Part shown: piece after piece, positions 1 to 64,000 of the stretch
Layout: every line of letters begins with the position of its first letter
How positions within the stretch are numbered: position 1 is the stretch's first letter
Assembly (NCBI RefSeq): GCF_030253575.1
Contig: NC_080560.1
Span: 43,663,001 to 43,727,000, forward strand
Length of the DNA stretch: 64,000 bases
From: Rhododendron vialii
Taxonomy: Eukaryota > Streptophyta > Magnoliopsida > Ericales > Ericaceae
Reading direction: 5' to 3'
The notes under the pieces: generated by a model
The model's database searches: none
What the model was told of the DNA's origin: nothing
The model's input: only the letters and a program-made list of their open reading frames with translations
Made by a program: the position numbers and the translations under genes

Positions 1-60
1 GTACCTATTGTCATCTATTACTTCTCTAATTCTATTCAATTTTAGGTTAAGAATACGTTG

Positions 61-91
61 CGCCATGCCTTCAGGCACGGGCATCCGCTAG
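61..91 (+). mobile_element. Helitron-like 3' terminus
   Basis: A short hairpin (TGCCT-TC-AGGCA) is followed by CGGGCATCCG and then CTAG before a T. A GC-rich hairpin just before CTRR-T is the signature of a Helitron 3' end. Similar ends occur at 4365-4400, 5741-5774 and 28530-28562. The body lies to the left of the window. A possible Helitron 5' start (TCTATATAATATAGAAGAG) begins at 95, so a second element may abut it. Confidence 0.5.
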
Positions 92-389
92 TTTTCTATA
101 TAATATAGAAGAGCAATTTATATTTTTTACCGTTGGATTGATATATATTTTTTTGTAGGATTGAGATTTACGAATAGTAGGATTACAATAATTATATATA
201 TTTGGAAATAATGAAAGCATCTCTCTCACCCCCAAAACCGACGCCTCTTCCTCCCCTTGGATCACTGTATGCCTCTTCCTGATCTCCATGGATGGAGTCC
301 TAGGGCTAAAATAAAAACATCTCTCTCACAAGTTAATTTGAATCCAGAACTAGGCGCTCTCTCTCTCCCTCCCGCTCACACATTAATAC

Positions 390-391
<2 letters not shown>

Positions 392-421
<30 letters not shown>
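392..421. repeat. (CT)n microsatellite
   Basis: About 15 uninterrupted CT units, preceded by a looser CT-rich tract from 357. Confidence 0.95.
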
Positions 422-424
<3 letters not shown>

Positions 425-1447
425 AGTGTTAGAGACATCGAATCAAGAAGCCTTGACAGTCCGCTCGCTATATAGAAGGGAAAATCTCTGCAACGAAGTG
501 CAGTAAGTTATGAAAATTATTTTCATTTGTTTTATTCCTGTAAGTTATGAATTTATTTATTTTTCATTTGTTTTATTCCTATGTTCAATAATGTGTAGTC
601 TTTCCAATCTAAGTTCATGTTCTTCGTCAATTGATTTTTTTTTTATATATCTGAAGTCCCTTTCTTTTTTTTGCCCCCATCGCAAATGGACCAAAACTAT
701 GCCAAATACGATCTGTCCAAGTACTGATTACGATATCTGTCTTACTTCCTACGGTAGCATGGACGAATTTCTGATTCCGTGAAAGTTAGTAAGAATGTTA
801 AAATTGTGTCCTCATTCCTACTTACATTATCAATATTATGACTATAGGGTGCAAGTTTTTGAAATTCGCAATTCATTTGCATATCCATGAAAGTCAAATC
901 AATTTCTTTTTGGGTTTTTTCTTTGATTTTCATTTGCTTTGTAAAACTGGGAATCCACGCAATTGCCTTTTACATGTTTGATAAAATGCTTCAGTCATAT
1001 GATGATATTGGCTTTTGGTGTCAATGTTTTGTGGTGATCATACAGTACATAGAATATGATTTGGCCACCAATGTAGGAAGCATAGAATATGTTTTTCATT
1101 CCTACTTACCTTTTTTGTTGTTTATTTGGTAAATGGCTACCACTTTGTAACTTATACCAGTTCAAGTAAGCCAAAATCTTCCCAAACAGGAAAGAACATC
1201 CACCAACACATTATTGTCAAGTTCAATTATCAAAGGTAAATTACTAAACTGGGTTAGCATTATTGGAATACCAGCCCAGGGTTTTTATCTTGGATTTGGA
1301 TTTTGTTGTCATTCGACTAGAGCAACTTATTTTTTAAAACTTAGAGCTTCAAAAGCTTGGATTTGGCTATGGGTAATGAGTTGGGGGAAACAAATCCATT
1401 AAGTGATTTGTTTCGGACATTGTGCAAAAACCGTAGTGAGCTTAAGT

Positions 1448-1565
1448 GTGGTGAGGGATTAGATTAAAAGTTCCACCTATGGTTGATGCTTGATTTTTTT
1501 TCACGAATAGTGCTATGAATTTTGTGCTATTAGAGTGGTGGTGAGGGATTAGATTAAAAGTTCCA
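1448..1565 (+). repeat. 28-bp direct repeat, two copies
   Basis: The 28 bases at 1448-1475 recur unchanged at 1538-1565, 90 bases on. Origin unknown; possibly a local slippage or repair duplication. Confidence 0.8.
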
Positions 1566-3456
1566 TATCAGTGATTTTTTGAAATTTTATTTTTTTATAA
1601 TTCTCTTTTCCGGTACTATTCTTTTACGGTGTGGTGATCTATCGAGTCCTTCACTCCTTTAGTTTTGATGATGTTATGAATTTTTTGGATTGGAAAAAAC
1701 ATTCATGGAGAACAAAAGCATTAATACATTCTATACTATACTTAATTAATCAGAAAGTCTTTGCTCAAATGTTAAGGTTGAGACATATCCTCTTTCATGC
1801 TCCCTTCCCCCGTGTTGTTCAATTGTTGGTATTGTGAGTTGGGATTTTGAGCGTTAGGGAAACCATAATTGGTACGGTTTAGGACCAAAACTGGAAACGA
1901 GTGGTATGGCAGTGGGTGTAGCTCTATTGAAGTCCATTAGCTCTATTAGATCAGGCAATTGGATTTTCTGTCACTGTACGTTGGAATTGTATTTAGTTTG
2001 TTTTAGTTGGTTGAGCAATTTGAGAGCGAAAATAATATTACAACAATAGGTCGGTGGCAGCCATTGTATAACTTTTGTTGATGTTTATTCTAAGTCATGG
2101 TTCTCATTCGTGGGCTTCATGGGGTTGAATCACTAATGTGAAAACTAATGTGATTGAGTTCCTTTTCAACCTAACATCAAATGTGTTTAATGTGGCTGCA
2201 CTCTTTGGGTTTTTTAAATCCTATCGGCTTTGTCTTTTCATACCAAATTACTGGCCGGATATTATGTTGCAAGTCCAATCATCCAAAAAATGGACAATTT
2301 TCTTCCGGTTGTTCTTCAAAACCCATAGAAAAGTGGTCATGAGGGGCTATTTATTGATTATTGCTTTGTTGTTGGATATTGAATTAGGAGCATATCACAT
2401 ACTGCAAATATTTATTAGCCACATTGTAACTTTTGTTTTTTTTAGGTAAAGGATACTGTTCTTATAAGTGTTGCAAATATTCGCTTGACCCTACTCCTCG
2501 CTCGAGCATGACGGAGTCAACATTGCCGTTAAGGACTCCAAATAGCAATTAGCAACTTTCAATTCCTTGAAGCAAATTTTTCTTTTTTAGAAGGTAAAAG
2601 CCCAACCCAAACATATCGACAGAGAAGTGCCTTTTATTTAGCCAAATGACTGGTTCATTTGGCTTGCTTAGTATCACGTTTTTTACTAATTGATTTATTA
2701 TAGTACCTTTGGTACAGAGAAATGCTCTTTAAGTTTGCTTTCATGTGATTTTTAATACAAAAGGCACCTTTGATAAATTTCTCATACTAAGCGTGTTTTG
2801 CAGAACTTAGTGATGTCGTGCAAAAAAGGGAAGGGAGGCTGAATTAATGAATATGGTTTTTTTCTCTGTGTGGTAATTCCAATATGCTACTTTCTTTCTT
2901 TCATTTTTTGTAATAAACAGAAGTGAGAGGGTAAAGGATGTGGAAAGGTCAAGGGGCGGAATGGATGTGTATCCCAGTTTTAACCAATCAAATAGGTAAT
3001 TCAAGTAGACTAACAATATCCACCAGTTTGATTGTAAATTTTTTTTGGAGGGTGGTTTAAAAGTATATGGAATCTTCTCCACTATCTGTGCTAATTATGA
3101 AACTCTTTCTTTTGTGGGCATAAAAAAGTTTTCGTTAAAATCGTGAAAAAAGGTAGTTAGACAAGGTACTGAAAAGAGCAGGCGAAACATCTAAAGTCGG
3201 ATTGTGATTGGAACGAAGCCTTTCAAATCCCAATTAGAAATTAGACAATTCATCTTTACAGGATTTGTTTATGCCTTAAAAATGTGTGAAAGGACGCCGA
3301 ATATTTAGAGTATAATGAATGAAAGCATTAGACAACTATGATTAGCTTTTGGTGGTATGATACTGTTTAGTACTTTTTTGTTTTGAATTTGATTGGCCTT
3401 CATATTTTATACATTTAGTTGGAATATAATGATAGATTGTTTTGCTAGCTGTGTTT

Positions 3457-3514
3457 TCTTGGCTCAAAATTTGTTTGGCTTGGCTTCTTGGCTCAAAATT
3501 TGTTTGGCTTGGCT
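3457..3514 (+). repeat. 29-bp tandem duplication
   Basis: Two head-to-tail copies of a 29-base unit starting TCTTGGCTCAAAATTTG. Too short to be informative on function. Confidence 0.85.
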
Positions 3515-4364
3515 TAATCGATTGTATGTGAGACAAATATATGAAGTGACAAGTTGTGGATCGATAGAGTGTAAACTCATTGGTTGAAACTAATACTACG
3601 GGAAACATAAATTTTTGTCTCACTATATTCATTACCAACATGATTTATATTCCAGTTTTTTTTTTTGGGTATTCCAATTCCAATTGAAAATTGTGTCCTT
3701 TTGCTTTTTTATGTTGCATTGAAATGGTATGCGCTGGGACAAATAAAATATTTGTTTTGATGATATTCTTAGTTTTTTTTAATTTGCTTTTTATTAGGTT
3801 TATATATGAAGCAGGGGTTGGTGTTGCATATGGAAGAAATTGCATGGGAGAGCTAGGGAAAATATGGCAATGGAGGTGGACGGGTGCATAAGGCTCACAT
3901 GCAATATTGCTAGACATGAGATCCTCTAGTACTGTTGCTAAAGGGATGTGAGAATAGAGGATTTGATTATGATAAGAAGTGGATAGGGATACGAATGAAT
4001 TGAAGTGGGTTAGAATGGGTGAGATTCCGAAGGAAAATTTAGATGTAGTCATGACAAATTATGGTGTTTTTATAGGTTAGAGAACAAAGATGGGTCTGGT
4101 TTTGTAATTGCTATTGTATATGATTTGTTGGACATGCAATCACGCTACGTTTAGACCAAGATGACATCATTTGTAGTTTATTTTGTTTCAAGTGTGACCG
4201 ACTCTCGATGGAGCTGTTTCTAGATTACTCAATGTGGTCCGAACTAATTAGCTAGAAATCGGTTCGTGTTAGGATCAATTTATGTGGGTGGGTGTCCATA
4301 GGCACAGACAACCCACATCTTGCTAAAGAGTAAAGACGCTCAAAGCCAATAATAATGCCGCATT

Positions 4365-4395
4365 CTTTGAGCCGTGCCTTCAAATACGGGCATGC

Positions 4396-4400
<5 letters not shown>
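4365..4400 (+). mobile_element. Degenerate Helitron-like 3' terminus
   Basis: Resembles the 61-91 terminus (GTGCCTTCAAATACGGGCA, then CTAG at 4397-4400 before T) but its hairpin is mutated. A TG microsatellite starts exactly at the following T. Confidence 0.4.

Positions 4401-4431
<31 letters not shown>
4401..4431. repeat. (TG)n microsatellite
   Basis: About 15 perfect TG units directly after the Helitron-like CTAG. Confidence 0.95.
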
Positions 4432-4434
<3 letters not shown>

Positions 4435-4454
4435 CATTGAAGCCAATGATTGAG

Positions 4455-5098
4455 ATTAGAAGTTCACAAAGAATTACTATTGGCCTCAAAGAATTACTCG
4501 ACCGCGATGCATTACTCCTGGCCGCAAAGAATTACATTTAAGCGCAAAGAATTACTCGTGGCTGCAAGCTCATGGCCGAGAATTACTTTTAGCCACGTCG
4601 AATTGCACTTGGTCGCATCAAAATTGCACTTGGCCGCATTGAATTACTTTTGGCCGCATCGAATTGCGCTTGGCCGCATTGAATTACTCTTGCCGCATCT
4701 ATTTGCACTTGGCCACTACGAATTACATTTGGTCACGAAGAATTACTCCTGGCTGCGAAGAATTACTCTTGGCCACATAGAATTACTCTTGGCCGCTATG
4801 AATTACACTTGGCCACATTGAAGTGCACTTGGCCGCATTGAATTGCTCTTGACCGCATCGAATTGCTCTTGGCCGCTACGAATTGCTCTTGGCCACATTG
4901 AATTACTTTATGGTCTTGCAATTCTTTGCGGCCAAGTGCAATTCGATGCCGCCAATAGTAATTCGTAGCAGCCAGGAGTAATTCGATGCGGCCAAGAGTA
5001 ATTCTTCACGGCCAAGAGTAATATTTTACGGCCATAAGTAATTCTTCGCGCCAAGAGTAATTTTTTGCGACCAATAATAATTCTTCGCGTCAGATTCT
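4455..5098. repeat. Foldback array of a 20-bp minisatellite, orientation flips near 4910
   Basis: From about 4455 to 4910 the plus strand reads as roughly twenty degenerate copies of a unit like GAATTACTCTTGGCCGCATC. From about 4915 to 5098 the same unit continues in the reverse orientation (AATTCGATGCGGCCAAGAGT). The two arms, about 455 and 185 bases, can therefore pair over many units. Because 20 is not a multiple of 3, each arm reads open in its frame as a 20-residue repeat made of three alternating hepta-like phrases (for example NYSWPHR); this is a by-product of repetition, not evidence of a gene. Flanked by the TG tract on the left and AT-rich sequence on the right. I do not recognise the family. 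Confidence 0.9.
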
Positions 5099-5740
5099 TT
5101 TTCTTTTTAACTAGTAGGTAAGCGAACAAAATTGTTGTTCAATACTACTTGAGCTATTGGTTTAGATGATTTGGAGTTTCATGATTTTTCTGGAATTGTA
5201 GATTGTAGGTTTTTTGTTAGAACCTTTTGGGTAGACAGAATTTCAAACTCTACTCCTTCCTTGGTTATATCTAATCTTGGAACTATTTTGCTTTTTCTAT
5301 TTTTCTAGATCAGTTATGAAAACAATTGCGATAGGGGTGTCACTTTTGAGTGAGTGGACGTTCAAAAAATTGAATTCGAGTTGGAATCCGGTATAATTCT
5401 ACATTCTTAATATCTCTGATGTTATCCCTGAATACAACTAACGGAATTAAATAGATTTGGTAACATTTGTTGTGTTAGACTATTTTATGAACTTGGTTAG
5501 ATGGATCATGTTTTAAGCTTATTTTTAAAATAAAAATTTCCGAGAAGTAGATTTTGTTGGGAGAAGAAATTTTTTTCTAATTCTCAATTATTTGTAATGC
5601 TCTTCTCTCATGAGGTGAAACCATACGCATATTCGAAACTCACCTCATGTGAGATAATGTTAAAAACAACCGTTGTATTCCAAAAAAAAACTTCAGAAAA
5701 ATGGGGTTTGATACTTCATTCAGACTATGTTTAGAAAACA
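5099..5740. other. AT-rich sequence without a gene
   Basis: No coding potential or repeat structure that I can support. Confidence 0.5.
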
Positions 5741-5774
5741 TCGCGCCGAGCCTAAAGGCACGGACAATTACTAG
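5741..5774 (+). mobile_element. Helitron-like 3' terminus
   Basis: A perfect small hairpin (GCCT-AA-AGGC at 5750-5759) is followed by ACGGACAATTA and CTAG at 5771-5774 before T. This matches the Helitron 3' pattern seen elsewhere in the window. The element's 5' end was not identified; the foldback array could lie inside it. Confidence 0.5.
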
Positions 5775-5784
5775 TCCAAGTACA

Positions 5785-6160
5785 AATTTTGATACATCTA
5801 TCGATGTACAATCAAGCTAATATTTTGAATGAATGTATTACGATGCGGGCCATACAAGATGAATGATTTAGATCTCCAATAAATGTGCGGTGCGGCCCAC
5901 AACAATGGTGGTGCCGTGGTGGAAAACCCATTGTTTTTACCGCTGGTGAAAGTAATTTAATCTCCAATTATAATGGAAAGGCAAGGCATTTGAAAATCTT
6001 GGCAAATAGCAATAATCGTTAAGGGATTGCGTTTGTAAATCTTGGCAAATGGAAATAATCCTTTGATTAATAGCAAGAATCGTTTGAAAATCTTTGGCAA
6101 ATGGAAAGGCAAGCCATTTGACCATACATGACTCTTTTGCACAACAGTTTTGACATTATC
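5785..6160 (+). repeat. Dispersed repeat, copy A (copy B at 12275-12731)
   Basis: Shares long blocks with 12275-12731, including the text around GATACATCTATCGATGTAC and the phrase GGCATTTGAAAATCTTGGC. Inside copy A, short inverted units of the phrase GGCAAATGGAAAGGCAAGCC recur, suggesting a non-autonomous transposon remnant. No protein coded. Confidence 0.7.
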
Positions 6161-6284
6161 AATTTTCTCTCTCTCTTTTTGGCAATTTGATTAATTTAGA
6201 TAAGGGTCACGTGTATTACAATTACTAATAAACAGGACTCACAAAGTTACCAGCTCAAGGTGATTGTTGGTCATGATCTAAAAA

Positions 6285-6510
6285 CTTCCTCGGTCCCAAA
6301 TTTAATAGTCCCTTGTTTTATTCTAACCGGATAAAAAACTAGCTAGTTATATCTTTAAATTGATAATAAATTCTATATCCAATATCTCTATAAATTTTAT
6401 AATACAATGTTTTCAAAATCATGTAAAATATTATAAATTACAAAATATAATCAATTAAAAAGTGGCACAAACTTTCAAAAAGAACAATTAAAAAATTGAG
6501 ACTGAGGGAG
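6285..6510. mobile_element. Stowaway-like MITE
   Basis: The left end CTTCCTCGGTCCCAAATTT and the right end GAGACTGAGGGAG are inverted relatives of the CTCCCTCCGTCCC start typical of Stowaway elements, and TA follows the right end. About 226 bp, AT-rich, no coding sequence. Confidence 0.5.
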
Positions 6511-7246
6511 TATATAAATACTGAATGGAAGACATGGCTCTGATACCAAGTTTACAGACACGAAGTGGGTACAAACACAAAGTAGGTTAGGATCAAAGAG
6601 AGAAAATACAAGACACATCACAGAAAATTTGCAGCCTTCTCGAGACAAGCTAGGTTGGGGCCTAAAGCCCTTGCTTCACTGGCCCCTGAATTTTACCTAT
6701 TCACAATTAGAGCTTTATATTTGTATTTTTTTCAGCCATGTATTAGTATAAAAATATTGTCCTATAATGTGTCCCCCAACATGTCATGTACTCCCATTTC
6801 CTAAAATTTATGTGTCGGAGAATCATGAAGCGCGTCCGAGTCATATCGCGTCAGTGCTATAGATATAGCATACATCACATTTGGTTCCACAAAATCACAG
6901 AATCATGATTTATTAATTCATTAATCCATATAACCAATGACTCGAGTCATGAGAACACGATTCATGTAATTTTTTCATACGTGATCTACATATAGTCCAT
7001 ATAACCAATGACTCGAGTCATATATCGAACCTTGGTGTAATCTATACTCGTAATGTGTTTATCACATGTAAGATTTCCAATTTGATACTAGCAGTATTTT
7101 GGTAGAACTAATAAGCTGTAAAACAGAGTGCCAAGATATATACTAAAATATGGCCAAGAGATCACAATAAATTAAATAACAATCTTTATATTCTTGGTAT
7201 CAACTGTAACATGAGTCGCACATGAATATATGCTCAGAATCAGTAG
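6511..7246. other. Intergenic, no gene seen
   Basis: AT-rich sequence with a short direct repeat around 6930-7020 (CCATATAACCAATGACTCGA appears twice). Nothing else supportable. Confidence 0.5.
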
Positions 7247-7353
7247 CGTATTATCAATTTCTGTGTTGGGTCAATGGGTCCTCCGGACCTCCGCTAGGGG
7301 ACTACGGGTTGGTCTTGGTATCTTGGGCGTGATACCAAGTTACCAAAAAAAAA
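7247..7353 (+). mobile_element. SINE-like 3' fragment
   Basis: The segment from ATCAATTTCTGTGTTGGGTC to a short A run at 7345-7353 recurs downstream of the other PMEI copies (about 9465-9572, 12809-12935, 15902-16014). It resembles the 3' half of the tRNA-type SINE at 9151-9372. Confidence 0.45.
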
Positions 7354-7506
7354 GTGTACAAATAAGCAATCAGTCCCATGAAAAATAAAATGGAACATAA
7401 TATTAATTTAAGAAGTTACTTTTATTGACCTCAATAAGAATTGAATGAGATTTTATTTCTTCAAAGTCATAAACGCGTTACCGCACGACAAAATTAACCA
7501 CTCTCT

Positions 7507-8082
7507 CTATCCAGACTTCAAACTAGCCCCAATAACCAAAACAATATCGCAAAGGTCTTTAAACTTCTTATTTGCTTCCTTAAGCTTTGATGGCTCTTTT
7601 GGTGGTACTTCATCAAAACCATCTTCACAAGTAACTGGTCCATCAAAAGCAGCCGAGGCTTTAATCCGAAAAGTCGAGATATCGAAAGGGCTCAAAACCT
7701 TCTTGTTCAATATCTGCCCGGCTCCGTTAAGATCATCAATGGCACCTCCATAAAGTTCGGCACAAACGTCGTATCGCCTTTTTAATGAACTGTTACTAGC
7801 TTCCTTCATAAACAAGGCGATGAGGTTCAACGTCTGTTTAGCATCTTCACGTGCTATGTCGATTGAGATTTTGCCAAGGCCTCTTAGGTCTGCACGAGCA
7901 GAACGAGGGTCAGATTCTAAAACTTGTAGACATAGTGAGGAATTTTGAGCTTGGGAGCAAATTTGATTGATTAGAGTAGTTGTTGGTTTCCTGTTTGGCC
8001 TTGCATCGGAGAGGCTAATGAAAAGAAACCATGGCACAAGAGAGACCAACAAGGAGGAGTAGATTTTGAAGGAATAGACCAT
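7507..8082 (-). CDS. PMEI: Pectin methylesterase inhibitor, copy 1
   Basis: Intronless 191-residue protein. Members of this family bind plant pectin methylesterases one to one in the cell wall and block pectin de-esterification; related proteins inhibit invertase. Residues 1 to about 27 form a hydrophobic signal peptide ending SLSDA. The mature part has the family's cysteine pattern: C42 and C51 with eight residues between, C107, C152 in TCEDGF, and C178 in LCDIVLVI. The kiwifruit inhibitor, as I know it, has the same five cysteines, the first four disulfide-bonded, and the phrases ESDPRSA, ASAAFDG and LCDIVLVI. ATG at 8080-8082 gives a complete signal peptide. A TATA box lies about 80 bases upstream. 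First of four tandem copies, all minus strand; closest to copy 3 in sequence and 3' flank. An invertase inhibitor role is possible but less likely. Confidence 0.92.
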   Translation of the reverse strand: MVYSFKIYSSLLVSLVPWFLFISLSDARPNRKPTTTLINQICSQAQNSSLCLQVLESDPRSARADLRGLGKISIDIAREDAKQTLNLIALFMKEASNSSLKRRYDVCAELYGGAIDDLNGAGQILNKKVLSPFDISTFRIKASAAFDGPVTCEDGFDEVPPKEPSKLKEANKKFKDLCDIVLVIGASLKSG

Positions 8083-8160
8083 TTCTATATTGGTTTACAA
8101 TTCAAAATCTGCTTTGTTTTTCTTGCTTTTGCACTTCAAAACTTTTGTATTACAAGGGGA

Positions 8161-8170
8161 CTTATATAGT
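8161..8170 (-). promoter_or_regulatory. TATA box of PMEI copy 1
   Basis: Reads ACTATATAAG on the minus strand, about 80 bases before the ATG. The same motif at the same distance is present before copy 3 and absent before copies 2 and 4. Confidence 0.7.
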
Positions 8171-8196
8171 TCTCCAGAGAGGCAAGGTAATTTTAA

Positions 8197-8577
8197 GGCT
8201 CCTTTTGTTTCGATGTAAAATGTTTTTCATGTAAAATGTTTTTTCAGAAAATAAACTTTAAACTTTTATTTTTCGGTGTTTGGTTGGTACATGAAAAATA
8301 TTTTCAGAAATCAACAAAATAGTGTAGAGAGAGAGAGAGTTATGAGAATAAGAGAATTGAACGTGGGTCAGAACTGATAATCGAGGAAACTAAGCAGTGA
8401 GAATTGCAGTAGAATGTAGCAGGTTCATTTCAGAAAATAACTTACTGAAGATTTAAGAATAAGTCATTTTCATCCAATTAGTGAAAAATATTTTACATGT
8501 AAAATATTTTTCTTATTTTTTATACAACCAAATACTGGAAAATAAATAAAATATTTTACCTCGAAACAAACGGAGAC
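8197..8577. mobile_element. MITE in the PMEI copy 1 promoter
   Basis: Left end GGCTCCTTTTGTTTCGATG and the inverted right end GTCTCCGTTTGTTTCGAGG form terminal inverted repeats that continue into a GTAAAAT(G/A)TTTT block. About 381 bp, non-coding, with an AT-rich body. Superfamily not decided because no clean target duplication is visible. Confidence 0.65.
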
Positions 8578-9069
8578 ACAAAATGTTAGTCAACTCCAAG
8601 AAATTTTAATTAATTTCAACTTACCAAATATTGCCAAGATATTCAAATGCAGTGCCTTCACATAATCCAACTCAAGTACGACTATAATCTCAATTTAATT
8701 ATCTGTGATTCTCCACAAAATTTCTTCATTTTACTATTAATGTAGGTCAGAGAATGTATTGGACGCATTTAAGTATGTTTACAGTTGAAGTTACAAAGAA
8801 GAATACTATTTTAATGACAAAAAAACATATGAGAAAATCTTTTCAACGGCGGAGCCGTGAATAGTTGTTGACGGAGCCAATTGCGACCATCCAAAAGTAT
8901 TTTGGACGGACCGGATGTTAATGAAACTTTTCCGGGGAGGAGCTAAACTTTTTTTCGGAAAAATTTCATTAAAATCCAAATCATCCAGAACACCTTTGAA
9001 CGGTCGCGATTGCTTACTACTGTAAACAATTTGTTCACGGCTGAGCCGTGAATAAGTTTCACTCTAAAC
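8578..9069. other. PMEI upstream region with a degenerate inverted-repeat element
   Basis: Around 8845-9055 a GC-richer tract starts with GGCGGAGCCGTGAATAG and ends with CGGCTGAGCCGTGAATA, a weak inverted-repeat element. At 8766-8815 lies the sequence CATTTAAGTATGTTTACAG, which in copies 2 and 4 sits directly against the gene (see findings). Confidence 0.45.
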
Positions 9070-9150
9070 ATATAGTGGGATTATATGAAGTGAACTCCCC
9101 CAAATTATATGAAGTGTATGACGTACACTAACATGGTGCAACAAGAACCA

Positions 9151-9372
9151 CGGGAATTGGCGCAATGGTAGTCACCTGTTAATCGGGGGTTCCAGGAAAT
9201 CTTTGTTCTCGGGTTTGATTCTCACTAATGCGTTATCAATTAATTCTGTGATGAGTCATTCTACACTACATACACTTTGTCCAAGCTTTCCTGCTGGCGG
9301 ACCGCGGGTTAGTCTTTCGAATTAGTTGGTATATTAGACGAGGTACCAAATTCCCACCACACAAAAAAAAAA
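9151..9372 (+). mobile_element. tRNA-derived SINE (left duplicate)
   Basis: The head has an A-box-like TGGCGCAATGG near 9159 and a B-box-like GGGTTTGATTC near 9211, the spacing of a tRNA-type RNA polymerase III promoter. The tail ends in an A run at 9363-9372. The copy at 15584-15808 has a better B box (GGGTTCGACTC). Family name unknown. Confidence 0.65.
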
Positions 9373-9608
9373 GTGTACAATAAGCATTCCGTGGATGAAA
9401 TTCACATGAAAATGGAACATAAGACATAAGAAGCTACTTGTGGAAGTGTGTGTACCACAGTAGGGTGTTATCAATTTCTGTGTTGGGTCAATTGAGTCCT
9501 CCGATAGGGGACGGCGCGTTGGTCTTTCAGATTATTTATGGTTTCTTGAGCGTGATACCCAGTTACCAAAAAAACAGTGTACAAATTAATAAGCATTCAG
9601 TGGATGAA

Positions 9609-10184
9609 TGGCGCAGCGAAATTCATGAGAGACTAGTTAGCGTACTAATTCAAACAAGATAAACAACTTATAGCAACGAGCAAACATTGCGCACAGAGAA
9701 GAAAGAGAGAAACTCTGAAATAATATTGATAAAAATTGCATAAACTCTAGGTTACAAATTCTTATATAGGCTGAAACCCTAGAAACACTAAAAATAAACT
9801 TGGAAAAATAAAAAGTCCCAGGATTTGGGGCTTTTCCTAAAATTGAAAACGGGAAAGAAAAACAAGACTTTCTCAAAAAGAATCAACTAAAAAGGAATTA
9901 CGGTCTAAGATTTATTAACGAAACAAAACTTTCCTGAAATGGCAAAATAACACAATTGAATGCCTGAACAAAGGTATTAGGCCGAAAACACCGGGGCTCA
10001 CAAACTTAGGGTGGTGAGGCTTGACCGGAGCGCGAAAATAAGTTAGCCCACCAAGTTTGGGCCTATTCCGAGCTCGTCCGAATTAGACCAAATTGGGTAA
10101 TCTGAAATTAAACACCGTTTGGGTTTTCGAGGTTTGGCACGGTCCAGCTGATCAAAGAATTGGGTCTCCACGTGTTCTACATCA
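9609..10184 (-). mobile_element. Solo LTR, 576 bp, with ATGAA target duplication
   Basis: The insert starts TGGCGCAGCG and ends CTACATCA, so it has TG...CA ends, and is flanked by ATGAA on both sides (9604-9608 and 10185-10189). The duplicated block has the empty site with a single ATGAA near 16033-16045, which fixes both borders. On the minus strand it begins TGATGTAGAACACGTGG and carries a TATATAAG box near 9760, so the LTR points left. No internal domain remains, as expected after LTR-LTR recombination. Confidence 0.8.
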
Positions 10185-10290
10185 ATGAAATTCACATGAA
10201 AAATAAAATGGAACATAATATTTAAAATGTTACTTTTATTGATCTCAATGTCATATAGGCGTTACCACATGACAAAATTAACCACTCTCT

Positions 10291-10857
10291 CTATCCAGAC
10301 TTCAAACTAGCCCCAATAACCAAAACAATATCGCAAAGGTCTTTAAACTTCTTATTTGCTTCCTTAAGCTTTGATGGCTCATTTGCTGATCCTTCAAAGC
10401 CATCTTCACAAGTAACTGGTCCATCAGAAGCAGCCGAGGCTTCAGACCGAAAAGTCGAGATATCGGAAGTGCTAAAAACCTTCTTGTTCAATATCTGCCC
10501 GGCCTTGTTAAGGTCATCAATGGCACCTCCATAAAGTTCGGCACAAACGTCATAACGTCCTTTTAATGAACTGTCTTCCTTCATAAGCGAGGCAATGAGG
10601 TTGGACGTATGTTTAGCATTTTTTCGTGCTATGTTGATTGAGATTTTGCCAAGGCCTCTTAGGTCTGCACGAGCGGAACGAGTGTTGGATTTTAGAACTT
10701 GTAGACACAGTGAGGGATTTCGGGTTTGGGAACAAATTTGATTAATTAGAGTAGTTGTTGGTTTCCTGTTTGACCTTGCATCGGAGAGGCTAATGAAAAG
10801 AAACCATGGCACAAGAGAGAGCTACAAGGAGGAGTAGATTTTGAAGGAATAAACCAT
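10291..10857 (-). pseudogene. Pectin methylesterase inhibitor, copy 2, with a stop in the signal peptide
   Basis: Aligned to the other copies, the start ATG is at 10855-10857, but codon 12 is TAG (10822-10824) where copies 1, 3 and 4 have a leucine codon (TTG). The rest of the frame is open for 173 codons to a normal C-terminus ending GASLKSG and keeps all the family cysteines. The next in-frame ATG lies near the middle of the domain, so no product with a signal peptide and complete domain can be made by a standard start. It also carries the promoter deletion seen in copy 4. It sits in the left duplicated block and is closest to copy 4 (shared KSNTR and ARKNAKHTSNL). Most likely a recent pseudogene. 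Confidence 0.85.
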
Positions 10858-11766
10858 TTCTCTGTTGGTTTACAATTCAAAATCTGCTTTGTTTTTCTTG
10901 CTTTTGCTCTACAAAACTTGGGTATTACAATGGCATTTAAGTATGTTTTAGAGTTGAAGTTACAAATTACTAACAAGAATACTCTTAATGACGAGAGTGT
11001 ATTCACAATAAATGTATTCTTGCACAATTAATGAAGATCTTGCAAAAGGGATATGCAAACAATACAACAACAATTGGGGTAGTTTTTTTCTTTTTCTTTT
11101 TTTCTCTCAAGGGGCTTTTGATCTCAAGGGATGTAAGTGATGAAGGGAACAAATGCTTTTGACCGGAGCAAAAGGGAAGTGCGCATCATGTGTCATCATC
11201 TTTCAAAATTCAACCTGGACTCCATAACAGTTGCTGTCAATACAAGCACGAACTCCCAGCTTAATTACATGCACATCTAGTCCCGGCATGGATAGCCTAC
11301 CTTTGACTGGAGCAAAGATGGAAATAGTTGAAATGCGCATAAGGTGACCGGACACTCCTAACCATTGAACCAATAAAACAGCCGTATCCTAGCAAGAAGA
11401 GAGATTGTTTCAGTGACTCGAGCCCGTGACCACCGAATCACATAGGAACAACATTGCCGTTGCGTCCAAGCTGTGGTCGCCAATGCGCCCAGGCCGCCCT
11501 TCAATTCTGGTACAGAGTGCATTGTAAAAATGGGCACCACTCGAAATTTAACTTCAAACCCTGGTGAGAGTTTCAACACACACACACACACACACACAGG
11601 GAGATAGCTGCAATACTACATTAACTTCAGGTTCCCCTTGAATTGTTATTCCACGTAAAAACACAGGTGAGAAAGCAACCAAAAGAATCCTCGGACTGTA
11701 TGTGAATTATGATGTGTGGGGAAAAGCAAATAGAGAAACAAGAGCAAAATAGAGATAACACATCAT

Positions 11767-12274
<508 letters not shown>

Positions 12275-12731
12275 CGGATTTTGATACATCTATACATCTA
12301 TCGATGTACAATCGAGCTAATATTTTGAACGAATGTATTACGATGCAGATTATACAAGATGAACGGTTCAGATCACCAATAAACGCATAGTAGCGCCCAC
12401 AACGACGGTGGTGGAAAACCCCAATTACAATGGAAAGGCATGGCATTTGAAAATCTTGGCAAATGCAATAATCGTTGGAGATTTCGTTCGAAAATCTTGG
12501 CAAATTGAAAATAATCGTAGAGATATATATGCCATGCCATGCCTTTCCATTATCTAACGTCTCCATCATGGTTATATTAATAACTGTGATTCTCCGCTCA
12601 AATTTTCTGCGGCCTTTCTTTTGGGTGGTGCTAATACCAAAACTATTTTTGTTAATGTCAATACTGTTGTGCGTAAAAAGTTTGTACAATGTGCAAAGTC
12701 CAAGACTCTTACGCACAACAGTTTTGGCATT
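12275..12731 (+). repeat. Dispersed repeat, copy B (copy A at 5785-6160)
   Basis: Matches copy A across most of its length. Inside it, AATGGAAAGGCATGGCA (from 12429) and its inverse near 12534-12550 form terminal inverted repeats of a unit of about 122 bp, suggesting a small nested MITE. Confidence 0.65.
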
Positions 12732-13064
12732 CCGTGGATGAAATTCACATGAAAATTAATGAAACATAATAACTAAGAAGCTACTTGTGAAAGTGTGTAC
12801 CACAGTAGCCTGTTATCAATTTCTGTGTTGGGTCAATTGGGTCCTTCGCTAGGAGATGCCAAGTTGGTCTTTCAGACTAGTTGGTATCTTGGACGTGATA
12901 CCCACCCAGTTACCAAAATAAAATTAAAAAAACAGTGTACAAATAAGCATTTCAGTGGATGAAATCCACATGAAAATTAAAATGGAACATAATATTTAAG
13001 AATTGAATGAGATTTTATTTCTTCAAAGTCATACATGCGTTACCACATGACAAAACCACTCTCT

Positions 13065-13643
13065 CTATCCAGACTTAAAACTAGCCCCAATAACCAAAAC
13101 AATCTCGCAAAGGTCTTTATACTTCTTACTTGCTTCCTTAAGCTTTGATGGCTCATTTGGTAGTCCTTCATCAAAGCCATCGTCACAAAAATTTGGTCCA
13201 GAACAAGCAGTCGTGGCTCTAATCCGAAAATCCGAGATATCCAACGGGCTCAAAACCTTCTTGTTCAATATCTGCCCGGCTCCGTTAAGGTCATCAATGG
13301 CATCTCCATAAAGTTCGGCACAATAGTCGTATCGCCCTTTTAATGAACTGTTAGTAGCTTCCTTCATAAGCGAGGTGCTGAGATTGGACGTCTGTTTAGC
13401 ATCTTTACGTGCTATGTCGATTGAGATTTTGCCAAGGCCTCTTAGGTCTGCACGAGCGGAACGAGTATCGGATTCTAAGACTTGTAGACACAGTGAGGGA
13501 TTTCCGATCGTTTGGGAACAAATTTGATTGATTAGAGTAGTTGTTGGTTTCCGGTTTGGCCTTGCATCGGAGAGGCTAATGAAAAGAAACCATGGCACAA
13601 GAGTGACCAACAAGGAGAAGTAGAGTTTGAAGGAATAGACCAT
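13065..13643 (-). CDS. PMEI: Pectin methylesterase inhibitor, copy 3
   Basis: Intronless, 192 residues, same architecture as copy 1: signal peptide to about residue 27, then a PMEI four-helix domain. It has one extra residue between the first two cysteines (CSQTIGNPSLC) compared with the other copies, a C (YDYCAEL) in the third helix, and FCDDGF instead of TCEDGF. The extra residue in a normally fixed spacing may alter the first disulfide hairpin. The start ATG is at 13641-13643, and a TATA box lies about 80 bases upstream. The 3' flank matches copy 1. The acidic and basic surface residues differ from copies 1 and 4 (TACSGPN for SAAFDGP), so its enzyme preference may differ. Confidence 0.9.
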   Translation of the reverse strand: MVYSFKLYFSLLVTLVPWFLFISLSDARPNRKPTTTLINQICSQTIGNPSLCLQVLESDTRSARADLRGLGKISIDIARKDAKQTSNLSTSLMKEATNSSLKGRYDYCAELYGDAIDDLNGAGQILNKKVLSPLDISDFRIRATTACSGPNFCDDGFDEGLPNEPSKLKEASKKYKDLCEIVLVIGASFKSG

Positions 13644-13720
13644 TTCGATTTTGGTTTACAATTCAAAATCTGCTTTGTTTTTTTTGCTTTTGCTCTACAA
13701 AACTTTTGTATTACAAGGGG

Positions 13721-13730
13721 ACTTATATAG
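13721..13730 (-). promoter_or_regulatory. TATA box of PMEI copy 3
   Basis: Minus-strand CTATATAAGT, same context and distance as before copy 1. Confidence 0.7.
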
Positions 13731-13973
13731 TTCTCCAGAGAGCCAAGGTGATGCAGGCGTGAATTAATGAAAGATATAGTAATTATTTAAAATAGTGCTT
13801 GATTAGGAAATTTTGTGATCTCGTATTTTTAGTCTAAAATTATTTTATTTCCGTACTTAGGTTGATCTAATTTTCCTTTTACTATTTAGTATCTTGGTTA
13901 ATAAGGCAGTAGTTTCTTAATTTGAATTTACCTTTTTAGTATTACTAGGATTGCTTATAAGTAAGGTTGTACG

Positions 13974-14613
13974 AGCATCCACAGTGGAATAACCAAAAGT
14001 CAATAATCAAAAGTTGTCACATCATCTTTTAATTATGCATTTAAGGGGTTGTTAAGGTTAGCAATATAAAGGTCCATAATGGCAATCAAATTTGAATAAC
14101 CAAAACTTGCCACATCACCTTTTCAATTTATAAAAATCTAAAAATTGTGAACATAGAAAACAATTTTTTAAAAATAGGTTATTAGAAAAAGAGAAAATAG
14201 TCTTTTGAAAACTTTGATTTTTAAAAAAAAAATTCAGGAAAAAGTTTTAAAAAAACAGTTTTGGAATAAATAACAAAAATTTTGAAATTTTTTTTTTTAA
14301 AAGAACAGTTTTTGAAAAATAAATAAATAAACTGTTTTTGCAAAAAAAAAAAAAAACAGTTTTGAAAAAAAAAAACAGTTTTTGCAAAAAAAAAAAATAG
14401 AAACTTTTTTTAAAAGTATTTTTCTTAGAAATATGTTGAAAATGGAAGAGAGAAAGAAGGTTTTTGTGTTATGATGGTGTACTTAATTGAGGAAATGTGG
14501 GGACAACTAAATTTGATTATTGGCAAAAATTTGCTAGTTTTGATTATCCAATGGTAAAAATTTGATGAGTTGCTAAGAGGTTGCTAAATTTGATTATTTC
14601 ACTGGAAACTCTT
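13974..14613. mobile_element. MITE with imperfect terminal inverted repeats
   Basis: Left end GAGCATCCACAGTGGAATAA and inverted right end GAGTTTCCAGTGAAATAATC are related, and phrases such as GTTGTTAAGGTTAGCAA recur inverted near the right side. The interior is A-rich with repeated AAAAACAGTTTT tracts (14240-14400). Non-coding; superfamily undecided. Confidence 0.5.
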
Positions 14614-15504
14614 TTTTGAGCAAATGTTGCTAACCTTAACAACATGTGTTAAGGATAGTCTAACACAACATGTGTCGAAATTTCAAATTCATAGAATAGT
14701 CTAACACAACATGTGTTATCAAACCGGTGTAATTCCATTAGTTGCATCCAGTTATAGAAAAATAAGAACCTTAGCAAAACGGCGCCTAACATAAGAGTTT
14801 TCGTAAGCTAACATAAATCAAGAATTCTTGCTAAACATAAGAGTTTCCTTAAGCTTACATAACCAAGAATTCTCGCTCTATTGACTGTAACCTTCCCAAA
14901 TAGCTAGTGAGATAAATAGAGAGAACATGATATTCAACGAATAAGTCGAATATACGATAGATACCACAATATTTACTATTCATTCAGAGTGGTGGTCTGC
15001 GGCTCCGGTGTGGAATAGCCAACATTAGTAAACATGAACAGGTATCTTCCTTTTGCCGATTAAAAAAAAAATGAGAGAGGAATGCTCTTTGTAAATATTT
15101 TGGTCAATTTGGAATCAATTCTTATGTACTCTATAATATAGATGCCCAATATCAATTATGGAATTTCTTTGGCCAGTAAAATTTGAACTTAAACTTATTT
15201 AGGAAGTCATATATATAGGATATAAAATTAATACTGAATCAGGTTTCGGAAAGGGGAACAAAATTAAATCAATCAAAATCAATTGAAAAAGGAAGGAGTA
15301 TGTTTAGAAAACGTGTAAATCTTAAAAGGAAATTCTCTTTAATGTTAGCAAAATTTTTACATTATTGTAGGTTTATACATTAGGAAATATTCACTCGATC
15401 CAACGACTACAAAGTTAACAGGAAGTACGATCGAACGATTGTAGAGGCTGCTTTGTTTGTATGCATACACATTTTGGTGGAAAACCGCTCCAATTTATAA
15501 TATA
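14614..15504. other. Intergenic, no gene
   Basis: A short direct repeat (AGTCTAACACAACATGTGT near 14656 and 14698) and AT-rich filler; nothing else supportable. Confidence 0.5.
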
Positions 15505-15583
15505 GATATAGATTATATGAAGTGAACGCACCCAAATTATATGAAATGTGTGGACACTAATTAACATGGTGCAACAAGAACCA

Positions 15584-15808
15584 CGGGAATTGGCGCAATG
15601 GTAGTCACCTGCTAATTGGGGGTTCCAGGAAATCTTTGTTTTCGGGTTCGACTCTCACTAATGCGTTATTAATTTCTGTGATGAGTCATTCTACACTACA
15701 CTTTGTCCAAGCTTTACTGCTTAGCAGACGGCAGGTTAGTCTTTCGAATTAGTTGGTATATTGGACGAGGTACCAAGTTCCCACCACACACACCAAAAAA
15801 AAAAAAAA
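15584..15808 (+). mobile_element. tRNA-derived SINE (right duplicate)
   Basis: Same element as 9151-9372, duplicated with the block. A box TGGCGCAATGG, B box GGGTTCGACTC, and an A run at 15794-15808. Confidence 0.65.
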
Positions 15809-16141
15809 GTACAATAAGCATTCCGTGGATGAAATTCACATGAAAATGGAACGTATATAATACCTAAGAAGCTACTTGTGGAAGTGTGTGTACCACAGTA
15901 GCGTGTTACCAATTTCTGTGTTGGATCAATGTCCTCCGCTAGGGGACCGCGCGCGGGTTGGTCTTTCAAATTTGTTGATTTCTTGGATGTGATACCCAGT
16001 TACCAAAAAAAAATTAGTGTACAAATAAGCATTCAGTGGATGAAATTCACATGAAAAATAAAATGGAACATAATATTTGAAAAGTTACTTTTATTGTTTT
16101 CAATGTCATCTAGGCGTTACCACATGACAAAACCACTCTCT

Positions 16142-16705
16142 CTATGCAGACTTAAAACTAGCCCCAATAACCAAAACAATATCGCAAAGGTCTTTAAACT
16201 TCTTATTTGCTTCCTTAAGCTTTGATGGCGCATTTGGTGGTCCTTCAAAGCCATCTTCACAAGTAACTGGTCCATCAGAAGCAGCAGAGGCTTCAGACCG
16301 AAAAGTCGAGATATCGGAAGCGCTCAAAACCTTCTTGTTCAATATCTGCCCGGCTTTGTTAAGGTCATCAATGGCACCTCCATAAAGTTCAGCACAAACG
16401 TCGTAAGGTCCTTTTAATGAACTGTTATTCGCTCCCTTCATAAGCAAGGCGATGAGGTTGGACGTATGTTTAGCATTTTTTCTTGCTATGTTGATTGAGA
16501 TTTTGCCAAGGCCTCTTAGGTCTGCACGAGTGTTGGATTTTAAAACTTGTAGACACAGTGAGGGATTTCGGGTTTGGGAACAAATTTGATTAATTAGAGT
16601 AGTTGTTGGTTTCCTGTTTGACCTTGCATCGGAGAGGCTAATGAAAAGAAACCATGGCACAAGAGAGAGCAACAAGGAGGAGTAGATTTTGAAGGAATAG
16701 ACCAT
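16142..16705 (-). CDS. PMEI: Pectin methylesterase inhibitor, copy 4
   Basis: Intronless, 187 residues. Signal peptide as in copy 1, followed by the PMEI domain with the five cysteines conserved. Three residues (SAR) are missing after KSNTR compared with copies 1-3, shortening the loop before helix ADLRGLG. It lacks the TATA box found before copies 1 and 3: right upstream of the 5' leader the sequence jumps to a segment that in copy 1 lies about 600 bases further away. The frame is intact, so it may be expressed from a different promoter or be on its way to silence. It is the nearest copy to LPD and the probable parent of copy 2. Confidence 0.85.
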   Translation of the reverse strand: MVYSFKIYSSLLLSLVPWFLFISLSDARSNRKPTTTLINQICSQTRNPSLCLQVLKSNTRADLRGLGKISINIARKNAKHTSNLIALLMKGANNSSLKGPYDVCAELYGGAIDDLNKAGQILNKKVLSASDISTFRSEASAASDGPVTCEDGFEGPPNAPSKLKEANKKFKDLCDIVLVIGASFKSA

Positions 16706-17928
16706 TTCTCTGTTGGTTTACAATTCAAAATCTGCTTTGCTTTTGTTTTGCTCTACAAAACTAGGGTATTACACTGGCATTAAGTATGTTTAAGAGTTGA
16801 AGTTACAAATTCCTAACAAGAATACTCTTCTTAATGACGAGAGTGTATTCACAATAAATGTATTCTTGCACAATTAATGAAGATCTTGCAAAAGCGATAT
16901 GCAAACAATACAACTACAATTGGGGTTGTTTTTTCTTTTTCTTTGTTTCTCTTGAGGGGTTTTTGATCTCAAGGGATGCAAGTGATGAAGGGAACAAATG
17001 CTTTTGACCGAAGCAAGGGGAGTTCAACCTGGACTCCATAACAGTTGCTGTCAATACAAGCATGAATTCCCAGCTTAATTACATGTGCATCTAGTCCCGG
17101 CATGGATAGCCTACTTTTGACTGGAGCAAAGATGAAAATAGTTGAGATGCGCATAAGGTGACCGGACGCTCCTAACCATCGAACCAATAAAAAATTATTC
17201 CCATTTAGACCTTAAAAATCCTGTAAAAACTTGTGGTTCCCTTTCAGCTCTCTCACTTGAGTCTATTTCTGCAACAAGTTGCCAGTGTTCTGACAAAGCG
17301 CTCACTTTTGAACTGATCAATTCTCACCAATGTAGGAGAGAGATTATACGGTACGGTCTCATTTTTTTAAAATCTGTTGCCCGCTTGGAAACAACAATCA
17401 AAGCAGCTCATTCTGATACGTAGAAAAAGAGGGCTACCTAACGCACTGCGGGGTCTAGAGAAAGAATGCACACAGCCGTATCCTAGCAAGAAGAGAGACT
17501 GCTTCAGTGACTTGAGCCCGTGAGCACCCAATCACATAGGAACAACCTTGCCGTTGCGTCCAAGCCGTGGTGGCCGATGCGCCCAGGCGGCCCTTCAATT
17601 CTGGTACAGAGTGCATTGTAAAAATGGGCACCACTCGAAATTTAACTTCAAACCCTGGTGAGAGTTCCAACACACACAGAGGAGGAGAGCTGCAATACTA
17701 CATTAACTTCAGGTTCCCCTTGAATTGTTATTACACAAAAACACAGGTGAGAAAGCAACCAAAAGAATCCTGCGACTGTATGTGAATTATGATGTGTGGA
17801 GAAAAGCAAATATTTAATGGTTCACTCGGAACTACTCGAGTAATAACTCTTGGAAATCTGAAAGCCTTTTAAGTCTGACACTCTCAACTAAATAGAGAAA
17901 CAAGAGCAAAGTAGAGAGAACACATCAT

Positions 17929-22366
<4,438 letters not shown>

Positions 22367-23030
22367 TGCACCCAAATCGAAGTGGTGCGTGGCTAATGTC
22401 TTCCTAACTAAACCACTGCATGTATGGCTTTTCGAATATGGAGCAGTGCGTGGCTTTTCAGTAATGAACCGAACCAGTGCAAGGTTTGGAACATTGCATC
22501 AGTTGGTTTCGAACCATTGCTATTTTTCGATCGTGACCCTCTGTGAACTGAATGGTACAGTTTCGGACAGTCATTTGCATGCCTATATAAACAAACTATG
22601 TATAGCCGTTTCATGCCTCCAAAAAATCAGAGAGCACAAATACACTTCCGCATATATAGTTCAAGAGAGCTCTGCATAGTTTCCGTCCATGGGGCACGGA
22701 TTCGAAGTGTTGCGTTTGCGTTCATAAAGATCGTTGCATTCTGGAAAGCGGACGTCCAAAATCGTAAGCACCTTGACAAGGGCAAAATCTACTTTTAAGG
22801 ACACAGTGACCCATTCATTGGACTTGATCTACTTCTTATTTTCGGAGTCGACAGTTTGTGAGTTGTATTTTTCGATCCCGTTTACTGCTGTTGTTCAATC
22901 TGTTTTTCCATTGGGCTAATTAGTTGTAATACACAATTTGTAATACGCACTGCACTGGTCCATATTTGAAAAGCCATGCGTTGGTTTAGTTAGGAAGACA
23001 TTAGCCACGCACCACTTCGATTTGGGTGCA
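22367..23030. mobile_element. 664-bp element with about 80-bp terminal inverted repeats
   Basis: The left end TGCACCCAAATCGAAGTGG is inverted at the right end, and the match continues with few gaps for about 80 bases (the phrase GCTAATGTCTTCCTAACTAA is present in both arms). The interior of about 500 bases has no recognisable protein. Long terminal repeats fit a Mutator-like non-autonomous element, but no 9-bp target duplication was found: flanks read TAGTCTAA on the left and AAACTGTG on the right. Confidence 0.75.
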
Positions 23031-23589
23031 AAACTGTGGAAGTAAATTCAGGCTAAGTTAAAATTAATAAGACTGGCCCAAAAAGAAAAGAAAATAACTC
23101 TTAGCCCAATTTATTTTAATCAAAGCCCAAGACCGAGCGGCGGTTTCTTCCATACCGAATGACCAATAATATTCATGACCTCGATCTCAATGACATACCC
23201 ACTCCAAACAGAACTACAATTTCAACGGTACTTGGGCTTCAAACAAACCACGTGCACGTGGCAAAACGACTAGTAAATACAAAAAATCAAAGCAGAATTT
23301 CCTGTACAAAACAGAGGAAGGGAGATTCAATTCGTTAGATGACTCCGAATAATTCATCACAATGATACCCAAACAATTATACAAAATTAACAATTTTTCC
23401 CAGTAAATGCCTCCAACAAGTTATTTGCTCTAACCCTACAAAATTAGCAGCTGCTTTTTCTAACACATCTGAAGCAGACAAATACAGATCAACCATCTTT
23501 TCTACAAAGAGATTTCTCTGTAGAAGAATCTGTGTTTACACTAATCATTCTCTAACTTTTCTGCGAGGAAATGATTTTGCATTTACATT
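23031..23589. other. 3' flank of the PP2C gene
   Basis: No gene. The part nearest 23589 is likely the PP2C 3' untranslated region (minus strand); no polyadenylation site can be fixed. Confidence 0.45.
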
Positions 23590-26189
23590 TCACTTGCCTT
23601 CTAGAAAGCTCCTCAACATATTCCTAGCCTCCTCAGAAAGGCTGCAGCATCTCAACCTAGGCCTCTGAGCGGCAGACTCACGACAAACAGAAGTGAAGCA
23701 CACTACAATGGCAGTGAGATTGTCAGTTGCATTCAGTCGCAATGCTTCATTGACAAGTTTTATTGCACACTGATTTGGATCATCGTGGCGCCTTAGCTCA
23801 CGTCGAACCAAACTCACTGCTACCTCATTCGACATAACATCCCATATCCCATCACAAGCAACAATCAAGAATTCATCATCCTCTGTCAAAATGATTTGTT
23901 CAACATCTGGCTCGGCAGTAAGGGGAGAAGCAGACCCGAAAGGAAGTTTCATGAACCAATCTCCTAGGGCACGTGTTACAGCCAGATCACCATTAAGGTA
24001 TCCATTTACGAAGCAACCACCCAATTCCTCTACCCTTCTGCGTTCTGGAGAATAACAAGGCTGGTGGTCTTGCGACATCTGTATTGGAACTCCTTTCCTG
24101 CAGAGAACAGCACGACAATCACCAGCATTTGCTACCATGAGATGCCTGCCAAGTAATAGGGCAGTCAGTGCGGTCGTTCCACAATAAATAGGAACATTTT
24201 TTTCCCTGGCTAATGCTTGGTCAGCCAATAGAAACGCTTTGCGATGAGAACCCTCCAATTTTTCCAAGAACAGATCATCAATATCAGATGTTTGCGGCAA
24301 GTTAGCATCTTCAAAGAATAATCTCATGGCATTCTCTTTGAGAAAAGCTGCGGCCGCATTGGAGCCACCGTGTCCGTCAAAAACAGCATAAAAGGCACTT
24401 CGAAGTGGGCACCCAAATAGATAGCCCAAATGAGCTGATAAATCATCAATGCAGATGTGTTCATCTTCATTGGATACCCGATATCCTTGGTCTGTGTGGC
24501 TGCCCGATCGAATGTTTGGAACAAAATTTGATGAAGACGACTCCAGAATAGTAGTTTGAAAACTAGTTTTGCAGCTCACAACCTGGTGTAACAGAAGCCA
24601 AAGGTAAGAGAGCATGTCTATATATATCTCAAACCCAAGTAGATTGACAAAACAGTACATGAACTAAAGCAGCACTTTCACCAAGATAAAGACTAATCTA
24701 GCATCCCTCAAAATGAAAGTCATAACAGACAACGCACCAATCCTAAGGACTTCTGCAAGAGTCCCAACTTATTAGCCATAGTGGAACATAGGTCAACAAT
24801 CATTTCTCTTATTCTTCTCGCATCTATTTTGAAGCAACTTCTTGTGATGGATATAACGAGACTTAATACTATGTAAATCCATAGGTTATATATATGCACA
24901 CGGGTAGGTGTATGGTGAAATTCCAAAATCAAACCTAAATTTTAATTGTATAACTTAAGCTTTCTGCACCAATTAAAGAACACTTAGGGACTATACACCT
25001 AAACATAAAGAAAAAACACCAAGAAAACAATTCCAGTAGCTCTAATCCACTAAATTACACCTAATATCTGCATAACAAGAAAGTAATTCAAGTTGTCAAG
25101 TACAATTGTTTAGATTCCTAATCATCGACAACAAGCCAGCAAATATTTTGAAACCAAGCACTCTAAATTGTCTCAAATAGTGTCGCTTAAGAAGATGAGC
25201 AATTTCGAGTTGAATGTTCCGAGTTGCCATGCCAAATATACAATTGATTTTCACCACCAAATAGGTTAAGGCGTGAGTTGCAAACAAATACTTTCTCCAA
25301 AATATCAAACAGCTTTAGAGTTGCAAACAAAGTTTCTTCATGGCATCTGAGCGAAACCCATTCTAGAACACTTTCACAAGGAAGAATTACCAGCCCACCT
25401 CCAAACCTCCCAAAAACAAGAGGATGCATGTAAGGACCCTAGAAAATACCAAATTGCTTGGTATGGAATGGATTATGACTTAATATAGTGTTCGACCTCT
25501 CCACGAGCTAGCTTAAGCATTTTGAGCTATAACCAAATCTCCTCAATATACAAGATTAACTAACAATCCAATTAACCAATTATACACGTCACGCAGAACC
25601 ACCCATATACATATATACAATCCATATTATCCTACCTTCAAAGCAAAAATTCAAAATAAGTACTCCATCTATCCGAAATCGCTGGCCCTCAGCAAAAAGT
25701 CGTGCAATTTTGAGATCAAAAAATAATAAAGTACTTCCCTGCAAAAACTTTTATAAAAAAAATTTAGACCATATTAAAAACCCATGAAGTATTTTAATTT
25801 GCTGCAAAAAATAATACACGAAAGTACTTTATTTGTCAAACCGAAAACTGCACAACTTTTCCACGGGTCCTTTAATACGGTGCACGAAAGTAATTTATTT
25901 ATTCTCTAAATTGCACGACTTCTCACAGGGGCAAGCAATTTCGAGACCGATGGTGTTATAGAAACCAACGATAAATCAAGAACCCAATTGAGAAATCGAA
26001 ACGTACCGATTCGGAGAGGGAGATATCGAAGGAGGCCGACTCGGAAGCGATCGGCGACGTCTTGGGCGGCGTAGAAGTGGGTGAAGAGACGTCCAAGAAG
26101 TGGTTGTCGATGGGATCGGGGACGCAGAGGTACTGAACAGAGATTATGCTGCTCTGTTGACACACTAGTTCTGCTTCCGCGGCTACCAT
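23590..26189 (-). CDS. Protein phosphatase 2C, two exons
   Basis: Exon 1 is 26007-26189 (61 codons) and exon 2 is 23590-24582, joined in phase 0 across a 1424-bp GT-AG intron; 391 residues in all. PP2Cs remove phosphate from Ser/Thr with two metal ions. Visible motifs: [15 protein letters not shown] with the metal-binding acid, [10 protein letters not shown] with the DG metal ligands, [29 protein letters not shown], the acidic patch [15 protein letters not shown], and [11 protein letters not shown]. The N-terminal [13 protein letters not shown] and length fit Arabidopsis clade F PP2Cs such as PP2C49/PP2C22; the exact orthologue is not settled. The splice places VVSCKTSF after exon 1. GA tracts lie upstream of the ATG and a Stowaway-like element sits in the intron, 50 bases from the donor. 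Confidence 0.93.
25663..25956. mobile_element. Stowaway-like MITE in PP2C intron 1
   Basis: Starts CTCCATCTATCCGAAATCGC, and its right end read inverted is related (GGTCTCGAAATTGC, then GTCGTGCAATTT shared by both arms). TA dinucleotides flank both ends (25661-25662 and 25957-25958). About 294 bp. Confidence 0.7.
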
Positions 26190-26285
26190 GTTCTGATTAG
26201 ACGAAAAAATTGATCGATCGATCGAACGAACGAGGGGTTTATTAGTCTTTCTTTGTTGTTTGATTGTAGTTTGGCAAGTTGCAGT

Positions 26286-26287
<2 letters not shown>

Positions 26288-26334
<47 letters not shown>

Positions 26335-26352
26335 GGGAGAAATTAGGGTTCC

Positions 26353-26391
<39 letters not shown>
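26288..26391. repeat. Two (GA)n microsatellites upstream of PP2C
   Basis: GA runs at 26288-26329 and 26357-26391, separated by a short spacer whose flanks repeat (GGAAATTGGGAGAAATTAG occurs after both). On the PP2C sense strand these are CT tracts, common in plant core promoters and leaders. Confidence 0.95.
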
Positions 26392-26393
<2 letters not shown>

Positions 26394-26594
26394 AAATTGG
26401 GAGAAATTAGAGTTCGGTATGGAAAGAAACCTGAGTCAGGTGGTGGTTTTATAGGTGGGGGAGTTTGTCATGTTTACGCATGCTGGATCCAGTACGGCCG
26501 TGGATTTCGCCTTGGGATTTCCAAAATCTAATTGGAGTTAGAAATTGACCCTTATTTCCACGGCAAACCTTTTTAGCCCATCATAAAAGCCACT

Positions 26595-26870
26595 ATCCCA
26601 CCCATTTTTAAAGTTCAGTATTTTGTTCTGAGTTATCTCTTAATAAGTGTCTATTTTATAAATTTAGTAGATAAAAATCGATACATCTTTTATTTTGCCC
26701 CAAAAAATAAATTTTATTTTGAAAAGTTAATGAGTAAAAGTATAATGATGATATTTTCATAGAGGGTAAATAAGAAAACTGAAAGTAAAAGTTGATGTGA
26801 AATGTATAATAATAATATCTCTTTAAAGTTGAAGTTACGAAACTGAATATTTAAAAAGGGACGAAATGAG
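26595..26870. mobile_element. Stowaway-like MITE upstream of PP2C
   Basis: Left end TCCCACCCATTTTTAAAG and inverted right end CTCATTTCGTCCCTTTTTAAA are related; TA flanks both sides. Non-coding, 276 bp. Confidence 0.45.
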
Positions 26871-27692
26871 TAGTAAATATTTTAAGAGTGTTGCTAATCT
26901 TTGCCTGATAGACGTAGGATAATATGCAAATAACGCCACACAAATTTGAATTTCAATACATATGTCATGGATTAATACACTTATACATATATAAATTCAT
27001 TTTTCTCGAATAATGATAGGCTTTTTACATATTATCCTCCACGTTTTGGATTGAGGTTACCGTTTTCCAGATTTTGAAAGCTAGATATTTTTGCTCATCA
27101 ATTTCAAATATTTTTGCAAAATATTTAAAGGACTAATTTAGATTTTTGGATTGGCATAAATATTTAAAAATATTCAAACAAAGATGTTTATTTCATTTTG
27201 ATTTCAAGAATAATAAGACTTTCTTAATGTACTGAATTATGGAACATATGGAGTATACGTTTCAGTCATAAAATCGATTGCACCGGCAATGTGGTCTTCG
27301 ATCATGCGGATCAATTTTTTTATAATGCTTCTTAGTATTAACATGTGTATTAAAACTAGTTTAGTCTCATTAATCAACCCTTGTTTCTTTCATAAATTTA
27401 AATGAAGTGTGATAAATTTTAGGTGTGAAATTTTTTATGCTCAAAAGTTAAAGGATGGAAAATTATACTCATTTTACAATCTTATAAAAATATTTGGAGT
27501 ACTCGACAATAAATAATTCAACTCAAAACATTAACCAGGTTATGCCTTAGCATTAATTCTACATAGGTAAAATATTCCAAATCTTAGAAACACTAAAGGA
27601 TTTGTTTTATCATTAACTTTAGGACCTCGAAATTAGTCGATGTGCGTGCAAGTTGACCAAGATGTCCTTTGAGTTAAATATCTCTTGACTCA

Positions 27693-27790
27693 AAATTATG
27701 CATCATTTTTCTAGTCAACTTTTCATGCCTAAAGTGAAGGTAAATTATGCATCATTTTTTTAGTAAACTTTTCATGCCTAAAGTGAAAGG
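27693..27790 (+). repeat. 49-bp tandem duplication
   Basis: Two adjacent copies starting AAATTATGCATCATTTTT with three or four differences. Confidence 0.85.
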
Positions 27791-28015
27791 TAAGAATAGC
27801 AATTATAGGAGTACCTCGGAACAGACACTCTTGTAAACAAACAGTATCAATCACCGTCAGCGGAAAAAGACAAGTGAGGGATGACTTTGCACTCCATCTC
27901 CTGAATTGTAATGTTGTGTCATCGTGCACTCGTTATTGCCTTTTTTAATGATGACCAAAAGGGAGCGTGTGCCAAAAAAATACCATAAAAAATTTGAACA
28001 AGTATGGATAATTGT

Positions 28016-28068
28016 TTTTTCGACAAATCAGATCATAATACTTTTGAGTAATCTGATTTGTCGAAAAA
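28016..28068. repeat. 18-bp inverted repeat (hairpin)
   Basis: Arms TTTTTCGACAAATCAGAT (28016-28033) and its exact inverse (28051-28068) around a 17-base loop. No neighbouring gene end makes it a terminator; possibly a tiny foldback remnant. Confidence 0.8.
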
Positions 28069-28388
28069 CAAATATGGATATGACACAATCCAACCTGACC
28101 CGACATATAAACAACTATACAAAGCTCAATACAATATGGCAGGGGACGAAAATCATCGACTATATTGCCGTCGAACCTCGGAATATCCGTGTGAATTGCT
28201 AATGTACTTATCTAATAGTAGTACAACTTCACATGACAATTCGTTATCCTCTGCTCATCATCGCCTTATTAGATAAAATCAACTGAGTTTCATTAAACTA
28301 TAAGAGGGTTAGTTCCAGTAACGAGATGTAAACATTAAAATTATAAGACTGTATAATCCTCTCTTTTGCTAAACTCTACTTATTATTA

Positions 28389-28562
28389 TCTACATAATAA
28401 GGGAGAACGATTTTTTAATCTTATCTCTCTATAGATCCTAACCATTGATTTGTTTCATAAATCCTACAGCTCTTCTTTTTTCTCTCAAACAATATTAATT
28501 ATACAATTACCACTAATTAAATCTCACATTGTGCGGTACCTGAAGGCACGGGCAAACCCTAG
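28389..28562 (+). mobile_element. Short non-autonomous Helitron candidate
   Basis: Begins TCTACATAATAAGGGAGA after an A and ends with a small hairpin (GTACC-TGAA-GGCAC), GGGCAAACC and CTAG at 28559-28562. Start, end and hairpin fit a Helitron, but the following base is C instead of T. Body is AT-rich and non-coding. Confidence 0.5.
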
Positions 28563-31245
28563 CCATATCATATCATAGATATAAGATGGGAGCCCAGCCC
28601 AGTACGCACTAACGACTACCTTTTTTCATCTGCTTTCGTCAAACCTCCAAAGTTCTCATGAAATACAGTGAATGTAGACATTACGTACACGAGAATCCCT
28701 AGAATAAAGGTCGCTTTGTTGGAATATAATAGTAACTCCAACCAGGTTGCTAAGATTAAGATTCAAAAAGACCCATTAGATAAAGACAAAGGGATGAATG
28801 CTTCCAACCCCAAGGGATTGATCCGGTAGTCGAAGTGCCCGACATAGGCAGCACTACATTGACCCAAGGATAGTCAGATGAACAACCCAACCTCGAAAAT
28901 TTTTTTACTCTACATGTGATACTTGAGAGATGCTAATGGCATTGAACACCCTCCAACCTCCATGTGAACACCTTCAAAGACTTCACATAATCCCCGTTAA
29001 CTTGAATAATATTCTTTCGAATTCAGGGCTACAACACAATTCTCATAATATCATTCTGTAGAACAACATATCTTCAAAAAGATTTGCTTTAACCTCATAA
29101 CATTTTCTTTTCCAAAGGGTAGTAATATAATAGATTAATAAGCCAATTAACGTTGGTACAAGATATAAGAGCTCATAATTTACTCCCTCCATTTTCAAAA
29201 CATTATCCACTACGTAATACGAAAACATCAGTAAAATTTGAATTTTTGTTGACAAATATATGTATATACTTTTAAGCTCTTGCATAGTAGATAATTTTTT
29301 TAGTAGATAATTTTTTTAGAATAGAAGTTATGCTTTTTTTACCACACTTTTCGTGCTAATATATGACGTTTTGCGCATATATTGTTGGTTCGTCAATCAG
29401 CTAGTAGAGTTAGGTAATTTTTGAACACCCTGCAACAAATTTCTTGAGCCGCCACTGGCGCCTGAGACTTAGGAACATACTTCCTCCTAAGATCTTAGAC
29501 TCGAAACTTCTAAAATGTTGGTCCTGCTTTAACTGGGGCCCCCTACTTGTAGACGATGGATTTATGATCCCCAGGATTAGTGGAGACATGCGCAAACTGG
29601 TCCAAACACCCGGTTATAAAAAATGGATGACTGCTTCCCATTTCAAAACACAAATACGTTCCTTGAACAACTAATCTTCGGGTTCTTAATTTGCAGCATA
29701 TGTTTTTAATTAAAAATGTCCTTACCAATAGTTGTGGCTTGGCAGATCAAAAAAATAAAATAAAATAGTTGTGGCTTCAATCAGATCAAGATGGATCTCA
29801 GCTTTCAACCATACAACATTAAGCACGTACAAACTCTTTTTAAAAAATTACATTTCATTTGTTTAGAGTCAATTATAATAAAAGTTACTTACCCGATGAG
29901 CTTTCTAACCTTTTGCTTTAACAAAATACAGTACGTAATAAGGAAAGACTTTACCACAAATGTTAATTTTCCTATACAGATATGGATGGCTAAGATTATT
30001 GTAGCAAGCAAGCCAATGGTTTCCTGTAACTGCAAGAATAAAGAGAATTACCCGAATTCTTTATTTCGAGGTAGCGTTACACTTTGAAAAAGCCAAGGAA
30101 AAGCTCCATATAAACTGGTTTTATGCACTAAAAGATCTCGAACCTTGAGACCTTATGAAGGAACAAACCTTTTAGTCATAGACTTATGGTACAGTATATT
30201 GGAGATTGCACCATGTTAACCTAACACATGGCGAAAATTGCACATGGCGAAAATTATTAGAGTAGTTCGAGGTCTTGTGTGAACACATGGCGAAAATTGC
30301 ACCATGTTAACCTAACACCAGGCTGCTCAAATTTATTAGTACAAAGGGAATGATTATCCATCCATCTTCACATTTATCCAATAAAAATTGCTTTTCTTAA
30401 CAAAACATAGCTTTCATCAGAGTTGGTACAAAAAAGTAAACACCAGCTTGCATCTGCCACTCCAGATACCGAATATGCCTTCGGCCACAATTATGCTTGG
30501 ACAAAAAGAAGTTAGACCCTTCTAGGTGTTTGTCTCTGTGATTTTATAACACATGTTTCATCCTAGGTAGCTACTAGCTAGGGTTGGATGAATAGTCTAT
30601 TCAAATAGTACTGTGTGATGGAAAATAAAGAAGGGATATGACTCGGCTTAGGCCACGTTTTGATATGCATCCAAAAATCTTTTTAAAGTCATCCCACTAT
30701 TTTTCTCACTATTCCTTACTTATGAATTTTCCCCAAGAAAAGGTCATCAAACATAGTAAAAGTTGAATACCAGTTGAGAAAGTATCCGAAGAAATGAAAT
30801 GTTGACACTAAATGACACTTAAGCTAAGATGAGATATGGAACAAAATTAATGCAGATCTATGGTTCTAACCAGTCACAGGTTTATGGTTTCTACCCACAA
30901 ATTGTTTTTCCAATTCTTAAGTGGCACATAATTAATAAGTTAGACAAACCATTGACCTTCCAAGGGTTTCTTAAAGCAACAAAATGATTTAGTTGTATGT
31001 GTTAAATAGTACAGAAGATAAAGTTGTCCAGTATCCCAACAAAAGAATTTACAGTACATTTTTAACAAATCAACAAATGCAATGAGACCAGGTAAATGAA
31101 ACCAAAATGGAAAAGCATTGAAACAAGATACACGAAACAGCACTTACCATGGCAATATAGCAACACCAAAGGATGCTGACAAATTGAGCTAAAATCTGCC
31201 ATAGAAATAATGCAGAAACTTCAATGCAATCTGTTTCCTCCAGAG

Positions 31246-34200
31246 CTACACCTCAGGGTTATCTTCACAGCATTCGGGCTTATGGTCATTCTGTAACTTA
31301 TCCCACAGGCATAACACCTTCCTTGGGCTTTGATAATGCGCAAGAATATAATTTGACTCACATCCAGCATTGTGAAAGCGTACATTGGTGATGTACTGCA
31401 CTTTGTGACCTTGTTTCTTGAATTGATCCACCCATATGCCAACAGCTACGTCTTCTAATTTAAAAAGCTGCAAAGACATTAGTATATGAGCTCAGAAATA
31501 TAAGTTCAGAAGTTGAAAATAAGACGGTGACATAATAGCATGGTTTCACCGAGAACTCTATGCCACATGCTTTGCAGTTCACAATGATGTACAAATTCAA
31601 ATATTTCCAGGAAGAGGTTTACGATCCCAATTCATTTAACATTTTGAGTGATCTTTAAAACTCTTGGATCACTAGATGTCCAGCCTGTACAATAAATCCA
31701 CGGGTAGGACCTCAGTAGTCAGTAGTCATACCGGTAGGGCTCTTTTCCAGTGGCCTTGGACAATGAATCTCGCAATGTCTTTGGAAACTACATAACCAGG
31801 TCCGTGGGCCCATGGTGGATATAATGCATGAGGCCAATCCTGCCAACAGACCTCTTGTCAAATCAAATAAACACGTAAAGAGGGCGATACCATCATATAC
31901 AAATTAAACTGGAGTTTAAGATCTTAATAGATACCTCAGTACTGATATACCATTTGTTATCTTTGTCTCTAATGGGTGACGAGTCAAAGGATACAAGGCC
32001 GTACAACAGACCATCAGAAACCTTCCCTTTCAGACTGGAAAGAACTTCGTCTATTCTAACAAAAGCATCATCATCTGTTTTCATTATATATTTGGCAGGC
32101 AGAATCTCAGTCTGCAAAAGAACAAGTAAATACTGGTGAACCTCATATGTAAGTCGTGGAGAAAAAAGTTCATAAGAAGATAACTCAATTATGGACCTAG
32201 AGCAACCAAAAAATGAACAATAGCAGCAGCTATAACGTCCTTGTTGTTTTGATTATAACCAGGTCAATGGTATGCCAAAGTAAAAACTAATCAATTTTGA
32301 CCATATATCAAGCGTAGTTATCTCAAACAAATTACAACATTATTTCACTATGGCCATGAAACCTCACATATCTAAACATAGTAGGAAATCATACAAGGGA
32401 AGGAACAGACAAACAAGAGAGCTCCTACTCTCTTAAAGTCATGCTTACTACGTTGTTCTATCGTTGTCCAAAAAGGCTTAACATAGATTGGATTCTATAG
32501 AATTGTTTTCCCTTTTTCCAAAAGCCAAGGAAACAAATTAATAATGAAATTTGACCTCTCCTACTTTATGATAAGAGAATTTTAAGTACTACTAGACAAC
32601 CTACAAGATAATTTCATTTGTGGATTTCGTTTAGTATGTGTCTGGAGAAGCATAATGTAAGTCAATAATCAAACACATCTGAGAAATGCTTTTACGCTTC
32701 TGGGACAACAATAGCTCTGGGGAACTGAAAGAAAATAAGGAGCTGTGGTAAACAATTATACGAAGGTTGTGATGGACCAATGGAAGTTTGAAAAATGTTG
32801 AGAAGAAGTGGAACTTGGGTCCATCTGAAGTGGTGAGTAGTTTGGCCTCTTAACTGTTTGTCTCGGGGTTCAAACACCAGCCTTTTGCAAGATTGAGAAC
32901 TTCGAAAATTAATCAGAACATCCACCAAATAGATCTCCAGGGACCATGGCAACAATCATGCTTGCATCAATAAGCTAAAAAATAAGTAACAGCAGCAACC
33001 ACTTTTTGCTTACCAAACAATTATGTACCTACCCCTAAAATGCATATCGCAACTGTCTTTAAAGTGAGCAAACTGTAGTAATCAACAAATGGCATCAGTT
33101 GAATATCTCCATATGCTTGAACTTCTTTCCACAGATGAAAATTGACCTCCTTGTTTTTATGCTGCATGTTGGAAAACACGTATAAAGAAAACCACATAGG
33201 TATTTATATTTGCACTTATATCCAGTTGTTCACCCAAAATTTAAATTTTGCATTAATATCTTTAACAAACACAACTAGGACAGATGCCTTGGCAGGAAAT
33301 CTTAACTATGAAATGTTTTCCCAAGACATATAAAGGCTACAAAATAAAACTACGGTGGATCAGAACTATACATATGAATTCATGACATTTGAGACCATTC
33401 AATAGCTATAATACCAGTTGATTGATCAAGACATGAGTTGTGTAACTGAATTATCTCAGGCCTTTCCAGTATCCTACTTTCAATTGACGCAGGTGGAGTC
33501 AAATGAGAGATAAAGTGCTCAAAATTAGAAACACAAATCCACACCTGACTGAAGGGAATCACAGTTCCTGACGTAGATTTTAGACTACAGTAGTAGTTCA
33601 TGCAAGCAGTGGCAGACCCAGAAATTCTATATGGTGGGGGCACCTATTATTCACCATCTTAAACCAAAATTTACAATCAAGCACAATTATATCAAAATAG
33701 GTTTAAACATTAATCATTATGCAAAAAGGTCAATAATTGCTTTCAAAAGTTCATATACAAAATTTTCTAAACATATGCACAAAACCCTAAGTATTCATCG
33801 CTAAATTTTCCTATGTATGTCCTGCCACGGTGAGATGTGACGGCAACCGGTGATAACAAAGAAACCAACTAACCAAGCAGGTTGGGCATCGAGCTCTTGT
33901 GGGTATCCACCGAGTCTTTGCCTAATTGAAATATATGTGGTTTTTTCAAGCCAATTAATCCTCTTTTATTTATAACCAGAATTTTTATTTTTATTTTTAT
34001 TTTTTTACAAAAAGGAATTGAGTGGGGGCACATGACCCCACGTGCCCCAAGGTAGGTCCAGCTCTGCGTGCAAGCCAAGCTATCATCTTATATTTCATGC
34101 ATGAATAAATATTAAGAGATTCGAAAGGGAGGATTCGCCCAATGGTAGGCTAGCTGTTAGCATTGTAGCGGCACAGGTTTGAGGGTTGAACCATGAACAT

Positions 34201-36194
34201 GCAGCTGAACCTGCAATCCTCACATCAGCTGGGAGCCTAATGCACTAGGTTTCGCTTTTGTATACAGATAAAAGCGATTCATAATGGAAAATTGCAACCT
34301 TATTAGATTCCTGTTCAGACAAAGTCTGATGCTAATGGAAGAAAATGAAAAGCATATTTGTACAATTAAATGCACTGCTGCCAGTTGGCAATGCTCACTT
34401 ACCAGCCCAATGAAAAAGCGGACAGCCACATTGCCAGAGCGTATAGCCTCGTATTGCATCCAAGACCTCCTCAGTGCCATACGACGGTCGAAATTATTTG
34501 CGATGGAGAATATCCCAATTAGCATTACAAGTCCTTTTGAAGAAAGAGGTGGAGCTTTGAGGCGCTCAATATCAATAACCAAATCAAAATCTTCGGAAAC
34601 AGGCAATCCTCTCGCTAAAGCGGATATGAGATCGAAACCACCTGCCACTTTGACTCCACCAACTAACCATGGTTCAAGTTTCTGCACTCGTAGAAATTTG
34701 CATTCATGGTGGAAATATTTAATCCTATTAGGATCACACGTCACAATAAACTATCCAGTATTTTGTATGGATGAATTACAAGTAAACCCATACCTCACCT
34801 TCCTATACGCAAAAGATGTTTCATGCCTTCCATTCACATTCATATGAAATCCCTCTAATCCAACCCACAATGTTGCAGCAAATGGATTTCCATCAACAAA
34901 CGGGAAATTATCACTTGCATGAGCACTCCCAGCGGACACATTGGTCAATTTGTTGCTATCAGGATGACTTGCATTTGAATTCCCTCCCACTGTACTTCGG
35001 ATAACTTGATCATTGCACTTCACGAGTCCATCAACTATAACTACCAAATCATGTTAAATTGCTGATTATTTTCTTGAAAAGTAAAATATTATGTTACCAA
35101 AAAGGCATTAAGGGAATGCCGCCCGTATACAATAAAGGCCACAAGACATAAAGGCCCTAGTGTTTAGCACTTTTTCGCCAAGGCATGAGATGTGAGCGCG
35201 GGCGTGCCAAGACTTGTCACGTCTAACGTTGAAGGACTGAAAGCCTTGTATTTAGTTACATAGAAGTAATTGGCCTGTTCTTTTTTACCCCTTTTTTGAA
35301 AATGGATAATATGACAAGTATGTGACCCACTTGAAGATTGTGAGATTACAAAATGCCATTGAATAACAAAATTGAAGTTCGGAATATATGGTAGAGCAAC
35401 ATACCTTTCTGGGCATTAGAGGACCCATAATCAGGGCATCGTTCGTCTTTGCCCCACCCTAGTTCATTACTCCATGTGTTTTGGACTATTATTGGCTCTT
35501 CCGTAAGATTGTCCCCCGGCATGCACACATTGTAATGCAAAATTACAGGAGGAATTCCTTCGTCTGGAAATTGTGAGCCCATGAGATCAATTTGGAATCC
35601 AACACCATGCCCATCTGGTATACCTATGACCGTTATTGATGAATCCTCAACTAAACCGCAAGGAATCTGAAGAACATTTCCATTGCTGTACATTGTTGAA
35701 TTAAATACACTGACAGAGTAAGGACAATCTGTACGTTCCATAACATTACTACTATTTCTAGTCACAGGAAACTTGGAGGCTTTTTCCTTCTCGACAGTGT
35801 ACAGTAGCTCTTTCCATGCAAAGGCAGCCTCTTTGATCCCTTGAGCGGTTTCAGGAAGAGCATCCGACCTAGAGAGTAAAGAACGCATTTTTCCCCATAC
35901 ACGCAACGCCTTGGACTCGTCTTTGGAAATATTTTTCCAAGTGTACAGGTCGTCTAGCCCTTCAACATCAACAAAGTGGGGCTTTTTCTTGAGGTTACTT
36001 TGGATCCTTTTCACTTCTGTATGTGATGAATTGACTTTATCGCTACCACTAATAACAGGAGATTTATCAGGTGGGTGGTTATTGAAGAAATCGTATGCTG
36101 ACTGCTTCTGAGGTTGTTTCCCTGTAAGGCTGTAGCATAGAACCAAAATGGTACCAAGTGCCAAAGCGAACATGGCTCCAGACCACTTCCTCAT
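31246..36194 (-). CDS. GALT1: GT31 beta-1,3-galactosyltransferase with galectin-like domain (GALT1 type), seven coding exons
   Basis: Exons in gene order: 35405-36194, 34799-35034, 34403-34681, 33033-33161, 31935-32111, 31732-31839, 31246-31467; all introns GT-AG, phases consistent, total 646 residues. A Golgi type II membrane protein: short cytoplasmic MRKWSG, membrane anchor about 8-22, a stem, a galectin-like domain (about 175-375; [39 protein letters not shown]), then the GT31 domain with [21 protein letters not shown], the metal-binding [17 protein letters not shown] and [11 protein letters not shown]. Family members add galactose to N-glycans (Lewis a formation by GALT1) or to hydroxyproline of arabinogalactan proteins (GALT2-6). 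Phrases such as [16 protein letters not shown] and NKWYIS fit GALT1 best, from memory. A 5'UTR intron (36211-37475) is likely. Introns carry transposon remnants. Confidence 0.92.
33608..34068. mobile_element. hAT-like MITE in GALT1 intron 3
   Basis: Flanked by TGCAAGC on both sides (33601-33607 and 34069-34075), close to the 8-bp duplication of hAT elements. The left end AGTGGCAGACCCAGAAA and the inverted right end CGCAGAGCTGGACCTACC are degenerate inverted repeats. Non-coding, 461 bp. Confidence 0.65.
34130..34255 (+). mobile_element. Possible SINE head in GALT1 intron 3
   Basis: GATTCGCCCAATGGTAGGC resembles a tRNA A box and GGTTTGAGGGTTGAACC a degenerate B box. No A tail or target duplication is clear. 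It lies just upstream (plus strand) of exon 3. Confidence 0.3.
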
Positions 36195-36210
36195 TCCCGA
36201 TAAGTATATG

Positions 36211-37475
36211 CTAAGAATTACTTGCGTAAATCACTCCCATTTGGTTACATGATGAATAAATTCACATAGGCACACACAGCCCCACCAGTACCTTTTCATC
36301 TGCTTTTTAACTGAAAGTGATCTGCGGAAATGCTTAGAGTTTAAAATGAAAATTGCAAGAAGGAAAACAACCAAGTACTCGGCAGTTGCTGGCTTCCATA
36401 GATAAAGCTGTTAATGTGAATAGGCATCTGTATAGACATACACTAAACGAACTTATTGCCATCCTTTGAAATACTATAAAGAAAAATGAAACTAATGCTC
36501 CGTTGGATAGATATGAATTCCAAAATGAAGGGCTTTGAGGTTTATAGTCGACATATTTGAAGCAAAAGTGGAAGTTCAATTAGATGTGGAAGAACTAAGA
36601 AGTGATTATAATATGAATTTTGTAGAACTTCAGTCCTTGACATGAAGGATTCCAAACCAATACCATTACATAACAAATAGCCATCTCAAAGCCATTATGA
36701 CAAAGTTCCCAATTTTAACATTCAAAATCATAAATAAGCTATTAATTCTGCATTTAAGCTGTTTTCATCGAAAAATTAGTGCCAAATCCTTTAATTTCTA
36801 TCCGTCAATTGAAATGCAACGAAAGCACACAGAATATACGTGAGGCTACTCTGAAAACCGTGAATTTGAGATCATTCCTAAATGGTAGTAATTGCTAAGA
36901 CTAATTGAGAGTTCTTCAAAGAGGAATTTCCTAAGTATCAGAAAAAAAAAAAAAAAAAAGAGTTATTTAAAGAGTAATTTAATATGTACCAAAAAAAGAG
37001 AGTAATTTAATCAATTTTTAAATTTTCAACTTTCAGTTTCTTAGGGACATCAGTAGAGCCAGCCGAGCTGGCCTTGAGCTAAAGCTTGTGTTGCGGCCGC
37101 TTTAGGCCTCCAAAAAAATTTGAATTTCAGGGGCCCTCTTACTTTTTTACCCCCTATAATGGTCCAAGGTCTCGTTTTTAATTTTAGCTTTAAGCCTCTA
37201 AAAAGTCCGGGCCGGCTCGGGGACATGATCTCATCTAACTTAATTTCGATCAGTAGTCCATACCCCTTTCCTAAGAATTAATTAAGAAGGGAAAAAAAAG
37301 TCCAAGAGGAAAAGGATTTGCTTTTAATAAAGCAACAAAGGCGATTCCAAAATGCTAAACTAGATAACGATTACTCAGCACCAAAGAAAGCAAAAACACA
37401 AAAGGCACAATGATTTGAAAACGCTGGAAAAAAAAAAACAAAACAAAACAAAATAATTCTGATAGAAAACGATAC
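36211..37475 (-). other. Probable 5'UTR intron of GALT1
   Basis: On the minus strand the sequence GGAGCCGAG is followed by GTATCG (donor at 37475), and TTCTTAG at 36211-36217 gives an acceptor 16 bases before the ATG. The stretch has no coding sequence and contains the small hAT-like element at 37051-37219. Plausible from the sequence, not proven. Confidence 0.45.
37051..37219. mobile_element. hAT-like MITE, 169 bp
   Basis: Flanked by GGGACAT on both sides (37044-37050 and 37220-37226). Left end CAGTAGAGCCAGCCGAGC and inverted right end CGAGCCGGCCCGGAC are terminal inverted repeats. Confidence 0.7.
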
Positions 37476-37879
37476 CTCGGCTCCATTGGAGGACTCCCCG
37501 CATTGAAGTAGAAACAAATGAGAATGCTTTTAGTGAAGCGATTCAGTGGAAATAATTAGTGAGCCTCTGATTCCGATCAAGAGAGAGAGAGACTGTGTAT
37601 ACGTTTGGCTTTGGATCTGCAGCAGAGGGAATGTCAACATCGTTAGTTGTTGATTGAACTCGAAATCGAACTTGCCGAGCAAACTCAAACTCACCTTGTG
37701 CTGTAGCGAGAGGAACACAGCAGCTCGAATCCAAGTGAAGTAATTAACTCGTACTGTTCATCTTCCACGCCTGCTGTTGCTCTCGGCACTTTGTAAGCGC
37801 CGGTTGCGACGTCGTTTTCTTGTACCCGTGGCGGTGGTGTGAAACCATTTCGTACAGGGCCCGGACTATTTGAAATCAC

Positions 37880-38896
37880 AAATTTCCTTAACGTAGCCTG
37901 TTTTCATATGCAAATGAAATGTGTACCATAGTATAAACAGACTACTTTTAGGAAATTTGTGGTTGCAAATAGTCGACTCCTTTCGTATAAATAACCGAGC
38001 TGGTATATGTTTTCTTTCTTTTTTATAACCGTATGCCCAGGTCAATTTACGTGCATTTCGATTAAAAATAACCACGTAAGTATTGCAGCCAATCAATAAA
38101 ATCTTTTTTTTTCATGATTACAGTATCCGAACCAACTTACGTACACCTCGACTATTCCCCTACCATGTAGAGCTGCTCCGGCCAAAAGCAGATCATCCAT
38201 GCTGAAACTAACGAACTTACAATTTACTTATAAGTCAACGTGTAGTCATATAGAATAAGGGAATTCATCACACATGCGATAGTTATTTGTTTGTGTTAAT
38301 CGATTGCTAAATGAAATTAGAATGAAACAATTTGCTTATATGTTCATTTCGAATTGTAGGTTACTAAAAAATTAACATACAAATGCAGCATCATTCACCA
38401 ATTTATGTGAAGGATCCCTACTAATTAAATTTTTAGGAATAACCATTTTATTCCTTTCCAAAACCATTCTTATAAAACACAGTGTAGTACACTACCTTAT
38501 ATCAATATTTCAATGATGGTTTAGCATTCTCAATAGCTACATCCTAAGATAGTTTTGTCATTTCAATAAGTCAAAACTCAAAAGTGGCTACGGATACCAT
38601 TTTATTATTTTCTGTAGATAAAAAATAAATATTATGAAGTTGGATTTGACTCATTTGAAGCTTATATACGACCCTTCAAAAAATCAAAATCCACACAATA
38701 TAAATAAGTTGCATGTCATATCAATCAATTCGATGTAAAAGGAAGTGAAAATATGGAGTATGTTCCAAATTGAAGGAAGAAAACGTGATGTGGAGTGAAG
38801 TGGAGTTGACAAAACAATATCAAGGTATGTATTGACGTGAAAAATATTCATCTCCATGAATCAGAGACCTGTTGTAACATTTTTTTTCCCCGTTTC
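37880..38896. other. GALT1 upstream flank and 3' flank of hAT-derived unit 1
   Basis: From about 38385 the sequence is homologous to 55440 onward and 60066 onward (phrase TTCACCAATTTATGTGAAGGA, then CCATTTTATTCCTTTCCAAA), so this is the distal 3' flank of the first tandem unit, cut off from its gene by the retrotransposon. No gene inside. Confidence 0.6.
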
Positions 38897-39658
38897 TGTA
38901 GGGGGCCGAAATATCCGAAGGTTCACCAGGTCCAAAAGGGGCGATGAGGGTTCACACGTTGTTTGACTCATCATCCAAGCTATCACGGTTCGCCTCCAAA
39001 TAAGTCTGGACTTCGGTTGGGCCGAAAGATAGACAGAACCACGAGTGCTTCACCGAACAATTATAAGCAACATCCGAACATATGACACATGAGTTCGCTC
39101 GGGGCTTTATCAAGCGCACGGATACGAACTTCCGTTTGTTCGGCCAGGGTGTGCCTCGGCCGGGATGTCATACGCTAGGATAATTCGTATGCTGGACGCG
39201 GGTCCCGCCGAACCTGGACGATTGTGGAACCTTCCATAAATATCTACTGATATTTAGGCTGTCCTCTCTTACATTCGAAGTGACATCTCTGAACGATATG
39301 ACCCTCCTGACATCAGCCCATGTGGCTCTGAAAGACTAGAGAAGTGGTGTTCATTAACTGGCCCTGCTAGAAAGGCGCCAACCGAGCAGAACGTGACACG
39401 TGGAAAGTATGGCCAACTTACTCAGCACTTCATCTCTTTGCCTATAAATAGAGAAGCATGGCCACTGAGTCAGGGGGGGAGAATTGAGTCGAAGGGAGCA
39501 TTTTCTCTTTCCTGCAGACTGTTCTTACTAAACTTCTTTCTTTCCATCTACTGACTTAATCATCGGAGCTTCTTCCCGGAGGAGCAACCCCCTCCGGTTC
39601 TACAGGTACATCAAGACCGGTAGCACCAGAAGGAGCACGAAGAAATCACGCCCCCACA
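38897..39658 (+). repeat. 5' LTR, 762 bp
   Basis: Starts TGTAGGGGGCC and ends CGCCCCCACA. Differs from the 3' LTR at 39083, 39548, 39620 and 39622 only. A TATAAATA box lies at 39443-39450. Confidence 0.98.
39443..39450 (+). promoter_or_regulatory. TATA box in the 5' LTR
   Basis: TATAAATA within GCCTATAAATAGAG, 216 bases before the LTR end; fits start of transcription in the LTR. The twin in the 3' LTR is at 50528-50535. Confidence 0.75.
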
Positions 39659-39660
39659 AT

Positions 39661-39678
39661 TGGCGACTCTGCTGGGGA
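39661..39678 (+). other. Primer binding site, probably tRNA-Arg type
   Basis: TGGCGACTCTGCTGGGGA begins two bases after the LTR. It complements a tRNA 3' end ending in TCGCCA; by recall this fits plant tRNA-Arg best with small mismatches, as reported for other Tat-lineage elements. Confidence 0.6.
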
Positions 39679-39788
39679 ACTGCAGAAAACAACTTTCGGG
39701 GTGTTCTTTGTGTTCTTCGCATTCATAATCCGTTGAGGGCCTTCGTGCATCGCAGATCCTGTTTGTTCTTCACATTTGCACGGAACAA

Positions 39789-42700
39789 ATGGCTCAACAT
39801 CTCTCGCCTCCGGGCCCAGAGAACTTTACCCTTGGGTTGGAAGGCTACGGATCTATCAACCTTGAGCCCCGTCAAGCGGCTAGGGCAGTTCCACTTGTAG
39901 CCCGCCAACTTTGTTTTCCACCGACCGAGTTGGATATCGCCCTGGCCGAACAAAAACGTCAGGCAGCGGTTATTACTATGCTGCAACAAAGGCTAGAGGA
40001 GCGGGACGGGGGGTTGACCGCAACCCCTGCCAACGAACATCATGCCGAGCCCAGTCGACCGAATAGATCCCGCAAACGACGACGGCCGTCTCGCCCACCC
40101 CAAACGGCCGAACTCGCTGTTACCGAACGGCGAACTGTCTTTGAGCGCCTCGATCAGGGGGTTTCACGACCTCGGCTGACAAGCATCATTCGAGCCGAGA
40201 GTACTAGATCCTCGGCAACGGGCTCCACTGCGGGAACCAACAGGGGAGGCGAATCTGTCCGAACACAACACCTCTCCGAACGTCGTATGAATCAGAAAAG
40301 TGGGAAGAGGCCCGTGGACTTAAATGATCCACCTCGGCGACCCCATACCAGTAGCAACCGGGAATATTCATTTCAATCGCGACATGATTCCGAACGTCAC
40401 GATGGGCGACACTCAGCCAACTCTGGCAGTCTACACCGAACAGAAAGCAGAGGAAACCGTTCGGAGCACGATAATACGATTGTCCTCTACGATCAATTCA
40501 CGGGCCTGCCAACCGTGTACCAACCCGTCGACCCGGCGCTTCAACCTCGGCACGCACCATTGACAAGCTTGAGGGAGGCACAGGCGCCCTTAATGCTAGC
40601 CGCTCCACGACCGAGGGAAAAAGAGGAGCACCGTCGGCGCCATCGGCGGGAAAAGAGAAAGACTCCAGAGCGGCACACTGATGTTCTTCCCCCTATCGCC
40701 CCACAGATCACAGCCGAAGGGCAGGCCGAAGACAATTCGAAGCTCGGGAAGGCAAAGGCTTCCCCCTTCGTGGATGCTATTCAACAAGAGCGGCCGCCAG
40801 ACAGATTCGTCATGCCGAAGCTGAAGCGCTATGAGGCAAAAGAGGACGCAGTCGCGTTCGTTTGTCGCTTCAGGCAAACCATGAGCCTCCATAACTTTTC
40901 TGACGCTCTTATGTGTAAAATCTTCCCGCTCACTCTCAGTGAATCGATCATGTTATGGTACAATCAGTTGAAGCCCAAATCCATTTCTTGCTTTAACGAG
41001 CTGGAATTGGAGTTTAGCAAACGCTTCGTCACCAGCAACATTCAACCGAAGACGTTATCAATGCTGGTGAACATGCGAAGAACGGCGGGAGAAACACTGC
41101 GACTCTATACCGAGCGTTACTGGGAAGTCTATAACCTTATTCCCGACTGTGATCAAGGGGTGGCAGCCGAGTCTTTCATGAATGGATTGGACCCAACCTC
41201 GGCAATGTTTCGTGACCTCTCACGAAATCCACCTAAGACGATGGGGGAGCTCATGACAATAATCGAGAAAGATTGCGTTCACGAAGAAGCAATGGCCGAG
41301 CGGCATACGTCAAAAGCTGAACCTGCCAAGACGATAGGGCCGAAGAAGCAGGTATCGAACGTTCGTCAAGGGCAAGGAAGCCAGGGTAGCTCGGGCCAGG
41401 CATCGAACAAGTCGAACAACAAGGGCCGACCCTCTCAGCACCCTCAGCCACAACCCTGGACACAAACGAAAAGAGAACCCCGACCGGACGAATACGTCGC
41501 CGAACGTACGGTATTCACTGAACCTATTTATAAACTTCTTAACATCATTGGCAAATTGCCGTTCTTTGTTTGGCCAACGGTACTCTTAGGCACCGTCGGA
41601 AGCGGCCCGGGGATGTGCACGTATCACAAGGAACGTGGCCATTACACCACGCAGTGCCCACCTTTCAAAAGGTATCTAGAAGAGCTAGCAGCTGCCGGTC
41701 ACCTCAATCAGTGGATCGACGTTCGGCAAAATCCACTTCCTCCACCTCCCCCTCTTGTTGGCAATCTCGTAAGCGTAATACAAGGGCTGGTATCCGAAGG
41801 AAGGGCGGCCGAACTTCGTTCGGAAATTGACAGGGCTGTCGCCTCTGCGTCAGTCTGCAATGTGGGAGCCTCGGGAAAGCGAAAGTGGGAAGATCCTAGC
41901 TTCGGCGGTACTATAACTTTTTCTTCCGACGACTTAAAAGGCGTGCAACTTCCACATGCAGATGCTCTCGTCGTCACTATTGCCATTGAAAAATCAACCG
42001 TACAACGGGTATTGATAGATCAGGGAAGCTCGGCCGATGTCATGTTTTTCTCCACTTATCAGAGCCTCGGATTATCTCCCGCTCAACTTCGGACAGCGTC
42101 AGCTCCCCTTGTTAGTTTTACGGGAGCCCCGGTATGGCCACTCGGCCTGATTACCCTCCCTGTGCGAGCTGGATCACGCATCCTGGAGATCGAATTTGTC
42201 GTGGTCGCTTCGCCAAGTCCGTACAACGTCATTCTTGGCCGAACCTGGCTACACGAGATGCAAGCGGTTGCTTCAACATATCACCAGGTGGTAAAATTCG
42301 TCGGATGGAACGGACGACAGGAGAGCCTGCGAGGCGATCAAATCCAATCCAAGAAATGCTACATCAGCACTGTAACGAACAAACAGAGCTGCATGGAGGT
42401 ACAATGCGTGGCTGCTGCTCCTACCCCAGTGATTGAGGATGTTGGTGTACTCGCCGAACAACGGTCAGCCGAGGAGCTGATACGTTTTTCGATTCCTGGG
42501 GAAGAAGGAAGATATTTTTTGATCGGGAGTTCATTGAGCATGAACGAACGGGAGGAGATGTATCGATTCCTGATGAGGAACATAGAGGTCTTTGCTTGGA
42601 CACCACAAGACATGCCGGGCGTGGACCCTTCGTTCGCTATGCACTCATTGAATGTGGATCCGAATAGGCGACCGGTTGTGCAAAAAGTTCGACGCTCGTC

Positions 42701-45700
42701 GGCCGCGCATACCGAAGCTGTGATAGCAGAGGTGAATCAACTATTGGAAGCTGGCGTCATTCGGGAAGTACTATACCCCACCTGGCTTGCCAACCCAGTG
42801 GTAGTCCCGAAGAAAAATGGGAAGCTACGGGTCTGTGTCGATTACACGAACCTCAATGACGCCTGCCCTATGGATCGATTTCCACTTCCTCGGATCGAGC
42901 AGATGGTAGATGCAACGGCAGGATGCGAGCGCCTAAGCTTCATGGACGCTTAGGATCCGGAAGATCAAGAAAAAACGGCTTTCATCTCGCCTCGGGGAAC
43001 CTTCTGTTACAAGGTTGTCCCGTTCGGCTTGAAGAATGCAGGCGCCACTTTTCAACGCTCCATCACGAAGATGTTTCCTGGCATGCTCGGCGTAAAAGTA
43101 GAAGCTTATATTGACGATTTGGTTTGCAGAAGCATATTCGCTCGGGACCACCTTCGGGATCTGGGAGAGGTCTTTGCTGTTCTAAAACATAGGAAGCTAC
43201 GTCTCAATGCCGAGAAGTGTGCGTTTGGCGTTAGCTCGGGGAAATTCCTAGGATACATGGTGAGTCGTCGAGGAATCGAAGCTGATCCTACCCAGATTTT
43301 GGCTGTGCAGCGGCTACGAGCTCCAACGACGATTAAAGAGGTACAGCGGCTCACGGGGATGGTTGCTCCCTTGAACCGTTTCATTCGACGTTCGAGCGAT
43401 CTCTGCCGCCCGTTCTTCCGAGCAATCACAACAAGCCGACGCAGATTTGTATGGACAGAGGAGTGCGAGCAGGCTCTGCAATCTTTAAAGCAATACCTAT
43501 CTCACGCTCCTTTGCTCGTCAAGCCCCTGCCCGATGAAGATCTCTATCTTTACCTTGCCGTCTCTGACCATGCAACGAGCGCGGTTCTTGTTCGGAGAGA
43601 AGGGATGGACCATCAACCAATCTTCTACTCCAGTAAAACGATGACGGATTCTCAGACGAGGTATCTGCCTATGGAAAAGTTAGCATTAGCTCTCGTTTCT
43701 GCTAAAACGAGCCTCTTGCCCTACTTTCAATCCCATAGGATTGTGGTCCTCACTGAGTTTCCTCTCAGAGCTGTTCTTCGGAAAACGGACACGTCGAGTC
43801 GAATCCTGAAGTTCTCTCAAGACTTGGCCAACTTCGACATCCAATTCGAGCCTCGGACAGCTATCAAAGGGCAAGTCCTGGCCGACTTCTTTGCCGAACT
43901 CACTCCCGGCTTACAAGACGAGGCCAATGCCCTGGCAATTGCTGCTGAGGACTCTCGGATTCAAGAAGAAGAGGTTTTGGAAGGGCCGTCCAGCTGTCAT
44001 GCCGAACCACTCCGAGCTCGGTATTCCCTCGGGCGCAAGAAACCCAAAAGACAATGGAAGCTCTTCTCCGGCGATGCTTGGCGACTGACCGTCGATGGAG
44101 CTTCTAACGTTCATGGAGCTGGTGCCGGCATCGTCCTTGTTTCACCCAGCGGGACTGTTCATGAAAGCGTGGTTTCAATTGGGTACACAGCGACGAACAA
44201 CGATGCGGAATATGAGGCTCTAATTGCAGGCCTCCAACTTGCTCTTCGGCTGGATGCAGATTCGGATCATGTCTTTTGTGATTCTCAGCTCATTGTGGGG
44301 CATTTAAACGACGATTATCAAGCCAAAGATCGACGTATGAATGCTTACGTAAGCCACGTGTTGTCTTTGTTCGGCAAATTTGGACGCGTCGAAGTGGAGT
44401 GGATCGCTCGGGAGCATAACGCCCACGCTGACGCCCTTGCAGGTCTTGCTTCAGTTTACAAGACCTCGGGTAGTCGCACCATCACCTTCGACGAGGTCCC
44501 CAAGCCGAGCTTCGAAAAGCCGTCTGAACAGGTTATGGCCATCACCCTCGGCTCAAGCCAGCTGGATTCTGTGGTTGCTTACCTGAAGAATCAAGTGCTA
44601 CCGACGAACAAGCGCGAGGCGTACAAAATCCGTTGCTGAGCTGCCAATTTTTTCTTGGGACCGAATGACAATCTCTACCGACGGACTTTTACTGGCCCCG
44701 ATCTGCATGTCGTCCACGACGACCTCGTGCCAGCCGTTCTGGAGGAACTTCATTCGGGTAGCTGTGGGGCTCACTCAGGAGGGCGGTCCCTTGCACAGCG
44801 TGCCCTAACGCAAGGCTATTGGTGGCCGAAGATGGTCAAGCAATCCGAAGACTACGTGAAGCTCTGTGTTCGGTGTCAGAAGCATGCATCTCTCATCCAC
44901 CAGCCTGCGTTTCCCCTTAAAATGATCACCAGTCCATGGCCGTTCGCGGTTTGGGCTTTTGACATAGTTGGCAAGATGCCAAAGGCGCCCGGAGGATTTG
45001 AGTACATGCTCACTGCCACAGATTTGTTCACCAAGTGGGTCGAAGCCTCCCCGTTGATCAAGACCACCGCCGGGGATGTGGAACGCTTTATCTGGAAGCA
45101 CATTATCTCCAGGTTCGGCGTGCCGTACGCCATACTATCTGATAACGGTTCCCAATTTGTCGCCTCCGCTCTCAAAGCTTTCTATGCGAAGCGCCATATT
45201 ACCATCCAAAATTCCTCGGTGGCATATCCTCAGGGTAATGGACAAGCCGAAGCATCAAACAAGACAATCACTCGGGGGCTGAAGCGCCGTCTGGATCGGA
45301 AGCTCGGCAAATGGGTGGAAGAGCTTCCACATGTCCTTTGGGCCTATCGAACAACGCCTCGGCGGTCCACCGGCCGTACTCCGTTCGCTATGGCCTACGG
45401 TATGGAGGCTGTCCTCCCTTTATCTACTATGATCCCTACAGTTCGGACGGAGAATTTTAACCCTGTCGACAACAGTGCTCTAGTGGGTTCCGAGTTAGAT
45501 TTTGCCGAAGAACTGCGTGACAATGCTAACCTTCGGCACGCCGCGTACCAGCAAGAAGTTGCAAGGGGCTACAACCGCAATGTTCGTGCTCGACCATTCA
45601 ACGTCGGGGACTTAGTCCTTCGGATGGTTACCGAAGCGACAAAGTTGACCAAGCTAAAAGACCCCTATGAAGGGCCTTACCGAGTGGTTGAGAAGATCGG

Positions 45701-45788
45701 GCATGGAGTCTACAAGCTTGCTGAGATGGATGGCACGCCAATCGCTAATCCATGGAATGCCCAAAAGCTTAGGAAATTCCATGGCTAG
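39789..45788 (+). pseudogene. gag-pol polyprotein of the Tat element, two in-frame stops
   Basis: One frame of 2000 codons from the ATG at 39789. Arg/Pro-rich N-terminus; gag core about 340-500; CX2HX4HX4C knuckle from residue 610 (CTYHKERGHYTTQC); protease with DQGSSAD near 744; RT from about 1000 with WLANPVVVPKKNG and, beyond the break, YIDDL at 1107; RNase H near 1255; a second RNase H near 1430 (TVDGASNVHGAGAGIVL); integrase with a zinc-binding HHCC region and D1725, D1785, E1821 (35 residues between the last two). Stop 1 (TAG, 42951-42953) falls directly after the FMDA of RT motif A, where about eight conserved codons are missing; the frame then resumes. Stop 2 (TGA, 44637-44639) lies between the second RNase H and integrase and looks like a CGA to TGA change. 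This copy cannot make a full polyprotein without help. Confidence 0.95.
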
Positions 45789-46445
45789 TGTTGGCATCTT
45801 TTGTATTACATTTTTGCTCGGCAAATGCGCCTTTGAGCGTTATGCACTTAATATAAATTCGTCCAGTATTCTGCTTTATTTTTACACAAGGGGTATTTTA
45901 TCTAGCTCCAGTAACATCTCTTGTTCGGGTGAAATCCTCTAAGCCCCTGATGATGTGTTTGTTCGGGTGAAATCCTCTAAGCCCCTGATGATGTGTTTGT
46001 TCGGGTGAACTTCTCTAAGCCCCTGATAATTTGTTTGTTCGGGCGAAATTCTCGAAACCCATGATCACTTTTTCGGCTCAGTTTTCCCATCCTACTGCCT
46101 TATTCTATTCCTACGGTAATACAATAGGGCAGGGGGCTACTATATGGGTAAACCTGAGTTCATCTCTCAGTGACTTCCAAATCACATAAACAGTCCTTCC
46201 GAATGAAAAGACTTAAAAATTTCTGAAAAAATTTCTGAGATGTGATGTATATACCGAACAGAAAGACTTGGCAAATATTTATATACTTGGAAACAACATC
46301 CATACCGAACGAACAGACGATTGTCTTTTAAAAAAAAAAGAGAAAAATCTCCATGTTTTTGTTACATCCGATGGTCGGTGCCGACCAATGTCAAAACTAT
46401 GCAAAAACAAAACAAAATACAAAGACAGACTAAACAAGAACAAAT
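45789..46445 (+). other. 3' untranslated variable region of the retrotransposon
   Basis: Non-coding stretch between the gag-pol stop and the end of the antisense gene; contains the 38-bp tandem array. Confidence 0.7.
45922..46073 (+). repeat. 38-bp tandem repeat, four copies
   Basis: Units start at 45922, 45960, 45998 and 46036, each beginning TGTTCGGG(T/C)GAA. The first two are almost identical; the last two are diverged. Tandem repeats in this position are known from Tat-lineage elements and have been proposed as seeds of satellite DNA. Confidence 0.95.
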
Positions 46446-49015
46446 CTAATCCGTTGGAGCGTCGGATGGGGCTGGTGGAGTCGGAGCGTCGGTTTGGGCC
46501 TGTAGGATTGGAGCTTCGGCCGGGGCTGGTAGGGTGGTCGACTCGATAGCGTCGGCTATTGGCTCCTCCGCTATAACTTCGGCAGGGGCGAAGGGTGGTA
46601 TTTCCACCAGACTCCTCCTTTCGTCGTCAGCTTCAGCGCCTGCATCGTCGAGACCCATGTTGTAGCCGAGCATAAAGCTCTCTTTGTGCTGGGCCTCCTT
46701 GATCTCGTCTTGCACTTCAAGGACTTGATCGGTCACGTCCTCTTCGGCCTGGGCGTATCCTTTCTCGTACTGCCCCTGCACCTCTTTCTCCATCTCTTTC
46801 CTCATCTCTTCCCTCCCCAAGGCTCTCCCTTCGGCCAACCCCTCATCTTTTCCTTCGGCTCTGGTCTGCTCGGTAGACTCTTGCAACCCCTTGATAAGGT
46901 CATTTTGGTTGGCGACCTGAACCTCGAGGCTTTGCCTCACGAGCTCGGATTGCTCCAAGCCCTTCTTGTACTCCTCGGCCAGGGCCTTGTTGTATTCCAC
47001 CGACTGCTTTTGCAGTTTTGACTTCTTGTCATATTCGGTGAGATGCAGCTGGGCACTCATTATGGACTGGGTAGCCTGTAAACAAAGCAAAATGAAAGTC
47101 ATTCCGACGGAGTAAGGCATTTGTAAAAAAAAAAAAAAAAAAAAACAAACAAACAAAACGAATGTGCAAGTGTAAAACCATTTACTTACCCTTCCTGCGT
47201 GATAGTAGTATTCACTCAGGGCTGCTTTCAGGGAGGGGGGATTCTGTACATCCCTCGGCAAAGCTAGCCCCGAATGAAGGGTGAAAGCCAGGGAGGGATC
47301 CTCCCTCAAGCTATCCGATTTAAGGACCTGTTTCTTGCCAGGTGTGATGAAGCTTGGCACCCATGGGGTGTCAAGATCGAAGGCAGTCACCCTCCCTTCT
47401 CCTTCTGCGGCGGCCTCTTTCGATTGCTCCACCTCTTGGCCCTTTCCCTTAGCGGCCGCCCTCACCTTCTTGCTCGCAGGTGGTTCCTTCGGGGAAGGAG
47501 GAGCGCTCAGTGGTCGCTTTTTAGAGGGGGGAGGAGGTGGGACTTTCTTGCTCGGAACCGAGCCCGAAGCGGCTGCACTCGAAGCGGCTGTACCCCCAGC
47601 CTTCTGCAGTCGAGCCTTCTCCCTCTCTTTTTCCTCCAGCTTCTTCTGGAGAACCTCCTTGATGTTTCTTGGAGGCATACCTTCTTGTTGTTCAGGGAAA
47701 AGCTCTTCCTCGGTCGGAAGTCGGATTGACCCTCGGAGGGGTTTGTCGAAGCTCGGTCGGAGCTCTTGTGGGGTGTCCTCGGACTGCTCAGGCTCGTCAG
47801 TTACCTTTCGTCGGATCCGACCACCGTAGGTAGCTGTATATTTGAGGATGGTTGGGGCGTCTCTTTCCTCCGCTGGGATAGTGAGCAGGGAGTCGGCAAG
47901 ACCGCAACCTTTGGCGGCCCTTAATAGTACCTTGTTGATCTTGGTGGTATCTGCCGAAGACAAGCGTGAAATCGTTAGTTGAATTTTTACAGCTGAAATC
48001 AGAGCAACAGAAATAAATATTTGAAGTAACGACAAGTGTTCTTACTCGGCGTGCCTCTGCGTGTGGCTATCTCAAACTGACCGTATTCGTGTTCGGGGAA
48101 TTGGAAATTTCCTCGAACTTCGACGTAGTCAGAGGCCCATTTCTCCGAGTCATACATGCCCTCGGGAATGATCTTTTGCATCTTCCTCCGGGAGCAGAGG
48201 TAGTATCGAGAGTACCGAACGTTTCTCGACATCATATAATTTTCAAAAAAATGAAAGGCTTCTAGGCGGAACATCTTCACCTCAGCAAGGGCGATTACCG
48301 AGTGAATGATGCGGTAGGAATTGACGCTCAGCTGGCACGGAGTGAGATTGAAGCGGTGAAGTATCTCTCTCAAAACTCTGTGCATCGGGAACCGAAGGCC
48401 CCCTTTTGTGATTGCCATCAAGGGGACAGTGACGTGTTCGTCACCATATTTTATTCGGTTCCCTCGGACTGGTGTAATGATAACATCGTTAGGGATGTCG
48501 TAGACGGCTCGGAAGGTGTCCAGGCTTTTTTTGTCTTGGAAGCATTCCAAGTAAGGGCAGGGGTCCTTTCCCGTTCGGTCAGGGATCACATCGGGGTCCA
48601 TCGGAACGATCTTCCTCTTCACCTTCGGCGGATGTGACGAGGATTCCCCAGCAAATCCGGCCCCTTCATTCGCTCGGCTTGGCGAGATAAGCGGAGTCCC
48701 TGGTCTCGACTCGGCTTCGTCAGCTCCTTCGGCCTCCTCTTCCTCTTCTGCTTCGTCATGAGGACTTTCGGACGAAGATTCGCCTATGTCTATAATATCG
48801 GGGTCCGGCCCGATTGTTCGGAGAGGAGCCACCATGGCGGGGTAGTCGACTCCCTCTACACCCTCGGGGATCCTTCCGCTTGATCCCGTTCGGTAATTTC
48901 GGGCGAAATCTCTTATAGCTTCGGATAACCCCGGATCGGATCTACCAAAACCCGAATCTTCGGAATCCATCGACCGATAAGATTCGCCCGAAGAAGGTGA
49001 CTTTGCAGACTCCAT
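46446..49015 (-). CDS. Antisense gene of the retrotransposon, three exons, putative gypsy-type transposon protein
   Basis: Exons 48046-49015, 47190-47950 and 46446-47075 join through two GT-AG introns (95 and 114 bp; phases 1 and 0) into 786 residues without a stop. The N-terminal third is acidic and serine-rich; next comes a globular region (VPLMAITKGGLRFPMHRVLREILHRF and following) like the Pfam family for putative gypsy-type transposon proteins (Transposase_28), by memory; then a Pro/Lys-rich part with basic nuclear-signal-like stretches and a long coiled coil in exon 3 (KKSKLQKQSVEYNKALAEEY). Function unknown. The ATG at 49013-49015 is preceded by TTTCTAGGT, so a 5'UTR intron acceptor may lie there; an upstream ATG at 49061-49063 is the alternative. 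It runs opposite to gag-pol, so its introns stay in the element's genomic RNA. Confidence 0.8.
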
Positions 49016-49954
49016 ACCTAGAAACAGATAAGTGCATGGGATAAGACCGTTAGCGATTTGCATGGCCAAGAATCTAAGTGCCTACGTTCGTTGTTTTGTG
49101 TCGTTAGGAGAGACATCACCTTTGTTCGGTTGTTTCCCGAGCGATTCCCCTCGAAAGAGATTCCGAAGGAAGGGCTCATACCGATCAGGAAAACGGTGGG
49201 GGACCCTACGCGTTCCCAATGGGGAAACAGAGATTGAGAAGCTTCACAGGGGTTGTAAAGCTTCTTAAAGACTGCCCCTTTGTAAAAACCTCACGCTTGA
49301 AGATGCCCTCGTGTTCGGAAGAACACAATTTCAAGGTGTTCATACGCTCGGAAGAACACATGAACACCTGGGTTTCAGGCGGTTCTCAGTCAAGACCAAA
49401 GGGAAAAAATCGACCAAAAAGGGGGGAAAACACTCGAAAAAACGCTCAAAATGCATCGAGAAATGGAGGGGCTCAAGAAATACCTGAGAAATCAAGAGAA
49501 ATCTGTGATCAGAAGCCTTCAAATATGCAGATTTCTGGCGATTTCAGTCTGGAATGGTGCTTGAACAGTGAGACGATCGAGAGTCAGAGAGAGAGTAACC
49601 TTCTCTCTCCTTCCCTCTTCCCTTTTATACTGGGTGTAGCATTCGAAGCGGTCTCTCACCCTGACCGTCGGATTTGGGCGGGAGACTGATGTGCCGCTCG
49701 ATGAAGGACGCGTGGCAGATATGAAGCGTGCCGTACCAGCACCCAATGAAATCGTGACACCTGGCATCGATTCAAATCGACGGTTACAGGAGCATTTAAT
49801 GAAAGGCTGCGCGCGCGTCTCGAAGCGTTTCAAATAATTTCTGTCCGTTCAACTCTGACGGTTCGTCTGGTCGATCGCTCTTCGGACTGATGGTTCTTCA
49901 GTTTTACGTCTTCGTTCGGCCAGGTTCTTATTCAACTCCTCTTTCATTTCCGAG
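49016..49954. other. Region between antisense gene and 3' LTR
   Basis: Probably the promoter and leader of the antisense gene. A phrase CGGAAGAACACA occurs twice (49315-49360), and AGAGAGAG-type tracts lie near 49590. No coding sequence that I can support. Confidence 0.45.
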
Positions 49955-49977
49955 CAAGAAAAGAAGGAGTTGAGGGG
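49955..49977 (+). other. Polypurine tract
   Basis: A purine-rich run (AAGAAAAGAAGGAG, then TT, then GAGGGG) ending four bases before the 3' LTR; expected plus-strand primer. Confidence 0.6.
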
Positions 49978-49981
49978 CTAT

Positions 49982-50743
49982 TGTAGGGGGCCGAAATATC
50001 CGAAGGTTCACCAGGTCCAAAAGGGGCGATGAGGGTTCACACGTTGTTTGACTCATCATCCAAGCTATCACGGTTCGCCTCCAAATAAGTCTGGACTTCG
50101 GTTGGGCCGAAAGATAGACAGAACCACGAGTGCTTCACCGAACAATTATAAGCAACATCCGAACATACGACACATGAGTTCGCTCGGGGCTTTATCAAGC
50201 GCACGGATACGAACTTCCGTTTGTTCGGCCAGGGTGTGCCTCGGCCGGGATGTCATACGCTAGGATAATTCGTATGCTGGACGCGGGTCCCGCCGAACCT
50301 GGACGATTGTGGAACCTTCCATAAATATCTACTGATATTTAGGCTGTCCTCTCTTACATTCGAAGTGACATCTCTGAACGATATGACCCTCCTGACATCA
50401 GCCCATGTGGCTCTGAAAGACTAGAGAAGTGGTGTTCATTAACTGGCCCTGCTAGAAAGGCGCCAACCGAGCAGAACGTGACACGTGGAAAGTATGGCCA
50501 ACTTACTCAGCACTTCATCTCTTTGCCTATAAATAGAGAAGCATGGCCACTGAGTCAGGGGGGGAGAATTGAGTCGAAGGGAGCATTTTCTCTTTCCTGC
50601 AGACTGTTCTTACTAAACTTCTTTCTTTCCATTTACTGACTTAATCATCGGAGCTTCTTCCCGGAGGAGCAACCCCCTCCGGTTCTACAGGTACATCAAG
50701 ACCGATCGCACCAGAAGGAGCACGAAGAAATCACGCCCCCACA
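49982..50743 (+). repeat. 3' LTR, 762 bp
   Basis: Gapless match to the 5' LTR with four substitutions (50168, 50633, 50705, 50707). Followed by the target duplication GTTTC. Confidence 0.98.
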
Positions 50744-51519
50744 GTTTCTGAATCTAACGGTATGCTTCCATTGTAATCTGAAGTAAAACTACTTCTCGAA
50801 ATTAGAGTAAATTAACCCCTAGTAAGAGATAAACATCAACGGCACCGCGACCCCAAATACCTTTGGGACCACATTAGCTTTGTCTCATATGTTCACATCA
50901 AGATCAAAAGATTAGTTGAGGCGCCCGTAACCTGGTCCCGGAATAAACTGAAAAATGGGTCACACGGCACAATTTTGGGTTCAAATTGATAGAATTCACT
51001 GATAAGAATTGTCACAGGTTTGAAACCTAAAAGCATGTGCTCTACGGTTCCAATGAACTCTGCCATAGCGAAGCTGTGGCTGTTCAAATCACGACCAAAG
51101 TCTATTCCAAACAAACAATGAAAGGTCGAGGCAAATGAAATTTCAAAACAAGGAAACCAAAACATGCATTCGCATGCTTAAGCAATCGAGTTAAAACTAC
51201 CAGCATCATATTATATGATCAAGTCCTGAGCAATACCATAACAAAACATGAAGCTTAAAACCGTAACAAAGTATCCAGCTTCTGAAACTATAACTATTAG
51301 CGAGTAATGAACTCCAATTCTGGTGAGGGAAATAACTACAAGCTTCGAGATAGCAAAAACTTGACCCAGCAAAGCAGAAAAACCTGTTACAAAAAACATG
51401 AGAAGATCAATTTGCTAAATATTCCTATCACAGAATAAGAGCTTTAGAGTATATTGGAAAAAAGGTCATTGTCAAGAAAAAGTTGAGAAAACAATCAATT
51501 TGACCTGCCCAAAACAGTT
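50744..51519. other. 3' flank of hAT-derived unit 1
   Basis: Homologous to about 56190-56299 and 60760-61332 of the other units. Nothing coding; likely 3' UTR near 51519. Confidence 0.55.
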
Positions 51520-54478
51520 TCAGTGCTTCAAGTCCCAGGTTCGAGTGCACATCAAGGCATCCCTCAAGGCTGGTCCGGAGGCCATGAGTCGTGTTTCAAC
51601 CACTCTTGGTTCTGTGCTAAAAGCCTCACCTGAAGTAGGAACAGACATTGGAATAGCCAGAAAATCACGGGCCATCTTAGACAGGATTGGATACTTGGGG
51701 CTTTCAGCTCTCCACCATTTCAACACATTGAAATCCTGGGTCCAAGGCAAGACAGGTTCCTCCAGATACCGGTCCAAATCAGACTTTGGTGGCTTATTAT
51801 TGGATTCAATGAACTGCTTATACTCTTGCAAACAGTTCGAATTTTTGGAACCTCCTCTCTCCGTGCTTCTTGTTAACTCCTCTTCTGAATCAGAAGAAGT
51901 TGAATCACTCACAGATTTCTCTTTCTCAAGATCTTGGTCCACATAATCACGGTAAATGCCAAAAACGGCATCCAAAACAAGAGCACTTTGCGAGTTCCCA
52001 TCACTTACTTCACGTTTAGAGGAGAGATAGTCTATGTATTTCATCTTATGGCGGGGATCCATTACAGAAGCGATTGACAACACGAAAAACATATCTTCCA
52101 AGTACTTATCAAGTCTCCGTAGCATTTTCTTGGCTACTTTGCTTGTGAAACTATCTGAGCTGATTGTCTCCTTGAATAGAATTGCCCTAAGCTCCTCAAG
52201 ATTATGAAGGAAGATGTTAGCAGTGGGATGTTTTGTTTCAAATATTGTCTTTGCCACCGCCTCGGCACTTTCAACCAGCATACAAATGCATTTGACTTTC
52301 TCCCATTCATCAGCAGAGGGTACATCATAAAAATCTTGCAAATTTTCCGAAGAAAATTCACCCATGGCATCCAACTCCAAAGCCTCCTTTAGCTTGAATG
52401 CTGTGAGGTACCATACAGGAGCAAATTTCCAGGAAATCATTAAACTAACTTTATCGATGATGTCAGATATCTCGTTATATGCAGCGGCTGCCATTCGATT
52501 AAACATCTTGGCACAACACTTCACACAAAATAGTTTTCCATCAAGTCGGAGCTTCTTCTTTTGTTGAACAACATCTTTAATTTCCTCAACCATTTCGTCG
52601 TAAACATTGCTCTCTGCCAATGTAAGACCGGATATCTTGCTCTCAATGTCCCAATCTTTCACAGTTTTTAATGTGGCAGAATGAAGGATTTCATCGTCGT
52701 CACCCAAAATACACCGAAAACCAAGAACCCACCTTTTTAGTTTCCATCTATCATCAATGAAATGCGCTGCTAAGCACATGAATGCATCATCAAATCCACT
52801 AGGCCTGTAGTATCTCAATACCTCAACCGAGAGACTAATTTGCCCATCCATGGTTTTTAAGATATGCTTAACCCTCAGCTTATCTTTCTCATAAACTTGC
52901 AAGCAATTGCGTTTGATAGTACGAGAATCAAGCGGAAACGATGGATTAAGATCTTTCACAAGACGAACAATATCAGGCAATCCTGAGGAGCATATGTACT
53001 TAGCTAATTCCTGTTGCCCTTTCTCATAAGCGATAGCTCCATCGCCATCACCTGTAGCCCTGATTCCATTTTCTGCCTCATCATCACCATCACAATAACA
53101 GGCACAATAGTTATCAGTCCTTTCGACATCCTTGGCATCACCACTTTCATTATCCTGCTTAATACCTAATCAAGGGACGAGCATGATAAGATAGTTATTA
53201 AAAGCAAACACATAAATAAGGTTAAATCAATTCAAGGGGTAGGTTTTTGTCTAGTATTTCAATGTACGAATCTATAAAAATTTTAAAAGTAACTTCCTTG
53301 CATTCTGAAAAGCGTCTGAATTTTTTATATTTCAGGCTCAGTATGTTAGTAGGCCTTCAAATAGTTCCAGTGAGATATTTTCCACTATAGTCGGTGCTTG
53401 GTTGCACCATATTACTATAAACTGATCTTCCGTGGAAAACCATCGGTACCTTATAGTTACCTTCTGAAACTATATTACCTGTCACCAGCACGTATAGCCA
53501 TATCTAGGGCCAACGACCATTTACCACTTTCAGAGTTATATTTTTGGCATTTTGAACCCCTACGCTAACTTACTCTCACCATCCTGATCAGTCATTGCTA
53601 TTGTGTTCAAATTACTCATACAACTTCGGCTTTTCAGATTTCTTCCTTGCCAATAAGTCTATGTTTTGATTTGGTAACTTGACTATAATTCTGTTACTTG
53701 TTTTAAAAACTGTTTCTATATTTATTTTAGTAACTTTGACCATAAGCGTAGCCTTATTCTTGCAATTTTTCATATCTTCCAAGTACAATCAATTTTCAGA
53801 ACCTAAAATGAGATAACAGTTACGACTTAGAACGAGTACTTCAGGATATGTAACTCAATTTTTCGTATCACTTCGACCATAAAGTTTCCACAACACAAAA
53901 AATAAGTTGAAAATCACTCTGTTGATGACAAATTTCTTCGGTCCAACCAAAAAGAACTTTAGTTTCATAGACTATTGATAATTTCTGTTGGGCAAGTGAA
54001 GCCTGATTCGAATCAGGCTTGCTGACTATTTGGGGTTCGACCTGGTATGAGCCGCAGGTGTACTAGATAGTGTTATACGGTAATTGGAGATGTAAACCCT
54101 AGATTACAAATACTTGTTATACGCAGCACCCATGGTATCTTGTACTCTCTTCATTACTTCATCCAATACACAGTGAAAACTGGTGTGAGCCGTGTATGTA
54201 CCAAACTACACAGTTAAGGAACCACAAAAAAATTTCCGCATCTAGCGTTCTTGTTTTCTTTTCTTAATTGTTCTTCACGTGTTGTATGTTTGTTGGTTTT
54301 ACCAATTTCTCTACACTTTCACGGTCATGGAACTAAAATTACATTTGTTGAAAATGTAAACCAGAAGTTTTGACAAGAAAGTACAGTTACCATCGCCATC
54401 AGCTCCCTTGTTTTCAGTACCAAATTCTTTCTCACTCTTCGGCGTCAAAGCATTATCATCAACTTTACGTTTTGGCAT
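51520..54478 (-). CDS. hAT-transposase-derived protein without BED finger, unit 1
   Basis: Exon 1 is 54391-54478 and exon 2 is 51520-53165, phase 1, giving 577 residues; a 5'UTR intron (54484-54717) is likely. Layout: nuclear-signal-like MPKRKV, an acidic linker (about 30-90), the hAT core (YMCLAAHFID-type phrase as FMCLAAHFIDDRWKL; FAPVWYL; VMDPRHKMKY), and the C-terminal hAT dimerisation domain (DLDRYLEEPVLPW, FNVLKWWR, YPILSKMARDFLAIP). It resembles RICESLEEPER/DAYSLEEPER-type domesticated transposases but begins where their core begins, so the BED zinc finger is absent. The expected acidic residue of motif LTxDxW is replaced (SVEVLRY), the second TxDNA-type Asp is lost (LAESNV) and the CCAH histidine is Lys (CCAKMFN). 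Transposition activity is therefore unlikely; a regulatory role is inference. Confidence 0.85.
53992..54087. mobile_element. 96-bp insertion in unit 1 intron with a 22-bp perfect palindrome
   Basis: Absent from unit 2, where TTCTATTGG runs directly into the sequence after it. Flanked by TTGG on both sides (53988-53991 and 54084-54087). Includes the palindrome of 22 bases at 53999-54020 (arm AAGCCTGATTC) and a GGGGTTCGACC phrase like a pol III B box. Too small to classify. Confidence 0.65.
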
Positions 54479-54748
54479 CGAATCTAAGAGAAAAAAAAAC
54501 GAAAATCTTTAGCACGTAGATGCACTCAGATCAAGATGCGTACAATAAAGCAGTAACCAAATCGAAAGCGTCGTTTGTGAAATCGCTGTTCAATTATCAA
54601 AGCTGAAAAAAATCTTAAATAATATTCGGGAAAAGTAGAACCCAAGCAAAATCTAGTATATAAACAAGAACTAATTAACAAAACGGATGACATAGAAGTG
54701 ATCTGTAATGGCTTAACCTTTTGTGCGGCTTCTCGTTCGTGAAGTTTG

Positions 54749-54750
<2 letters not shown>

Positions 54751-54797
<47 letters not shown>
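54751..54797. repeat. (GA)n microsatellite at the 5' end of unit 1
   Basis: About 23 GA units just upstream of the probable leader exon (54718 and beyond). The same tract stands at the same place in unit 2. Confidence 0.95.
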
Positions 54798-54800
<3 letters not shown>

Positions 54801-56299
54801 GGGGTATTCGAGTGTGCGGGGAAATGAAATTGTAGCGAACATAACACGAAAGGATTAGAGCGAGTACTCGGCATGTATTTGGCGGGAAGTTTCCGAATGC
54901 ATCAGATCAGTACACGTGGCTGATGATGTACGACGTTGCGGCCACTCTGTTCGACCTCGCGGCCACACAGGCGACCCTTGCAGCCACCCAATCTACAGTC
55001 CACGCAGTTTCGGAAATAAAGAGTTGTTTTACCAAAAGTCCAAGGGGTCATGTGCCCACACAGGATCTGATCCCGTTTGATTTGGAATTTTGGATATTAA
55101 TTTGTAGGTAATGAGTGTAAAAAAAAATAGAATAATAATTGAAAATAGAGATAATAATTGAAGAGAAATATAGAAAAAATGAGAGTAGATAAATAGGATA
55201 ATGATTAGAATTCAAAATCCAAAACTCAAAACGAACGGAGACTAGATTTGCCCGAGAGTCGTTTGATTTAAATGGTTTAATTACAATTTTAAACTCATTT
55301 TATGTTTTTGCACTAGCGCAACAAACTTGATAGAAAAAAATAGGAGTGTCAAATTTGTACGATGAAATTAAGATGAAACGGTTAATTTGATTGTACAAAC
55401 ATTTCGAATTTTAGATTACGATAAGATGTTGCATGTGGTATTCGCATCATTCACCAATTTATGTGAAGGACAAGTCTACAAGTAAAAAATTACGGAATGA
55501 TCGTTTTATTCGTTTCCAAACCCATTCCAATAAACAACACTCTACCTTAGCAAGTTTAGGGAAGAAAAAATCGCATAAAATTCATGTATATAAAGGGCTA
55601 AGTAACAGAGTGTGCTTGCGTGAGCAAGGTGCTTTCATGCAAAGAACTAAAATTCGCAAGAGCGAGAATTGAGAGCTCAATTGCAGGACACTACTGAAGG
55701 ATTATGTGATTGAGATAGAAAGTGCACTTATCAGTCTTTTTAGCAAAAATTTAACACAAGATTACAGCATTGCACTTTTTTTTTCACCAACTACATAAAC
55801 AAGTCCCACATTTATTAAAGAAGGATTAGTCTCGGTTAAGACATTTATTTGATCGGGGGATCGCAAACCTCTTTCTTTTTTCTTTCATGTGAAGAACCAA
55901 AAAAGCATTAGACAAGAAAATCGCAGCACCAGCTACTTACATATGAAGTTGACAAAACAAGAGCAAGGTATATAGTAATGGGAAAAAAAGTCCCTCTCCA
56001 TGAGACAGACCTGTGATAACATTTTTCCAGTTTTGAAACTATTGGTACGCTTTGGAAAGTAAAGTAAAACCAACCTTCCAACAATAGCAACAATAGTAAC
56101 AGTATCCATACAGTTGGCAGTGAATGAGGGTAGGAGTCCACAAAATAGTGGCCCTAGCCCCATATAACTTAAAAATCAAATTATGTGCTCAAGAACTAAA
56201 GAATGGACCACATGGCACAATTTTGGATTCAAGTCGTTACAGTCGATGATAGGAATTGCCACAAGTATAAAACTTAAACAACTCGGCTCCAAAACAGTT
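54798..56299. other. Spacer between unit 1 and unit 2
   Basis: The first 220 bases hold the probable unit 1 promoter, with repeated GCGGCCAC phrases (54935-54990). From about 55400 the sequence is the 3' flank of unit 2, homologous to 38385 onward. No gene. Confidence 0.55.
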
Positions 56300-59166
56300 T
56301 CAGTGCTTCAAGTCCCAGGTCTGAGTGCACATCAAGGCATCCCTCAAGGCTGGTCCGGAGGCCATGAGTCGTGTTTCAACCGCTCTTGGTTCTGTGCTAA
56401 AAGCCTCACCTGAAGTAGGAACAGACATTGGAATAGCCAGAAAATCACGGGCCATCTTAGACAGGATTGGATACTTGGGGCTTTCAGCTCTCCACCATTT
56501 CAACACATTGAAATCCTGGGTCCAAGGCAAGACCGGTTCCTCCAGATACTGGTCCAAATCAGACTTTGGTGGCATATTATTGGATTCAATGAACTGCTTA
56601 TATTCTTGCAAACAGTTTGAATTTTTGGAACCTCCCCTCTCCATGCTTCTGGTTAACTCCTCTTCTGAATCAGAAGAAGTTGAATCACTCACAGATTTCT
56701 CTTTCTCAAGATCTTGGTCCACATAATCACTGTAAATGCCATTAACGGCATCCAAAACAAGAGCATTTTGCGAGTTCCCATCACTTAGCGTTTGGAGGAG
56801 AGATAGTCTATGTATCTCATCTTCTGACGAGGATCCATTACAGAAGCGATTGACAACACGAAAAACATGTCTTCCAAGTACTTATCAAGTATCCATAGCA
56901 TTTTCTTGGTTTCTTTGCTTGTGAAACTATCTGAACTGATCGTCTCCTTGAATAGAATTGCCCTAAGCTCTTCAAGATTATGAAGGAAGATGTTAGCAGT
57001 GGGATATTTTGTTTCAAATATTGACTTTGCCATCACCTCGGCACTTTCAACCAGCTTACAAATACATTTGACTTTCTCCCATTCATCAGCAGATGGTACA
57101 TCGAAGATTTTCACAGAAGAAAATTCACCCATGGCATCCAACTCCAAAGCCTGCTTTAGCTTGCAAGCTGTGAGGTACCATACGGGAGCAAATTTCCAGG
57201 AAATCAGTTCACTAACTTTATCGATAATGTCAGATATCTCCTTATATGCAGCGTCCGCCATTTGATTAAACATCTCGGCACAACACTTCACACAAAATAG
57301 TTTTCCATCAAGTCAGAGCTTCTTCTTTTGTTGAACAACGTCTTTAATTTCCTCGACCATTTCGTCGTAAACATTGCTCTCTGCCAATTTTAGGACCGGA
57401 TATCTTGCTCTCAATGTCCCAATCTTTCACAGTTTTTAATGTGGCAGTAGGAAGGATTTCATCATCGTCACCCGAAGTACACCGAAAACCAAGAACCCAC
57501 CTTTTTAGTTTCCACCTATCATCAATGAAATGCGCTGCTAAGCACATGAATACATCATCGAATTCCCAACGCCTGTAGTATCTCAATACTTCAACCAAGA
57601 GACTAATTTGCCCATCCATGGTTTTTAAGATATGCTTAACCCTCAGCTTATCTTTCTCATAAACTTGCAAGCAATTGCGTTTGATAGTACCAGAATCAAG
57701 CAGAAACGATGGATTAAGATCTTTCACAAGACGAACAATATCAGGCAATCCTGAGTAGCATATGTACTTAGCTAATTCCTGTTGCCCTTTCTCGTAGTCG
57801 ATAACTCCATCGCCATCACCTGTAGCCCTGATTCCATTTTCTGCCTCACCATCACCATCATTATCACCATCACAGTCATCATCATCACTATCACAATAAC
57901 AGGCACAATAGTTATCAATCCTTTTGACATCCTTGGCATCACCACTTTCATTGTCCTGCTTAATACCTAATCAAGGGAAGAGCTTGATAAGATAGTTATT
58001 TAGAAGCAAACACATATATAAGGTTAAATCAATTCAAGGGGTAGGGTTTTGTCTAGCATTTCAATGTACGAATCCATAAAAAATTTTAACTCCCTTGCAT
58101 TCTGAAAAGCATCCGAACTTTTTGTGTTTCAGGCTCAGTATGTTAAACCTTCAAATAGTTCCGGTGAGATATTTTCCGCTATAGTCGGTGCTTGGTTGCA
58201 CCATATTACTATAAACTGATCTCTCGTGGAAAAACGTTGGTACCTTATCATTACCTTCTGAAACTATATTACCTGTCACCAGCACCTATAGCCATATCTA
58301 GTGCTGACGACAATTTACCACTTTCAAAGTTATATTTTTGGCATTTTGAACCCTACGCTAACTTATTCTCAGCAGCCTGATCATTCATTGCTATTGTGTT
58401 CAAATTACTCATACAACTTTGGCTTGCCGATAAGTCTATTTTTTTTATTTTGGTAACTTGACTATAATTCTGTTACTTGTTTTAAAAACAGTTTCTATAT
58501 TTATTTTAGCAACTTTGACTATAAGTGTAGCCTTGTTCTTGTAATTTTTCATATCTTCCAACTACAATCAATTTTCAGAACCTAAAATGAGATAACAGTT
58601 ACAACTTAGAATGAGTACTTCAGGATATGTAACTCAATTTTTTGTATCACTTTGATCATAAATTTTCCGCAACACAAAAAGTAAGTTGAAAACCACTCTA
58701 TCAAGTATCAATGGCAAGTATCTTTGGTCCAACCAAACGGAACCTTAGTTACAGAGACTATTGATAATTTCTATTGGTGATGTAAACCCTAGATGACAAA
58801 TACTTGTTATACACAGCACCCGGGGTATCTTGTACTCTCTTCATAACTTCATTAAAATATAGAGTGAAAACTGGTGCCGTGTATGTACTCAAACTACACA
58901 GTTAAGGAACCACGTAAAAATCTTCGCGTCTTGCGTTCTTGTTTTCTTTTCTTGATTGTTCTTCGCATATTATATGTTTGTTGGTTTGACCGATTTCTCA
59001 ACAATTTCAGGGTCATGGAACTAAAATTACACTTGTTGAAAATGTAAACCAGAGGTTTTGAGAATAAAGTACATTCACCATCGCCATCAGCTCCATTGTT
59101 TCCAGTACCAAATTCTTTCTCACTCTTCGGCGTCAAAGCATTATCATCAACTTTACGTTTTGGCAT
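56300..59166 (-). pseudogene. hAT-transposase-derived gene, unit 2, disrupted
   Basis: Same structure as unit 1: exon 1 59079-59166 (intact, MPKRKVDDNALTPKSEKEFG), intron 57967-59078, exon 2 56300-57966, and a matching 5'UTR intron (59172-59429). Exon 2 has three lesions against units 1 and 3: a one-base gain near 57386-57394, a CGA to TGA stop at 57313-57315, and a four-base loss near 56788. Each breaks the frame in the core, so no full protein results. The Asp-rich linker is longer than in unit 1 through extra GAT repeats. The C-terminal dimerisation domain is still very like that of unit 1, so the damage is recent or conversion has kept the ends alike. Confidence 0.9.
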
Positions 59167-59459
59167 CGAATCTAGGAAAAAAAACGAAAACATTTAGCAC
59201 GTAGATGCACTCAGATCGAGATGCGTACAACTAAAGCAGTAACTAAATCGAAAGCATCGTTTGTGAAATCGCTGTTCAATGATCAAAGCTGAAAAAATCT
59301 GAAACAATATTCGGGAAAAGTATGATCAAAAAAATAAAATAAAATAAAAATTCGGGAAAAGTAGGACCCTTGCAAAATCTAGAAACTAAACAAGACAGAT
59401 GACATAAAAGTGATCTATAAAGGCTTGACCTGGTGTGCGACTTCTCGTTCTTAACGTTT

Positions 59460-59462
<3 letters not shown>

Positions 59463-59499
<37 letters not shown>
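59463..59499. repeat. (GA)n microsatellite at the 5' end of unit 2
   Basis: About 18 GA units, the counterpart of 54751-54797. Confidence 0.95.
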
Positions 59500-59502
<3 letters not shown>

Positions 59503-61332
59503 GGGCTATTCGGGTGTGCGGGGAAATGGAATTGTAGCGAACACGACAAAGGATTAGGGTATTCGCCATTTTTTTGGCGGGAAGTTTCTGAATGCATCGG
59601 ATCAGTACACGTGGCTGAGAATGTACGACGTTGCGGCCACTCTGTTCGACCTTGCGACCACATACATAGTCACACCTTGCGGCCATATAGACGACCCTTG
59701 CAAGTTGCAGCCACCCAATCTACGCGGCTCAAAAGTCGGGTCATGTGCCCACCTGAAATTGTCCCCTAATAGATTCGCCCGAGAGTTGTCTCATTTACAT
59801 GTTTTAATTACGATTTTAAACTCATTTTATGTTTGATTTTGTGCAAATAAGTATATACAGATGAAATAACTACCACATCTTTACAATCAAATAATTCTAT
59901 TTTAGGACAACAAACTTAATAATAATAATAATAATAAAAGGAGTATCAATTTGTACAATAAAATTAAGATGAAACAGTTAATTTGATTGTACGTACATTT
60001 TGAATTTTAGATTATTTCTTTTTTGATCCGGAATTTTAGATTACTACAAGATGTTACAAGTGGTATTAGCATCACTCACCAACTTATGTGGACAAGTCTA
60101 CTAGTAAAAAATTACGGAATGATCTTTTTATTCCTTTCAAAACCCATTCTTATAAACAACACTCTACCTTAAGCAAATTAAAGAGAAAATTGCATAAATT
60201 CATGTATAGAGAGCTAAGTAACAGAGATTGCGTGAGTTTGCGTGCGTGAGCAAAGTGCTTTCATTGTAAAGTACTGAAATTCGGAAGAACGAGGATTGAG
60301 AGCAAGAGTGAAGGGCACTACTAAAAGATTCTGTGACTGAGATAAAAACTCTTGGTTAAGACATTTGATTGGGGAATCGCAAACCTCTTTCTTTTTCTCT
60401 CATGCGAAGAACCAAAAAAGCATTAGACAAGAAAAACACAGCTCCAGCTACTTACATATGAAGTTGACAAAACAAGGGCAAGGTATATATTGATGGGAAA
60501 AACAGTCCCTCTCCATGAGACAGACCTGTGATAACATTTTTCCAGTTTTGAATCTATAGGTACGCTTTGGAAAGTAAAGTAAAACCAACCTTCCAACAAT
60601 AGCAAGTTAGCAACAATAGTAGTAACAGTATCCATACAATCGGCAGTGAATGAGGGTAGGAGTCCACAAAATAGTGGCCCTAGCCCCATATAACTTAAAA
60701 ATCAAGGAACTTGCCTTCAAATCAAAGCTGAAAGCCAACAAAAAGAGCTGACCTAGAGACCCGATTCAATTTATGTGCTCATTAACTGAAGAATGGATCG
60801 CATGGCACAATTTTGGATTCAAGTCATCACAGTTAACTGATAGGAATTGTCTCAAGTATAAAACTTAAACGACTCGGCTCCAAACTTCGAATAAGCTCTA
60901 CTAATAGACCCAAGTCTAATTCCAACAACTAATGAAAGGTCAACCCAAATGACATTTCAAAACAATTAAACCAAAACATGCGTTCGCACCCTCAAGCAAT
61001 TGAGTTAAACTAACAGCATCATATTGTATATGATCAAGCCCGGAGCAATACCACAACTAAATATAATGCCCAAAATTATAACATACTATGCAGCTTCTGA
61101 AACTATAACAATAACTACTTATGGTCTCCATTTCCGATAGGGAAAGAACTATAAGCCTCGCGATAGCAAAACTTGACCCAGCAAGGCAGAAAAACCTGTT
61201 TCAAACAACATGAGAAGACCAATTGGCTAAATATTCCTATCACAGAATAAGGGCTTTAGAGTATATTGGAAGAAAGGTCTTGGCAAGAAATTGCTTAAAG
61301 ACAACAATCAATTAGACCTACCGGAAACAGTT
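59500..61332. other. Spacer between unit 2 and unit 3
   Basis: The first 260 bases match the unit 1 promoter (phrase ATGTACGACGTTGCGGCCAC at 59621). A short AAT triplet run is at 59920-59936. From about 60060 it is unit 3's 3' flank. No gene. Confidence 0.55.
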
Positions 61333-62990
61333 TCAGTCCTCTAAGTCCCATGTTCGAGTGCACATCAAGGCATTCCTCAAGGCTGGTCCAGAGGCCATGA
61401 TCCGTGTTTCAACCTCTCTTGGTGTTGTGCTAAAAGCCTCATCTGAAGTAGCAACAGACATTGGAATAGCCAGAAAATCACGGGCCATCTTAGACAGGAT
61501 TGGATACTTGGGGCTTTCAGCTCTCCACCATTTCAACACATTGAAATCCTGGGTCCAAGACAAGACCGGTTCCTCCAGATACCGGTCCAAATCCGACTTT
61601 GGTGGCTTATTATTGGATTCTGTGAACTGGTTATACTCTTCCAACCAGTTCGAATTTTTGGAACCTCCTCTCTCCGTGCTTCTTGTTAACTCCTCTTCCG
61701 AATCAGATGAAGTTGAATCACTCACAGATTTCTCTTTCTCAAAATCTTGATTCACATAATCAATGTAAAGGCTACTAATGGCATCCAAAACAAGCGCACT
61801 TCGCGATTTCCCATCATGTACTTCACGTTTGGAGGAGAGATAGTCTATGTATCTCATCTTATGACGGGGATCCATTACAGAAGCGATTGACAACACGAAA
61901 AACATGTCTTCCAAGTACTTATCAAGTGTCTGTAGCATTTTCTTGGCCACCTTGCTTGTGAAACTATCTGAGCTTATAGATTCCTGGAATAAAATTGCCC
62001 GAAGCTCTTCGAGATTAAAAAGAAAGATGTTAGCAGTGGGATATTTGGTATCAAATATTGACCTTGCTATTGCTTCTGCACTTTCAACCAGCTTGCAAAT
62101 GCATTTGACTTTCTCCCATTCATCAGCAGATGGTACATCATAAAAATCTGACACCTTTTCCGGAGAAAATTCGTCCATGGCATTCAACTCCAAAGCCTCC
62201 TTCAGCTTGCAAGCTTTGAGGTACCATACAGGTGCAAATTTCCAGGAAATCAATAAACTAACTTTATTGATGATGTCGGTTATCTCCTTATATGCATCCT
62301 TCGCCATTAGATTAAACATCTCAGCACAACACTTCACACAAAATAGTTTTCCATCAAGTTGGAGCTTCTTCTTTTGTTGAACACTCTCTTTAATTTCCTC
62401 AACCATTTCGTCATACAAATGGCTCTCTGCCAAAGTAAGACTGGATATCTTGCTCTCAATGTCCCAGTCTTTCACAGTTTCTAATGTGGCAGAATGAAGG
62501 ATTCCACCCTTCTTAAACCAAAGACGCCGAAAACCAATAACCCACTTCTTTAATTTCCACCTGTCATCGATAAAATGTGCTGCTAAGCACATGAAGACAC
62601 TGTCTGATCCACTACACGTGTAGTATCTCAATACATCAACTGAGAGACTAATTTGTCCATCCATGTTTCGCAAGATATGTTTAACCCTCAGCTTATCTTT
62701 CTCATAAATTTGCAAGCAATCGCCTCTGATAGAAGGAAGATCAAGCGGAAACGATGGACAGAGATTTTTCACTAGAGAAACAATATCTGGCAATCCTGTG
62801 GAGCAAATGTACTTTGTGAGTTCCCGTTGCCCTTTCTTGTAGTCGATAACTACATTTTCTGTTCCATCATCACCATCATATTGACAATCATCATCATCAT
62901 CATTATCATCACCTTCACAATAACTGTTGCAATGCTTATCCGTCCTTTCGACATCCTTGGCATCATCAGCTTCATTATTCTCCTTTATAC
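61333..62990 (-). CDS. hAT-transposase-derived protein, unit 3, exon 2 (gene runs off the window)
   Basis: Exon 2 is open from the acceptor (TAG before GTATAAAGG at 62990) to the stop, about 552 codons, with no lesions. Order and motifs match unit 1: acidic Asp-rich linker, hAT core (SVDVLRY, CCAEMFN), VMDPRHKMRY, and C-terminal dimerisation domain ending RTWDLED. As in unit 1 the expected catalytic acid of the first motif has moved or changed context, and no BED finger precedes the core. Exon 1, expected about 1.1 kb to the right with the PKRKV start, is not in the window, and an LTR-like insertion at 63757 now lies in the intron. It is the most diverged of the three units. Confidence 0.8.
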
Positions 62991-63756
62991 CTATTCAAGG
63001 AATGAACATGGTAAGATAGTTATTTAGAAACAAACACAAAAGTGAGGTTAAACTAATCCAAAGGGTAGGCTTTTGTCTAGTTCTTCATGTACCAATGCAT
63101 AAGTTTTTTATAAAATCATCACTTCCTTGCTTTCTGAAAAGCATCTGAACTTTTTTTATTTTAGGCTCAGTGTTTTTAGCCTTAAAATAGTTCTGGTAAC
63201 ATATTTTCCACTATTTCCGGTTCTTGGTTTCTCTATATTTCTGTAAAATAATTTTCTGTGTAAAAACGTTGGTAACCTAACACCTGTCACCACTAACTAT
63301 AGCCATATCTCAGCCCGGCAACAATTTACGACTTTCAGATTCATATATTCGGCCTATTTCAACACCTACACTAAGCTATTCTCACGAATCTCACCATCCT
63401 GGCCGTTCATTGCTATTCTGTTTAAATTATCACACAACTTCTTATTTTTTGATTTTTTTCCTCGTGGATTAGTCTATTACTTGTTCGCAAAACCGTTTCT
63501 TTGAAGTGCTCATCATCTTCTTCGTTTCCTTAAGAGTTCTTGCAACTATCCATATCTTCCAACTACAATCAATTTTAAATACCCTATAATGAGACAATAG
63601 TCACAACATAGAATCAGTACTTCAGGATATGTAACTTGTTTTCTGTAACACTTCGATAATAGAAAAAGTTAACAAGAAAAACCGTTGAAAATTATTATAT
63701 CCATGGAAAATATTTAAGGTCCAACCAATCAGAACATTAGCTATAGACACTCGTAT
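62991..63756 (-). other. Intron 1 of unit 3
   Basis: Homologous, with many changes, to introns 53166-54390 and 57967-59078 (phrase TCAGGATATGTAACT kept near 63622). Non-coding. Confidence 0.6.
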
Positions 63757-64000
63757 TGATGGGGAATTTCCTCGATTTCACCCACAAAGGAAGCGCAACA
63801 CAAAATAAATAAACACAAAAGAGACACAATATTACGTGGTTTGGTCTCAATGACTCCACAGGGGGGGAGAGATTCCACTATATGAAAAATAAGATATTAC
63901 AATGTGAGATGAAAACCCCTCCTCGAGCTCCTAACACTATGGCTCACACAATGTTTTTCACTCACCCCCACATCTCTATTTTTCCCTCACATCTATTCTC
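63757..64000. mobile_element. Possible LTR, cut by the window end
   Basis: Homology to the unit 1 and 2 introns stops at 63756. The new sequence starts TGATGGGGAATTTCC and has phrases (ACGTGGTTTGG, GACTCCACAGG, GATATTACAATGTGAG) typical of plant Copia LTRs read in antisense. Its far end is outside the window, so this is a guess from pattern. Confidence 0.4.

What the first reader, a model, noticed from the sequence alone, without database searches (positions are those of the whole stretch)
51520..62990. Tandem triplication of a hAT-derived gene that lost its BED finger and catalytic residues
Three head-to-tail minus-strand units share exon layout, a PKRKV start, a phase-1 intron and, in units 1 and 2, a 5'UTR intron and a GA tract. 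The core keeps fold and dimerisation motifs, but the residues expected at the catalytic Asp positions and the CCxH histidine are changed. Units 1 and 3 stay open over 550 codons while unit 2 is dead. A gene with its own introns and leader that keeps its frame without catalytic residues looks like domestication, possibly as a dimerising regulator without its own DNA-binding finger.
Basis: partly seen in the sequence, partly recalled or inferred. Interest (0 to 1): 0.75.

Follow-up and report, generated by a model that had tools for sequence, protein, structure and literature searches.

The report
Fingerless, catalytically dead hAT-derived plant genes
A Rhododendron gene cluster with two intact copies and one broken copy belongs to an apparently old plant family built from a jumping-gene enzyme that has lost its DNA-gripping finger and most of its cutting residues but keeps the part used for pairing, so it probably now serves the plant as a pairing or regulatory protein.

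Summary
Three head-to-tail minus-strand hAT-derived genes lie at 50.9-64.0 kb of a Rhododendron contig; unit 3 exon 2 is identical to an R. vialii protein. Corrections: exon 1 of unit 3 is outside the window; the first catalytic Asp is kept in unit 3 (Glu in unit 1). The losses are not tied to the triplication: they mark one 49-row clade (100/100 in a 43-row subset) drawn from about ten eudicot orders. Pfam finds BED in 0 of 49 (25 of 39 other hAT proteins); the second catalytic Asp is kept in 0 of 49, the CxxH His in 0 of 49. The hATC pairing domain is the best-conserved part, as in other hATs too. Units 1 and 3 differ with dN/dS 0.50 (below 1, 2dlnL 15.5) and without frame-breaking indels. 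The units are segmental tandem duplications without convincing hAT ends. This is best read as an old exapted family outside the SLEEPER definition, which requires a BED finger. Action as a pairing partner is inferred; expression and partners are untested.

The parts
54391..54478 (-). Unit 1 exon 1 (coding): MPKRKVDDNALTPKSEKEFGTENKGADGD + first base of the next codon (phase-1 intron)
   Evidence: Sequence; joined with exon 2 it gives a 577-aa open protein
53166..54390 (-). Unit 1 CDS intron (GT...AG, phase 1)
   Evidence: Sequence; junction inferred from the protein models P0001/P0002, no RNA seen
51520..53165 (-). Unit 1 exon 2, open to the stop: hAT-like RNase H domain (PF14372) and hATC dimerisation domain (PF05699)
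59079..59166 (-). Unit 2 exon 1 (MPKRKV start)
   Evidence: tblastn of P0001
56300..57966 (-). Unit 2 exon 2, broken copy (1-nt insertion, in-frame stop, 4-nt deletion; ORF pieces 57344-57970, 56785-57312, 56300-56881)
61333..62990 (-). Unit 3 exon 2, open; identical to residues 30-581 of the R. vialii protein P0001 'RICESLEEPER 1-like'; exon 1 lies beyond the window end
54479..54900 (-). Unit 1 leader: CT tract (54752-54797) and putative 5'UTR intron ending just before the ATG
   Evidence: Sequence; tract; repeat families D11/D16
59167..59600 (-). Unit 2 leader with CT tract (59464-59499) and putative 5'UTR intron
   Evidence: Sequence; tract; repeat families D11/D16
50943..64000 (-). Tandem segmental duplication: units of about 4.7-5.0 kb that include gene, introns and flanks
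   Evidence: Self-comparison; similarity to the unit flanks resumes at 38387-38884 on the far side of an inserted LTR retrotransposon

Best explanation
The array belongs to a family of host genes exapted from a hAT transposase and shared by many core eudicots. SHOWN by sequence and model: (1) the proteins form one clade; (2) they lack a detectable BED finger, the second catalytic Asp, the CxxH His, the Arg of the TRW motif and Glu at the catalytic Glu column, so they should not be able to grip transposon ends through a finger or cut DNA; (3) they keep a predicted Hermes-like fold, with the hATC dimerisation domain as the most conserved part; (4) in place of the finger there is a short, usually acidic N-terminus, predicted disordered in the R. 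vialii protein, and in the Ericaceae copies beginning with a basic MPKRK/MSKRK-type motif; (5) in this Rhododendron the genes lie in a tandem cluster made by segmental duplication, with two open copies and one recently dead. INFERRED: the protein is nuclear and works by pairing through hATC, with itself or with BED-bearing hAT-derived proteins, as a co-regulator or as a subunit that dilutes finger-bearing partners, not as a stand-alone DNA-binding factor.
Against: hATC is also the best-conserved region among the other hATs (0.49 against 0.34-0.38), so its conservation does not by itself single out pairing as the kept function. Constraint is only moderate (dN/dS about 0.5) and the unit 1 branch alone (0.445) is not significantly below 1 (2dlnL 3.1). 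14 of 39 other hAT rows show no BED by Pfam either, some being fragments. Unit 1 has no near-identical protein in the database (best hit 80%), so it may not be annotated as coding. No transcript, localisation or interaction data; pairing was shown for DAYSLEEPER, not here. N-terminal acidity varies (D+E 0.08-0.43 in the 40 of 49 rows with at least 25 residues) and a basic start is absent in many rows. dN/dS could be computed only inside this window, for want of other plant DNA.
Confidence: 0.55

Rival explanations
1. Decaying transposon remnants: ordinary hAT copies that lost their ends and are dying, with chance open frames in two units.
For: Unit 2 is dead; dN/dS is only moderately below 1 and the unit 1 branch is not significant alone; unit 1 carries Glu at the first catalytic position; on the short unit 1 branch alone neutral survival of the frame is not rare (0.09 at K 0.035).
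Against: A 49-row clade sharing the same losses in about ten orders; simulated neutral drift at K 0.116 per site (half of the u1-u3 dS) gives a mean of 7 stops and P(no stop) 0.0010 and 0 of 2000; no frame-breaking gaps between the open exons; U1 and P0001 depart from only 5 and 4 of 71 family-conserved columns, 3 of them shared.
Confidence: 0.12
2. A dominant-negative brake on hAT transposons: the finger-less dead protein joins the oligomers of active hAT transposases through hATC and poisons them, so the host keeps it as genome defence.
For: Hermes gathers several BED domains in one octamer to find its left end (PMC10368747, abstract and passages); the family's hATC is its region closest to other hATs (0.40); finger and catalysis are lost; tandem birth and death would suit an arms race.
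Against: No interaction data; hATC is the best-conserved region of hATs in general; the swapped helix that builds the Hermes octamer was not examined here.
Confidence: 0.15
3. A stand-alone nucleic-acid or metal-binding protein: the RNase H-like core, with Asp 1, the invariant Cys of CxxH and the new acidic residue at the His position, forms a changed site.
For: D1 is D in 44 and E in 5 of 49, Cys in 49 of 49, acidic residue at the His column in 39 of 49 and just after the Glu column in 39 of 49.
Against: D1 is Glu in unit 1; the second Asp column is free (10 residue types); the core is less conserved than hATC.
Confidence: 0.1

Closest known systems
SLEEPER genes (DAYSLEEPER, RICESLEEPER, VINESLEEPER; PMC3499209)
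   Same: hAT-derived plant host genes, hATC domain, residues needed for transposition lost, no hAT ends, mostly an intron before the start codon
   Different: SLEEPERs all have a BED finger, those tabulated are 675-799 aa, and those of Arabidopsis, grapevine and rice have no CDS intron. This clade has no detected BED, 42 of 49 rows are 495-600 aa, and units 1 and 2 have a phase-1 CDS intron. NCBI's name 'RICESLEEPER 1-like' for P0001 is misleading
C7ORF29 of mammals (PMC3606216, passages)
   Same: A hAT/ZBED-derived gene that has lost its BED domains but stays open
   Different: Heavily truncated in catalytic and helical domains and known from mammals; here the predicted whole fold and hATC are kept and the family spans many plant orders
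Hermes transposase (PDB 2bw3, 4d1q, 6dww, 8edg)
   Different: Active, BED-bearing enzyme with transposon ends

Membership tests
hAT transposase superfamily (protein domains and fold) | hATC dimerisation domain and hAT-like RNase H domain | tested here: met
Active hAT transposon | Complete DDE triad and CxxH motif | tested here: not met
   D2 0 of 49, His 0 of 49, Glu 0 of 49 at the aligned columns; D1 kept in 44 of 49. Column names recalled; a one-residue slip at the Glu is not excluded
Active hAT transposon | Terminal inverted repeats with 8-bp target-site duplication | tested here: not met
   11-bp ends with up to 2 mismatches and 8-bp duplications with up to 1: unit 1 1 hit (shuffled mean 0.15, max 1), unit 2 1 (0.55, max 2), units 1+2 0, unit 3 0 with its right flank cut. 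The unit 1 hit has its left end inside the inserted LTR. Flank beyond the insert: 2 hits (mean 0.70, max 3 of 40), one in flank homology; between LTR and stop 0
SLEEPER gene family | C2H2 BED zinc finger | tested here: not met
   Definition in PMC3499209 abstract; none found in the units, 0 of 49 in the clade
SLEEPER gene family | SLEEPER motifs 1 and 3 | not tested
   Motif logos are in a figure that is not held; motif 1 overlaps the BED finger
SLEEPER gene family | No intron in the CDS (stated for Arabidopsis, grapevine and rice only) | tested here: not met
   Phase-1 CDS intron in units 1 and 2 and its acceptor in unit 3, from sequence and protein models, no RNA
SLEEPER gene family | Grouping with DAYSLEEPER in a tree | not tested
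   No authentic DAYSLEEPER or RICESLEEPER sequence was obtained; rows so named by sources are unverified
Domesticated (exapted) transposase | Purifying selection and loss of mobility | tested here: met
   u1-u3 dN/dS 0.50, 2dlnL 15.5; no convincing ends; one clade with shared losses. Unit 1 branch alone not significant
Domesticated (exapted) transposase | Expression and a host function | not testable with these tools
   No RNA or phenotype data at hand

The most novel reading that the evidence does not exclude
A previously unnamed family of finger-less, catalytically dead hAT proteins, present since before the asterid-rosid split and kept in self-renewing tandem clusters, that serves core eudicots as a trans-acting brake on hAT transposons or on BED-bearing SLEEPER-type regulators by forming mixed dimers through hATC.
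Probability: 0.17. Interest if true: 0.8.

Novelty: new variant of a known kind. Interest (0 to 1): 0.55.

Why it matters
SLEEPER genes, the named plant hAT domestications met here, keep the DNA-binding finger, and DAYSLEEPER is thought to act as a DNA-binding protein. In this family the finger and most of the active site are gone while the pairing domain is kept, in many orders of core eudicots. That isolates one question: what is a transposase fold good for when it can neither grip ends through a finger nor cut? It also shows that a database name such as 'zinc finger BED domain-containing protein RICESLEEPER 1-like' can hide a separate family without that domain.

Tried and rejected

Papers: PMC3499209 (abstract, part 1 of 3 of Results, passages), PMC4029315 (passages), PMC5715367 (passages), PMC3606216 (passages), PMC10368747 (passages, abstract among them), PMC6027215 (passages); all others in search listings only. 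Searches that could have shown a description of such a BED-less plant family; none of the listings names one, but the library lacks most subscription papers.

Full report
What was checked. The window is Rhododendron: unit 3 exon 2 is identical to residues 30-581 of an R. vialii protein, P0001 (581 aa, named 'zinc finger BED domain-containing protein RICESLEEPER 1-like'), and that region is 97% identical to a protein of R. molle. Self-comparison shows three head-to-tail copies of a 4.7-5.0 kb segment. The longest aligned blocks are 94% (u1/u2, exon 2), 85% (u1/u3, with intron and 3' flank) and 81% (u2/u3, with intron); shorter blocks in leader and flanks are 76-91%. This is tandem segmental duplication, not transposition. 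A search for 11-bp inverted ends with 8-bp duplications found 1, 1, 0 and 0 pairs for unit 1, unit 2, units 1+2 and unit 3, against shuffled means of 0.15-0.55. The unit 1 pair has its left end inside an LTR that was inserted later. With that insert set aside there were 2 pairs in the flank beyond it (mean 0.70, maximum 3 of 40 shuffles) and 0 between LTR and stop codon.

Gene structure. Units 1 and 2 start MPKRKV and have a phase-1 GT...AG intron after 29 codons plus one base; the acceptor is present in unit 3, but its exon 1 lies beyond base 64000. The R. vialii, R. molle, Vaccinium and Actinidia proteins begin with a similar peptide ending GADADG, where the junction would lie. Unit 1 gives an open 577-aa protein. 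Unit 2 has a 1-nt insertion, a CGA to TGA stop and a 4-nt deletion. The leader CT tract and a possible 5'UTR intron are visible in units 1 and 2.

Selection. Codon maximum likelihood (own script): u1-u2 dS 0.092, dN/dS 0.48; u1-u3 dS 0.232, dN/dS 0.50; u2-u3 dS 0.243, dN/dS 0.56; all differ from 1 (2dlnL 9.0, 15.5, 12.0). On the three-branch tree the unit 3 branch (long, includes the stem) is below 1 (2dlnL 8.9), unit 2 is (4.4), unit 1 alone is not at 5% (3.1). One ratio for all branches fits as well as three (lnL -3428.4 and -3428.2), so unit 2 seems to have been constrained until recently. The open exons differ by one 12-nt in-frame gap in the pairwise alignment, or two in-frame gaps of 33 and 21 nt in the three-way one, while 768 aligned bases of u1/u3 intron have 16 gap events, 11 not multiples of three. 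Neutral simulation at K 0.116 per site gives about 7 stops per unit and P(no stop) 0.0010 for unit 1 and 0 of 2000 for unit 3; at 0.035, the unit 1 branch alone, it is 0.09, so that branch by itself is weak evidence. Of 71 family-conserved columns U1 departs at 5 and P0001 at 4, 3 of them shared.

Family. Three protein searches gave 111 proteins. In a tree of 88 rows, 49 form one clade (SH-aLRT 100); in a careful tree of 63 rows (43 of the 49, 20 of the 39 others) the 43 do (100/100). Named members of the clade come from Ericales (Rhododendron, Vaccinium, Actinidia, Camellia), Cornales (Cornus, Davidia), Escalloniales (Escallonia), Lamiales (Olea, Fraxinus), Gentianales (Coffea), Apiales (Heracleum, Apium), Saxifragales (Liquidambar), Rosales (Prunus, Malus, Pyrus, Fragaria), Fagales (Castanea, Quercus) and Caryophyllales (Silene; a Chenopodium fusion, P0075, was left out of the trees). 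Orders are recalled; species names are from the calls. Because subclade B joins Actinidia with Liquidambar and Rosaceae (86/96) while subclade A is asterid only (100/100), their split probably precedes the asterid-rosid split; this is an inference from a tree with weak nodes.

What was lost and kept. Pfam at E<=1 finds BED in 0 of 49 clade rows and in 25 of 39 other hAT proteins; 14 of the 39 thus show none either. At aligned columns the clade has: first catalytic Asp D 44, E 5; second Asp 0 D of 49 (28 of 39 in the others); Cys of CxxH 49 of 49; His 0 of 49 with 26 D and 13 E (24 H of 39); Arg of the TRW motif 0 of 49 (27 of 39), its Trp 47 of 49; catalytic Glu column 0 E of 49 (22 of 39), with D or E in the next column in 39 of 49. 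That last shift is without a gap, but a one-residue alignment slip cannot be excluded without a structure; a significant profile match of the hATC part to Hermes also pairs a non-Glu residue with the Glu of SAASERTFS. The names of these positions are recalled. The stretch that carries LDxxTRWNST in other hATs is shorter: 82 residues in P0001 against 110 in P0037 over the same alignment range.

Clusters. The R. williamsianum model P0009 (partial) contains, in order, a piece nearest to subclade B (Actinidia P0016), a unit 3-like piece and a unit 1-like piece, which predicts a subclade B gene just upstream of unit 3, outside the window. Two Camellia fascicularis models two locus numbers apart (P0030, P0032) are nearest to B and A; Actinidia rufa P0029 (B) and P0004 (A) carry tags of the same chromosome number and contig length. 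Heracleum, Liquidambar and a 214-kb JGI contig also hold several members. This suggests long-standing local clusters rather than dispersed transposons, but rests on names and contig lengths.

How it may work. In Hermes the dimers form through the dimerisation domain and an octamer gathers BED domains to find the left end (PMC10368747, passages). DAYSLEEPER pairs through hAT blocks D-F; a version without residues 1-142 was not nuclear, and versions deleted at either end did not complement (PMC4029315, passages). A protein with the pairing domain but neither finger nor complete active site is therefore expected to act through partners. The MPKRK start of the Ericaceae members could serve nuclear import (judged from memory, untested). 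I give exaptation about 0.85, pairing through hATC about 0.65, and pairing as the main mode of action about 0.45; 0.55 is for the statement as worded, with its inferred step marked.

Compared with what is known. SLEEPER genes are the nearest named plant family, but a BED finger is part of their description ('All SLEEPERs contain', abstract), so this clade is not filed there; it resembles them in being catalytically impaired and in the leader intron. A mammalian BED-less hAT derivative, C7ORF29, is a partial precedent. Searches of the held library listed no paper on a BED-less plant family; that library lacks most subscription papers. I rate it a new variant of a known kind.

Noticed in passing
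window 38897-50743: Young Ty3-type LTR retrotransposon in the 3' flank of unit 1: 762-bp LTRs 99.5% identical, TG...CA ends, 5-bp target-site duplication GTTTC, gag, RT, RNase H and integrase on the + strand; similarity to the unit flanks resumes at 38387-38884.
   Followed up: partly
window 46446-49081: Two long minus-strand ORFs (531 and 360 codons) inside the same retrotransposon, antisense to its gag-pol, without a Pfam match at E<=0.001; antisense ORFs are known in some Tat-type elements (recalled).
   Followed up: partly
window 7507-16717: Tandem array of four similar minus-strand ORFs (starting 7507, 10291, 13065, 16142) that look like invertase/pectin methylesterase inhibitors; Pfam PMEI hit tested on the first only.
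   Followed up: partly
window 17929-36230: Ordinary genes: a pyridine nucleotide-disulphide oxidoreductase (17929-19179), a PP2C phosphatase (23590-24663) and a galectin-domain protein (35346-36230).
   Followed up: no
window units 1-3, exon 2 alignment columns 1453-1560: A 107-bp run identical in all three units within the hATC region, although exon 2 differs by 5.3% (u1/u2) and 12.9% (u1/u3) overall; gene conversion or strong constraint.
   Followed up: partly
P0001 residues 148, 250 and 253 (family alignment): The first catalytic Asp (44 of 49 D, 5 E) and the Cys of CxxH (49 of 49) are nearly fixed and the His is replaced by an acidic residue in 39 of 49 rows, while the second Asp column is free: a possible changed binding site.
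   Followed up: no
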